A program made the position numbers and the translations under genes. From positions 1 through 50,238 of the forward strand of contig MEOK01000003.1 in the NCBI GenBank assembly GCA_001769195.1: DNA of 50,238 bases. Reading direction: 5' to 3'. Below are positions 1 through 50,238 of this stretch, in pieces. The first letter of the stretch is position 1. Every line of letters starts with the position of its first letter. A model generated the notes under the pieces. It searched no databases and was not told the DNA's origin. It saw only the letters and a list, made by a program, of their open reading frames with translations. Source of the DNA: Bacteroidetes bacterium GWF2_40_14 (GTDB taxonomy: Bacteria; Bacteroidota; Bacteroidia; Bacteroidales; UBA932).

Positions 1-678
1 TTTCTCCTTTACAGTATAATACCCTGCATTAACTGTTACCTCTTTCAGTTCGGCAATTTCTTCCTGTAAGGTCACGTTAATCTCCTTCCTGTTCCCAACA
101 GCAATTTCCTTTTTTTGGTAACCAATGCAGGTAAAAACAAGGATATCATTTTCACTTGCTTTAATAGTATATTTACCGTCGGTGTCGGAGGTTGTACCTT
201 TATTTGACGCCCCTTTCACCACTATGGTTACATCGGATAAAGGTTCCCCTTTGCTGTTTGTTACCTTGCCGGTTATGGAAATTTGTTCTCTTGCCTTTTT
301 CACTTGCGAAGCGGGAAAGATAACTACCTGCTTGTTTACTATTTCAAAAGCCAGTCCGGAGTCTTTAAGACAATAGCTGACAATTTCTGCCAAAGGAACT
401 TTTAGGAAGTCACCGGTTACCTTTTTAAGGATTTTAATATCGGAACTCTGGTACAGGAAACTATATCCACTCAGCTTTTCAAGTTGTTCAAAGACCGATT
501 CAACAGTTTGATTGTTACACTTCAGCGTGTAAGTCTTGATTTGATTACTCTGGGCAGAAGCAGTGGCCATGGTCAAGACACTAAATGCCCCTGATAGAAT
601 AAGCGAGAGATTGACAATTAACAATGTTTTTCCTATTCCATGCTTTTTGCGGAAAAACATTGTATGGAAATTTTTCAT
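1..678 (-). CDS. SusC/RagA-family TonB-dependent receptor, N-terminal part (runs off left edge)
   Basis: Outer-membrane receptor that imports ligands delivered by a SusD-type lipoprotein. The 226 visible residues show a signal peptide ending near ATASAQ, an STN (secretin/TonB N-terminal) domain at about 40-115, which is the part that contacts FecR in signalling receptors, then a carboxypeptidase-regulatory-like domain (about 130-205) and the start of the TonB box/plug region (ELKEVTVNAGYY). Start: ATG at 678 was chosen over an in-frame ATG at 702, because the other two SusC genes here also start within the same CATAnnTTTG context. FecR ends 118 bases upstream. The part encoding the regulatory-like domain is almost identical to the SusC at 6286-9591. 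The rest of the gene lies outside the window. Family is certain, ligand unknown. Confidence 0.93.
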   Translation of the reverse strand, partial: MKNFHTMFFRKKHGIGKTLLIVNLSLILSGAFSVLTMATASAQSNQIKTYTLKCNNQTVESVFEQLEKLSGYSFLYQSSDIKILKKVTGDFLKVPLAEIVSYCLKDSGLAFEIVNKQVVIFPASQVKKAREQISITGKVTNSKGEPLSDVTIVVKGASNKGTTSDTDGKYTIKASENDILVFTCIGYQKKEIAVGNRKEINVTLQEEIAELKEVTVNAGYYTVKEK

Positions 679-685
679 ACATTTG
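678..685 (+). promoter_or_regulatory. Candidate -7 box of an antisense promoter at the first susC start codon
   Basis: TACATTTG fits the Bacteroidota -7 consensus TAnnTTTG on the plus strand. Its first T is the complement of the A of the susC ATG. No good -33 TTG element at the usual spacing was found. The same placement recurs at the two other SusC genes in the window. Confidence 0.4.
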
Positions 686-691
686 TTTTTA

Positions 692-780
692 GAGTTTAAC
701 ATAAATTCTGATTGTTTCTCCCCTGTTAATTCCGGGGGGAGGCTGGGCAGGGGGTTGTTCGAGCAACTCCCTGTCTTTTT
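692..780 (+). ncRNA. Predicted short antisense RNA over the first susC leader (DonS-like)
   Basis: About 89 nt would be made if transcription starts about 7 bases after the TACATTTG box and stops at the hairpin/T-run at 748-780. The RNA would be complementary to the leader between FecR and SusC. Cis-antisense RNAs in this position repress sigma/anti-sigma-controlled polysaccharide loci in Bacteroides (DonS). Existence here is inferred from promoter-like and terminator-like signals only. Confidence 0.42.
748..780 (+). terminator. Intrinsic terminator on the strand opposite to susC
   Basis: CAGGGGGTTG (748-757) pairs with CAACTCCCTG (764-773) over 10 positions, one being a G-U wobble that exists only in plus-strand RNA. 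The loop is 6 nt and is followed by tcTTTTT (774-780). No plus-strand protein gene ends here, so it must serve another plus-strand transcript. Confidence 0.65.
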
Positions 781-795
781 GTGTAGTGGCTTAGG

Positions 796-1977
796 TTATG
801 GTTCTTTCATAATAGTAATTGTTTTATTGGTTACCTGAAACTGTATACGTTTTGTTTTTCCCAACAGAATGAAAATTTCTTCTACACTGGTTTCTCTCGG
901 AATATTACCTGTGAAACAGAGGCTCTTAAGTGAAGAATCGGCATAAAAAATATCGACATCGTACCATCGGGACATATTTCTCATTATATCTTCAAGCGGA
1001 GTGTCTTTAAATATGAATCTGCCGTCTTTCCAGGCAGTGTACAAGGAGGTATTCACCTCTTTCACTCTGATCACTCCTTCTGAATTAAGCTCAGACTGTT
1101 GTCCGGGCTTTAATATTACCAGCCCGACTTGTACGTAACCTTCCACCAGTGTTGTTCTTACTGTAGATTCGTCGGCATAAGCATTGACATTGAAGTGTGT
1201 ACCTAGCACTTTTACTTCGGGTTTATTAACTACTTCAACTATAAAGGGAACCTTGTTTTTCTCTACTTCAAAATATACTTCACCTGATATTGCGACCCTG
1301 CGTTCTTTTCTGTTGAATTCAACGGGAAATTTTATGCTGGAAGCAGCATTCAGCCATGCCTTAGAACCATCGGGCAGCTCTACAAAATATTCTCCTCCGC
1401 GTGGTGTTTCTATGGTGTTCATTCCTGCCTGACCCCCTTCATAAGGTGAGGAGTTCGCATATAGCAATCTACCGTCATCTTGTTTGATTATTTCAGATCC
1501 TCCCTGAGTAGCCAGAGTGCCGGTCCTGGCACTGTCCAAAACTATTTTGGACCCATCTCCCAGAGTAAGTATGGCTTTATTGCCACCCGGAACGATATTA
1601 TTTATTTGTAATTCTGCTGTTTGTTCAAGAGATATTTGTTGTCTGTCATAATAAAACCAAGTGCCGGTTATCATAAGAATCACTACTGCCGCTGCAGCAT
1701 AGCGAAATAAAGAACGATTAAAATATCTGTGTTTATCTATTTGTTTGTCTATTTGACGCTCGAGTTTTTCCCACTCTTTCTCCTGATCATATCCGGACAG
1801 TATCTTTTTACGATTTCCCCATTGAGACTGGCTTTTTAAGGTATCATAAATAGTCTTGTTCCCGGGTGCTTCATCAAGCCAGTTCTTTAACACCTGCAAC
1901 TCATCAGGTGATACGTTCCCCGACAGTTCCCGGCTTATCAAACGGGCAATTTCAATATCCTTTTTGTAATTTTTCAT
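796..1977 (-). CDS. FecR-family anti-sigma factor (DUF4974 type)
   Basis: Inner-membrane anti-sigma factor that holds an ECF sigma factor in check until the SusC receptor signals. From ATG 1977 the protein has 393 residues: a cytoplasmic N-terminal part, one membrane segment (about 90-108, AAAAVVILMITGTWF), a periplasmic FecR domain (about 180-275, with the typical LPDGSKAWLNAASSI stretch) and a C-terminal DUF4974 domain. An ORF extension to 2034 would run into the leader of the divergent sigma gene and was not used. The gene lies between the divergent ECF sigma gene (start 2058) and SusC (start 678). Having sigma and FecR divergent rather than in series is unusual and differs from the two other loci here. 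Confidence 0.93.
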   Translation of the reverse strand: MKNYKKDIEIARLISRELSGNVSPDELQVLKNWLDEAPGNKTIYDTLKSQSQWGNRKKILSGYDQEKEWEKLERQIDKQIDKHRYFNRSLFRYAAAAVVILMITGTWFYYDRQQISLEQTAELQINNIVPGGNKAILTLGDGSKIVLDSARTGTLATQGGSEIIKQDDGRLLYANSSPYEGGQAGMNTIETPRGGEYFVELPDGSKAWLNAASSIKFPVEFNRKERRVAISGEVYFEVEKNKVPFIVEVVNKPEVKVLGTHFNVNAYADESTVRTTLVEGYVQVGLVILKPGQQSELNSEGVIRVKEVNTSLYTAWKDGRFIFKDTPLEDIMRNMSRWYDVDIFYADSSLKSLCFTGNIPRETSVEEIFILLGKTKRIQFQVTNKTITIMKEP

Positions 1978-2057
1978 TCTTTTTACTGTATCCTTCTTAA
2001 GTATAATAACGTTTGGGTAGAAAACGGGTGACAATTTTTTTATACTTTTACCAACAA

Positions 2058-2621
2058 ATGGAGTTAATGCAGATTACAGATACGCATATTTTGAGTATCA
2101 GAGAGGGAAACATGACAAGTTTCAGATTACTGTACGAAACTGTTTTCCCACCACTGATTTTGTTTTCACGTCGGTTTGTGGATGAAAAGGATGCCGCTGC
2201 AGATCTGGTGCAGGAGGCTCTGCTTGCATACTGGAACCGTCGTAAAGAATTTAAAACGGTTATCGAAGTAAAAGCGTTTCTGTTCGGCACCCTTAAAAAT
2301 ATGTGTCTTAACCATCTCCGTACAAAAAAAGTGCATGGACGATATGTACAAAAAACAATGGAAGAGGCAGATCGAAACACAGAACAAGAGGAGGAGTCTT
2401 TAGTGATCAACCATGCTATTATTGAAGAAGAGACCTTTGCATTGTTGTTCCGAGCTTTATCTGAACTGCCCCCACGTGAAAAAGAGATAATGGAACTCAG
2501 TCTGCAAGGCAAAAAAAATCAGACAATTGCAGATGTCCTCAGTTTGTCGGTGAACACAATAAAAACATTGAAGTTAAGGGCATATCGCAGGATAAGAGTA
2601 TTACTCTGGCAAAGAGGATAG
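2058..2621 (+). CDS. ECF-family RNA polymerase sigma factor
   Basis: Sigma-70 family protein of 188 residues that would direct RNA polymerase to promoters of the adjacent uptake locus. Region 2 is seen around RRFVDEKDAAADLVQEALLAYWNRR (first third) and region 4, a helix-turn-helix, near the C-terminus (LPPREKEIMELSLQGKKNQTIADVLS, then SVNTIKTLKLRAYRRIRV). Start at ATG 2058; ATG 2067 is equally possible, while the longer frame from 2013 adds residues not typical of the family. It is transcribed away from its probable anti-sigma factor (ATG 1977) across an 80-bp gap that must hold both promoters. A long inverted repeat follows at 2669. Confidence 0.93.
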   Translation: MELMQITDTHILSIREGNMTSFRLLYETVFPPLILFSRRFVDEKDAAADLVQEALLAYWNRRKEFKTVIEVKAFLFGTLKNMCLNHLRTKKVHGRYVQKTMEEADRNTEQEEESLVINHAIIEEETFALLFRALSELPPREKEIMELSLQGKKNQTIADVLSLSVNTIKTLKLRAYRRIRVLLWQRG

Positions 2622-2668
2622 TAAGGCAGAACTTAAATTTGAGAATGCCTTTCTCCTTGGACTGAAAA

Positions 2669-2745
2669 ACTCCGGCGTTGTCTGATAATCATTAACCTAA
2701 AACTTACTTTATAAACCTAGTACTATAGATCAGACAACGCGGAGT
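2669..2745. repeat. Long-loop inverted repeat between convergent genes
   Basis: ACTCCGGCGTTGTCTGAT (2669-2686) and ATCAGACAACGCGGAGT (2729-2745) are complementary except for one unpaired base; the loop is 42 nt and AT-rich. It lies between the plus-strand sigma gene (ends 2621) and the minus-strand gene ending at 2779, so it could stop transcription from both sides. The loop is longer than in usual intrinsic terminators. Confidence 0.75.
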
Positions 2746-2778
2746 ATTCATCAGGTTAGATAATTGTTTGCTTTTTAC

Positions 2779-3264
2779 CTACTTAATCTTTACCTCTATG
2801 AGCAGATTCTCTTCTAACGGAGGAAGGCAAAAAACTGAATTACAGCTTTGATAACGTAGCTTTGCTTTTATTTTATATAACCCAGACTTCGTTTCCGGTT
2901 GTACTTTAAATAAGGGTCTAATTTTTATTTTTCCCATGTACACCTGATACAGATCTTTAACCATAGGCTCCGGCCATTGAATTTTCTCTTCCATAACAAT
3001 GCCCTCTGGTAGTTCAAATGTAATGCTGGCTTCCAACATCCCCTGTTCTGCATTTGTGCCCGTGGGTGCATAGATATACCAAGAATCCTGAATATCTAAA
3101 AAGATATTTACGTTGAATTTCTCCCCAATATGAACTACTTCGGGTATTTTTGCGGTGAATTTTACAGGCAGTTTAGATTGTTCCTGCGCCCGGCATAGGT
3201 TGATTGAGCCGATAAAAAGGAAAAGCAGACAGTATAAAAAGTGTGTGTATCTTAATTGTAACAT
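2779..3264 (-). CDS. Secreted protein with DsbD N-terminal-like (DsbD_N) domain
   Basis: The 161-residue protein has a signal peptide (LRYTHFLYCLLFLFIGSINLCRA) and then a single domain like the N-terminal immunoglobulin-like domain of the thiol-disulfide carrier DsbD. The family marks are the WYIYAP stretch near the middle and CNSVFCLPP near the C-terminus, whose two cysteines four residues apart are the redox pair in DsbD. There is no membrane or thioredoxin domain, so it would be a free periplasmic or surface-attached module. ATG 3264 was chosen; a GTG at 3291 would overlap the preceding gene by 20 bases. It is the last gene of the SusC/SusD operon, 7 bases after the FG-GAP gene. The redox partner is unknown. 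Confidence 0.8.
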   Translation of the reverse strand: MLQLRYTHFLYCLLFLFIGSINLCRAQEQSKLPVKFTAKIPEVVHIGEKFNVNIFLDIQDSWYIYAPTGTNAEQGMLEASITFELPEGIVMEEKIQWPEPMVKDLYQVYMGKIKIRPLFKVQPETKSGLYKIKAKLRYQSCNSVFCLPPLEENLLIEVKIK

Positions 3265-3271
3265 TGTATTC

Positions 3272-4726
3272 CTATTTCTGTTGTTTTTCACCTAACATTA
3301 CATATACATATCCTTTGTGGGCCAGTCTGCGATACTCCTCCTTGCCATAATAATTTTTGAATAACATTTCCCGCGTCATCAATCTTCTTTTACTGGCCTC
3401 CTCATTATTAATTCCAAGTTCAGAAACCCTTTTTTCAGCCCGCTCCATCTGGTCTTTTATCATCTTTTTGAAACTCTCACTATAATACACCGGATTTTTT
3501 TTGATGATCCCTGTTTCATATTCCCAGTTCCAGGATAGGTTATAGTCAAATGCACCATCGATTGTGGCCACACTTGTCCCTATCAGAAGATCATTCACTC
3601 CATCATTGTTCCAGTCAGTCACATAAGTCTGGAGCCAGCTTCCGGGAAAAGTCTTGCCACCATCTTTGGTTTTAAACAGCGCCACTCCGGATTCAAAACG
3701 ATGTCCCTTTTGGGTCCTCACACCCCGAAAAAAGGTAACTGCAGCTTTGCCTTTATTCAGATAACAGTCAGTGACCATCAAATCCAATACGCCATCCTGA
3801 TCCCAGTCTGTTACTAAGGGCACAATATTATCAGAACCGGCAATTGACAGAGTTCCTATATAATCTTTCACATCTTCTTTTGTGTAGGCATATATTTTCA
3901 GTGGATTCTCCTCTACATCCAGCAAGAACTCCCGGTAGCCAAATTTTGGTTTGTTTTTGGTTCCTGTGTTTTTGCTTATACGTAAACCGGCTCCTCCCAC
4001 AACCATATCTTGGAGGCCATCCCCGTCAAAATCCCCGAAACTTACTGAGGAGTAATTCCAATAGGAGTAGCTTTGTGGATCTGTAACGGGTAAATTATTC
4101 CCGTAAAGAGGATGTTTGTCCCGGTACTCCTGTTCAATTTTTTCTCCGGTTATAAAACCGTGCTCACCCCCTCTGAACCAGGTTACATCCCCCGGGAAAT
4201 AGTGACCGGTAATAAGATCCGGGTACCCGTCATTGTTCAAATCTGCAAACTGAGGTCTGAACGACATGCAGCACCACAAATAGACCGATAATGGTGTACC
4301 ATTGCTTTCGGTGCCTTTTGCCGGTTCAACATAGGGCATTGCATACTTAAACTCATCTGAAAATTCCGGAGAGTTATCACTCCCCTCATTGATGTATACC
4401 CTGATGAAATTACCCAAAACATTACCGTTTGCCATTTCCAATCCGCTCGCAAATTCTCCAATAAGCAGATCTTTTTCCCCGTCACCGTTCCAATCGAACA
4501 CTGCCGGGGCAGCCCAGCCCATTCCTTCACCCATCAACGGTTTAGTCTCCCTCATAATTAACATTGGCTTACCCAGCCTGGGAGCACCGGGAATATCCGG
4601 CTGTATAAGTTCCGGAAAGGACTCAGGACCTTTTACCTGTTTGTTTGACTGAGCACTTATTTCTGTCAGGGGCATAATAATGATAACTAATGCCCATATC
4701 TTTAATCTGTTCATTTTGATTTGCAT
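3272..4726 (-). CDS. Secreted FG-GAP/VCBS repeat protein
   Basis: 484 residues with an N-terminal signal peptide (ALVIIIMPLTEISA) and at least five FG-GAP/VCBS-type blade repeats, each with a calcium-loop pattern: FDWNGDGEKDLLIG, FADLNNDGYPDLITG, FGDFDGDGLQDMVVG, VTDWDQDGVLDLMV and VTDWNNDGVNDLLIG. This suggests a calcium-binding beta-propeller outside the cytoplasm, usually a binding or scaffold module. The C-terminal 70 residues are charged and helical. It follows SusD by 145 bases containing a hairpin, and is followed closely by the DsbD_N-like gene, so it is probably part of the surface complex of this locus. An in-frame ATG at 4714 is an equally good start. Enzymatic activity cannot be inferred. 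Confidence 0.88.
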   Translation of the reverse strand: MQIKMNRLKIWALVIIIMPLTEISAQSNKQVKGPESFPELIQPDIPGAPRLGKPMLIMRETKPLMGEGMGWAAPAVFDWNGDGEKDLLIGEFASGLEMANGNVLGNFIRVYINEGSDNSPEFSDEFKYAMPYVEPAKGTESNGTPLSVYLWCCMSFRPQFADLNNDGYPDLITGHYFPGDVTWFRGGEHGFITGEKIEQEYRDKHPLYGNNLPVTDPQSYSYWNYSSVSFGDFDGDGLQDMVVGGAGLRISKNTGTKNKPKFGYREFLLDVEENPLKIYAYTKEDVKDYIGTLSIAGSDNIVPLVTDWDQDGVLDLMVTDCYLNKGKAAVTFFRGVRTQKGHRFESGVALFKTKDGGKTFPGSWLQTYVTDWNNDGVNDLLIGTSVATIDGAFDYNLSWNWEYETGIIKKNPVYYSESFKKMIKDQMERAEKRVSELGINNEEASKRRLMTREMLFKNYYGKEEYRRLAHKGYVYVMLGEKQQK

Positions 4727-4786
4727 TGCTTTGTTTTTATTTTATTATTTTCAGTCACTGCTGTTTTGCGATAAAGAATATTATAA

Positions 4787-4866
4787 TTTAGAGCGTATCC
4801 GGAAAGCCCAATACCAAAGTGCTATTACATTTGCACTTTTAAAGTAGACTTTCCGGACACTCTAAA
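4787..4866. repeat. Nested hairpin between susD and the FG-GAP gene
   Basis: The outer arms 4787-4806 and 4849-4866 share TTTAGAG and TCCGGAAAG blocks (7 and 9 paired bases around a small internal loop). Inside, AAAGTGC (4816-4822) pairs with GCACTTT (4833-4839). In the operon RNA it starts 6 bases after the SusD stop codon and lacks a T-run on the transcribed side. It may protect the upstream message or lower expression of the downstream genes. Confidence 0.65.
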
Positions 4867-4871
4867 ATTAT

Positions 4872-6266
4872 CTATTCATCATAACCCGGATTTTGCTCCA
4901 TATTGCTGTTTAGCAACTGATCCTGAGGAAGCGGGTATAAGGCAGCCATTGAAGTCCAGCTTGGTTTTAACGCACTTAAAACGGCGTTCACTCTGCCGGT
5001 GCGTTTCAAATCGAACCAGCGGTGTCCCCATTCGGTGAATAATTCTATCCGGCGCTCCTGTTCCACGGCTGCCAATGCTGCCTCTTTGGACAAAGTGGCT
5101 GATAAGGCAGGCAAGGGATTGGGAACCTCGGCAGTGACAGTCGCTCTTGCCCTTGCCCGTAAAATATTCAGATCGGCAATACCGTCCGCAATTTTTCCTG
5201 ACTGCTGTATTCTGGCCTCGGCACGGATCAGATACTGCTCTGCAAGTCTGAAAACCATCTGGTACTCCGTGATGGGACTGCTGCTGGTGGATTTATGTTT
5301 ATATGTAATATAGTTGGTGGTGTTAGTAATTCCCGTAACCCAATTAATTCTGCGTTTATCTCCTGCTTCAAAGCTGTTAAGCAGCTCCTGACGCAGCACT
5401 ACATACTTATTCTTAATAAAAGCAAGAGCATCTCCGGCGTTGTTATTGTCGTTGCATAAGTGCCAGATTGCCTCTGCGCTTCCTTTCAGAAACACATTGT
5501 CCAGGTTGGTTTGCAGGCTGTAGGGACCTGCATTGATACACCCTGTGGCCTGTATCTCTGCATTGGCCCAATCTCCTTTATAAAGGTACACCCTTGCCAA
5601 CAGAGCAGTTGCGGCACTCCAGTCTATCCGTTTCCGTTCAATAGTGCCGGTATTGTATGAGGGTTGTAACAAGCTTTGTGCATCTTTTAAATCGGTGATC
5701 ACCTGTTCGTACACATCTGCCACTGCAGTTCTGTCTGCCACATTGTTGACCCTGTAATCGGTAGTAAGAACAAGAGCTACATCACCGAACAGGTTAGCCA
5801 GGTAAAAATGGCAAAAGGCACGGATTACCTTTGCTTCACCTGCAAATTTGCTTTTGAGCTCAGATGATAGTTCTGTCGAATTATTCACCCCCTCAATCAC
5901 CGCATTGGCTTTGTAAATGGTCTCGTACATCTTGTTCCAAAGGTCTCGCACATTGATACTGGTAGAAAGCAAGGTATTGTTTTTAAAAACATCAAGATTT
6001 GTGTTACTGGAAACAGTCACCGTTTCATCTGCAGAGAGCGACGATAAAAAGGTTATACTCTTGATGCCGCCTGTAAAGGAGGACCAGGTGCTTCCCCCGG
6101 TTAAGGTATAATAGAGGCCCCGTACGGCGGCTTCGGCAGTCTCCTGGTTGGCAAAAATGGTACCCCTTTCCAGTGCTGTACGTGGCGGATCTATCTCCAC
6201 AAATTTTGTACAAGAGGAGGCCAACACAACCAGTAAGATATAATATTTAATATTTAAAATTTTCAT
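4872..6266 (-). CDS. SusD/RagB-family outer-membrane lipoprotein
   Basis: Surface lipoprotein forming the lid of the SusC channel and capturing the ligand. 464 residues with a lipoprotein signal (ILLVVLASSC, lipidated Cys19), a helical TPR-like SusD N-terminal half (AEAAVRGLYYTLTGG, VIRAFCHFYLANLFGD) and the conserved C-terminal half with AAVEQERRIELFTEWGHRWFDLKRTGR, a signature of the family. It lies 19 bases after SusC, so the two are co-transcribed. Length is a little below the usual 500-600 residues, fitting the compact SusD subgroup. Ligand not predictable. Confidence 0.95.
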   Translation of the reverse strand: MKILNIKYYILLVVLASSCTKFVEIDPPRTALERGTIFANQETAEAAVRGLYYTLTGGSTWSSFTGGIKSITFLSSLSADETVTVSSNTNLDVFKNNTLLSTSINVRDLWNKMYETIYKANAVIEGVNNSTELSSELKSKFAGEAKVIRAFCHFYLANLFGDVALVLTTDYRVNNVADRTAVADVYEQVITDLKDAQSLLQPSYNTGTIERKRIDWSAATALLARVYLYKGDWANAEIQATGCINAGPYSLQTNLDNVFLKGSAEAIWHLCNDNNNAGDALAFIKNKYVVLRQELLNSFEAGDKRRINWVTGITNTTNYITYKHKSTSSSPITEYQMVFRLAEQYLIRAEARIQQSGKIADGIADLNILRARARATVTAEVPNPLPALSATLSKEAALAAVEQERRIELFTEWGHRWFDLKRTGRVNAVLSALKPSWTSMAALYPLPQDQLLNSNMEQNPGYDE

Positions 6267-6285
6267 AATATCAATGGTTTAAAGG

Positions 6286-9200
6286 TTAAAGTGTTATTCG
6301 GATACCACCTGTTATCAACCTCAGAGGTGACAGGGTTGTTTTTCCGGTTTCCGGATCAAGCCCCTGATAGTTTGTTATGGTTAACAAGTTTTGTCCCTGT
6401 AGATAGAGACTTAGCCCCTGAAGATGCAACTTACGGACACTCTCTTCAGAAAAAGTGTATGTGAGTGAAAGGTTTTTAAGACGGATATAGGAGGCATCAG
6501 TTAGACAATGATCACTCGATTGCATTCTCATATAGACAGTCCATGGAGTACCCTCATCCGTTGAGAATTTTTGAGTATCAGCGATATCCCCGGGGTTTCT
6601 CCAACGATTCAGTACAGAAGTTGGCTGGTTTTGAATCATTATTCCCGGTGAGCCGGAGCCAAAATAATTATAGCCGTCCTGTTTTACAAACTGGAACATA
6701 ACATCCAGTTGAAATCCTTTATACTGGAATGTGTTCAGCAAACCACCAAAGAACTTCCTTCCGAAATTTTTAATAACCGTCCGGTCGGTACTATTGTAGG
6801 TTCCGCTACTATCCACGTCCAGAAAAGTATAAAGGCCGGTTTGAGGATCGACTCCGGTAAAGTGATACAACTTTCTTATATTCAGTGGTTGTCCAATTAT
6901 ATGGGTGCTATTATAACTGGAATTTGTCTCCAGGTTGGGGAAATCGATCAGTTTGTTGCGAGGTATCGAAATATTGAAGGAGGTGTTCCACTGAAACTCT
7001 TTTCCTTGAAAATTAACGGTATTCAATTCAATTTCCACCCCGGTGTTTTGGACCGTAGCCGGCAAATTGGAGAGAATACTGTTAAAACCGGTGGTTGGTG
7101 CTAGTCTATACTTAACCAGTTGGCTGGAAGAAAGATTTTTATAATACCCTGCCTGAAGGAATATGCGATCCTTCAGAAAGCCCAGATTAACAGCCACCTC
7201 AAATTTTTTATTTATTTCCCAGGCATAATCAGCATTAAACAGGCGGTCGGGATTAAGTGCAGATTTGCCTTCATATGTATTGCTAGCTATTGTGGAATAA
7301 GTATCCAGGTACTGGTAATCTCCAATCTGATCATTCCCGGAGGTTCCGTAACTGGCTCGAAGTTTGCCAAAACTTAAAAAATCAAGGTGTTTTTTCACAA
7401 ATGGCTCTTCAGAAAAGATCCAAGCCACACCAAAAGCCCCGAAATTGGCAAATTGCTTGCCGGGACCAAAGCGGCTGGAACCGTCTCTACGACCAGTCAG
7501 GTTAAAAATATACCGGTTTTTGATTGAATAGTTCAATCTGCCGAACAGAGCCTGATAACGGTATTGGCTAAAGCTTGATGAACTATAAATAGATGGTGCT
7601 GAACCAATATTTCTCATTAATGCTTCATTTGTATACCCCCAAGTAGTGTGATAGGCACTTTGCGACTTTTGGTCCATAAAGGTAGCCCCTGCCAGTAAGC
7701 TTAAGGTTTGTTGGTTGGTAATGTGAAGTTCATAGTTAAGCTGCGGCTCAATAATCCAGTTTTGAGTATTATTTTGGTGAAAAACAGTTGCGTTATCATA
7801 AGCATAATAGGGATCATACATACTCCTAGGTGCTGTCATTATGCCGTTCATCCCGGTATTGGTATAACCGATTGAGGTTTTTAGAGTTAAATTCTGAAGC
7901 AGACTGTAACTGACATCTATATTGCCCAAAAAATTATTTGTCTGGGAGTCGTATTCCCCGTTCAGGTATGCCAGTGGGTTTGTCCAGGAACCAAGTCCGG
8001 AGGCATCAGGCTCCCAGTTTAAGGTGCCGTCCTCATTGTATATTGCCGGAGAAACTGGAGCTAGGGTTAGTGCTGTTACTGTTAAATCCGTGCTTATCAG
8101 GTCTGAGAAACTTACGGAATAATTTATTGAGGCATTCATTTTAAACCTTGTGTCCGGAGAAGTGTTGGTCAGTCTTAGATGGGTGGAGATCCTCTGATCG
8201 CTTCCATTGCCCGGGAAAACAGTCGTCTCTCGATGGTATCCCCCCCCTACAGAAAATTGAATCAAATCACTCCCGCCAGATGCTGACAATTGAATATCGT
8301 TACTATAGGCTGTATTTCCCAACAGCACTTTTTGCCAGTCGGTATAACGGCTATTGTCCCATAAGCCACTCAAATCATAATCGAAATCACTAGGAGTGGA
8401 AGCTGCATTGACAAAGGCCTCATTTCTCATCTCAAGGTATTGCTCGGAATTGAGCAAATCCATATAACGGGTCAGGTTTCCCATACCGCTGTAGAAATTC
8501 AGGTCAACTTTTGTTTTGCCTGTCCGCCCTTTTTTGGTAGTAATCAGTATCACACCGTTTGCGCCCCGTGAACCGTAAATGGCTGTGGCATCGGCGTCTT
8601 TTAAAATTTCAACACTTTCAATATCAGCAGGATTAATAGCGTTCAGGGGGCTTGTTCCGGTTAAAAAAATGTGGAAATTCCAATCATTGACAGGTGACAG
8701 GGATGTAGATGAAAAAGGAACCCCGTCAATGATATACAAGGGGTCATTCCCACTGGCTATACTATTCTGCCCACGGATACGCACCTGGAAATTTCCTCCG
8801 GGGGCACCGGACTGCTGAGTAATATCCAAGCCCGGCACATTGGCCTGCAAAGCAGAGAGTACGTTTTGCACAGGCTGTTTTTCAATATCTTTGGCATTGA
8901 CCTTTGAAATACTGCCTGTCCGTTCTTTCTCCTTTACAGTATAATACCCTGCATTAACTGTTACCTCTTTCAGTTCGGCAATTTCTTCCTGTAAGGTCAC
9001 GTTAATCTCCTTCCTGTTCCCGACAGTAATTTCCTGTTTTTGGTAACCAATGCAGGTAAGAACAAGAATAGCATTTTCACTTGCTTTAATAGAATATTTA
9101 CCATTGGAATCGGAGGTTGTACCTTTATTTGACGCCCCTTTCACCACTATGGTTACATCGGATAACGGCTTTCCTTTTTCATTGGTTATTTTCCCTGTTA

Positions 9201-9591
9201 CTATAACCTCCTGTTCATTTACTTTTGGGGTGACAACTATGGTTTTACCCTCAATAATATAACCCAGGGGTTGTCCTTTAAAACATTTCTCCAGAGCCCC
9301 TGAAATATTTTCTTTCTCCAGTTTCACACTTACGGGATGTGCTTTTTCAAGCATTTCAGAATTGTAGAGGAATTCATAGCCGGTTTGCCGGTTTATCTCT
9401 TTAAAAATACTTTTCATAGAGACTTTTTCACACGAAAGACTGATTGTCTGTGCATTAACCTCTGCATAAACCTGCTGCATGAATAGAACACTCAGGATAA
9501 TTACCAGTTTCATGGTTATCAGAATTTTGATGAGCGGCTGCCAATTAATCCCCGATTTCTCAGGAATATGGCAGAATGAATTTAAATTCAT
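6286..9591 (-). CDS. SusC/RagA-family TonB-dependent receptor with STN signalling domain
   Basis: Outer-membrane beta-barrel importer of 1101 residues from ATG 9591. After a signal region (IILSVLFMQQVYAEVNAQ) come an STN domain that can signal to FecR, a carboxypeptidase-regulatory-like domain (VTGKITNEKGKPLSDVTIVVKG), a TonB box region, the plug with the SusC signature LKDADATAIYGSRGANGVI, and the barrel to the C-terminus. An in-frame ATG at 9633 adds 14 residues, but 9591 matches the start context of the other two SusC genes. It lies in series behind sigma and FecR genes and 19 bases before SusD, so it is both the transporter and the sensor of this locus. The regulatory-like domain DNA is about 95 percent identical to the SusC at the left edge. 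Confidence 0.95.
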   Translation of the reverse strand: MNLNSFCHIPEKSGINWQPLIKILITMKLVIILSVLFMQQVYAEVNAQTISLSCEKVSMKSIFKEINRQTGYEFLYNSEMLEKAHPVSVKLEKENISGALEKCFKGQPLGYIIEGKTIVVTPKVNEQEVIVTGKITNEKGKPLSDVTIVVKGASNKGTTSDSNGKYSIKASENAILVLTCIGYQKQEITVGNRKEINVTLQEEIAELKEVTVNAGYYTVKEKERTGSISKVNAKDIEKQPVQNVLSALQANVPGLDITQQSGAPGGNFQVRIRGQNSIASGNDPLYIIDGVPFSSTSLSPVNDWNFHIFLTGTSPLNAINPADIESVEILKDADATAIYGSRGANGVILITTKKGRTGKTKVDLNFYSGMGNLTRYMDLLNSEQYLEMRNEAFVNAASTPSDFDYDLSGLWDNSRYTDWQKVLLGNTAYSNDIQLSASGGSDLIQFSVGGGYHRETTVFPGNGSDQRISTHLRLTNTSPDTRFKMNASINYSVSFSDLISTDLTVTALTLAPVSPAIYNEDGTLNWEPDASGLGSWTNPLAYLNGEYDSQTNNFLGNIDVSYSLLQNLTLKTSIGYTNTGMNGIMTAPRSMYDPYYAYDNATVFHQNNTQNWIIEPQLNYELHITNQQTLSLLAGATFMDQKSQSAYHTTWGYTNEALMRNIGSAPSIYSSSSFSQYRYQALFGRLNYSIKNRYIFNLTGRRDGSSRFGPGKQFANFGAFGVAWIFSEEPFVKKHLDFLSFGKLRASYGTSGNDQIGDYQYLDTYSTIASNTYEGKSALNPDRLFNADYAWEINKKFEVAVNLGFLKDRIFLQAGYYKNLSSSQLVKYRLAPTTGFNSILSNLPATVQNTGVEIELNTVNFQGKEFQWNTSFNISIPRNKLIDFPNLETNSSYNSTHIIGQPLNIRKLYHFTGVDPQTGLYTFLDVDSSGTYNSTDRTVIKNFGRKFFGGLLNTFQYKGFQLDVMFQFVKQDGYNYFGSGSPGIMIQNQPTSVLNRWRNPGDIADTQKFSTDEGTPWTVYMRMQSSDHCLTDASYIRLKNLSLTYTFSEESVRKLHLQGLSLYLQGQNLLTITNYQGLDPETGKTTLSPLRLITGGIRITL

Positions 9592-9598
9592 AATTTTG
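9591..9598 (+). promoter_or_regulatory. Candidate -7 box of an antisense promoter at the second susC start
   Basis: TAATTTTG matches TAnnTTTG on the plus strand, overlapping the complement of the susC ATG (9589-9591) exactly as at the two other SusC genes. No convincing -33 element was found. Confidence 0.4.
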
Positions 9599-9604
9599 TT
9601 TTGG

Positions 9605-9684
9605 TTTTGGTGAATACTTGCTTTGTTTTTCATTTTTTCGCCGGAACTATCCCGGGTTCCGTCTCTAGCGGAATCCGGTTTTTT
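9605..9684 (+). ncRNA. Predicted short antisense RNA over the second susC leader (DonS-like)
   Basis: A transcript of about 80 nt would run from just after the TAATTTTG box to the hairpin/T-run at 9652-9684, opposite the FecR-SusC gap. It shares the layout of the predicted RNAs at 692-780 and 24894-24971 but not their sequence, which would make each specific for its own leader. If the longer susC start (9633) is used, it would also overlap the first codons. Confidence 0.43.
9652..9684 (+). terminator. Intrinsic terminator on the strand opposite to susC
   Basis: CCGGGTTCCG (9652-9661) pairs with CGGAATCCGG (9669-9678) with one G-U wobble; loop 7 nt; then TTTTTT (9679-9684). In the minus-strand RNA the wobble becomes an A-C mismatch and the run is AAAAAA, so the element is built for the plus strand, where no protein gene ends. 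Confidence 0.68.
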
Positions 9685-9750
9685 ATATATTTTCAGGCGA
9701 AATTCGGTTTTGTTTATTTGTTCTATCTGATTTTTATGTTGACCTCCTTT

Positions 9751-10944
9751 TTATTTATTACTAACAATTATTGTGTTCCCTATAATTTTAAAATCCACAG
9801 TTCCGGTCATTTTCATAAGATTGAGAATGGCCGATATATTTGACCTGCGTGAAATGATGGCTCCAAAAGTAAGAGCCTTCAAATCCTTGCTTTCATACTG
9901 CACATCAATATCATACCAACGGGACAGATTTTTCATGATAGATTCAAGGTCGGTATCGTTAAAATTGAAGAGACCTTTTTTCCAGGCGATGGATTCATCA
10001 ATGTCAATCTTAGCAATGTTGAATGCTCCGCTGGCATTAAGAGAGGCCTGTTCTCCGGGATGCAATTTAAGGTACTGAGGTATCAAATTATTGAACTTTT
10101 GGAAAACTTGTACAGAGCCTTCTATGAGTGTAGTTTTAATTGCAGGCTCGTCTTCATATGCATTAATATTGAAATGGGTCCCCAATACTTTAACTTCTGC
10201 CTTATTGGCTATGCTTACAATAAAAGGCATCTTTTCGTTTTTGGCTACCTCGAAGTAGGCTTCTCCCCTGAGCTCCACTTTTCGTTCTCCAGCGGTGAAT
10301 GAGGTGGGATAGGTAATACCAGAGGCAGCGTTGAGCCAGACTTTTGTGCCATCGGCTAAAGTGATGGAAATTACCTCACTCCCCCGAGGATTGTCAAGTG
10401 TGTTATATACGATTTCTGCAGAGGTTCCTTTATACTGAAGTTGCCCGTCGTCCAACTTAATGATTTCTACTCCTTTCTGCTGAGCTAACTGACCATTAGC
10501 AAGACTATCCAGATACAGAACCTGACCGTCTGCAAGGGTGATCCTGGCCCGGCTGGCATCAGGAGCTTTCACATCAAGGGGTTGGGCAATTGTAGTAGAA
10601 AGCTGGTCCTGGGGCTGGCCCTGCCGGTCTGTAAACAAGAAGTATGCACCGGTAATCATTAGAACTACTACTGCCGCTGCTGCAATACGGCGCAACGGAT
10701 AGAAGTAACCGATCTTTTTCTTTGGAGCAATAACTTCCCGTATGGTCTCATAAAGTTGCTGCGACTGTCCCGATGACAATAGTTCTGGCAACTTTTCCTT
10801 TTCCCAGCGTTGTTCTATCCATTTTTTCAGGGTATCAGCATTAGATGGGTCGGCCAGTGCCTGTAACAGTTCCTGCCTTTCTTCCAGACTGATTGATTGC
10901 CTTTGATATGCATCCAATAAATTATATAAACGATCTGTTTTCAT
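9751..10944 (-). CDS. FecR-family anti-sigma factor (DUF4974 type)
   Basis: Membrane anti-sigma factor of 397 residues that would bind the ECF sigma encoded upstream and the STN domain of the SusC encoded downstream. The cytoplasmic part (1-80) is followed by a membrane segment (about 86-104, AAAAVVVLMITGAYFLF), a FecR domain in the middle (ITLADGTKVWLNAASGITYP, VELRGEAYFEVAKNEKMPFIV) and DUF4974 at the end (DTDLESIMKNLSRWYDIDV). Start ATG 10944 lies 73 bases after the sigma gene, so the pair is probably one transcript. It is clearly related to the FecR at 796-1977, sharing several blocks, which fits locus duplication. Confidence 0.95.
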   Translation of the reverse strand: MKTDRLYNLLDAYQRQSISLEERQELLQALADPSNADTLKKWIEQRWEKEKLPELLSSGQSQQLYETIREVIAPKKKIGYFYPLRRIAAAAVVVLMITGAYFLFTDRQGQPQDQLSTTIAQPLDVKAPDASRARITLADGQVLYLDSLANGQLAQQKGVEIIKLDDGQLQYKGTSAEIVYNTLDNPRGSEVISITLADGTKVWLNAASGITYPTSFTAGERKVELRGEAYFEVAKNEKMPFIVSIANKAEVKVLGTHFNINAYEDEPAIKTTLIEGSVQVFQKFNNLIPQYLKLHPGEQASLNASGAFNIAKIDIDESIAWKKGLFNFNDTDLESIMKNLSRWYDIDVQYESKDLKALTFGAIISRRSNISAILNLMKMTGTVDFKIIGNTIIVSNK

Positions 10945-11017
10945 CTGCTACTTTATGTTTTTACTCCCCTATTCAACAACAAGACTAATGAGAAGTGAAA
11001 AGGGGTGAGTCGGTTAT

Positions 11018-11590
11018 TTAAAATAAAAGGAAACTAAGGGTACGACTGTCGAGAAAAAGCCGGATACTCCGTAGAGCGGCTTTCATGTGACTTTTGATGG
11101 TGTTAATACTAAGCCCCATCTGCCGGGCAATCTCTTCATGTTTCATACCCTCCTGACGGCTTAATATAAACACTTTTCGTTGTTGTTCGGGCAACTGGCT
11201 GATAACCTGTTGTAAAAGACGATTGTATTCGCTAAACATCACCTCTTCTTCGGTATAGTTTGAGACTTCGCTCTCCTGTCTGTCTATTTCCTGAAGAATA
11301 AGTCGTTCCTTCGCAAGGCGGTTCAGGAAGGTATAGCATTGATTGCGCACCAGGGTCTTGAGCCAGGCATCAAACTGACGTATCTCCGAAAGCTCTGAGC
11401 GGTGTGTCCATATCTTGATAAAAATTTCTTGTGTCACCTCTTCTGCCAGTACATCTGAGCGTGTAAGGAAGAAGGCAAACGAGTAAATGCGCTGATTATG
11501 GGCCTCATAAAGACGGCGGAATGCAGCTTCGTTGCCTCGTGCCACTAATTCAAGAACAATTTGTTCTTTATATGACGGTTTCCCACTCAC
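11018..11590 (-). CDS. ECF-family RNA polymerase sigma factor
   Basis: 190-residue sigma-70 family protein. Region 2 spans about 25-95 (RRLYEAHNQRIYSFAFFLTRS, EEVTQEIFIKIWTHRSEL) and region 4 about 125-180 (LPEQQRKVFILSRQEGMKHEEI, then LSINTIKSHMKAALRSIR). It is the first gene of the minus-strand run sigma, FecR, SusC, SusD, FG-GAP protein, DsbD_N-like protein, and most likely activates that operon when FecR releases it. The C-terminal SFLLF tail is typical of Bacteroidota ECF factors. Promoter specificity is unknown. Confidence 0.95.
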   Translation of the reverse strand: MSGKPSYKEQIVLELVARGNEAAFRRLYEAHNQRIYSFAFFLTRSDVLAEEVTQEIFIKIWTHRSELSEIRQFDAWLKTLVRNQCYTFLNRLAKERLILQEIDRQESEVSNYTEEEVMFSEYNRLLQQVISQLPEQQRKVFILSRQEGMKHEEIARQMGLSINTIKSHMKAALRSIRLFLDSRTLSFLLF

Positions 11591-11637
11591 ATTAAGGTTG
11601 TTATTGTATTAATAATTATTGACCACACCACGATTTC

Positions 11638-12849
11638 TTATCTCAGGAACTTAAATCCCGGCACAATTTCTATCGTAAAACCTTCTTCAAGAGTGAATAC
11701 ATCTTCCTGAGACAATGTCACAATAGTTCCTTTCTCCAGATTATATGTTTTCATGGCATCTATCAATCCTGCAAACTCCCGTTTTCTGTTATCTGAATCA
11801 ACGGAGAGACAAACCTGAATAGCTTGCTGAACAGTTCCCTTTTCAACTATCACAAAATCACATTCAGCGGTTCCCTTATGATAGTATATTTCCCTATATT
11901 GGTAACGTAAAGAGTTATAAACCACATTTTCCAGTTTGTGACCTAAGTCCTCCTTTATCTTACTTACATTTGTACTAACCAGTCCAGTGTCTATAGCATA
12001 TATTTTTTTTGGATTTATGGCCTGCTTTTTTAATGAATAACTGAATAACGGTACAAGACTTATAAGATAACTATTCTCCAGATGAGAGAGATATTCTAAT
12101 ATTGTTGTCGTCGAGTTTATTCCGGATGGCTCTCTCAATTTATTGGCAGAAGTTAGATTGCCAATATTAGACAATAGAAATATTGCAAGCCGTTTCAATC
12201 CCATAGTATCTCTAATATTGTATCTTATAGCGATATCCCTTATTAATATATCATCAAGTAAAGCCGCCAATATTTCTTCATACGATTTTTTTAGATATTC
12301 TGGAAAACCTCCGTAAAGCATATACTCCCTGAGAGACACTTCATCTTTTATATACTCCTTGAACTTGCAAAACTCACTGTAGGAAAATGGGAATAATTCA
12401 TTGGTCAAATGTCTGCCAGTAAGACTTGTACCAAGTTCCCGACTTAATAATGATGCATTTGAGCCAGTTACATAAACCCTAAAGCCCTCATCCAATTTCT
12501 GTCGAACATATCTTTCCCATCCGGCAATAATCTGGATTTCATCAAACATTAATACTTTTGTATTATTTGTATCGATAATAAATCTGTCAATTTTAGTGAA
12601 ATCCGAAAGCTCAAAATCATATAAACGGGGATCGTCAAAGTTTATGTATAGAGCTTCAGGATATGTTTCTACAAGAAGTTGGTGGAGCAATGTACTCTTC
12701 CCGCATCTACGGATACCCGAAATTATGACGGCAAATTTTTCAGTAACAGGTAATGTGACAAGCCTTTCCCTCATCATTCCCACATCTTTTTTCTCCAAAG
12801 CAATCTTCTGCTGATTAATTATCTCTGATAGAAAATCTATCTGTATCAT
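11638..12849 (-). CDS. AAA+ ATPase with C-terminal DUF4143 domain
   Basis: 403 residues from ATG 12849 (a longer frame to 12873 lacks support). P-loop ATPase: Walker A GIRRCGKS at 45-52, Walker B VLMFDEIQ at about 99-106, and a RYVRQKLDEGFRVYVTGSNASLLSREL stretch (sensor I TGSN) typical of this family, followed by a DUF4143 domain with a restriction-endonuclease-like core (AECDFVIVEKGTVQQAIQVCLSV). Such orphan ATPases are common in Bacteroidota and archaea; their cellular job is not established. Two palindromic sites lie in the leader between this gene and divergent apbC, suggesting tight control. The start was chosen because MIQIDFL begins the conserved N-terminus. Confidence 0.9.
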   Translation of the reverse strand: MIQIDFLSEIINQQKIALEKKDVGMMRERLVTLPVTEKFAVIISGIRRCGKSTLLHQLLVETYPEALYINFDDPRLYDFELSDFTKIDRFIIDTNNTKVLMFDEIQIIAGWERYVRQKLDEGFRVYVTGSNASLLSRELGTSLTGRHLTNELFPFSYSEFCKFKEYIKDEVSLREYMLYGGFPEYLKKSYEEILAALLDDILIRDIAIRYNIRDTMGLKRLAIFLLSNIGNLTSANKLREPSGINSTTTILEYLSHLENSYLISLVPLFSYSLKKQAINPKKIYAIDTGLVSTNVSKIKEDLGHKLENVVYNSLRYQYREIYYHKGTAECDFVIVEKGTVQQAIQVCLSVDSDNRKREFAGLIDAMKTYNLEKGTIVTLSQEDVFTLEEGFTIEIVPGFKFLR

Positions 12850-12907
12850 AATATATAAGTTAATTGAAAACAAATTTAGTTATAAATATTCCAAAACCCA
12901 AAATAGT

Positions 12908-12948
12908 TTTCATTCGTAATGGAAACTATTTTTCATTAGCAATGGAAG
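12908..12948. promoter_or_regulatory. Two tandem palindromic sites between the ATPase gene and apbC
   Basis: TTTCATTCGTAATGGAAA (12908-12925) and TTTCATTAGCAATGGAAG (12931-12948) are near-identical palindromes 23 bp apart, i.e. about two helical turns. The first extends to a 13-bp stem (12902-12930). They lie 59-82 bp before the ATPase start and 74-97 bp before apbC. They look like a double operator; the binding protein is unknown. Confidence 0.5.
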
Positions 12949-13021
12949 TATTTAACTGTTTTGAAGATTACAATACAACGAACAAACAGGCGTGATATTT
13001 GTTGATAGGGTTGTCGTTTAA

Positions 13022-14098
13022 ATGGAAAAAATGAATATAGGCAGAGTAGAGGAGGCACTAAAAAGTGTTGTACATCCGGTTAAGGAGAGAGACGTTGTTT
13101 CTCTTGGTATGATTGAGGATATAAAAGTAGATCCCGAGAAAAAAGCAGTTAAGTTTAAGCTGGTTTTTCCTTCACCTGATGCTTTATCGTCATCAATAAA
13201 GAAAAATTGCGAACAGGCTGTAAGAGACGCCTTTCCCGGACAAGATATTAAGGTTGGCATCATGGAGCTTGTGAGAGAGCGAAAAATTGAAAAGAAGGTC
13301 AACCTTGAGATGGGGCAGGAGGCTCTGGCAAATGTAGGTCACATTATAGCAATAGCTTCCGGAAAGGGCGGTGTGGGAAAATCTACTGTAGCGGTTAACC
13401 TTGCAATCGCACTTTCAAAAGCCGGTTACAGAGTCGGACTTGCCGATGCCGATGTTTACGGCCCATCTGTACCCAAGATGACAGGAACAGAATCGGAGGC
13501 CCCTCTTGTTGATGATTCGAGTGGAAAAGAGATGATTATCCCTATTGAAAAGTACGGTGTAAAATGGATGTCTATCGGATATTTTGCTAAACCCGACCAG
13601 CCTCTTATCTGGAGAGGTCCCATGGCCAGCAACGCTCTTAAACAGATGGTTTTACAAGTAATTTGGGGAGAGCTTGATTTTCTGCTGATAGACCTTCCTC
13701 CCGGAACAGGCGACATTCATATCTCAATCGTGAAAGATATTCCTCTTTCCGGAGCCATTGTGGTTAGCACACCGCAGGCTGTCGCACTTGCAGATGTGGA
13801 AAAGGGGATAAATATGTTCCGTAGCAAAGATATAAACAAACCGATACTTGGGCTTGTGGAAAATATGTCGTGGTTCACACCGGCGGAACTTCCCCACAAC
13901 AAGTACTACATTTTTGGAAAAGAGGGGTGCAAAAAAATGGCCGAACGATTCGGTATTCCTCTGCTTGGACAGATTCCGATAATACAAAGCATACGGGAGA
14001 GTGGTGATAATGGTGTTCCGATTGCTCTTCAGGAGAGAGAAGATAGTGCCGCATTTGCCTCCCTCGCCACAAAACTCGTCGCCACACTAACCCATTAG
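13022..14098 (+). CDS. apbC: Mrp/ApbC/NBP35-family iron-sulfur carrier ATPase
   Basis: 358-residue cytoplasmic P-loop protein that loads iron-sulfur clusters onto target proteins. The N-terminal 90 residues form a MIP18/FeS-assembly-P domain (VEEALKSVVHPVKERDVVSLGMI), then the deviant Walker A GKGGVGKS at about 114-121, DADVYGPS, and DFLLIDLPPGTGD (switch II). The CxxC motif that binds the cluster in enterobacterial ApbC is not present; the region reads VENMSWFTPAELPHNKYYIFG. From memory, Bacteroidota members often have this form. ATG 13022 is preceded by a 172-bp divergent gap with two palindromes. The stop codon lies inside an 8-base tandem repeat. Confidence 0.93.
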   Translation: MEKMNIGRVEEALKSVVHPVKERDVVSLGMIEDIKVDPEKKAVKFKLVFPSPDALSSSIKKNCEQAVRDAFPGQDIKVGIMELVRERKIEKKVNLEMGQEALANVGHIIAIASGKGGVGKSTVAVNLAIALSKAGYRVGLADADVYGPSVPKMTGTESEAPLVDDSSGKEMIIPIEKYGVKWMSIGYFAKPDQPLIWRGPMASNALKQMVLQVIWGELDFLLIDLPPGTGDIHISIVKDIPLSGAIVVSTPQAVALADVEKGINMFRSKDINKPILGLVENMSWFTPAELPHNKYYIFGKEGCKKMAERFGIPLLGQIPIIQSIRESGDNGVPIALQEREDSAAFASLATKLVATLTH

Positions 14099-14133
14099 CA
14101 AATTAGCACATTAGCATATTAGCAAATTAACCC
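14094..14133. repeat. Tandem octamer repeat at the end of apbC
   Basis: Five consecutive 8-base units of the type ATTAGCAN run from 14094 to 14133; the last unit is degenerate (ATTAACCC). The apbC stop TAG (14096-14098) is in the first unit, so copy-number change would not affect the protein. It fills the whole 36-bp gap to the convergent CNNM gene. Confidence 0.85.
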
Positions 14134-14134
14134 A

Positions 14135-15181
14135 TTACAAGTGCTTGTACTTCGCCATCCGCTCATTCCATCTGTCCCTGGCAAACTGTTGAAGGTCTGC
14201 AACCACATCCCTGTCATCCATAATCTCGAGACCCAGAATTGTCTCAATTATGTCTTCCATTGTAACAACACCCTCGAAGCCTCCATATTCGTCTACTATT
14301 AATGCTATATGGGCCTTCTGAGAAAGAAGTTTTTCCCATAAAACCGTAAGTGGCTGAACATTGGGAGCTACCAGAATTGGTTTTTTAATTTCCAGCAGTT
14401 TAAGGTCAAAATCGTCTTTTGCAAGGTGTTCAAACACCTCCTGGCGATAAATGAAGCCAGTAATATCCTCCTTGTTGTCTCCCGAATAGACTGGAATCCT
14501 GGAATAGTGAAGGTAAATCTTGTTTTTGTAAAACTCTCCAATGGTAATCTCCTCCGATGCAGTTGCAACAACGACCCTCGGGGTCATTACATCGCTGGTC
14601 CTCACGCTCCTCAGTTTTATAAGGTTCTGTATTATCTTCTTTTCTGTATCCTCAAAAGTTCCCTCTTCGGTACCAATGTCAACCATGGCAGATATCTCCT
14701 CTCTGCTGACTGTTTGCTCCTCTTTACTATGTCGCGAGATAAGTTTCGTCATAATCACAGATAAAATAACCAATGGGTAAGTTATGTATATCATACCCTG
14801 AATAATCCTGCCAGAACTCATTGCAAGTGATCTCCAGTAGTGAGCACCAATTGATTTTGGTAAAATTTCTGAGAAAACAAGAATCAAAATTGTAAGTACC
14901 GCAGAGATTAAACCAAAATAAGCCTCTCCGAAAACAATAACAGCCTGAGAACCAACTCCAGCAGCACCAACAGTGTGAGCGATAGTATTTAATGACAAAA
15001 TTGCTGCTAATGGTTTGTCTACGTTTTGCTTCAGTCTCTTGAAGATTTTAGCGGACTTATTGCCTTGCCCCTCCTTAATGTTTATAAAAGAGACCGGTGT
15101 CGTAAGAAGCACAGCCTCCATCACCGAACAAAGAAAAGAGATAGATAATGCAAGTAAAAGGTAAAAAATCAAGAGGCCCAT
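14135..15181 (-). CDS. CNNM/DUF21 membrane protein with CBS pair (hemolysin C-like)
   Basis: 348 residues. The N-terminal DUF21/CNNM domain (about 1-185) holds four hydrophobic segments, including FYLLLALSISFLCSVMEAVLL and the conserved SEILPKSIGAHYW stretch. A CBS pair follows (about 205-325; VMTPRVVVATAS, GFEGVVTMEDIIETILGLEI). The C-terminal CorC_HlyC domain found in most relatives is missing: the protein stops about 20 residues after the second CBS. CNNM/CorC proteins are linked to divalent cation (magnesium, cobalt) transport or homeostasis. It stands alone, convergent with apbC and downstream of aspS by 72 bases on the same strand, so co-transcription with aspS is possible. Confidence 0.9.
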   Translation of the reverse strand: MGLLIFYLLLALSISFLCSVMEAVLLTTPVSFINIKEGQGNKSAKIFKRLKQNVDKPLAAILSLNTIAHTVGAAGVGSQAVIVFGEAYFGLISAVLTILILVFSEILPKSIGAHYWRSLAMSSGRIIQGMIYITYPLVILSVIMTKLISRHSKEEQTVSREEISAMVDIGTEEGTFEDTEKKIIQNLIKLRSVRTSDVMTPRVVVATASEEITIGEFYKNKIYLHYSRIPVYSGDNKEDITGFIYRQEVFEHLAKDDFDLKLLEIKKPILVAPNVQPLTVLWEKLLSQKAHIALIVDEYGGFEGVVTMEDIIETILGLEIMDDRDVVADLQQFARDRWNERMAKYKHL

Positions 15182-15253
15182 AAACGTATTTATTTACTTA
15201 TTATTTTGGGACATAAGGAATCTTTATTAATCCTTCATCTCACTTCTGAAAGT

Positions 15254-17017
15254 TTACAGAGTAACCGTGCTTTTCAGGCAGAGCTCTTTCATCTGGACTT
15301 CGTCAATTTTTGAAGGAGCATCAAGCATTACATCTCGCCCCGCGTTGTTTTTAGGGAAGGCAATGTAGTCACGGATAGTCTCCTGACCTCCGAACAGTGC
15401 ACAGAAACGGTCAAATCCAAAGGCGATTCCACCGTGTGGTGGGGCACCGTACTTGAAAGCATTTATTATAAAGTCAAACTTATAAGCTGCCTCCTCTGCA
15501 GAAAATCCCAGAACCTCAAACATTCGTTGCTGAACTACTGAATCGTGAATTCTTATAGAGCCTCCACCAATCTCTGTTCCGTTAAGGACAAAGTCGTATG
15601 CGTTGGCACATACTAAGGCAATCTCATTTTTGTCTGAACTGTTGAACTTATCCATGTCCTCGGGTTTTGGAGAGGTAAACGGATGGTGCATGGCGTAGAA
15701 GCGTTGAGTCTCCTCGTCCCACTCTAAAAGCGGGAAGTCATAAACCCAAAGTGGAGCATAGACGCTGTTATTGCGAAGTCCAAGTCTGTTCCCCATTTCA
15801 ATACGAAGTGTTCCGGCTGCCTCTTTGGTTTTTTTGCTGTCGCCTGCAAGAATGAGAATAAGATCACCAACCTTTGCTCCCATTGTTTTTGCAATTGCTG
15901 TAAAATCTTCCGGAGAATAGAACTTGTCAACTGAAGACTTGATTCCATCTTCGGCAACTCTTATATAAACCAACCCTTTTGCCCCTATCTGCGGACGTTT
16001 CACCCACTCTGTAAGTTCATCCAGTTGCTTGCGTGTGTATACAGCAGCTCCCTCAACACATATTCCACCTACATACTCCGCCGAATCAAACACCGGGAAG
16101 TTTTTACCCTGAACTAGGGATGTAATATCAGTTATTTTCATCCCAAAACGTATATCCGGTTTGTCTGAGCCATAAAAGTTCATGGCATCGGCATATGACA
16201 TTCTTGGAAAAGCTTCATTGAATTCAAGATTGAGAATGTTTTTGAAAAGAGCCTTTATCATCCCCTCAAAAGTATTCAGAATATCCTCTCTTTCTACGAA
16301 AGCCATCTCACAGTCAATCTGGGTGAACTCAGGCTGACGGTCGGCGCGCAGATCCTCGTCTCTGAAGCAACGAACAATCTGAAAGTAGCGGTCGTAACCG
16401 GCCACCATAAGTAACTGCTTGAATGTCTGAGGACTCTGTGGAAGGGCATAGAATTCTCCCGGATTCATCCTTGAAGGGACAACAAAATCGCGCGCCCCTT
16501 CCGGAGTAGATTTTATTAGTACCGGGGTCTCTATTTCCATGAAACCAATTCCATCCAGATACTTGCGAACCTCCTGAGCCATTTTGTGCCTCAACTCCAA
16601 AGCCTTTTTTAGAGGATTTCTGCGAAGGTCCAGATATCGGTATTTTGCCCTTATCTCCTCTCCTCCGTCGGACTCGTCTTCAATTGTAAATGGTGGAACC
16701 AGAGATGCATTCAGTACAGTTATATCTGTCAGTTTAATTTCTACATCACCCGTAGGCAGCTTTGAGTTCTTGCTTGTTCTCTCAGTTACAACACCCTTCG
16801 CCTGAATAACGAACTCTCTGCCAAGTTTCTCTGCTGCTGTGTTTAAATCTTTGGAAGCACTCTCGTCAATTGTAAGTTGAGTTATACCATATCTGTCCCT
16901 CAGGTCGATGAAACTCATCCCTCCCATCTTACGAATTCTTTGTACCCAACCAGCCAGCGTAACTTGCTCACCAACATTGTTTATGCGTAACTCTCCGCAC
17001 GAGTGTGTCCTATACAT
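15254..17017 (-). CDS. aspS: Aspartyl-tRNA synthetase
   Basis: Charges tRNA-Asp with aspartate in the cytoplasm. The 587 residues match the bacterial type: N-terminal OB-fold anticodon domain ([22 protein letters not shown]), class II catalytic core with motif 2 ([21 protein letters not shown]) and motif 3 ([16 protein letters not shown]), and the GAD insertion domain in between (around 290-410). Length and order of domains are normal. A truncated gene fragment and an inverted repeat lie just upstream. Confidence 0.98.
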
Positions 17018-17056
17018 ATCTTATAATTTCTAATAATAGCTACAAATGTAATACAA

Positions 17057-17146
17057 TTATTTTTTTCTGGCGTATTTGGCTGCTTCCGGAATGACCGCAA
17101 GTATATTCTTTATTCTGTTATCGTCGGATGGATGGGTGCTGAAATC
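17057..17146 (-). pseudogene. 3' remnant of an M48-family metallopeptidase gene
   Basis: Read on the minus strand, the last 30 codons before the TAA at 17057-17059 give DFSTHPSDDNRIKN followed by ILAVIPEAAKYARKK. The STHPSDDNRI block is the typical C-terminal motif of M48 (HtpX/Oma1/LoiP-like) zinc peptidases. Similarity stops at the inverted repeat beginning at 17147; reading further meets a stop codon within 12 codons and none of the catalytic HExxH part is present. The fragment appears to be what is left after an insertion or deletion at the repeat. Confidence 0.6.
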
Positions 17147-17254
17147 CAGCCCTATGCTTTCATGGCCAAGTATTGATAATCAATGATTTAATCATTATTT
17201 TCAAAACACATAATGTTGTGAATATCAAATATATGCCATGAAAGCATAGGGCTG
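17147..17254. repeat. Inverted-repeat element, copy 1 (20-bp arms, 68-nt loop)
   Basis: CAGCCCTATGCTTTCATGGC at 17147-17166 and its exact complement at 17235-17254. The same arms occur at 33026-33045 and 33114-33133 around an unrelated loop. The element directly joins the M48 remnant on one side and sits 8 bases after the TlpA-like stop codon on the other. There is no coding capacity. Confidence 0.85.
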
Positions 17255-17262
17255 AGCACTTT

Positions 17263-18363
17263 TTAGATCTCCATGTATTTTTTTACAAAATCGTTCAGCT
17301 CTTGGCCCCTGAGGTCCTTGGCAACTATCTTTCCTGATTCATCAACCAAAAAGGTTCTGGGAATAGCTGTCACCCCATAATCTTTGTTCACCGTTCCCTT
17401 TTCGTCCAACACCTGTAACCATGTTAGCTTATCATCTTGGATTGCTTTTAGCCACTTATCTTTATCCTCAACCTTGTCAATTGAGACACTGATTATTTCA
17501 AGACCCTTGTCTCTCCATTTACTGTAGAGTGCAATAAGGTTCGGATTTTCTGCACGACAAGGTCCACACCATGAGGCCCAAAAGTCAATTATTGTAAGTC
17601 TCTTCTTAATTGATGCAAGCGAAAGTTGCTCCCCTTTATCGCTGACAAGTGTGAATACAGGTGCCGCAGCTCCTATATCTGTTCTTGTTTCTGCATTGAC
17701 CCTTCTTACAACGCTTTTATACGCATTTTTGTCGGAAAATTGTTTATACTGCTCAAGTATTTTCTTTAAATTATCTGTTGTAAAGCGCCCCATAAGTTTA
17801 TTTACATAATTCAATCCTGCCAGATTATTACTATTAAGAGCAAATTCTTCTTGCTTGGCCCACCAGATTTTTGAGGCTTCCAGAGATTCTTTTTCAAGTT
17901 GTTCTGCTTTTTCTTTCTCTCCTTGTTTTTTTAGTGCCTCCACTTTCCTAAAACCGGTTTTCATTTTCATGCGCAGAGGTTCTATCTCCTTATCCAGAAT
18001 AAAAAAAGCGTCATTGTTAGGTGTACCGGTAATAAAGATAAGCGAATCCTTTGTGGCGGTTATTGTGATGGTTCCTTTCTCCAGTATAATGTAATGCACC
18101 ATGTTCCTGTCCAGATCCAGGGCATACAGCCAGCCAATTTCACCGTCATATTTATCTTGTTTATATGTAGCGACTCCATTTACAAAATAAACGGAATCAT
18201 AGATAAAGGTGGGGCTGGGTACCTTAATCAGAATTTTTGCCATTCCGTTGTAAGGCATTATACCATGTTCATTAATTATTTTTTCTGTTTGGGCAATAGC
18301 GTATCCCGAAACGATAAGAAAAAATGCTATAAAAAATGCGTATATAAATTTCCTGTTTTTCAT
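17263..18363 (-). CDS. TlpA-like thioredoxin-fold protein (second of two)
   Basis: 366 residues from ATG 18363 with a signal peptide (FIYAFFIAFFLIVSGYAIAQ), a DUF4369-like N-terminal region (about 25-125), a charged helical linker (about 130-190, rich in K and E) and a C-terminal AhpC/TSA-TlpA thioredoxin domain with the redox motif WCGPC in DFWASWCGPCRAENPNL and the cis-proline loop VTAIPRTFLVD. Predicted periplasmic or membrane-anchored thiol-disulfide oxidoreductase. A longer frame to 18462 would read through a hairpin-rich leader and was rejected. It follows the paralogue at 18519-19616 across a 155-bp gap containing a terminator-like hairpin, so it may be expressed less or separately. 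The substrate is unknown. Confidence 0.92.
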   Translation of the reverse strand: MKNRKFIYAFFIAFFLIVSGYAIAQTEKIINEHGIMPYNGMAKILIKVPSPTFIYDSVYFVNGVATYKQDKYDGEIGWLYALDLDRNMVHYIILEKGTITITATKDSLIFITGTPNNDAFFILDKEIEPLRMKMKTGFRKVEALKKQGEKEKAEQLEKESLEASKIWWAKQEEFALNSNNLAGLNYVNKLMGRFTTDNLKKILEQYKQFSDKNAYKSVVRRVNAETRTDIGAAAPVFTLVSDKGEQLSLASIKKRLTIIDFWASWCGPCRAENPNLIALYSKWRDKGLEIISVSIDKVEDKDKWLKAIQDDKLTWLQVLDEKGTVNKDYGVTAIPRTFLVDESGKIVAKDLRGQELNDFVKKYMEI

Positions 18364-18377
18364 TGGTTTTATATTTA

Positions 18378-18405
18378 AAAGAGCCACCGCTAATGGCAGC
18401 TCTTT
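18378..18405 (-). terminator. Terminator-like hairpin between the two TlpA genes
   Basis: AAAGAGC (18378-18384) pairs with GCTCTTT (18399-18405), with two more G-C pairs inside. In minus-strand RNA the stem is followed at once by UUUUA. It sits 15 bases before the second TlpA start, so it could be a partial terminator or attenuator. Confidence 0.45.
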
Positions 18406-18411
18406 ATGAAA

Positions 18412-18503
18412 ATCTTCTCTGGTATCTACTAACCAACTAATTAAATAACTTAACCTAGTCAAGACACAAACCTAAATTTTAATCTGTAAATACCAGAGAA
18501 GAT
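18412..18503. repeat. 14-bp inverted repeat with 64-nt loop in the TlpA-TlpA gap
   Basis: ATCTTCTCTGGTAT (18412-18425) is the exact complement of ATACCAGAGAAGAT (18490-18503). The downstream arm starts 15 bases after the stop of the first TlpA gene (minus strand). It resembles the other long-loop inverted repeats at gene ends in this window, but with a different sequence. Confidence 0.6.
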
Positions 18504-18518
18504 AATGTAACGATTGAA

Positions 18519-19616
18519 TTATTCCCCGAATATCTCTTTCAATTTGGCAGCAAGTTCTTCACCTCTAAGGTTGTATCCGCAGACCTTGCCCTCTTTGTCG
18601 AGTAGAATAGAATATGGCACTCCTGTCATACCATAAGCTAAACCAAACATTCTTGCTACAGGACACTCCCAGCCAACCAGACTGGAAACCTGGTTTTTCC
18701 AAGGCAGATTATCCGCTTCAACTGCTCTTACCCATTTGTCCTTATCCTCGTCAATTGATACTCCCATAACAGTGAACCCTTTTGAATGGTATTTATTGTA
18801 CAACTCGACAACATTTTTGTTTTCGGCTCTGCATGGGGCACACCATGATGCCCAGAAATCGACATGAACAACCTGGCCCCTTAATGAAGAGAGTGTAATT
18901 TTTTTTCCATAAGGGTCTTTAAGGGTAAAATCAGGAGCAACCTTGCCATAGTCGCATCTGCTCATAATATCGGCCCTGTCCTTTAGTCTGTTTGTATACC
19001 AATTATCTGGCGTTTTAGGATCGAAGAGGTTAAGCAAATCGCACAATCCCTTGTAATCCAGATTGCCAGTGCCGGCAGAAAGAAACATGGGCGCAAGTAT
19101 CGTATTATTGTGCTTTATTGCAAAGCTCCTTCTAAAAGCATAAAAAGCATCATAGGACTTTCCGTTCTCTTCCATTAAAGCTTTTCTCTTAACCGGATCT
19201 GTTTCGGCTTTAATCGCTGTTCTCTCTTTAGCTATCTTAGCATCTATAGGAGCAACATCTATCTGGTATTTGTTCCATGCATCATTGGAGGGAGTGCCTG
19301 TTGCCTTTATGGTGACAGGTTTTGTAAAATCTCCACTGACTGTAATAACTCCCGGTTCAATAAAAAGGTTTGATAATGTTCTTGCGTTACCTACAAAAAG
19401 CACAGTTACTGTTCCCAAAAACTTCTCTTTCTTCTCTAGCCTGAAGGCTCCAGATTTTATTACCCCTACATTTAACGTATCACCGTCAAAAGCATTTAGT
19501 AAGTATACCCGTCCATCAGGTGCTCCTGTAATATTTCCAATTATCGTATAGCCACTTTTATTTTGCGCAAATGCCAGAAATGGTATAAATAAAATAAATA
19601 ATAGTATTTTTTTCAT
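18519..19616 (-). CDS. TlpA-like thioredoxin-fold protein (first of two)
   Basis: 365 residues: signal peptide (KKILLFILFIPFLAFAQ), DUF4369 domain (about 22-120, YTIIGNITGAPDGRVYLLNA), helical linker, and a C-terminal thioredoxin domain with WCAPC in VDFWASWCAPCRAENKN and a cis-proline loop (GMTGVPYSILLD). Predicted envelope thiol-disulfide oxidoreductase. It follows SusD by 31 bases and belongs to the SusC/SusD operon. DUF4369-TlpA proteins next to SusC/SusD are common in Bacteroidota, but the pathway they serve is generally unknown. It differs from the downstream paralogue in the active-site dipeptide (AP versus GP). Confidence 0.93.
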   Translation of the reverse strand: MKKILLFILFIPFLAFAQNKSGYTIIGNITGAPDGRVYLLNAFDGDTLNVGVIKSGAFRLEKKEKFLGTVTVLFVGNARTLSNLFIEPGVITVSGDFTKPVTIKATGTPSNDAWNKYQIDVAPIDAKIAKERTAIKAETDPVKRKALMEENGKSYDAFYAFRRSFAIKHNNTILAPMFLSAGTGNLDYKGLCDLLNLFDPKTPDNWYTNRLKDRADIMSRCDYGKVAPDFTLKDPYGKKITLSSLRGQVVHVDFWASWCAPCRAENKNVVELYNKYHSKGFTVMGVSIDEDKDKWVRAVEADNLPWKNQVSSLVGWECPVARMFGLAYGMTGVPYSILLDKEGKVCGYNLRGEELAAKLKEIFGE

Positions 19617-19647
19617 AATAATTTAATCAATAGTAATTTATGATGGG

Positions 19648-21204
19648 TTAGTCGGTCATTGGCACCTCAACCCCTTGGCTGTTATAGTATTTTACGCCGG
19701 TAACTGTTCTGTCATATTGCTCCAGTTCTGAGTTCATCTCAATGTATGGAGTGAATATCGGCCATACTACTCTAGGATCATTTGCCGGAACATTAATTTT
19801 AAGAGAACCAAGATTGTGAGAATACGGGATATTCAGACGCTTAAGATCAAACAATCGCATATCTTTTCCATAAAGCTCCCTCCTCCTTTCCAGTAAAACC
19901 CTTTCCAAAACCTTATCCTTGTTGTTCTGGAAATCGGCTGGCGTCAAATTGACAAATGTTCCGGTTTTATATCTTTTAACACAAATTGCTTTAATGTCAT
20001 TAAGTGCCTCCTGGAGTTTGCCATCACGTGCATTACACTCTGCTCTTGTTAGATACATTTCAGGAGTGGAGATTGGATTATGACAAGCAGAGCCACCTGC
20101 AGAGCCATCGGTTTTATACCTGTAGTTATAAAAATTGAACAGAAATGTAACTGTTTTGGTTGTTATCTTTCTATTTAATGCTACTGCGTTGAATTTCAGG
20201 GTCCGCCTGAGGTCAAAGTTATTTAGTGTTCCATCTGTATTTTTTGTGAAGTCAGGATACAATTTATTGAACGACATTGTATCTAAGATAAAATACGAGT
20301 TTGATGTTGTGGTATTGGCATTTTTAGCAAACGCCTTCCATAAAAGCATCTCCTCGTCATTCATTCTGGATATTCCCACCAGATTCGCATAATAATCTAC
20401 CGTACCTGTATATATTGTGTTATAATCATACAGATAGCTTCTTGTCTGAAGGGCCTTGTTGGAATACTCAAGTGCTTTTGCGTAGTTGCCCATATAAAGA
20501 TATGTTCTGGCCAATATGGCATTCACAGCTAATTTTGTAGGTCTGTGCTTATATTGGTTCACATCATCTGGCAAATCAGGCATTGCCTCTTCCAACTCTT
20601 TTATAATGAAGTCATACACCTCTTTTACAGAGTTTCTTACAAGAGGAGGTAATCCGGTAGGATTGTTGACAATAGGAACCCCTTTTGTAGTGGCTGCCGT
20701 TGAAGCATTATACTGAGGAGCGTATAAATTTATCAGCAGCAAATATGCATATGCCCTGTGAACCTTTGCCTCAGCTGCCAGTTGTTTTTGAATAACCATG
20801 TTGTCCGTTGCTTTAACTATTTCGGACAATATTGAGCTGCAAAGTGATATTATATAATACTGGTTGTTCCAGTTTACTTCATTTGTAAACGAAGGTGAAG
20901 AGTATGTCCATATTGTATTCTTGAACACATACAGGTTTTTAATGTGCTCCAATGTAGTAGTGTATGTGTTCCATTTAGTTGAATCCAGGTAGATATCATC
21001 AGATAATAAATCTACAAAGGACATTGTTACAGACAATGAATAGGAGTATCTGGAATTATCTACATAGTCCAGTAACTTTCTAAAATCGGCTGTCGTTTTG
21101 GCTATTACCTGGCCTCTAGGTAAGGAGTCAAGGAAATCTTTCTCGCAAGAAACAAATATACTTGAGATGAAAAAGATTGCAATTAAATATATAAATTTTT
21201 TCAT
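19648..21204 (-). CDS. SusD/RagB-family outer-membrane lipoprotein
   Basis: 518 residues with a lipoprotein signal (IYLIAIFFISSIFVSC, lipidated Cys20). SusD N-terminal domain with the usual LAAEAKVHRAYAYLLLINLYAPQY helix pair, TPR-like helices (LAVNAILARTYLYMGNYAKALEYSNKAL) and a C-terminal stretch LERVLLERRRELYGKDMRLFDLKRLN, characteristic of the family. It should form the ligand lid of the SusC encoded 19 bases upstream. Ligand not predictable; the TlpA-containing context suggests something other than a standard polysaccharide, since no glycosidase gene is nearby. Confidence 0.95.
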   Translation of the reverse strand: MKKFIYLIAIFFISSIFVSCEKDFLDSLPRGQVIAKTTADFRKLLDYVDNSRYSYSLSVTMSFVDLLSDDIYLDSTKWNTYTTTLEHIKNLYVFKNTIWTYSSPSFTNEVNWNNQYYIISLCSSILSEIVKATDNMVIQKQLAAEAKVHRAYAYLLLINLYAPQYNASTAATTKGVPIVNNPTGLPPLVRNSVKEVYDFIIKELEEAMPDLPDDVNQYKHRPTKLAVNAILARTYLYMGNYAKALEYSNKALQTRSYLYDYNTIYTGTVDYYANLVGISRMNDEEMLLWKAFAKNANTTTSNSYFILDTMSFNKLYPDFTKNTDGTLNNFDLRRTLKFNAVALNRKITTKTVTFLFNFYNYRYKTDGSAGGSACHNPISTPEMYLTRAECNARDGKLQEALNDIKAICVKRYKTGTFVNLTPADFQNNKDKVLERVLLERRRELYGKDMRLFDLKRLNIPYSHNLGSLKINVPANDPRVVWPIFTPYIEMNSELEQYDRTVTGVKYYNSQGVEVPMTD

Positions 21205-21223
21205 AACCGTTTAATTTTATGCA

Positions 21224-24200
21224 TTAAAATAATCCAATCTTTAATCCCAGAGAAAACTCGGGGCGATTACGTGTTACAAACAATAGTGCCCCATAGGTAG
21301 AACTACTGTATGGTGGGTTATCAGGATCAAAAGGAGCAAATTTGATAATCGGGCCCAAATTCCTTGCTTCCAGCACAATTCTCAAGTCTTTAAGTTTAGC
21401 CTTCTGAAGAAATGATCTTGGCACCAAATAACTTAATGTAATACTTTTTACTCTTACAGAACTGGCATTAAATACATTTTGTGTCCCATAAGCCATAACG
21501 GCATCCATTAATTGTGTATGTGTGCTATTTGTAATCTTGTTGTTCAGATTGTACATTTTTGCTGTAGTTGCATCTTCTGCAGATTTCCAGCTATGTGCCA
21601 TCATTTCAGGTAAATAGGTATACATCTTGGTTGCTGTCATGAATGAACTGAACATTCCGGTTGGAGGATAGTCTCCAATAACCTTGTGCCCTAACTTATA
21701 ATACAAACTAAAGGATAGCTCTATGTTTTTATATGCAAACCGGTTTGTCCATGAGCCAAAATGTTTTGGATCTTTTTGTCCCACAAACTTGAACAGTTTT
21801 TCCATATCAAGTTTATTTACGTCAGCAATATCAGTAATTTTTGTCTCTTTTCCGTCATAGATAATCTTAGGCAAACCTACCTCGTCATAGCCCGCCCACT
21901 CAATAGCTGCAAGATAGCTCAGAGGGTGGTCCGGTTTTCGGTAATAGAATGCCATTGTGGTATAAGCCGATATATTATTTGACACCCTTGTAATACCGGT
22001 AGCCATGTTTCTATTGGTTGAATATTGGAACATTGTCTGCCACTTAAAGCTTTTTGTGTTTATTACATTGGCCTGAATATCAAACTCCAGTCCGGTATTT
22101 TTAAGTCTTCCGGCATTTAATGTAGCCCTGTTGTTCTGGAAACCATATGTACCATTCACAGCCATCTGTACAAGACAGTCTTTTGAGTCCTTATGATAGA
22201 AGTTAATGGTACCGCTTATATTGTTTGAAAGGAAAGCATAGTCCAGTCCAAGATTGTAAGTAGAGGTCTTCTCCCATGTCAGGTTAGGATTTGGTGCCGA
22301 TTGTATTGCAGAATAGGGAAGTTGCAAAACAGCATCTTTCCATGGATATCCATATAGATAAGGAGCGGCGCTTTTATCAATATTTCCGTTCCATCCGTAT
22401 GATGCCCTTAATTTTAAATAATCAACACCCTTAAGATACTTCTTGGCAAAAGGTTCTTCTGTTATACTCCACCCAAATCCTAAAGACCATTGAGGCAAAT
22501 TAGGAGATTCCGAAGAGCTTCCGAAAAGATTTGTCTTATCTAGTCTGATACTTCCTGTTAAGTCATATTTTGTTGAAAAAGTATAGCCAAAGTTGCCAAA
22601 GTATGAAACAAACCTGTCGTCCCTCCCGATGACACTGAAATAGTATTTTCCCGGAATCATTGGAACAGTCTGATAATATGTATATTGATTTGACAGTTTT
22701 GGATATACCGGTGTTTTAAAATCCATTGCAGCAGAATATGTAAGTGCCTGAGGGTCGTATCCATAATAGCCATATGGGGTTTCATCATAATAATCTCTTC
22801 TCCAGTCTGTTCCCGCCATAGCTTTTATTGAGTGCTTGCCGAATCTTTTGTCGTATGTAATTTGGGCACGATAGTTATTCCCGGAGCCGAATCTTTTGTT
22901 TTCATATAACATACCTCCCGGAGGAACAGGATATGTTCCGTCTGTCCTGGCATTGTTGTTAACCTGATTTCTCACCATCCATGAGCTTTCGTTATAATAC
23001 TCCCGTAAATATCTGTTTATATATTGATATTGGTAAGATAGTTCAATATTTATACTCTTTATCGGCATCAGATTTACTTTGGCAGTAAGACGCAGGTCAG
23101 AATTTCTTTCTGTATTGTCCCTGTTATCGGCCTCTCTTTTAAGGTTCCAGTTCCAGTCGTAAGGGAGTTTGTATTTAGCTACAGTATCTGCTCTGGCCGA
23201 TGTTTTTAAGGTATAATACGAATCGTAAGTAGATCTGGAATCCTGGGCATTCATGGGCAGGTAATTTCCATTATCGTCCAATATCCTGGTCATCTGATTT
23301 ATGTAGTTCAGCTCTTTAATATCCATACCATTATTTGTCTGTTCAGTGAGGTTAAGGTTTGCCCCGACAGATATTCTTACCCACTGGGCAGGCATAAGCT
23401 GATCGTTAACATTTATAGTATAGTCTGTCCTGGTATTTCCCTTGTTATACTTCTTATTTGAAATGGCTGTCATGGAAGTTCTGAAATTATGGGTTTTACC
23501 ACCAAGCTGATATGCTACATTTGCCTTTGTATTTGTCTCTAATTTATTAAAGAACAACTGGGCAAATTCATCTCTTACATCAATTTTCTTAAGCTCTTCC
23601 AGCTGGCTGTTTGCCACATCCATTGTAATCAACCCTTTCTTGGCTGCTGCAATAGTTTTAATAACAGGAGCCAGATCATATTTATCGTATATTGCAGCAT
23701 TAGTGGTAAACGCATCCAGGTAAGTAGTTTGAAATGCCATCCACTTGTAAATATCTACTGCCTGCGAACTGCTGGCCCAAGGTATCTTATTAAGGTTAGG
23801 TGCTTGCTGGGCAAAAAAGTCAACAGAAACGTCAACCTGAGGAGTTGTGCTCTTTCCTCTTTTAGTTGTTATTACAATAACTCCATTTGCTGCCTGTGCT
23901 CCCCATATTGAGGCTGCGGCTGCATCTTTCAAAACAGTTACATTCTCAATATCATCCGGATTGATAGACTTCCAGGGATCCGATGCCGAACTTACCGGAA
24001 AGCCGTCAACAACAATAAGTGGGTTGTTGTCGCCGAATGTACTTGCACCCCTTATTATTATACTTCTGCTTGCCTGATCTGTAGGATATTGGTCTTCCAC
24101 ATAGTTTGGTTCGAAATACAAGCCCGGTACCAAGCCTTCCAATTTATCCTTTAAACTGAAATTCCCCACCCTTTCCAATACTTTAGAGTCCAGTATTGTA

Positions 24201-24880
24201 TATGCTCCTGTTGCCCTCTCTTTTGGCAGCGTCTGGTAACCTGTTACCATCACTTCGTTAAGCTGCTTCTCATCTTCCTCCATAACAACAATATAATCTG
24301 TCCTGTCGTCCAGAAATAGAACAACGTTGTTCATACCTATCATCTTAAATAGCAATGACAACCCTTTTGTCTTTGGAACTTCTAAGACAAATTTTCCTTT
24401 GTCGTCTGTAAATGCACCTTTTTTTGTTCCCTGAAGAATTATTCCGACTCCGGGTAAGGGCATCTGGCTCTTATCCAGAACCAGACCTGTAATTTTTACA
24501 GATTGGACACTGGCCGGATTAACTGGTTTTTGCTGAATTACAATCTGTTTTTCGTTAAAAGTGTAAGTGATGTTAGTTTTGGCAAAAACAGTATTCAGAA
24601 CGGTGGAAATAGTCTGGTCTTTTGCCTCAATCGATATTTTTGGCAAAGATTCCACCTGCGACGTTTTGTAAAAGAACTTAAACGTAGTAATTTTCTCAAC
24701 CTCTTTAAAGAACTCAATAATAGACACGTCTTTTAAAGAGATTGTTATTCTCTCCTGCTGCCCTGTTGCATAAACACGAGCGGGAAAAAGGAGAAAAAAA
24801 ACTACCGGCATCAGGACAAGTTGCCGTAAAGCATGCCTTCCGTTGAAGCACTTTTTTCTCAATAGTGAAAAAGTTTTCAT
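21224..24880 (-). CDS. SusC/RagA-family TonB-dependent receptor with STN signalling domain
   Basis: 1218-residue outer-membrane receptor. Signal region (LRQLVLMPVVFFLLFPARVYA), STN domain (about 45-115, ITISLKDVSIIEFFKEVEK), carboxypeptidase-regulatory-like domain (about 128-210), then TonB box/plug (NEVMVTGYQTLPKERATGAYT; LKDAAAASIWGAQAANGVIVI) and the barrel. The receptor is preceded by its own sigma and FecR genes and followed by SusD. Its sequence belongs to a different subgroup from the two SusC proteins in the left part of the window (the GYQTLPKERATGAY type). It starts at ATG 24880 inside a CATAGTTTTG context on the opposite strand, matching the other two loci. Confidence 0.96.
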   Translation of the reverse strand: MKTFSLLRKKCFNGRHALRQLVLMPVVFFLLFPARVYATGQQERITISLKDVSIIEFFKEVEKITTFKFFYKTSQVESLPKISIEAKDQTISTVLNTVFAKTNITYTFNEKQIVIQQKPVNPASVQSVKITGLVLDKSQMPLPGVGIILQGTKKGAFTDDKGKFVLEVPKTKGLSLLFKMIGMNNVVLFLDDRTDYIVVMEEDEKQLNEVMVTGYQTLPKERATGAYTILDSKVLERVGNFSLKDKLEGLVPGLYFEPNYVEDQYPTDQASRSIIIRGASTFGDNNPLIVVDGFPVSSASDPWKSINPDDIENVTVLKDAAAASIWGAQAANGVIVITTKRGKSTTPQVDVSVDFFAQQAPNLNKIPWASSSQAVDIYKWMAFQTTYLDAFTTNAAIYDKYDLAPVIKTIAAAKKGLITMDVANSQLEELKKIDVRDEFAQLFFNKLETNTKANVAYQLGGKTHNFRTSMTAISNKKYNKGNTRTDYTINVNDQLMPAQWVRISVGANLNLTEQTNNGMDIKELNYINQMTRILDDNGNYLPMNAQDSRSTYDSYYTLKTSARADTVAKYKLPYDWNWNLKREADNRDNTERNSDLRLTAKVNLMPIKSINIELSYQYQYINRYLREYYNESSWMVRNQVNNNARTDGTYPVPPGGMLYENKRFGSGNNYRAQITYDKRFGKHSIKAMAGTDWRRDYYDETPYGYYGYDPQALTYSAAMDFKTPVYPKLSNQYTYYQTVPMIPGKYYFSVIGRDDRFVSYFGNFGYTFSTKYDLTGSIRLDKTNLFGSSSESPNLPQWSLGFGWSITEEPFAKKYLKGVDYLKLRASYGWNGNIDKSAAPYLYGYPWKDAVLQLPYSAIQSAPNPNLTWEKTSTYNLGLDYAFLSNNISGTINFYHKDSKDCLVQMAVNGTYGFQNNRATLNAGRLKNTGLEFDIQANVINTKSFKWQTMFQYSTNRNMATGITRVSNNISAYTTMAFYYRKPDHPLSYLAAIEWAGYDEVGLPKIIYDGKETKITDIADVNKLDMEKLFKFVGQKDPKHFGSWTNRFAYKNIELSFSLYYKLGHKVIGDYPPTGMFSSFMTATKMYTYLPEMMAHSWKSAEDATTAKMYNLNNKITNSTHTQLMDAVMAYGTQNVFNASSVRVKSITLSYLVPRSFLQKAKLKDLRIVLEARNLGPIIKFAPFDPDNPPYSSSTYGALLFVTRNRPEFSLGLKIGLF

Positions 24881-24887
24881 AGTTTTG
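24880..24887 (+). promoter_or_regulatory. Candidate -7 box of an antisense promoter at the third susC start
   Basis: TAGTTTTG matches TAnnTTTG on the plus strand and overlaps the complement of the susC ATG (24878-24880). A -33 match was not found at the normal spacing. Confidence 0.4.
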
Positions 24888-24893
24888 CGTTAA

Positions 24894-24971
24894 TTTCTGG
24901 TTAATATTCATGTATTGATCGGTATTGCGGGAGGGAATAAAGTTTACCACGCCTTAGGATCTCCCGCTTTT
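24894..24971 (+). ncRNA. Predicted short antisense RNA over the third susC leader (DonS-like)
   Basis: About 78 nt from just after the TAGTTTTG box to the T-run ending at 24971. It would be fully complementary to the leader between FecR and this susC. Box-to-terminator distance (about 91) matches the second locus (93) and is close to the first (102). Presence is inferred from geometry only. Confidence 0.42.
24927..24971 (+). terminator. Terminator-like hairpin on the strand opposite to susC
   Basis: GCGGGAG (24927-24933) pairs with CTCCCGC (24961-24967), 7 G/C-rich pairs, with a 27-nt loop, then TTTT (24968-24971). The T-run is on the plus strand, pointing away from susC. The loop is long, so this one is weaker than the hairpins at 748 and 9652. 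Confidence 0.5.
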
Positions 24972-24972
24972 A

Positions 24973-26157
24973 CTATTCTTTTATGTCTTCAATTATTAAA
25001 ATCCCGTTTTCTATTCTGTATCTTACTTTAGCACTTAGAGCTATTGTTTTCATAGCTGCTTCAATATTTTCCCTGTCAAATTTCCCGTTGAATTTTTCTC
25101 TCTTAGACACTGAGGAGTTGTTTATAATTTCCACTCCATACCATGAACATAAGCATTCCAGCAAAGAATCAATCGAAAGTTCCTTAAGCACCAGTATTCC
25201 ATCTTTCCACAGAGTCATTGTTTTTGAATCTACGTTGCTTACCGTCATTTTTCTGTGAAGACGATTTATTGAAAACATCTCGTTTGGACTAATTATCTTG
25301 CTTTGCCCGTCAGCCAGAACCTTAACTGAGCCCTCCACGAGTATTACAGAGGATTTTATTGCATTCTTGTTTGATTCCACGTCAAAAGATGTTCCCAACA
25401 CCTCTACCTTCATGTCTGAGGTTGTAACTATAAAAGGAACATCCGATTTCTGAACGTCAAAGTATGCTCTTCCAACAAGGGTGACATCTCTGCTATTTTT
25501 CCCGAAGCTTACAGGATACCTTATATATGAGTTTGAATTTAAATATACTTTTGTCCCGTCAGAAAGCACTATTGCAAACCGCTCTCCTGATGGTATTGAT
25601 ACTGAGTTGTATTTAAGACTGTCCGATTGTTTTTTGTTGCTACCTTTCCCATTCAGATATGAGATTTCTCTCTGATTGCCCGAATTCAGATTAATCTCTT
25701 TTTCCTTAGTATAGTATGGTGATTTTCTTAGCGGATTTATGACTCTGCCATCTGATAATTCAACTTTAATTGAATCTGAATTATATTTTAATTCCGAGAA
25801 AGAGACATGTGAATAATTATACCAGGTGCTATAATTATCATATAGCGCGAACAGCCCGAAAATTGATAAAATAACTGCAGCTGAAGATATTGCAAATACA
25901 AATCTTCTCCTTTTAATCTGTTTTTTCCTGTTGTATCTGATATAGTGTAATAGAGAATGTAGAGACTGGTCGAACTTACCCTCGCTTATGTCTATGTTTT
26001 GAGCAGAATGCCAAACCTCCTTGTATTGTTCAAAATATCTCTCATTGTCAATGTCTTTGATCCAAATTGCAAACTCTGCAATTTCTCCTGTATTGGCAGT
26101 TCCCTTGAGTATCCTGGAAATCAGAATATCTGTTGCCTCGGCCCCTTTTATTTGCAT
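24973..26157 (-). CDS. FecR-family anti-sigma factor (DUF4974 type)
   Basis: 394-residue membrane anti-sigma factor: cytoplasmic N-terminus, one membrane segment (about 85-105, FVFAISSAAVILSIFGLFAL), a periplasmic FecR domain (RFAIVLSDGTKVYLNSNSYI, DVTLVGRAYFDVQKSDVPFIV) and a C-terminal DUF4974 domain (LSIDSLLECLCSWYGVEI). Lysine/arginine-rich segment KKQIKRRR just before the membrane segment fits the inside-positive rule. It follows the ECF sigma gene by 48 bases and precedes SusC by 92. It would relay ligand binding at that SusC to the sigma factor. Confidence 0.95.
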   Translation of the reverse strand: MQIKGAEATDILISRILKGTANTGEIAEFAIWIKDIDNERYFEQYKEVWHSAQNIDISEGKFDQSLHSLLHYIRYNRKKQIKRRRFVFAISSAAVILSIFGLFALYDNYSTWYNYSHVSFSELKYNSDSIKVELSDGRVINPLRKSPYYTKEKEINLNSGNQREISYLNGKGSNKKQSDSLKYNSVSIPSGERFAIVLSDGTKVYLNSNSYIRYPVSFGKNSRDVTLVGRAYFDVQKSDVPFIVTTSDMKVEVLGTSFDVESNKNAIKSSVILVEGSVKVLADGQSKIISPNEMFSINRLHRKMTVSNVDSKTMTLWKDGILVLKELSIDSLLECLCSWYGVEIINNSSVSKREKFNGKFDRENIEAAMKTIALSAKVRYRIENGILIIEDIKE

Positions 26158-26205
26158 TACTTATTGTGATTGTTTAGGCTAAGACGGAAAAAAGGGGAGA
26201 ACCCC

Positions 26206-26772
26206 CTAAAACAATAAGAAATATTTTAATTTTTCCCTGAGCTTTTTCAGGGCAATTGTCATTTGATTTTCTACCGTTTTGACAGAGATGTTCAGAATTC
26301 CGGCAACTTCGGCCTGAGATTGACCGTTTATCTTACACCTGATAAAGATTTCCCGGCATTTTTCCGGCAAAGAATCAACGTTAGTCCGAATAGCTCGTCT
26401 AGTTTCTGAGTCAATAAGACGCATTTCTGTCTGAGGGCTTTGAACAACCCGGGAGAAATAGAGGTCCAGAAGATCTCTCTCTTCATATTTTGAAAGTAGT
26501 TTGTTCTGTCGGATAATATTAATACAATTATTATAGACAGCTCTGTACAGATATGACTTAATTGAGTCCCTTATTATCAACTTGTGACGAATATCCCAGA
26601 TATGATAAAAAGTTGTCTGCACACACTCCTGCGCGTCATTTCTATCGTTCAGTATTCTGAAGGCATAAGAAAATAAATCCCTGTAATAATTCACAAAAAT
26701 AAATGTAAAAGCATCCTCGCTTCCCACTTTGATAGCGTTAAGCAAATTCTCTTTTTTTGTGAAGTCTTCCAT
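26206..26772 (-). CDS. ECF-family RNA polymerase sigma factor
   Basis: 188 residues: region 2 (about 20-90, FIFVNYYRDLFSYAFRIL, AQECVQTTFYHIWDIRHKL) and region 4 (about 125-180, LPEKCREIFIRCKINGQSQAEVAGIL, then SVKTVENQMTIALKKLREKL). It is followed by FecR and the SusC/SusD/TlpA genes, which it probably controls. It starts only 13 bases after the stop of an unknown membrane protein on the same strand, so it may also be read from an upstream promoter that serves the metallo-hydrolase and that protein. Confidence 0.95.
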   Translation of the reverse strand: MEDFTKKENLLNAIKVGSEDAFTFIFVNYYRDLFSYAFRILNDRNDAQECVQTTFYHIWDIRHKLIIRDSIKSYLYRAVYNNCINIIRQNKLLSKYEERDLLDLYFSRVVQSPQTEMRLIDSETRRAIRTNVDSLPEKCREIFIRCKINGQSQAEVAGILNISVKTVENQMTIALKKLREKLKYFLLF

Positions 26773-26785
26773 TTTTCAATACAAA

Positions 26786-27265
26786 TTAAAGCATTTTTAT
26801 TGCCATAATTATGGGATATATCATTCCGGCTATAAGAATGAATGTTATAAAGGGTCTGTTTACATTCTGCCACTTGTAATTTTTTTTCTTTATCGCCTCA
26901 ATGGCGTGGTTAACTCCGGAGAAGATAAAAAAGAATATAAAGGCAAAAAAGATTGTCAACTCGGCTTTTATCCCCCAATTAAAGAAATACACCATAGCTG
27001 CTACCACAGCATAGGATAACAGAGCAATTGCAGACTGCCTCTGATAATTGCTTCCTACCTCGAACCCTTTGATTTCGGCTGATTTTTTTGCAAAAAGCAG
27101 ACCCTCAAAACCGGAAATTCCTGCGATGGTCGCAATAATTACCGGAATCATGAAATGAAGCTGAGCCAGCGGGTCATAACCATTCGTAAACCCAATGCTG
27201 TAACCAAAATAGAATGTAAGACAAACAATAACGATTCTCAGAATGTCTAATAATTTTATTATCAT
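26786..27265 (-). CDS. Unknown membrane protein with four hydrophobic segments
   Basis: 159 residues, not recognised with certainty. Four hydrophobic segments are visible: about 8-27 (ILRIVIVCLTFYFGYSIGF), 38-58 (FMIPVIIATIAGISGFEGLLF), 80-97 followed by 103-123 (AELTIFFAFIFFFIFSGVNHA), and 138-156. A conserved-looking SGFEGL and SGVNHAIE suggest a real family; DUF6790 is a possible match but could not be checked. It lies 28 bases after the metallo-hydrolase gene and 13 bases before the sigma factor gene, all on the minus strand. Confidence 0.72.
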   Translation of the reverse strand: MIIKLLDILRIVIVCLTFYFGYSIGFTNGYDPLAQLHFMIPVIIATIAGISGFEGLLFAKKSAEIKGFEVGSNYQRQSAIALLSYAVVAAMVYFFNWGIKAELTIFFAFIFFFIFSGVNHAIEAIKKKNYKWQNVNRPFITFILIAGMIYPIIMAIKML

Positions 27266-27293
27266 GATACCTGTTTTTTATACATTAATATTT

Positions 27294-27980
27294 CTAATTT
27301 TCCTTCTCCGCAAGTCTTTCTTTTTTTATCTCCCGGCCATGCCCGGGCAAAAAAAGAGAGCAACCTGTATCCTGTAATTTCTTCCAGCTTTCTTTCATTT
27401 GAGTTATGTCGTCAGCAAATGGAGGAAATACAGAACAAGGCAGAACGCCGAAAAGCGTATCACCAACAATTGCTATTTCATTTTCTATAATTACACTGAT
27501 AGACCCCGGTGAATGTCCTGGTGTATGGATTATATCAATATCCAGTCCCTTATCCTTCAGATCAAGATGTTCCCCAACAATCATGTCTGCATTAAAAGGC
27601 TTATATCCTGCAATTTTATCCCCAAGCATTCGCCCTAAAGCAGATATCATTCTGGCAGGAGCAACTGTCCCTTTTGGCACGGGAGTAAGACCGGCCATTG
27701 TAAAATCACTTTCAAACATACTTGCCACAATCTTGCATTTGTATAACTCCTTTAATGCAAAAGCATTCTGACAGTGGTCATAATGGGTGTGAGTCAATAT
27801 CAGATAGTCTATACTTGTACAATCGAGAATCGAGAGTTTTTTCAGAAGTTTATTATAGGTTGATTTCCTGCCTGTATCTACAAGAATATTAAGCTTCCCT
27901 GCCTTAATTAGGAAAGCATTGCTCCTCAGGGAGAGGACCTGATAAATTTTACAGCCGTTTTTCGTGGTCCAGTTTTTCAT
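27294..27980 (-). CDS. Metallo-beta-lactamase-fold hydrolase
   Basis: 228 residues from ATG 27980. The MBL-fold metal motif HTHYDH is at 64-69 (LTHTHYDHCQN), with further ligands in IIHTPGHSPGSISV, VGDTLFG and LPGHGREI. Predicted soluble zinc hydrolase of the glyoxalase II/Zn-dependent hydrolase group; the substrate cannot be told. A longer frame to 28169 would overlap the divergent STAS-kinase gene and adds residues unlike the family, so it was rejected. The 83-bp divergent gap with that gene must carry both promoters. It heads a same-strand run that continues to the TlpA genes. Confidence 0.92.
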   Translation of the reverse strand: MKNWTTKNGCKIYQVLSLRSNAFLIKAGKLNILVDTGRKSTYNKLLKKLSILDCTSIDYLILTHTHYDHCQNAFALKELYKCKIVASMFESDFTMAGLTPVPKGTVAPARMISALGRMLGDKIAGYKPFNADMIVGEHLDLKDKGLDIDIIHTPGHSPGSISVIIENEIAIVGDTLFGVLPCSVFPPFADDITQMKESWKKLQDTGCSLFLPGHGREIKKERLAEKEN

Positions 27981-28063
27981 AGTAGGCCAGGCGAATTCAT
28001 AAAATAAATATACTATTGTTTTTTTAATTTTCTCATCTTTACTTGAAATACCTGCTTTAAAAT

Positions 28064-30199
28064 ATGATTTCGATAAATATTCAAAACCAAAGTTCTGTTT
28101 CCCTGGTATTAGTAGAGGGAAAGCTGGACACAACCACTTGCCTGGAGTTCGACAAGAGCGTCCAGCCATTGGTTCAAAACGAGTGCTTTATTATCGTCGA
28201 TCTCTCAGAGTGCACATATCTCTCAAGTGCAGGAATAAGGGTTCTTCTGATTTCTGAAAAAAAATTACTCGCCAAAGGGGGTGGGTTGTTCTTGTCGGGG
28301 TTGCTTCCGGAGGTATATCAGGTTATCGAGATGGCCGGACTTCAGGTTGTTTTCCGTATTTTCAGGAACAATGATGAGGCTCTGGACGAAATCAGACGAA
28401 AGAATCTAAAGATAAATGAATCCATTAAATGGCAGTCTGGTGGATTTTCATTTAATTTCATTAAGGCCGATAATGAAACTGTGGCTGCTACTCTCTGGAA
28501 CTATAATACCATTGCGGGATATAACGAACTTAAAGTTGCCATTGGAACAGATTCACAAGGGTTATTTATAACATGCTGCAGTTGTGCCGGATTCATTCCA
28601 GATGACACAAGTATGCCTCCCGATTTCAAATTACCCAAGGACCCCGCAAAGGCAGGGATTTTTGTAAATAAGGCTCTCTCTTTTGGTTGTCACCCAACCG
28701 GTCTTGCAAGACTATCTGAACCCTGTTCAATCACTCTTGAAGAGTTGGCTAACGGAATTCTCTCTTTAAATAAACAAATCAAGCCCAACGGGAATAACAT
28801 CATTGCCATGGTTGTTGCAAACTTCAATCCTATGGACCCATCGGTTGTAATCTGTCAGTTTAACTCTAACGAAGAAGACAAATCTCTCACAGGTGCAAAA
28901 TTTGTACTGGCCGACATATGCGGTGTTCCTACAGATGCCTCCTTGACTAAATTTCTTAACAGCACATTGACTCTGGAAAATATAATATCGGTAGAAAAAA
29001 TAAACAACAACGATGTTACCGTAAATCCTATGGCATGGGTTTTCATATCTGATACTATTACAGATGCCTCAGAAACCCGACTTAAAATCGACACATCTGG
29101 AGAGGCCATGCTGGAGCCACATATTGAGTTCCTTGCAAGGAGACTGTATACCGATTCCTGTCGGGTAATAATAAAACAGATTCATGGCGGATACTCTGCA
29201 AAAACATATCAGGTGACATCCTTTGACAGCGATAACCGGAAACTGAGACCGACTGTACTAAAAATTGCAAACAAGGCAATAATTACAAGAGAGTCGGAAC
29301 GATGTCAGAAGTATGCGCTCCCTTATATTATGAACAACAGTGCCATGGTACTTGGCTGTGAGTTTTTTGGCGACACCGGGGCATTGAGATATAATTTTGT
29401 GGGCATTGGTGGAGAACAGACACAACTTCAATGGCTCACTCATTATTATAACAGTTGGCCCGTTGAGAAACTGGAACCTCTTTTCGACAAGATATTTCTG
29501 CATATCCTCAATCCGTGGTATGGACAGCCTGTACATCAGATAATTTTCCCTTATCAAGATCACGACCCAACTTTTACCTTTTTCCCAAATTTGTGCAAAA
29601 CTGCAGAAGATGTGTTCAATCTCTCAGCAGAAGAACAGTTTTTTTTAGTCAGTGAGACTGGTCAGAAAATAACAAACCCATACTGGTTCCTTAAACATGA
29701 GTTTGCAAATCGCCGCGAAACTGCCATGGATTATTATACATCTATATGTCACGGAGATCTTAACATGCAGAATATTCTGCTCGACCAGGACATGAATGTA
29801 TATCTTATAGATTTTTCAGAAACAAGGCCTCGTTCGCTTGTTTCGGATTTCGCAAGACTTGAGGCAATATTTATGGTAGATAACGCCCCCGTAGAAAATG
29901 ACAGCGATATGGAAGAGTATGTGAAGTTCATATCCGGATTCTATAATATCAACAGACTTGATGAGACCCCCGTAAATTGCTACGAAGGGGTACACAAACA
30001 TAGCGTAAACAAAGCGTATTCATTAAGCATCAAGATGAGAAAATATGCATTCAATAGTGTAGGTGGTAGTCCCGATCCTCTCCCGTACTATCTGGCCCTG
30101 CTTGAATGGGTATTGCCTGTTGTGTGCTATAGCAGCGCTTCATTGGCACAGAAGCGCATCTCCATGATTGTAGCCGGATTGTTATGCGGGAAGTGCTGA
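28064..30199 (+). CDS. STAS domain - unknown middle domain - kinase/phosphotransferase-like fusion protein
   Basis: 711 residues in three parts. (1) 1-110: STAS domain (anti-anti-sigma type) with the typical IVDLSECTYLSSAGIRVLL block; Ser54/Ser55 are where SpoIIAA-like proteins are phosphorylated. (2) About 115-335: a region not recognised, with several cysteines (CCSCAG). (3) About 360-711: a kinase-fold domain of the aminoglycoside-phosphotransferase type, with a nucleotide-loop-like GGYSAKTYQV, a candidate Lys in VLKIANK, HGDLNMQNILL (catalytic Asp565, Asn570) and the metal-binding Asp583 in LIDFSE. All key kinase residues appear intact. It may be related to the kinase-like ternary-complex-associated domains described in signalling/conflict proteins; this needs a profile search. 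It is divergent from the metallo-hydrolase and followed by a lipoprotein gene. Confidence 0.85.
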   Translation: MISINIQNQSSVSLVLVEGKLDTTTCLEFDKSVQPLVQNECFIIVDLSECTYLSSAGIRVLLISEKKLLAKGGGLFLSGLLPEVYQVIEMAGLQVVFRIFRNNDEALDEIRRKNLKINESIKWQSGGFSFNFIKADNETVAATLWNYNTIAGYNELKVAIGTDSQGLFITCCSCAGFIPDDTSMPPDFKLPKDPAKAGIFVNKALSFGCHPTGLARLSEPCSITLEELANGILSLNKQIKPNGNNIIAMVVANFNPMDPSVVICQFNSNEEDKSLTGAKFVLADICGVPTDASLTKFLNSTLTLENIISVEKINNNDVTVNPMAWVFISDTITDASETRLKIDTSGEAMLEPHIEFLARRLYTDSCRVIIKQIHGGYSAKTYQVTSFDSDNRKLRPTVLKIANKAIITRESERCQKYALPYIMNNSAMVLGCEFFGDTGALRYNFVGIGGEQTQLQWLTHYYNSWPVEKLEPLFDKIFLHILNPWYGQPVHQIIFPYQDHDPTFTFFPNLCKTAEDVFNLSAEEQFFLVSETGQKITNPYWFLKHEFANRRETAMDYYTSICHGDLNMQNILLDQDMNVYLIDFSETRPRSLVSDFARLEAIFMVDNAPVENDSDMEEYVKFISGFYNINRLDETPVNCYEGVHKHSVNKAYSLSIKMRKYAFNSVGGSPDPLPYYLALLEWVLPVVCYSSASLAQKRISMIVAGLLCGKC

Positions 30200-30237
30200 T
30201 ATCTGTTGCCTTTATAAGCAAACTAATCTATAACTAT

Positions 30238-31551
30238 ATGAAACAATTAAAATCTGTATTTGTAAACACCTTACGTTGTTTTGCTGTTATTTTCTCTCTT
30301 GTACAAATATCCGGTTGCGAAAAGAGTATTGCTACTGCTTCTATCGATTTTATTTCCGAACAGATACCCGGCAGTAAGAATCATAGTCCCAACGGAACCT
30401 GGTGGGGATATAATCAAAGCAAGATTGTGCGCTCCGGGAGTGTAGTCTACATGTATGTTATAGAGAATCAAAACATTGATTCAAATCCAAACCCAAATGC
30501 CACAAATCCTTCAAAAATTGTCCTCTACAGGAAAGACGGCGACAACACCTGGCAAAAAGGAGGGTCATTCAACACATCACGGCCCGGCAATATTTTAATA
30601 GATTCTGACGGAATTGTCCATCTTATTGTTTTCGAACCGACATATACCCTGTCAACAGAAAACGGTTCGTATGGCAGACTGAAACACTACTGGTTCCCTA
30701 ACTGCAAAACAGGCGACATAACAAGTTCGCAGCAAGAGACAATTATAGACAATGACGGTGTATCCCAGGGAGAGACAGTAAACATAAGAGTGGGGGCATC
30801 AATCGGCAAGGATGACGTTATGGCTGTCTCTTTTGGCCTGAACAAAACTCACAGACTCTATTACAAAGAAAAAACAGGAGTAAAGTGGATCATGGATTAT
30901 TCCAGTCCAAATCTGGGAAGCGATATATATTATCCTTATGTGATTGTTACGGATTCAGGTTTTGGCATACTTGCTATTCAGGATGATTATGTTGGCCAGA
31001 ACCTTCCAAATATTTACCAGAAAACCTATTATTTCGAAAAGAAAAACGGCGTCTGGAAGAATGAAATTTTGATTAACCTGCAATCTCACCCTCTGGCGCA
31101 ATCGCGACCTCAGCTGATAGAGAACAGCGACATCTGTCAAGATGCCGCAAAACAAATACACCTGCTATACCAGACCAGATTAAACCCTTCCGATCAATCT
31201 CAGAACTCATTCTCCCTCTCCTCTCAACTCACATCGGGGTGGGACAATCAGCCTGTTACTGCTTCTGACAAGACAAACTGGATGCGGATAATAGAAGTAA
31301 ACAATGAGGTTTACTATCTGTGCTGTTCGTGGGACAAGCTTTACATAAAAAAAGGTGTTACAGGAGAACTCAAGCAGTTGAAAGTTCCAAAAGTGAGCGG
31401 CATGTATATCTATGTAGCATCGCCACGCGGAGGTACCAAATCTACGGAAAATTATGTTGATATCTTGCTACTTAACGGCAATAGCGGCGATTATCCAAAT
31501 GCAAAGAATTATTATGTAAGAATTGCAAAGTCTGAGTTTGCCAAAATCTAA
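30238..31551 (+). CDS. Lipoprotein, probable beta-propeller (BNR/sialidase-like repeats)
   Basis: 437 residues from ATG 30238, with a lipoprotein signal (FAVIFSLVQISGC, Cys27). The body is beta-rich with repeated patterns such as KIVRSGSVVYMYVIE, PGNILIDSDGIVHLIVF, YPYVIVTDSGFGILAIQ and AKQIHLLYQTR, as expected of a BNR/sialidase-like propeller. Catalytic sialidase residues could not be assigned. It starts 38 bases after the STAS-kinase gene on the same strand and is probably in one operon with it. A longer start at 30184 overlapping that gene was rejected because it would mask the lipoprotein signal. Confidence 0.8.
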   Translation: MKQLKSVFVNTLRCFAVIFSLVQISGCEKSIATASIDFISEQIPGSKNHSPNGTWWGYNQSKIVRSGSVVYMYVIENQNIDSNPNPNATNPSKIVLYRKDGDNTWQKGGSFNTSRPGNILIDSDGIVHLIVFEPTYTLSTENGSYGRLKHYWFPNCKTGDITSSQQETIIDNDGVSQGETVNIRVGASIGKDDVMAVSFGLNKTHRLYYKEKTGVKWIMDYSSPNLGSDIYYPYVIVTDSGFGILAIQDDYVGQNLPNIYQKTYYFEKKNGVWKNEILINLQSHPLAQSRPQLIENSDICQDAAKQIHLLYQTRLNPSDQSQNSFSLSSQLTSGWDNQPVTASDKTNWMRIIEVNNEVYYLCCSWDKLYIKKGVTGELKQLKVPKVSGMYIYVASPRGGTKSTENYVDILLLNGNSGDYPNAKNYYVRIAKSEFAKI

Positions 31552-31566
31552 CAGAGTAAATTTGTT

Positions 31567-31574
31567 TATATTTG
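31567..31574 (+). promoter_or_regulatory. Candidate -7 box for thyA
   Basis: TATATTTG fits TAnnTTTG and lies 24 bases before the thyA ATG at 31598, in the 46-bp gap after the lipoprotein gene. No clear -33 element at the expected spacing. Confidence 0.4.
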
Positions 31575-31597
31575 CCTGCTGAATTTGTACTATCGTA

Positions 31598-32392
31598 ATG
31601 AAAACATACCTCTCTCTTTTAAAACATATAATGGAAAACGGTACGCTTAAAAGCGACCGTACAGGTACCGGCACAAAAAGCGTGTTCGGTTATCAGATGC
31701 GTTTCGACCTTGGTAATGGCTTTCCTTTGTTGACAACAAAAAAGCTACACCTTAAGTCTATCATTCATGAGTTGCTCTGGTTCATTGCGGGAGACACAAA
31801 TACTAAATATCTGAAAGATAATGGTGTTTCGATCTGGGATGAGTGGGCCGACGCCAATGGAGACCTGGGACCGGTCTATGGAAGTCAGTGGCGTTCATGG
31901 CACAAAGCCGATGGCGGCTCTGTGGATCAGCTATCGGCACTGATAGAAGGCATCAAGAACAACCCGGACTCCCGCCGGCATATAATTTCTGCATGGAACG
32001 TAGGTGAGATTGACAAGATGGCCCTGCCTCCATGTCACGCCCTTTTTCAGTTCTATGTTGCAGATGGCCGGCTGAGTTGTCAGCTTTATCAGCGAAGTGC
32101 CGATGTTTTCATTGGGGTACCATTCAACATTGCCTCTTATGCGCTCTTCACAATGATGGTTGCACAGGTTTGCGGATTGAAGCCCGGGGAGTTTGTCCAC
32201 ACATTCGGTGATGCCCATATTTACATTAACCATTTTGAACAGGTTAAACTTCAACTTTCCCGTGAACCACGGCCCCTGCCCAAAATGTTAATCAATCCCG
32301 ATGTGAAGGACATCTTCAGTTTTAAATACGAAGATTTTAAGCTGGACGGCTATGACCCTTACCCCGGAATAAAGGCCCCTATTGCAGTATAA
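31598..32392 (+). CDS. thyA: Thymidylate synthase
   Basis: Makes dTMP from dUMP with methylenetetrahydrofolate. The 264 residues equal the length of Escherichia coli ThyA. The catalytic Cys146 is in [12 protein letters not shown], the phosphate-binding arginines in RTGTGTKS and [11 protein letters not shown], and the folate-site stretch in [22 protein letters not shown]. It is followed 58 bases later by folA, the enzyme that recycles its dihydrofolate product, a common pairing. Confidence 0.98.
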
Positions 32393-32450
32393 TTATAATC
32401 TGCTCATTACACTGTTTTCGCTATTTTAAACAAAAACAAATCTCAAACAC

Positions 32451-32972
32451 ATGATATCCATAATAGTAGCAATAGCCGACAACTACGCCATCGGATGCAA
32501 GAACCAGCTCCTTTGGCACATATCGGAGGACCTTCAGTATTTTAAACGTGTAACCAACGGACATCCTGTTTTGATGGGATGGAATACATGGGAGTCAATC
32601 GGAAAGGTTTTGCCAAACAGGAGAAACATGATTGTGAGCCGTACACCTGCCTCAGCACCTGGAGCAGAGGTTTTCCTCTCAATTCCTGACGCTCTTGCTG
32701 CTATAGAGCAAAACGTAAATGGACAAAACGGAGATGGGGATGGACAAAAAGACCAGGAGGTATTTATTATTGGAGGAGGAGAAATATACCGTCAATTCCT
32801 TCCATTGGCAGACCGACTTTACCTTACTCTGGTCCACACCTCTATTGAAGAAGCAGATACATTCTTTCCGGAAATAGACTTCAGCCAGTGGCGGGAGATA
32901 TTCCGCGAATCTCACCCACGAGGCGAGAAATTCGACCACCCATTCGATTTTGTGGTACTGGAGCGCCTGTAG
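32451..32972 (+). CDS. folA: Dihydrofolate reductase
   Basis: Reduces dihydrofolate with NADPH. 173 residues: N-terminal IIVAIADNYAIGCKNQLLWHISEDLQYFK with the active-site Trp/Asp pair (W22, D27), GWNTWESIGKVLPNRRN for NADPH binding, and VFIIGGGEIYRQFLP. An insertion of about 15 polar, glycine-rich residues (about 88-102, NVNGQNGDGDGQ) sits in a surface loop and is encoded by an imperfect DNA duplication (ATGGACAAAA twice). It is downstream of thyA and probably co-transcribed. Confidence 0.97.
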   Translation: MISIIVAIADNYAIGCKNQLLWHISEDLQYFKRVTNGHPVLMGWNTWESIGKVLPNRRNMIVSRTPASAPGAEVFLSIPDALAAIEQNVNGQNGDGDGQKDQEVFIIGGGEIYRQFLPLADRLYLTLVHTSIEEADTFFPEIDFSQWREIFRESHPRGEKFDHPFDFVVLERL

Positions 32973-32975
32973 CGG

Positions 32976-33018
32976 TGCCGGTCGGCCCTGCACAGGTCAG
33001 CACTGCACCGGTCGGCCC
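32976..33018. repeat. Short GC-rich direct repeat after folA
   Basis: GTGCCGGTCGGCCC (32976-32989) and GCACCGGTCGGCCC (33005-33018) are 29 bp apart, with a further CGGCC at 33022. The stretch is much richer in GC than the surroundings and leads straight into the inverted-repeat element at 33026. Confidence 0.6.
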
Positions 33019-33025
33019 CATCGGC

Positions 33026-33133
33026 CAGCCCTATGCTTTCATGGCCATGTGCTCATTTACAGCTCATTACAGCATTTTGCAAAACATATTAACTTCTTGA
33101 TTATGAGCGTTTGGCCATGAAAGCATAGGGCTG
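33026..33133. repeat. Inverted-repeat element, copy 2 (20-bp arms)
   Basis: The arms CAGCCCTATGCTTTCATGGC (33026-33045) and complement (33114-33133) are identical to those at 17147-17254, and extend two more pairs inward. The loop differs from copy 1 and holds an inner pair GCTCAT (33051-33056) / ATGAGC (33103-33108). Total length, 108 bp, equals that of copy 1. It lies between folA and the superoxide dismutase gene. Confidence 0.85.
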
Positions 33134-33215
33134 AACATCTCCGTCGTTGAACAATTTGTGAGCTGCTCTGTTATCTTAACATAACAGTGGTAAAAACTAT
33201 TTATATACACGATAT

Positions 33216-33935
33216 ATGAAACAATTTACATTAATGCTCGCATTGGCGATTTTGCCTTTTGCCGCTTTTGCGCAGGCGGGCAACTCAGATATTAACATAA
33301 AAAACAAAACAACAATGACAACAATAAATAAGTTCGAATTCCCTCAGCTTCCTTATGCATACGACGCTCTTGAACCATTCATAGACAAGCAGACAATGGA
33401 GATTCACTACAGCAAGCATCACAAAGCATATTTCGACAACTTCGGCAATGCAATCAAAGGCACAGAGCTGGAATCAAAAACTATCGAAGAGATTTTTGCA
33501 AACATAAGCAAATACCCTGCAGCGGTCCGCAATAACGGAGGAGGATTTTACAACCATGTAATTTACTGGGAAAGCATGAAGCTTAACAGCGGCAAATTAT
33601 CTGCAAAGCTCCAAACTGCAATCAACAATACCTTTGGATCAATTGATGAACTGAAGAAGCTTTTTCTCGACGCTGGCAAGACACGTTTTGGCAGTGGTTG
33701 GTCATGGCTAAGCGTTAACGATAAAGGAGAACTATTTGTCTCATCTACACCAAATCAGGATAATCCTCTAATGGATATTGCAGAAAAGAAGGGAACACCA
33801 ATACTTGCAATGGACGTATGGGAGCATGCTTACTACCTGAAGTATCAGAACAGACGTCCAGACTATGTTGAAGCATTCTGGAACATTATCAATTGGGAGT
33901 TGGTATCAAAAAAATACGAGGCACTTGTTAAATAG
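33216..33935 (+). CDS. Fe/Mn-family superoxide dismutase with signal peptide
   Basis: Dismutes superoxide. 239 residues; metal ligands are His64 (MEIHYSKHHKAY), His114 (FYNHVIYW), Asp200 and His204 (AMDVWEHAYYL). Gln181 in the NQDNPLM stretch and Gly at 108-110 are at the places that mark the manganese or cambialistic type. The first 20 residues (FTLMLALAILPFAAFAQ) look like a signal peptide, so export is predicted. An in-frame ATG at 33315 (MTTINKFEFPQLPY) would give a cytoplasmic enzyme of normal family length, so two forms are conceivable. It stands alone after the inverted-repeat element. Confidence 0.95.
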   Translation: MKQFTLMLALAILPFAAFAQAGNSDINIKNKTTMTTINKFEFPQLPYAYDALEPFIDKQTMEIHYSKHHKAYFDNFGNAIKGTELESKTIEEIFANISKYPAAVRNNGGGFYNHVIYWESMKLNSGKLSAKLQTAINNTFGSIDELKKLFLDAGKTRFGSGWSWLSVNDKGELFVSSTPNQDNPLMDIAEKKGTPILAMDVWEHAYYLKYQNRRPDYVEAFWNIINWELVSKKYEALVK

Positions 33936-34048
33936 TACCTCGCAATTCTCCACCCCAAAATGTGATAACTAGCACTTAGTCAATAATTTACCAAACGCGA
34001 AATTCTTAAACATAAATTCATGTTTGGTCATACTGCGGCGGTGTTTTT

Positions 34049-34978
34049 TCACACCAGATCCTGAATTATTTCAGCGGCACTCTCCTCCTTACGAACCATC
34101 GATGCTACCTGCCCTATTTCGAGTTCCCCCTGAGAGAGGTCTCCTTCAAAAATCCCCCTCTTTGCTCGTCCACGGCCAAGTAGCTCCGAAAGCTCTTCGG
34201 CAGAGGCTCCCCGGTTTTCAGCGTCAAGGACCGCCATAGAAAAATCGTTGTCAGCAAGTCGGGCAGGAGCGAGTTTTTTTAGAAGCAATTTTGTCTCGCC
34301 CTCTTTAAGACCTCGACACCTTGCTTTAAAATCGGGATGCGCAGAGCTCTCGGTACAAAGGGCAAAACGGGTTCCAATCTGAACCCCCTCTGCTCCTAAC
34401 GCAAATGCAGCGTTGTAACTGGCACGGGAAGCAATCCCTCCGGCTGCAATGAGCGGAATAGTGATAGCTTCGCGCACCTGCGGAACCAGACAGAATGTGG
34501 TGGTCTCCTCACGACCATTATGTCCTCCTGCTTCAAATCCCTCAGCAACTACCGCATCCACACCAGCCTCCTGGCACTTTACCGCAAAGCCCGAACTTGA
34601 GACAACATGCGCCACCAAAATTCCATGGCTTTGAAGGAACGGTGTCCACTTTTTAGGGCTCCCTGCCGATGTAAAGACTATCGGCACTTTCTCTTCGACA
34701 ATAATATTCATTATCTCATCAATCTGAGGATACATCAGTGGAACATTCACCCCAAACGGTAAATGATTAACAGCATTGTCTGTTGTAATCTCAAGGGCCC
34801 CCCTGCAACTCTGAATATGGTGCCTCAACACATCGGGGTGCATTGAGCCGGCTCCAATTAATCCTAATCCACCAGCCTTGCTCACAGCAGAGGCTAGTCG
34901 CCATCCACTGCACCAGACCATTCCGGCCTGAATGATAGGGTATTCTATACCAAAAAGATTACAAATTCTATTTTCCAT
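34049..34978 (-). CDS. Nitronate monooxygenase / FabK-like flavoprotein
   Basis: 309 residues from ATG 34978, TIM-barrel FMN enzyme of the 2-nitropropane dioxygenase group. Family marks: FGIEYPIIQAGMVWCSG at the N-terminus, HLPFGVNVPLMYPQ, EGFEAGGHNGREETTTFCLVPQV, PLIAAGGIASR and EGVQIGTRFALCTES (FMN phosphate site). FabK-type enoyl-ACP reductases and nitronate monooxygenases share this fold and cannot be separated by eye; the C-terminal extension and HNGREE motif are compatible with either. A TATATTTG box just upstream implies a very short leader. Convergent with the SOD gene and divergent from the DUF2007 gene. Confidence 0.9.
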   Translation of the reverse strand: MENRICNLFGIEYPIIQAGMVWCSGWRLASAVSKAGGLGLIGAGSMHPDVLRHHIQSCRGALEITTDNAVNHLPFGVNVPLMYPQIDEIMNIIVEEKVPIVFTSAGSPKKWTPFLQSHGILVAHVVSSSGFAVKCQEAGVDAVVAEGFEAGGHNGREETTTFCLVPQVREAITIPLIAAGGIASRASYNAAFALGAEGVQIGTRFALCTESSAHPDFKARCRGLKEGETKLLLKKLAPARLADNDFSMAVLDAENRGASAEELSELLGRGRAKRGIFEGDLSQGELEIGQVASMVRKEESAAEIIQDLV

Positions 34979-34985
34979 AACTCTG

Positions 34986-34993
34986 CAAATATA
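34986..34993 (-). promoter_or_regulatory. Candidate -7 box for the nitronate monooxygenase-like gene
   Basis: TATATTTG on the minus strand, 7 bases before the ATG at 34978; transcription would start at or next to the start codon, i.e. an almost leaderless message. Confidence 0.38.
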
Positions 34994-35013
34994 CTTAAAA
35001 CACAACATTTTTG

Positions 35014-35021
35014 TATGTTTG
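35014..35021 (+). promoter_or_regulatory. Candidate -7 box for the DUF2007 gene
   Basis: TATGTTTG on the plus strand, in the 93-bp divergent gap, 50 bases before ATG 35072. Confidence 0.38.
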
Positions 35022-35071
35022 CATAATGGTAATTATATTTGGATAATATCAACTCAACTACAAGTAAAGTC

Positions 35072-35296
35072 ATGGAAAACGACAACGACAAGATAATTGA
35101 GATATTCTCAGGAACCGTCTGGGAGTGTGAGATGGTAAAATCTCTTCTTGAGAACGAAGGAATAGAATGCTTCTTCCGGAACTATCTGGGTACATCGTAT
35201 GGTTATATTCCCACTTCGGCCGAATCTGTCAGAATCATGATTTCTGATTCCAATTACGAAAAGGCAAAAATTGTTGTAGACTCATATATAAATTAA
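35072..35296 (+). CDS. DUF2007-domain small protein
   Basis: 74 residues from ATG 35072. The pattern IIEIFSGTVWECEMVKSLLENEGIECFFRN, then ESVRIMISDSNYEKAKIVVDSYI matches the DUF2007 family (putative signal-transducing, ferredoxin-like small fold), common in Bacteroidota. A TTG at 35039 could extend it by 11 residues but ATG is preferred. No function is established for the family. Confidence 0.85.
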   Translation: MENDNDKIIEIFSGTVWECEMVKSLLENEGIECFFRNYLGTSYGYIPTSAESVRIMISDSNYEKAKIVVDSYIN

Positions 35297-35396
35297 TGTT
35301 TTCAAAATTTCGTCTTTGAAAAACATAATTGTATAATTCCTAAGCGTTATAGAATCAAAGATTTGTCAACTTAATATAATAACTGCTTCATTGAAG

Positions 35397-36295
35397 CTAT
35401 GGAGTTGGTGGAGTAGGAGTCATCGCTGCATTTTTGATATAGCAGCCACCTAAATTATTCTTTACAATTTTCACCGTTGGGGTGCGGTCTAATAATATCA
35501 TTAATGAATGATGAATACTCAAAACTAAATCTTGAAACTCTTGGTTATCTTCAAGAGCTACGATATTTAACCCTGCTTCTTGACATTGTTTTTTATTAAT
35601 ATGTCGACTATGGGTCTTACAATCCGAATTATCTCCAAATAACTTTAAAACTTTGGCTAGATTTTCTTCTTTAATTGTTTTTTTCAATATTTTTTTGGAA
35701 ATTTCGTCTGATAACGCGACTGCTTGTTGACATGAATACAAAAATGTAGGGGTATATCGTGAAATTATGGTTTGCCATAATCCTAATGATGATGGATTAT
35801 CTTTTACGTCTTGAACAGCCTGTTTGAACTCCTTAATAGCAGATTGACATGGAACACCATTCATTTGGGGATCAAAAGGACCTAAACAGGATTGCTTACC
35901 CATAATAATTTCTTTACAAGAAACAGATATCATCGCACCAGCTGACATTGCAATTTGGGGAATAATCGCCCTTATATTTCCATCAAAATGCTGTGCAAAT
36001 AATTAATGATCTGCTCTGTAGCAGCAATATCCCCACCAGGGGTATGTAAAACTAAATCTAGCCCTTTATTTTTATCCATTTTATAGATATTCTCCATAAA
36101 TGCATTGATATCAGTGTCTGATATAGTAGTTTCTTTATAACCTGGTTTTTGAAGAAACGCAGAATAGTAAAAAATAATATTTCTATTAGTTATTGATGTT
36201 AACCGTCTGACATATTCCTCTTGTTCTGCCATCATGGCATCAATTGTAAACTTAGGATCATTAAACTTGCTTATTATTTCACCCCATGAAGCCAT
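35397..36295 (-). pseudogene. SDH-type (SppA/ClpP-fold) serine protease, broken by a -1 frameshift
   Basis: Two consecutive minus-strand frames together encode one serine dehydrogenase proteinase-like (SDH_sah, ClpP fold) protein of about 300 residues. Frame one (36295 to about 35990) has DLVLHTPGGDIAATEQI (oxyanion part); frame two (down to 35397) has AMSAGAMISVSCKEIIMGKQS with the expected nucleophile Ser, then the helical C-terminal region. They join if one base is added to the four-base A run at 35985-35988 (T run in the gene), restoring SIFDGNIRAIIPQIAMSAGAM. The gene follows a small gene with only one base between stop and start. The break may be real, a slippage site, or an assembly error. 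Confidence 0.8.
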
Positions 36296-36296
36296 A

Positions 36297-36518
36297 TCAT
36301 GACATATTTATGATTATGGTATTAGATGAAATACAAATTAGATCTTCATCAAAAGCTGAATACTGAACATAATTATCTCCTCTTTTTTCCCAATTTTTGG
36401 AAAACAACGGTTGTTGAACAAAACCTAACATTAATTTATCATATTGTTCCTGAGAAAAAGGAATGTCAGAAACTTTATTTTTAACAGGTTCTGGATTTTT
36501 TAACAATTTTTTTTTCAT
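36297..36518 (-). CDS. Small unknown protein translationally coupled to the SDH-type protease
   Basis: 73 residues (KKKLLKNPEPVKNKVSDIPF at the N-terminus, then a mixed domain with QYDKLMLGFVQQPLFSKNW and a hydrophobic end). Not recognised. Its stop TGA is one base before the ATG of the protease gene, so the two are very likely translated together and functionally linked. No signal peptide or membrane segment. The surrounding DNA is more AT-rich than the flanks. Confidence 0.6.
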   Translation of the reverse strand: MKKKLLKNPEPVKNKVSDIPFSQEQYDKLMLGFVQQPLFSKNWEKRGDNYVQYSAFDEDLICISSNTIIINMS

Positions 36519-36855
36519 TTTAGTTGAAATTATTCTATACTAAATGTTCTGTAAACTTAAAATAAAAATTAACACCTTGCAACTGTTTGTATATAATATG
36601 TTAATTAATGTGTTATGAAATATAAACTATAACCACAAGTATACTCATTGTGTATATTAAGATAATACAATTATCATCCCAAATAAAAATATTTTTTATA
36701 ATGATAACGTTAAATAGGGTATTGTAAGTGAGCCATAATGTCAGAGATATTAATCAAATAAAGCTCTTATAGCAGCCTCAGGTTTTCTAAGAAAACTGGA
36801 AAGCTGCGTAAGAGCTTTATTTGATGGCAATACCAGATTTTTACTGTAATTGAGA
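36519..36855. other. AT-rich gene-free stretch
   Basis: Apart from the hairpin at 36753-36825, no coding pattern was found: the only open frame here (36750-37037, minus) overlaps the neighbouring gene and contains no family features. Strong AT bias and short A/T runs suggest a promoter region for the coupled gene pair to its left (minus strand) and possibly foreign origin. Confidence 0.6.
36753..36825. repeat. Large cruciform-type hairpin
   Basis: Arms 36753-36776 and 36803-36825 pair perfectly over ATCAAATAAAGCTCTTA (17 bp) and again over five G/C-rich pairs (GCAGC/GCTGC). The loop holds a second small stem, GTTTTC (36782-36787) / GAAAAC (36791-36796). It lies 31 bases after the stop of the gene at 36856-37359 (minus strand) and may end its transcript. 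Confidence 0.75.
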
Positions 36856-37359
36856 CTATTTCTGGACCTTGCACCTCTCCAGATAACCAACCAATTCCAC
36901 TGCTTTATCACCTGAAAAAAAGTAAACAGAAGAGTATGGCTCATAAGTAAATGGAACATATTCCAACACCTGAATGGCAGCAAATTGTTTGTCATCAGAT
37001 GAGATATATTCGATTTTTGCATTCCCGTCACTATCAAATTTTATTGGATTCGCATCCTTAAAACTCTCTTCCGATAATACTTTTTCAATTTGAGTCAGAT
37101 TGGCTTTTTCAAAAAATCTCGAATAGAATTTTATGGGACTGCCAGTTTTTTCATAAATGTTCTTTCTGTATTTAACCCCTAGTATTACCAGCCCAAGAGA
37201 AATGAGAATTACTCCTAATAAATATTGAGAAAAAAGCATGCTGCCTACTCCCAGGTCAAAAATTATAAATGAGGTTACTATGGCCCAGTAGTTTATACTT
37301 GTATTTATATCCGGATGTACGATTGTTTTAATATTAGGTTTTTGTTCTTGTGTTTTCAT
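36856..37359 (-). CDS. Unknown protein with two membrane segments
   Basis: 167 residues, not recognised. Two hydrophobic segments near the N-terminus (about 28-45, WAIVTSFIIFDLGVGSMLF and 46-63, YLLGVILISLGLVILGV) are followed by a soluble domain of about 100 residues containing KIEYISSDDKQFAAIQVLEY. It looks like a small membrane-anchored protein with a cytoplasmic domain. Stands alone between AT-rich DNA and the next minus-strand gene; a hairpin follows its stop. Confidence 0.65.
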   Translation of the reverse strand: MKTQEQKPNIKTIVHPDINTSINYWAIVTSFIIFDLGVGSMLFSQYLLGVILISLGLVILGVKYRKNIYEKTGSPIKFYSRFFEKANLTQIEKVLSEESFKDANPIKFDSDGNAKIEYISSDDKQFAAIQVLEYVPFTYEPYSSVYFFSGDKAVELVGYLERCKVQK

Positions 37360-37468
37360 CTTTTTTGAAATTTATTGTTAATAAACAGGATATTACGCAA
37401 CCAACAATTTCCATTACAAATATTTGAACGAAAATTTTATGATTGCAAAACAGTAAAAGATGAAAACA

Positions 37469-37870
37469 TTAAATGATAATCTCCCTGAGGACATACACAA
37501 AGTAGTTGCCAGGGGTTTTTGATGAATGAACAAAGTAAAGCAAAAATGGTTTGAGCGAAGCTCTTGACAGAATTCTTTCTCTCAGATAAGAATAAGACAA
37601 AATCTTCTCCAGCATATATGCAGAAAAAATGCTTATAGTTGTCACCTCTGCCTGGGACGATCCTCCAAAGCCACTATTCAGAATAGCGGCTCCGCCATTA
37701 GGAAGGCTTCCGTTAGAAAATTCATATTGACTGGCAAAAATACTGGACTCATTATTATATGAGTAACAGTCATCGCTGAAATCCGAGATGTTCAGATATG
37801 GGCTGATAAGCAATATACCGGTAACCATTACCAGTAATCCGGAGAAAATTATGTTTCTTACCTGTTGCAT
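37469..37870 (-). CDS. Hypothetical protein with N-terminal membrane segment
   Basis: 133 residues from ATG 37870 (an alternative frame opens at 37894). One hydrophobic stretch near the N-terminus (NIIFSGLLVMVTGILLISPYL), then a polar, glycine/serine-rich region (NGGAAILNSGFGGSSQ) and a hydrophobic C-terminus. Not similar to any family known to me. It is 40 bases downstream of the YfhO gene on the same strand, so it may be the last gene of that operon. Confidence 0.45.
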   Translation of the reverse strand: MQQVRNIIFSGLLVMVTGILLISPYLNISDFSDDCYSYNNESSIFASQYEFSNGSLPNGGAAILNSGFGGSSQAEVTTISIFSAYMLEKILSYSYLRERILSRASLKPFLLYFVHSSKTPGNYFVYVLREIII

Positions 37871-37910
37871 TTGGGCAAATATAATAAAAAACAATCAGCC
37901 CGGGAAAAAG

Positions 37911-40385
37911 TTACTCTTTGCGTCTTGATTTCACAATCTCCATACCTACACCTGCAATCAGCAGCAATAACAGCAAGCCCGAACTAATTCTGGAGTACAG
38001 TGCCCCTTTGCTGAACGATTCCGGTTCAAAAACAAATTCCACTTTATGGTTTCCGGCTGGCAGCTTCATTGCTCTCAGAATGTAATTGGCCCTGAATATT
38101 GATGCCGGTTCTCCGTCGATTGTTGCTTTCCAGCCAGCCGGATAATAAACCTCGCTGAATACAGCAACTCTCTCCTTAGCAGAGATATATTCGTAATTAA
38201 GTTTGTTTGGAGCGTAGCCCGTCAACCTTAATGTGTCGGAATTGGTCGCAGTAGTTGTGTCAGCCAAACCAATACCTTCAACTTCCTTAGCGAATTCTTC
38301 CGAAACAACAGCTGTGTTTTTAATATCAATAGCTCCAAGCATCCCAATCTCCTCTTTTGCCCCTTTTGCCAGTTTCAGCTCATTCACAAACCAAGCATTT
38401 CCCATTGCCCCGCTGTTTGTAAGCGGAGGATTTTCTCCTCCCACTACAATATATTTTGTGTTTAGCATATTGAGAACCGGGTAGTCGCCCAACTTAGCCT
38501 GAGCCTCATCAAGCGTCTTGCTCCCGGCAATATCTTGTCTCATTTTTTGCATCTGCGGTGCAATAAAATAGTCTATCATATCCTGATACCTCTGCAATTT
38601 TACTGGACTGTAGCCCCCTATTGTCTTGTGATGATAGCTTACATGAGCATCATTAAATGTATTTATACTTATATCGAGAACCCTGTAATTGGGGTCGGTG
38701 TCTTTAAGGATTATTTCGTCAACAGGTCTTTTTGCATATTGATTTGCGAACTCCCTGTTTGGAACAAAGTGAGAATCGTTAAGGTATCTTTTATCGATGG
38801 CCCAGAGATCGGCCAAAATAAGCAGGCCAAGAATACCGTAAAACCACACTGGCTTTATTTTTTTTGTAAATGTGAACCAGAGTGCGCCGGCAGCAAGAAG
38901 AATGAAGATTATTGAACGGAAAGCATCTGTTCTTAGAAGTGACATCCTGTCTAAAATCAAAGAATTTCTCAGTGGTTCGGGAATCTGTCCGTCTGATGCC
39001 CCGACGAATGAGCCAGCCAGCGAAGGGAGAAGCAACATAATCAGAGAAAACCCTACCGTCAGAGCCAATGAGATAATCATCCCTCTTTTCACCCGTTTTT
39101 TATCGAACTCTTCCTTCAGAACTCTATCAGTTGCAATGATAGCCAATAAAGGTATGGTAATCTGGAGAATAACCAGTATCATCGAAACCGTTCTAAACTT
39201 GTTATAAAGTGGAGCATATTTAAAGAAAAACTCTGTAAAAAACAGTAAATGAGACCCCCACGAAAGTAATACCGCAATAAGGCTTACGACAGCAACCCAC
39301 CACTTTATTGGCCCCTTAAACAAGATCAATCCAAGTATAAAGAGAAATAAAGAGATTGCTCCCATATACATCGGCCCAGCCGTAAATGGTTGCGGACCCC
39401 AGTATAATGGCATCTGCTTTATAATCTGATCCGCACCCTGATATCCGGCACTCTGCAGAGCTTTGTATGTTTCCGAACTTTTGGAAAGCTCCCCGGCTGT
39501 AGCTCCTCCATTGAAGTTTGGAATCATGAGGTTCGGCATCTCCTCGGGACTGTATGACCAACTTGTAGCATATGCAATGTCAAGTCCCTCCTGTTTGTTG
39601 TTTTCTGTCAACTCCGAACCTCCCCTCATAGTATACTTCGAATACTCATACGTAGGAAGAAGATGGTTTATATTTGTAGCAATTCCAATTGCTCCTGCAA
39701 CTAAAAGGTAAACTGATGTCTTAAGAAATTTTAAAAAATACTTCTCCTTTATTGAAGAATACAACAGGGCAAAACCATAACCGAGAATAATGATAGCCAG
39801 ATAGTATGTTATCTGCGGATGATTTGCCTTTATCTGAAAACTCAGAGCTAAAGCGAAAAGGAGAGCTCCCAGCAATGGTTTTTTCTTGTATGCATATACG
39901 ACCGCAGCAAGAACCCACGGCATAAATGCAATGGCAACCATTTTTGAATTGTGTCCCACCTGTATTATCTGCGGATTATAGGCGCAGAATGTAATCGCTA
40001 TTGCCCCAACGACAGAAAGGTAAATATTTACCCCAAAAGCCAGAAACAGCAAAAACGAACCGATGAGGCTAATAAGCAGATAGCTTGGCGGTCTTTGCCC
40101 GACAAACAACAGGTTGTACAGATAATCAGTATAGTCTCCCTCGTACTTGACAGAAATACTGGTAGCCGGCATTCCCGAGAACATTGAGTTTGTCCAGAGA
40201 GTCGGGTCCTTGTCAGGATTCGCTTCGTTATATTGAATTATTTCGTTGGCCATCCCTCTCCACGAGGCAATGTCGGACTGGTTTACAACCTTCCCCTGAA
40301 AAACCTGAGGGGTAAACATGTATGCCAAAACCGCAAATGCCAGAATAGCAAGTGCATGAGGCAGATATTGTTTGTAACTGTTCAT
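37911..40385 (-). CDS. YfhO-family multi-spanning membrane protein
   Basis: 824 residues. About a dozen hydrophobic segments in the first two thirds (LAILAFAVLAYMFTPQVFQGK at the N-terminus, then ISLIGSFLLFLAFGVNIYL) and a last one near the C-terminus (SSGLLLLLLIAGVGMEIV). The motif NSMFSGMPATSIS in the first loop and a C-terminal soluble domain (AVFSEVYYPAGWKATIDG) are marks of the YfhO family, thought to be GT-C-type glycosyltransferases using lipid-linked sugars. It is 13 bases after a glycosyltransferase gene, suggesting a shared role in envelope glycan or protein glycosylation. Confidence 0.92.
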   Translation of the reverse strand: MNSYKQYLPHALAILAFAVLAYMFTPQVFQGKVVNQSDIASWRGMANEIIQYNEANPDKDPTLWTNSMFSGMPATSISVKYEGDYTDYLYNLLFVGQRPPSYLLISLIGSFLLFLAFGVNIYLSVVGAIAITFCAYNPQIIQVGHNSKMVAIAFMPWVLAAVVYAYKKKPLLGALLFALALSFQIKANHPQITYYLAIIILGYGFALLYSSIKEKYFLKFLKTSVYLLVAGAIGIATNINHLLPTYEYSKYTMRGGSELTENNKQEGLDIAYATSWSYSPEEMPNLMIPNFNGGATAGELSKSSETYKALQSAGYQGADQIIKQMPLYWGPQPFTAGPMYMGAISLFLFILGLILFKGPIKWWVAVVSLIAVLLSWGSHLLFFTEFFFKYAPLYNKFRTVSMILVILQITIPLLAIIATDRVLKEEFDKKRVKRGMIISLALTVGFSLIMLLLPSLAGSFVGASDGQIPEPLRNSLILDRMSLLRTDAFRSIIFILLAAGALWFTFTKKIKPVWFYGILGLLILADLWAIDKRYLNDSHFVPNREFANQYAKRPVDEIILKDTDPNYRVLDISINTFNDAHVSYHHKTIGGYSPVKLQRYQDMIDYFIAPQMQKMRQDIAGSKTLDEAQAKLGDYPVLNMLNTKYIVVGGENPPLTNSGAMGNAWFVNELKLAKGAKEEIGMLGAIDIKNTAVVSEEFAKEVEGIGLADTTTATNSDTLRLTGYAPNKLNYEYISAKERVAVFSEVYYPAGWKATIDGEPASIFRANYILRAMKLPAGNHKVEFVFEPESFSKGALYSRISSGLLLLLLIAGVGMEIVKSRRKE

Positions 40386-40398
40386 ATTTTTTTAACTG

Positions 40399-41715
40399 TT
40401 AATTTCTTTTTTTTGTAAGTTCATCCAGTAACTCTGCTATGTTTTTGCACAAGCCTTTTCTTGAATAACGGTCAATTTTTCCCGACATTACCGGAACCTC
40501 TCCACTGCGGTATAGTTCGTACTGACCATCTATCCACTCTTTTGCTCCTTTATAGTCCGAATAGTCGAACATTGCACCCGCCTCACTCTCAGTAAGCGCA
40601 ATATCCATGTCGCCACCCTTTGGCCCAAAGCCAATAATCGGTCTTCTGGCCGCAAGATACTCAAAAAACTTTCCTGTCAGTATCCCTTTTGCCTCAGGTT
40701 CCTGACCACCGGCCAAAAGAAGAACCCTTGCCGACTGCTGCCATTTTACTACCTGACGGTGGGGCATATAATCCATTTTTATAAGATTGTTGTCCAGACC
40801 ATTATCCGAAATGTCTTCCCAAACGGTCTCGTCTGTCTGACCAATTATTCTTATCCTCAAATCCTGAGCAAAAACCGGATCCGATTTCACCTTTTCTCCT
40901 AAGAGCCTCCAAAGTTCCTTAGGGTTCCTGTCCCTCACAAAAAGTCCGGTGTATGTAATTGTAAACTTCTCCTCGGGAGATTCATTCACTCCCTCAAAGT
41001 CACTTTGGTCAAAGCCGTTTGTTATCACCTCTATCCTCTTTGGACCAAGTTCCAAATACTCCTCCTTCATTACATTTGTTACAACAACCACAGCATCGGC
41101 CCGCTGAACAACATCCTTTTCCATCTTCTTATGGATCGCTTCGACCAGTCTGGTGTTATTCATGTATTTGAAGTTGTACATCCTTGTCCACGGATCACGG
41201 AAATCTGCCAGCCAGGGAATTCCTGTGGTGTCAGCCACCTTCATGGCTATCAAGTGCATTGAATGTGGAGGGCCCGTACTTACGATAGCGTCCACGGGAT
41301 TTCCCTTAAGGTATTTTTTTAAAAAGCTTACCGACGGAGCAATCCAGAAACACTTAGGATCTGGAATGAAGAAATTGCTTCTTATGAACAGCGACATCCT
41401 CTCTGTCCATTGCCCATTGCCTATTGCCTGTTGCCTATTGCCCATAAACCCCGGCTTGATACTCTGACCCTTTTTCCCTGTAATCAGTTTGTAAAAAGAG
41501 TAGGGCTCAACAATTTTCCTCTTAATTACAGTTGTCCCATCGGGTATCTCAGCGAGCAACTCAGTGTCCATAGCCATAAACTCAGGATTGAGAGGAGTGT
41601 ATACAACCGGCTCCCAGCCAAACTCCCTAAGGTATTTGACAAACTTGAGCCACCTCTGCACTCCCGAGCCTCCTGCCGGTGGCCAGTAATAAGTTATAAT
41701 GAGTACCTTTTTCAC
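40399..41715 (-). CDS. GT4-type glycosyltransferase carrying an in-gene heptamer repeat
   Basis: 438 residues starting at GTG 41715. Two Rossmann-type halves as in GT4/GT-B enzymes: N-terminal VLIITYYWPPAGGSGVQRWLKFVKYL, mid STGPPHSMHLIAMKVA and WLADFRDPWTRM, and a C-terminal donor half with FTITYTGLFVRDRNP and GKFFEYLAARRPIIGFGP. It probably adds a sugar to an envelope glycan. Residues about 92-103 (around GNRQQAIGNGQWTE) are encoded by five 7-base repeat units and look like an insertion in a loop before a conserved region. It lies 9 bases after the serine hydrolase gene and 13 bases before the YfhO gene, so the three are probably one operon. Confidence 0.93.
   Translation of the reverse strand: MKKVLIITYYWPPAGGSGVQRWLKFVKYLREFGWEPVVYTPLNPEFMAMDTELLAEIPDGTTVIKRKIVEPYSFYKLITGKKGQSIKPGFMGNRQQAIGNGQWTERMSLFIRSNFFIPDPKCFWIAPSVSFLKKYLKGNPVDAIVSTGPPHSMHLIAMKVADTTGIPWLADFRDPWTRMYNFKYMNNTRLVEAIHKKMEKDVVQRADAVVVVTNVMKEEYLELGPKRIEVITNGFDQSDFEGVNESPEEKFTITYTGLFVRDRNPKELWRLLGEKVKSDPVFAQDLRIRIIGQTDETVWEDISDNGLDNNLIKMDYMPHRQVVKWQQSARVLLLAGGQEPEAKGILTGKFFEYLAARRPIIGFGPKGGDMDIALTESEAGAMFDYSDYKGAKEWIDGQYELYRSGEVPVMSGKIDRYSRKGLCKNIAELLDELTKKRN
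41408..41442. repeat. Tandem heptamer repeat inside the glycosyltransferase gene
   Basis: Five 7-base units (on the plus strand CATTGCC, CATTGCC, TATTGCC, TGTTGCC, TATTGCC). As 7 is not a multiple of 3, gain or loss of one unit shifts the frame and would truncate the enzyme near residue 105; gain or loss of three restores it. Confidence 0.85.
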
Positions 41716-41724
41716 AGATTCTTT

Positions 41725-42906
41725 TTAGTCCTTCACAAAAATATTATACATCGCCCTAATGACATCGCCCTGTATTACAGTGAAGCCATCTTTATAGACA
41801 GGAGTGCATCCGTTAGTCATCATCACAACTCCGAACTTTTCCCGGGGCTCAAAGAACATAGCACTATATAATCCATAAGCAGATCCTGTATGTCCTACCA
41901 TATCCTCACCCGGAATCAGGTTGTATGTATGGAGAAGAGCCATGCAATACTTGCTCGTTTCACTAGTGGCTATAACAGGGGTCTGCATCAGACGCGAGCT
42001 CTTTTTGGAAATAATCCTGACACCTCCCGATTTTCCGTAGTTCATATGCATTATCATATACTTGGCCAGATCCTGAGCAGATATTTTGATTCCGCCTGTA
42101 GGCGAGAATAGAGGCGTGCTGTATCCCATTTTATATCCGTTTGCTATATCAACAGCTCTGCTGCGGTAGGCAGAAGGATCGGAAACAAATTTTCCGGTTG
42201 CGTCCTTTGAATACAATGGCACAAAAATACTTGCATCCAGAGAATCCACATTATGGTTGGCATAAAGGCCAAGAGGTCTGATAATATTATCCCTTACATA
42301 ATTATCGAAACGCACCCCCGATAATTTTTCAACAATGGAACCAATAATATTAAAACCGAGGTTGCAGTAGTCATACTTCTCCCCTGGGGCATAATAACTG
42401 TGATACGCCTTTGCATAGCCCGGGTTTTTATCTGGATTGACTACATCCAGATCAAAATAACCTAAAGAATCACAAAGACTAGATGTGTGCGAAAGAAGCA
42501 TCTTTACAGTAATTATAATATCCGGATATTTTGGATTTCTCAGTTTGAAACCAATAAGGTCACTTACGTCCATGTCGAGAGATAATTTCTTTTTCTCAAC
42601 CAGCTGCATCAAAGCTGTTGTTGCAAATGATTTTGAGATAGAGGCTATCCTGAAAACATCTGTCGGCACAAGATCTATATTCTTTTCAATATCTTTCTTT
42701 CCCAATGATTTTACAAAAACAATTTTCCCGTCCTCAACTACTGCCACCGCCAAACCAACCGCATTAGTCCTGGTCATTATCTGCTCAAGCTCTTTTACCG
42801 CCTGCTCCTCTTTAGTCATCTTCTCCTGGGACATTGCTGTACCTGAGACAAAAAGAAAGGCCAACACTAAGAGGGCCATTTGTTTGATAGTTAGAAAATT
42901 TTTCAT
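41725..42906 (-). CDS. Serine hydrolase, beta-lactamase/DD-peptidase (class C-like) family
   Basis: 393 residues with signal peptide (LVLAFLFVSGTAMS). Catalytic motifs of the class C/penicillin-binding group: SISK at 89-92 (SxxK, nucleophile Ser89), YCN at 180-182 (YxN), and HTG in the GEDMVGHTGSAYG stretch (KTG equivalent). Function is likely an envelope esterase or peptidase rather than a true antibiotic resistance enzyme, but this cannot be settled from sequence. First gene of the run with the glycosyltransferase and YfhO genes; divergent from mutS. Confidence 0.92.
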   Translation of the reverse strand: MKNFLTIKQMALLVLAFLFVSGTAMSQEKMTKEEQAVKELEQIMTRTNAVGLAVAVVEDGKIVFVKSLGKKDIEKNIDLVPTDVFRIASISKSFATTALMQLVEKKKLSLDMDVSDLIGFKLRNPKYPDIIITVKMLLSHTSSLCDSLGYFDLDVVNPDKNPGYAKAYHSYYAPGEKYDYCNLGFNIIGSIVEKLSGVRFDNYVRDNIIRPLGLYANHNVDSLDASIFVPLYSKDATGKFVSDPSAYRSRAVDIANGYKMGYSTPLFSPTGGIKISAQDLAKYMIMHMNYGKSGGVRIISKKSSRLMQTPVIATSETSKYCMALLHTYNLIPGEDMVGHTGSAYGLYSAMFFEPREKFGVVMMTNGCTPVYKDGFTVIQGDVIRAMYNIFVKD

Positions 42907-42961
42907 AATCTGATTTTTAAAAGGATATATTACAAAGATAAAGTTTTGAAATAAAAATATC

Positions 42962-42969
42962 TACTTTTG
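42962..42969 (+). promoter_or_regulatory. Candidate -7 box for mutS
   Basis: TACTTTTG fits TAnnTTTG, 25 bases before ATG 42995 in the 88-bp gap to the divergent hydrolase gene. Confidence 0.4.
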
Positions 42970-42994
42970 TAAGAATGAACCACAATAAATAAGG

Positions 42995-45610
42995 ATGAAC
43001 GAAGATAAGAAGATAGTGGAGACACCTCTGATGAAGCAGTATTTTGCAATAAAGTCGAAGTACCCCGATGCCTTGCTGCTTTTCAGAGTAGGAGATTTTT
43101 ATGAGACATTCGGCGAGGACGCAATAACAGCATCAAAAATTCTTGGCATTGTACTAACCCGCCGTGCAAATGGAGCGGCACAATTTGTAGAACTAGCAGG
43201 TTTTCCACATCATTCCATAGACACATATCTGCCCAAACTTGTAAGGGCTGGTCATAAGGTTGCAATTTGTGACCAGCTTGAGGACCCAAAGCTTACCAAA
43301 AAAATAGTAAAAAGAGGCATCACAGAACTCGTAACCCCTGGGGTTGCATTCAACGACCAGCTCCTCTCCCACAAAGAAAACAACTATCTGGCCTCTGTCT
43401 ATTTTGAAAAGGACAAGGCAGGAATTGCCTTTCTGGATATCTCTACAGGAAGTTTCCGGGTGGCTTCCGGCTCCCTCGCATATATAGAACTTCTCCTGTC
43501 AAGCATTGCCCCAAAAGAGATACTTCTGCAAAAAGGATATAAGAGCGGTTTCGAAGAGCGTTACGGCCGCGACATTTATCTCTCTACAATGGACGAATGG
43601 GCCTTTGTTACAGATTCTGCATATGACAAGCTGCAACAGCACTTCGATGTGAAATCACTCAAAGGATTTGGTATAGACAACTTGCCTCTGGCAGTAACAG
43701 CGGCCGGAGCAATCCTGTTCTATCTGGAACTGACAAGACACGAAGGGCTCGGACACATATGTTCAATCTCTCGCATAGACGAAGACGAGTATGTGTGGAT
43801 AGACAAATTCACATTCCGCAACCTTGAGATATTTAAAAGCTTTCAGGAAAACGGAGCCTCGCTCATTAGCGTTGTGGACAGAACATCGTCGCCCATGGGA
43901 GCAAGAGCGCTCAGAAGCTGGCTGGCTATGCCAATACTGAATACCGACGAGCTTAATCTACGACTCAACATAACAGAGTTTTTTTTCAGGGAGAGGGAGC
44001 ACAGGGACACAATACAGAAACATCTGCGGGAGATAGGCGATCTTGAAAGAATTGTCTCAAAAGCTGCAGCCGGTAAAATTTCTCCACGCGAGGTTGTCCA
44101 GCTTAAAAGAGGCCTCGGCCAGATTGTTCCCATAAAAGAGATTTGTGTAAAATCCGGCATAAATGAACTGGTCGATTTATCAGAACCGTTAGACCCCTGT
44201 ACCGTTTTGCGAGAGAGACTAGAGAGGGAGATTAAGGCAGAGCCGGCTAGTCAGTTTGGCAAAGGAGACATAATTGCAGATGGTGTCAATGCAGATCTTG
44301 ATACCCTGAGAAGGGTTGCAAGACACGGTAAAGAGCTCCTGAACGAGATACAGGAAAGGGAGATAGAAAGAACAGGAATAAGCTCACTTAAAATAAGTTA
44401 CAACAATGTATTCGGCTATTACCTGGAGGTAAGAAACACACATAAGGAGAAGGTTCCCCAAGATTGGATACGCAAGCAGACACTCGTTAGTGCAGAGCGA
44501 TATATAACTCAGGAGCTAAAGGAATATGAGGAAAAAATTCTTGGTGCGGAAGAAAAAATGCTGGTTTTGGAACAAAATTTATTTGCATCCATCGTCGCGG
44601 AGGTGCAAAGTAACATATCTGTTATACAAAGGGATTCTTCGGCTTTGGCAAAGCTGGACATTCTTGTAGGTTTCGCCCAAATTTCGCAAAGTAATAATTA
44701 TAACAGGCCGTCTGTCAACCTTGGAAACTCAATTGTTATACGAAATGGCCGCCATCCAGTCATTGAGACACTTATGGCTCCCGGTGAGGAGTACATTGCC
44801 AATGATCTATTCTTAGACTGTGATAATCAGCAAATTATCATTCTTACCGGACCAAATATGTCGGGTAAAAGTGCGTTATTAAGGCAAACAGCACTGATTG
44901 TGCTACTGGCTCAGGTAGGATGTTTTGTTCCTGCCGACTCTGCCGAGATAGGAATAGTAGATAAAATCTTTACGCGAGTAGGCGCATCGGATAATATCTC
45001 CAGAGGGGAGTCAACCTTTATGGTAGAGATGCTGGAGACCGCAACAATTCTGCACAATCTTTCAAGCAGATCACTTATTTTGCTGGACGAAATAGGCAGA
45101 GGAACAAGTACTTATGACGGAATGTCAATAGCCTGGTCAATCGTTGAATATCTTCATGAACATCCGGAACACCGGGCCAAAACCTTGTTTGCAACCCACT
45201 ACCATGAGCTAAATGATCTGGAGGAAAAATTTGAAAGAGTAAGGAACTTTCACATTTCTGTCAAAGAGGTAGAAAAAAAAGTCCTATTTTTACGTAAATT
45301 GCTTCCCGGTGGAGTTGCGCACAGTTTTGGCATACATGTGGCAAGAATGGCTGGAATGCCCCAGGAGGTTGTAAAACGGGCAGAGAGGGTCCTTAAGCAG
45401 CTTGAAGCAAGGGAAAAAGACCTCTCAAAAGCCGACAGGAAGAAGAGAATGACAATGAACGACGATGCTGTTCAATTATCTTTTTTTCAACTGGAAGATC
45501 CTTTGCTAATGAGTATAAGAGATGAACTCAACGAGATGGATATCAACACAATGTCTCCTCTCGACGCATTTGACAAGTTACGGAGTTTAAAAAAGAAGAT
45601 TGGTTTATAA
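42995..45610 (+). CDS. mutS: DNA mismatch repair protein MutS
   Basis: Recognises mismatches and starts repair. 871 residues with the MutS1 layout: mismatch-recognition domain with the F-x-E motif in LLFRVGDFYETFG (near 28-40), connector and core/lever domains, then the ATPase with Walker A GPNMSGKS (from about 619), the SRGESTFMVEM signature, LILLDEIGRGTSTYDG Walker B, and ATHYHEL. A helix-turn-helix and dimerisation tail complete the C-terminus (LKQLEAREKDLSKADRKKR). The ABC permease gene follows 9 bases later, so read-through is likely. Confidence 0.98.
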   Translation: MNEDKKIVETPLMKQYFAIKSKYPDALLLFRVGDFYETFGEDAITASKILGIVLTRRANGAAQFVELAGFPHHSIDTYLPKLVRAGHKVAICDQLEDPKLTKKIVKRGITELVTPGVAFNDQLLSHKENNYLASVYFEKDKAGIAFLDISTGSFRVASGSLAYIELLLSSIAPKEILLQKGYKSGFEERYGRDIYLSTMDEWAFVTDSAYDKLQQHFDVKSLKGFGIDNLPLAVTAAGAILFYLELTRHEGLGHICSISRIDEDEYVWIDKFTFRNLEIFKSFQENGASLISVVDRTSSPMGARALRSWLAMPILNTDELNLRLNITEFFFREREHRDTIQKHLREIGDLERIVSKAAAGKISPREVVQLKRGLGQIVPIKEICVKSGINELVDLSEPLDPCTVLRERLEREIKAEPASQFGKGDIIADGVNADLDTLRRVARHGKELLNEIQEREIERTGISSLKISYNNVFGYYLEVRNTHKEKVPQDWIRKQTLVSAERYITQELKEYEEKILGAEEKMLVLEQNLFASIVAEVQSNISVIQRDSSALAKLDILVGFAQISQSNNYNRPSVNLGNSIVIRNGRHPVIETLMAPGEEYIANDLFLDCDNQQIIILTGPNMSGKSALLRQTALIVLLAQVGCFVPADSAEIGIVDKIFTRVGASDNISRGESTFMVEMLETATILHNLSSRSLILLDEIGRGTSTYDGMSIAWSIVEYLHEHPEHRAKTLFATHYHELNDLEEKFERVRNFHISVKEVEKKVLFLRKLLPGGVAHSFGIHVARMAGMPQEVVKRAERVLKQLEAREKDLSKADRKKRMTMNDDAVQLSFFQLEDPLLMSIRDELNEMDINTMSPLDAFDKLRSLKKKIGL

Positions 45611-45619
45611 AGAGAGAAT

Positions 45620-46891
45620 ATGGTTACTTATTACAGAAGACTTACAGTGGTTATCAAGCTGGTAATCGAAAGCATCCGTTTCGCCTTTGGTTCGCTTAAG
45701 GGCGACCGTTTCAGAACATTTCTCTCACTCTTTGGAGTAAGTATCGGAATTTTTTCCATCGTTACCGTATTCACAGCAATAGATGCGCTGCAGAAGAATG
45801 TCGAAAGCGGCCTTAACAGTTTTGGCGGAAACACCCTCTATATTCAGGAATTTCCATGGGAACCACCTCAGGGCGAAGAGTACAAATGGTGGGAATACCG
45901 TAAAAGACCCGCTCCTAAATACGAAGAGTTCCAGTTTATAAAAAATGAGGCCAAAACAGCAGATGCAGTTGCTTTTGTTATTTTCACAAACAGAAACATA
46001 CGATACAAAAGAAACTCCTTTTCCGGAGGATTCATTACAGCTCCCACAAGTGATTGGGATAAAATCTCCAATGTAGAAATTGAGCAGGGTAGATATTTTT
46101 CAACTTTTGAGGCACAGTCCTCAACTCCTGTGGTCATACTTGGTTTCTCCGTTGCCGAGGCTCTCTTCAAGGGAGAGGACCCTTTGAACAAAGTTATCAA
46201 GGTTGGTTCAAGTACTGCAAGAGTGATAGGTGTCCAGAAAAAAGCAGGTGAGAGCATAGTGAACATATTTGATACCGACAATTCAATCTTGGTTCCTTAC
46301 AGATACGCAAGTACCATAGTAAATGCCCGAAACTCCGGTTCGATGATCTGCGTCAAACCGCTTGAAACTGCAAACAGAGAGGAATTTCTTCTTGAAATGA
46401 AACAGTTGTTAAGGTCTGTCCGCCGGCTTAAACCCAATCAATCAGACAATTTTGCATTAAACGAAATGACATTTCTGCTTAATCAGACAAAGGCAATCTT
46501 TGGTGGCATTAACCTTGCCGGGTGGATTATTGGGGGTTTTTCAATACTGATAGGCGGTTTCGGAATTGCAAATATAATGTTCGTCTCAGTAAAGGAGAGG
46601 ACAAACCTTATTGGTATCCAGAAAGCACTTGGGGCTAAAAAATATATGATTCTTACACAGTTCCTGGCCGAGGCAGCCGTTCTTGCTCTTGCCGGAGGGA
46701 TAATCGGACTGCTTATGGTTATGGGGGTCGTGCTGGCGACGCAGGGAAATCCCGCCTTTCCAATGGAACTTAGTGTCTACAATATAATAAGAGGATTACT
46801 CATCTCATCTGTAATTGGCATTGTTTCCGGATTTGTTCCTGCTTATACAGCGGCCCGACTTAATCCGGTTGACGCAATTAATTCTAAATAG
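45620..46891 (+). CDS. ABC transporter permease, MacB/FtsX type
   Basis: 423 residues. One N-terminal membrane segment (FLSLFGVSIGIFSIVTVFTAI), a periplasmic MacB core domain (about 50-280), and a C-terminal FtsX domain with three membrane segments (AGWIIGGFSILIGGFGIANIMFV, the conserved VKERTNLIGIQKALGAKKYMIL loop, and the AEAAVLALAGGIIGLLMVM and GLLISSVIGIVSGFVPAY segments). Such permeases export or extract lipoproteins, peptides or drugs with a separate ATPase, which is not encoded next to it. It overlaps the convergent rsmA end by 8 bases and follows mutS closely. Confidence 0.93.
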   Translation: MVTYYRRLTVVIKLVIESIRFAFGSLKGDRFRTFLSLFGVSIGIFSIVTVFTAIDALQKNVESGLNSFGGNTLYIQEFPWEPPQGEEYKWWEYRKRPAPKYEEFQFIKNEAKTADAVAFVIFTNRNIRYKRNSFSGGFITAPTSDWDKISNVEIEQGRYFSTFEAQSSTPVVILGFSVAEALFKGEDPLNKVIKVGSSTARVIGVQKKAGESIVNIFDTDNSILVPYRYASTIVNARNSGSMICVKPLETANREEFLLEMKQLLRSVRRLKPNQSDNFALNEMTFLLNQTKAIFGGINLAGWIIGGFSILIGGFGIANIMFVSVKERTNLIGIQKALGAKKYMILTQFLAEAAVLALAGGIIGLLMVMGVVLATQGNPAFPMELSVYNIIRGLLISSVIGIVSGFVPAYTAARLNPVDAINSK

Positions 46892-47687
46892 CAGAAGCAA
46901 TAAACCTGGTAAGCTCAATAAACTCCTCAACCGACAACTGTTCAGGCCTCTGCCCAAGCAGGTAACTGTCAGAGAGAACAACACCGTTCAGCAATGGCTT
47001 TATTGAATTCCTTATTGCCTTACGGCGTTGATTAAACGACGTCTTGACCACCATTTTAAACAATCTTTCATCGCAATCTATTGATTCTCTAGTGTTTCTT
47101 TTAAGCCTGATAACTGCCGATTTTACCTTTGGAGGAGGGCTGAAAACATGCTCATCAACAGTAAAAAGATACTCTATATCGTACCAAGTCTGCAGTAGTA
47201 CAGACAGAATGCCATAGTTTTTCTTCCCAGGAGGAGACGCCAGCCTCTCGGCCACCTCTTTCTGAATCATCCCTACAACCATTGGAACACGCTCCTTGTA
47301 ATCAATTACCTTGAAGAATATCTGCGAAGAGATGTTGTACGGGAAGTTTCCGATAACCAGAAATTTGTCGTCAAACTGTTTCGCCAGATCCATCCTCAGA
47401 AAGTCCCCCTCCAGCAACCTCTCACCCAGTTGTGGAAAATGAATTTTCAGGTACTCCACAGACTCCCTGTCAATCTCGGCAACAGTCAACCTTATTTTTG
47501 GGTCCTCAATAAGATACTGAGTAAGCACACCGGTTCCCGGGCCTACCTCAATTACATCTGTCACGCCAATAGCTCCCTCCTTCGTTCCGGCCCCCTCCTC
47601 AATAGTGAGGCTCTCAACAATCCTTCTTGCAATACCCAGATCTTTAAGAAAGTGCTGGCCAAGTGATTTTTTTGCTTTTACATACAT
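46884..47687 (-). CDS. rsmA: 16S rRNA (adenine1518-N6/adenine1519-N6)-dimethyltransferase
   Basis: Dimethylates two adenines near the 3' end of 16S rRNA during 30S assembly. 267 residues: N-terminal KKSLGQHFLKDLGIARRIVESL, the SAM-binding motif VIEVGPGTGVLTQYL and the catalytic NFPYNISSQIFFKV (NxPY motif), plus a small C-terminal helical domain. A short insertion (GAGTKEGAIGVTD) precedes the SAM motif. Its start overlaps the upstream endonuclease/phosphatase-like gene by 10 bases on the same strand, so they are co-translated. Confidence 0.97.
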   Translation of the reverse strand: MYVKAKKSLGQHFLKDLGIARRIVESLTIEEGAGTKEGAIGVTDVIEVGPGTGVLTQYLIEDPKIRLTVAEIDRESVEYLKIHFPQLGERLLEGDFLRMDLAKQFDDKFLVIGNFPYNISSQIFFKVIDYKERVPMVVGMIQKEVAERLASPPGKKNYGILSVLLQTWYDIEYLFTVDEHVFSPPPKVKSAVIRLKRNTRESIDCDERLFKMVVKTSFNQRRKAIRNSIKPLLNGVVLSDSYLLGQRPEQLSVEEFIELTRFIASAI

Positions 47688-48730
47688 GTTGCAAAGGTAT
47701 CCATTTTTTCTATTGAAATCATTATGGGCAAATGATCGCTTATCCCACCGTTATATCTGGGCCCGATATAGCTTCTTTTTGGCTTAAGCCCAAGGTACTC
47801 CTTATCCTTTTCCAAAAGAAACGGCAGTTTGTAAATTTTCATTGCCGATGAATCGCAAAATATTGGTTCTTTTGTGTTTAAAAGGTTTCCGGAAACCATA
47901 AACTGATCTATAAGCTCCCACTTTCCTCTGTATCTGATTGTCCCCTCCCCTTTTAGAAATAGCCCACTGGCCAGATTTGTAAAATTTTCAAGAACATTAA
48001 AAATTTGGGAATCAGGAGTGTCATTAAAATCACCGGTGAGTAAAATATTTGCATTCTTGTTTAGAGCAAAAATCGAGTCTGTTTTGTTTTTCAATGTTTT
48101 TGCCGCTGCAACCCTGTTGGGGAGAGATGCCTCCTCCCCGCCAAACTTAGATGGCCAGTGGTTGACAAAAAGGTGAATTGTATCCAGTTCTTCAAATACC
48201 CCTTTAACGTACATAATAAGCCTTGTTTTTGCCGTTGAATCCGGGAGTGGCACATATACGAAATTTACAGAAAGCGGCCGAAAAACCTTCTTTCTATATA
48301 AAAGAGCCACGTCTATCCCCCGTTCGTCCGGAGAATCCCTGTGAATAATCCCATAGTTGAGCAAAGCAAGGGGTGTGCTGCGTACAAGCTGCTCCAGGAC
48401 AAACCTGTTTTCCACCTCTGCCAGAGCAACCAGTGCAGGATAGTTTGTCTCCTCGCCAGCAGAAATAATCACCTTTGCAATCCCATTCCTTTTTGCTGTG
48501 AACTTCCTCCAGCTCCAGTGTTTCTCCCCAAACGGAGTAAATTCATTGTCCGATGTCTGTGGGTCATCAAATGTATCGAAGTAGTTTTCCAGGTTCCAGA
48601 ACATGACAATATACCGTCCACTATCCTTCATCTGTTCCACTCCTTCACTCCTCGTCATCACAAATCCGTTTGTAAGTGCCATAGCTAAAATAAGCACTAA
48701 TGCCATCCCTGCCCATTTTATTCTTTCCAT
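47678..48730 (-). CDS. Endonuclease/exonuclease/phosphatase-family protein with signal peptide
   Basis: 350 residues with N-terminal hydrophobic signal (AGMALVLILAMALTNGFVM). The fold motifs are all present: FWNLENYFDTFDDPQ, ALAEVENRFVLE (catalytic Glu), NHWPSKFGGEEAS, LLTGDFNDTPDS and the C-terminal ISDHLPI with catalytic Asp/His. Predicted exported metal-dependent phosphodiesterase or nuclease. It is the upstream partner of rsmA, its C-terminal codons overlapping the rsmA start. Confidence 0.92.
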   Translation of the reverse strand: MERIKWAGMALVLILAMALTNGFVMTRSEGVEQMKDSGRYIVMFWNLENYFDTFDDPQTSDNEFTPFGEKHWSWRKFTAKRNGIAKVIISAGEETNYPALVALAEVENRFVLEQLVRSTPLALLNYGIIHRDSPDERGIDVALLYRKKVFRPLSVNFVYVPLPDSTAKTRLIMYVKGVFEELDTIHLFVNHWPSKFGGEEASLPNRVAAAKTLKNKTDSIFALNKNANILLTGDFNDTPDSQIFNVLENFTNLASGLFLKGEGTIRYRGKWELIDQFMVSGNLLNTKEPIFCDSSAMKIYKLPFLLEKDKEYLGLKPKRSYIGPRYNGGISDHLPIMISIEKMDTFATCM

Positions 48731-48864
48731 TTAATTTAATCTAATCTACCAATATTTCATATATAAAAGTAGGAACAATACGCTTTTATTAGTCGTCTGT
48801 ACTTTCTAATTATCTCATATGATGTTCGTTTTATCTGATTTTAGATTTTCCCGTAATTATTAGC

Positions 48865-48872
48865 TATTTTTG
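48865..48872 (+). promoter_or_regulatory. Candidate -7 box for ychF
   Basis: TATTTTTG fits TAnnTTTG and lies 28 bases before the ychF ATG at 48901. Confidence 0.4.
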
Positions 48873-48900
48873 CCATCTCAACTAATTAAATTCAGGAAAA

Positions 48901-50004
48901 ATGTCACTTCAATGCGGTATAGTAGGCCTTCCCAACGTCGGAAAATCAACATTGTTCAACTGTATAAGTTCCGGCAAGGCACAATCTGCAAACTTTCCTT
49001 TTTGCACAATTGAGCCTAACATTGGTTCCACAATAGTACCGGACGAAAGACTCCAGGTACTGGAAAAGCTGGTTAAACCTCACAAGGTTATCCCCGCCAC
49101 AGTAGAGATTGTAGATATTGCAGGGCTGGTAAAAGGTGCCAGCAAAGGAGAAGGACTTGGCAATCAGTTCCTGGCAAATATCCGCGAAACCGACGCCATC
49201 ATTCATGTAATACGTTGCTTCGAGGACCCAAATGTGATTCATGTAGACGGCAGCGTCAATCCGGTAAGAGACAAAGAGATAATTGACACAGAACTACAGA
49301 TAAAAGACCTCGAGACTGTCGAGAACAGAATAAGCAAGGCTCATAAGCAGGCGCAAACCGGCGGAGACAAGAATGCCAAGAGGTTATACGACATACTTCT
49401 CAAGTATAAAGGGGCATTGGAGCAAGGCCGGTCTGCCCGTACAGTAAAAATAGACAATGCAGAAGACAGGAAGCTTGCAAAAGAGTTGTTCCTTCTTACC
49501 GACAAACCTGTTCTTTACGTCTGTAATGTGGATGAGAAATCTGCTAATGAGGGAAATGAATTAGTAGAGAGAGTCAAAGAGGCAATCAAGGGCGAAGATG
49601 CTCAACTGCTAATAGTTGCTGCAAAGATAGAATCTGAGATTGCAGAGCTTGAGAGCTTCGAAGAGAGACAGATGTTCTTAAATGAAATCGGTCTGGAAGA
49701 GTCAGGTGTTTCACGTGTCATACGCGCCGCATATTCACTCTTGAACCTTGAAACCTACTTTACTGCCGGCGTTCCGGAGGTAAGGGCCTGGACAATTCAC
49801 AAGGGAACCAAGGCGCCTCAGGCAGCAGCTGTAATACACACCGATTTCGAAAAGGGCTTCATACGTGCAGAGGTCATCAAATATGAAGATTACGTTAAAT
49901 ACCGCTCAGAAGCAGCCTGTAGAGAGGCCGGCAAGCTGGGCGTAGAGGGCAAAGAATACGTCGTTCAGGACGGCGACATAATGCACTTCCGCTTTAACGT
50001 GTAG
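48901..50004 (+). CDS. ychF: YchF/OLA1-family ribosome-associated ATPase
   Basis: 367-residue cytoplasmic P-loop protein of the Obg-related family. G1 loop GLPNVGKS at 9-16, G3 DIAGLVKGASKGEGLGNQF, and NVDE in place of the NKxD of true GTPases (CNVDEKSANEG), which gives the ATP preference known for this family. A coiled-coil insert (about 130-200) and a C-terminal TGS domain (TIHKGTKAPQAAAVIHTDFEKGFI) complete it. It binds ribosomes and is linked to oxidative-stress control. Divergent from the EEP-family gene across 170 bases. Confidence 0.97.
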   Translation: MSLQCGIVGLPNVGKSTLFNCISSGKAQSANFPFCTIEPNIGSTIVPDERLQVLEKLVKPHKVIPATVEIVDIAGLVKGASKGEGLGNQFLANIRETDAIIHVIRCFEDPNVIHVDGSVNPVRDKEIIDTELQIKDLETVENRISKAHKQAQTGGDKNAKRLYDILLKYKGALEQGRSARTVKIDNAEDRKLAKELFLLTDKPVLYVCNVDEKSANEGNELVERVKEAIKGEDAQLLIVAAKIESEIAELESFEERQMFLNEIGLEESGVSRVIRAAYSLLNLETYFTAGVPEVRAWTIHKGTKAPQAAAVIHTDFEKGFIRAEVIKYEDYVKYRSEAACREAGKLGVEGKEYVVQDGDIMHFRFNV

Positions 50005-50010
50005 GCTCTC

Positions 50011-50082
50011 TCTGCCAAAGCTTAAGCACATTACTCCGCCAAAACCTTAACACATTACACCACCAAAACCCTTAGCAGCTAT
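50011..50082. repeat. Imperfect 24-bp tandem repeat after ychF
   Basis: Three units start at 50011, 50035 and 50059; the first two match at about 21 of 24 positions (core GCCAAAACCTTAACACATTAC), the third only in its first half. Starts 7 bases after the ychF stop codon. No stem-loop with a T-run was found here. Confidence 0.7.
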
Positions 50083-50222
50083 CAGATAATCAGCTAGTTG
50101 CATATTTGTCTGATTTGCAGACCATTTTGTAAGCATTTGTAAATCATGTATCTGCTACTCACTCTGGCAGAGACTCGTAACCGTTCACTAAGCTACGTCT
50201 TTTAACAACCATACCCAATCAA

Positions 50223-50230
50223 TATCTTTG
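50223..50230 (+). promoter_or_regulatory. Candidate -7 box for a gene beyond the right edge
   Basis: TATCTTTG fits TAnnTTTG; the 140 bases between the tandem repeat and this box contain no open reading frame or recognisable RNA gene. The target gene lies outside the window. Confidence 0.3.
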
Positions 50231-50238
50231 TTAAAAAT

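Follow-up and report, generated by a model that had tools for sequence, protein, structure and literature searches.

Organization of the Locus

The window, which is the whole stretch of 50,238 nucleotides analyzed here, corresponds to an entire contig (C3) of the 3.36 Mb genome of Bacteroidetes bacterium GWF2_40_14, assembled in 42 contigs. At its left end a susC-type gene and a fecR gene on the minus strand are separated by a gap that carries a putative antisense unit, and two further units lie at other FecR-linked susC genes of the window. The features are the following:

4..678, minus strand: susC-type TonB-dependent receptor with STN domain, truncated by the contig end (PF07660, PF13715)
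678..685, plus strand: predicted -7 box TACATTTG (TAnnTTTG) that shares a base with the susC start codon; no difference from ortholog G004 over 676-685
690..781, plus strand: predicted antisense RNA of about 92 nt, 5' end approximate; MFE -44.2, z -5.35
690..710, plus strand: 5' hairpin of the predicted antisense RNA, from folding
714..743, plus strand: middle hairpin of the predicted antisense RNA, from folding; 3' arm changed in the ortholog, pairing retained
745..776, plus strand: intrinsic terminator hairpin of 14 pairs with loop TCGA, T-run to 780
796..1980, minus strand: FecR-type anti-sigma factor (PF16344, PF04773)
2058..2621, plus strand: ECF-type sigma factor, divergent from fecR-susC (PF04542, PF08281)
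9591..9684, plus strand: second unit, with box TAATTTTG at 9591-9598 on an in-frame susC ATG and a terminator hairpin at 9652-9678 followed by a T-run
24880..24971, plus strand: third unit, with box TAGTTTTG at 24880-24887 on the susC ATG and an imperfect terminator hairpin at 24927-24967 followed by a T-run

The box is therefore present in all three FecR-susC gaps of the window (at 678, 9591, and 24880). At the first locus the ECF sigma gene and fecR-susC are divergent, and at the other two they are co-directional; a minus-strand ORF at 2048-2512, considered as the first sigma gene, was rejected, as it has no Pfam match and the sigma gene is on the plus strand. On the minus strand, an FG-GAP protein and a DsbD_N-like protein (2779-4726) are encoded after the second susCD pair, and two AhpC/TSA-thioredoxin proteins with DUF4369 (17263-19616) after the third one.

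The Predicted Promoter Box

Positions 678-685 of the plus strand read TACATTTG, an exact match to TAnnTTTG and the predicted -7 box of an antisense promoter; the sense-strand reading of the box/start region is CAAATGTATG. The susC start codon is the CAT at 676-678 (ATG on the minus strand, 678-676) and, because the box begins at 678, its first T is the complement of the A of the ATG, so that the overlap from the opposite strand described in the original prediction was confirmed.

Taken alone, TAnnTTTG is weak evidence: it occurs 65 times in the window against 52.9 expected (4 of 100 shuffles contain as many) and is present somewhere in about one quarter of shuffled regions. The earlier caution that a -33 match is missing also held, since no -33 TTTG element stands out in 47 non-redundant box loci, where, apart from the ATG-adjacent codons, the upstream sequence shows only a weak preference for C/A, at 29 bases from the box. 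These results, together with the exact coincidence of the box with the start codon, a place where leaders are often rich in A, would be in line with an explanation in which the box merely mirrors, on the opposite strand, the A-rich surroundings of a translation start, with no antisense promoter and with the hairpin as a leftover or unrelated terminator.

The Terminator Hairpin and the Predicted RNA

The plus strand at 745-776 contains the hairpin GGGCAGGGGGTTGT-TCGA-GCAACTCCCTGTCT, in which 14 pairs are formed and which is followed by TTTTG. A 10-bp hairpin with a T-run had been placed at 748-780; the hairpin and the T-run are there, and the stem is longer than proposed. The distance of about 102 bases from the box start to the T-run end was found to be the same, and the G-U pair possible only in plus-strand RNA is G753-U768, to which three other pairs of this type (two outer and one loop-closing) have to be added. 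In fact, the segment 744-776 folds with -22.5 kcal/mol on the plus strand versus -12.5 for the reverse complement. As a class, terminator-like sites are no more frequent in 1-20000 than expected (13 versus 16.5), and the hairpin at 745-776 has the longest stem among these 13 sites.

The predicted RNA at 690-781 has an MFE of -44.2 kcal/mol and a z of -5.35, with none of 200 shuffles as good, and the sense strand at the same locus reaches a z of only -1.85. A small peptide encoded in the antisense RNA was considered and rejected: the open plus-strand frame is devoid of ATG or GTG and has a 2-base indel in the ortholog. No Rfam family reaches its gathering score anywhere in the window; nine hits obtained by scanning 560-860 permissively all stayed below threshold, the best one being a Neisseria sRNA (E 0.0058, 29.8 bits versus a cut-off of 52), and were taken as chance.

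Conservation in the Ortholog and Similarity within the Genome

A match to the locus was found in only 1 of the 24 other genomes of the genus, the ortholog G004, whose FecR is 72% identical to that of the window. Identity is unevenly distributed along the gap: it is 98% over 679-722, 100% (26/26) over the hairpin core 748-773, and 30/32 over the entire hairpin 745-776, versus 60% and 59% in the linkers 723-747 and 774-795 and 74–75% in coding DNA; it is 92% at the beginning of susC, over the codons at 642-678. The G004 RNA folds into the same three hairpins (-40.0), the middle one with an altered 3' arm. The comparison of FecR-SusC gaps of related genomes suggested earlier does reveal, in this ortholog, a kept plus-strand hairpin.

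In the genome of the window, a 26-base stretch from the box onwards (679-704) is 92% identical to the corresponding piece of another susC locus, L012 (G000:C6:2815-2840; E 5.5e-4), and the bodies of the two units otherwise differ. This resemblance, and the fact that the L012 leader gives the second-best predicted duplex, would be in line with an action in trans on other susC leaders, as for the FopS RNAs of B. theta. Beyond the L012 piece, however, no other site of the genome is similar to the first-unit RNA at E 0.1, and the duplex predicted for the first 55 nt has an energy of -103.9 kcal/mol with its own leader and of -38.0 with the leader that ranks second among 50 susC leaders of the genome (L012). 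Action in trans is thus highly improbable, and the RNA would rather be directed to its own leader.

Recurrence at FecR-Linked susC Genes

The recurrence of the unit was evaluated by a strict rule, consisting of TAnnTTTG, a spacing of 35–110 bases, a perfect stem of at least 8 pairs at -10 kcal/mol or lower, and a T-run. In the own genome 48 FecR_C matches were obtained, of which 35 were used and 13, located in receptor-sized frames, were left out; the relatives comprise 83 loci among the best matches listed to the FecR of the window, one of which (L091) is without susC. The resulting 117 FecR-susC gaps were reduced to 110 (33 own and 77 other) by dropping L021, L026, L053, L078, L108, L110, and L113, in which the next ORF was not clearly a SusC or its start was missed. 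The phylum sample consists of 29 loci from 29 genomes, taken from 80 with matches among 148 searched, and the controls are 17 susC genes without FecR, all from the own genome, including L159, which has an STN-like extension. One own-genome susC (L172, G000:C17:47702-50665) is listed in the search table with one in-frame TGA.

The strict unit was found in antisense orientation at 13/33 own FecR-linked susC genes, versus 0/33 in sense orientation and 0/330 in shuffles, and at 12/77 loci of relatives among the matches listed (sense 0/77, shuffles 0/770); none of the 17 FecR-less susC genes of the same genome has it. When a wider region was considered, units were present at 13/33 own loci, 13/77 loci of relatives (among the matches listed), 10/16 named loci, and 3/15 loci of the same class, and were not found in 14 loci of other classes of the phylum or in the 17 FecR-less genes. 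The third unit of the window is missed by the strict rule. In particular, among the 110 FecR-linked loci (relatives among the matches listed), 28 have both elements, 5 only the terminator, 29 only the box, and 48 neither, so that box and strong terminator co-occur with a Fisher p of 7e-6.

The single elements are less specific: under the strict rule a terminator alone on the sense strand occurs at 0/33 own and 2/77 other loci (among the matches listed), and a box anywhere in the region on the sense strand at 2/33 own, 10/77 other (among the matches listed), and 5/17 FecR-less loci, the FecR-less genes having it on the antisense strand in 4/17 cases. The box alone or the hairpin alone could be due to chance; their pairing in a fixed geometry is non-random. 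As regards the possibility, on which the original prediction could have failed, that homologous loci lack box and terminator, G004 keeps both and 16/33 own loci have the box on the ATG; in 13 of these 16 the antisense terminator satisfies the strict rule, in L030 and L031 it is imperfect, and in L022 there is a hairpin with a weak U-run.

A looser terminator search based on folding gave sense-strand terminators at 3/33 own loci, 4/77 relatives (among the matches listed), 5/16 named, 4/15 class, and 4/17 FecR-less loci, plus a single hit on the antisense strand among the 17 FecR-less genes; because of these hits, of its shuffle rate of 0.10–0.25, and of its missing L013, L017, and L022, it was kept out of the statistics.

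Strand Specificity of the Structure

The antisense strand is more stable than the sense strand in 48 of 49 non-redundant box loci (of 52; relatives among the matches listed), with a mean z of -3.98 versus -2.38, and the same is true for the first 48 nt alone in 43/49. No such bias is present in the controls, where the antisense strand is more stable at 6/17 own box-less loci and 10/17 FecR-less susC genes. A stem search that is symmetric for the two strands, treating G-T and A-C alike, returned 70 G-T (G-U) versus 5 A-C pairs, a wobble valid only in antisense RNA, with an excess of G-T at 37 loci and of A-C at 3, although in 12/49 loci the stem picked was not that of the terminator; the 8 bases after the stem contain 5.2 T on the antisense side versus 1.8 on the sense side. 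Two-sided (compensatory) pair changes in six small subfamilies amount to 7 for each strand, and therefore covariation does not discriminate between them.

These data bear on whether the hairpin could instead function in the susC transcript itself, by attenuation or as a structural element of the leader. A weaker hairpin does exist in the sense leader (-12.5) and the sense z is also negative on average over the box loci, but the sense side has no U-run, the wobble pairs point to the antisense strand, and the sense z at the first locus is modest (-1.85), which makes a role in the sense RNA extremely improbable.

Some hairpins show features of their own. In that of the third unit (24927-24967, plus strand), a long internal segment around AAAGTTTACCAGGCCTTA hardly varies across nine loci from six genomes, the others being L031, L076, L102, L106, L107, L112, L114, and L115; this segment may serve as a site for binding or give the third-unit antisense RNA another function. 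In other classes of the phylum, long hairpins with T-runs are present on the antisense side of the FecR-linked receptors L194 and L196; these hairpins have an inner AACTTCGAG in common, and there is no box on the ATG.

The Box and the Start Codon

In the wider region, 13/13 own units and 13/13 units of relatives (among the matches listed) have the box placed exactly on an in-frame ATG. Over all samples this is the case in 36/39 units and the ATG is inside the box in the other three (L129, L135, and L190), which represent a second register with the ATG within the box rather than at its end. The box alone is on the in-frame ATG at 38/117 FecR-linked loci (relatives among the matches listed), 16 of them own, versus 0/17 FecR-less susC genes, and among 74 distinct ORFs of at least 200 aa (window and 30 own loci) the nine that carry it are all FecR-linked susC. 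A mimic of the box by an A-rich leader, about which the original prediction had warned, is accordingly very unlikely, also considering that box and strong terminator co-occur over the 110 loci (relatives among the matches listed) and that the RNA between them folds better in antisense orientation.

The presence of the box is related to the length of the gap. It is on the ATG in 16/18 own gaps of at least 76 nt and 0/15 shorter ones, and in 22/34 and 0/43, respectively, of the gaps of relatives (among the matches listed), that is in 0/58 shorter gaps of the two sets (relatives among the matches listed); the values for gaps of at least 76 nt and for shorter ones are 7/12 and 3/4 in the named loci, 4/14 and 0/1 in the class sample, and 0/9 and 0/5 in other classes. 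Since the exact box is missing in 2/18 own long gaps, 12/34 of relatives (among the matches listed), 10/14 of the class sample, and 9/9 of other classes, the box on the ATG is common and not universal. The 10/16 named contigs that have it belong to Pedobacter (3/4), Carboxylicivirga, Candidatus Butyricimonas, Mariniphaga (two), Odoribacter, Chitinophaga (1/2), and Dyadobacter; the Odoribacter locus (L134) has a gap of only 37 bases without a convincing terminator inside. In the same-class sample the exact box is on the ATG at 4/15 loci and four other loci have a form of the box that ends in a non-G base; in other classes it is at 0/14.

The sequence CAAAnnTATG is shared by Bacteroidales, Pedobacter, Chitinophaga, and Dyadobacter. 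There is roughly an even chance that in many FecR-controlled susC genes of the class Bacteroidia the translation start and the antisense core promoter are one shared CAAAnnTATG acting as a single switch element; in this reading the promoter would stay fixed to the start codon, so that sense translation start and antisense transcription start would be bound together.

The same arrangement (36/39 units on the start codon, the other three overlapping it from inside) could also be produced if the antisense RNA were made as a by-product and the main action were transcription interference by a promoter-bound or converging polymerase, and most of the antisense sequence of the first unit is indeed not shared with other sites of the genome. 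Structure and conservation of the RNA body count against this explanation because interference alone would not need either, and the strand-specific structure extends to the 5' part (first 48 nt, 43/49), in addition to the conservation in the ortholog. Interference by the antisense polymerase is thus unlikely as the main action; it is the main alternative, action in trans being less likely. The preferred reading is that the FecR-susC gap very probably encodes an antisense RNA of about 90 bases whose predicted promoter lies, here and at many related loci, on the start codon of the importer gene.

Comparison with Known Antisense RNAs and Proposed Mechanism

The primary paper on DonS and on PUL-associated cis-antisense RNAs is reportedly that of Cao et al. 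2016. DonS-type loci are run by an ECF sigma/anti-sigma pair, and the window unit similarly lies in a sigma/anti-sigma locus (FecR 796-1980, sigma 2058-2621). The members of the DonS family are cis-antisense RNAs of 78–128 nt, divergent to susC homologs, whose expression they lower (PMC7366714); the original statement that such RNAs near susC repress their locus agrees with this description. As far as can be judged from the descriptions of DonS and of the PUL antisense RNAs of B. fragilis and B. thetaiotaomicron, the window RNA is likewise antisense and divergent to a susC homolog, its predicted length (690-781, 92 nt) falls within the DonS range, and its predicted promoter has the exact TAnnTTTG box (678-685). 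At the sequence level, the predicted window element shares the DonS-type features that were compared.

The differences consist in the genome and in the start-codon lock, which is not mentioned for those RNAs in the available text. More generally, the portions available of PMC7366714, PMC10994844, PMC11697453, PMC9723704, PMC10861873, and PMC5635687 contain no mention of a box on the start codon, which is not proof that it is unpublished. The lock, and its occurrence in Pedobacter, Chitinophaga, and Dyadobacter, are the less expected aspects of these results.

FopS and GibS of B. thetaiotaomicron are also small RNAs with a terminator hairpin (PMC11697453). FopS, which acts on susC translation starts, is described in the same source as a family present in multiple copies that share an unstructured seed at the 5' end; in contrast, the 5' part of the predicted window RNA is structured, and its own leader is the only one to which it is fully complementary. 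As to the multicopy character with a shared seed R1 that is typical of FopS/GibS, one partial similar site was found in the genome.

The element is likely to be a gene for a DonS-type cis-antisense RNA, about 90 nt long, by which the susC operon would be repressed. Transcription by RNA polymerase carrying the housekeeping sigma factor would begin on the plus strand a few bases past TACATTTG, at about 690, and end near 780, where the hairpin and U-run lie. The product would be a structured RNA of about 90 nt, complementary to the part of the susC leader that extends from about -12 to -103 with respect to the start codon. This RNA would pair in the cell with the nascent or finished susC leader and, like DonS in B. 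fragilis, decrease susCD expression as long as the ECF sigma/FecR system is not calling for susCD. Possible routes are the block of the initiating ribosome, the arrest of leader transcription, or the exposure of the duplex to RNase; the mechanism of DonS is itself called unknown in PMC11697453. Repression is not certain, since for the 32 annotated PUL-associated antisense RNAs of B. theta the correlation with susC is negative for some and positive for others (PMC10994844).

Significance

The analysis converts a lone hairpin into a testable rule, namely a box on the start codon in FecR-susC gaps of at least 76 nt. If the proposed reading is true, antisense control would be common among SusCD systems under sigma/FecR control, also outside Bacteroides, and such RNAs could be found simply, from sequence alone, by looking for the box at the start codon.
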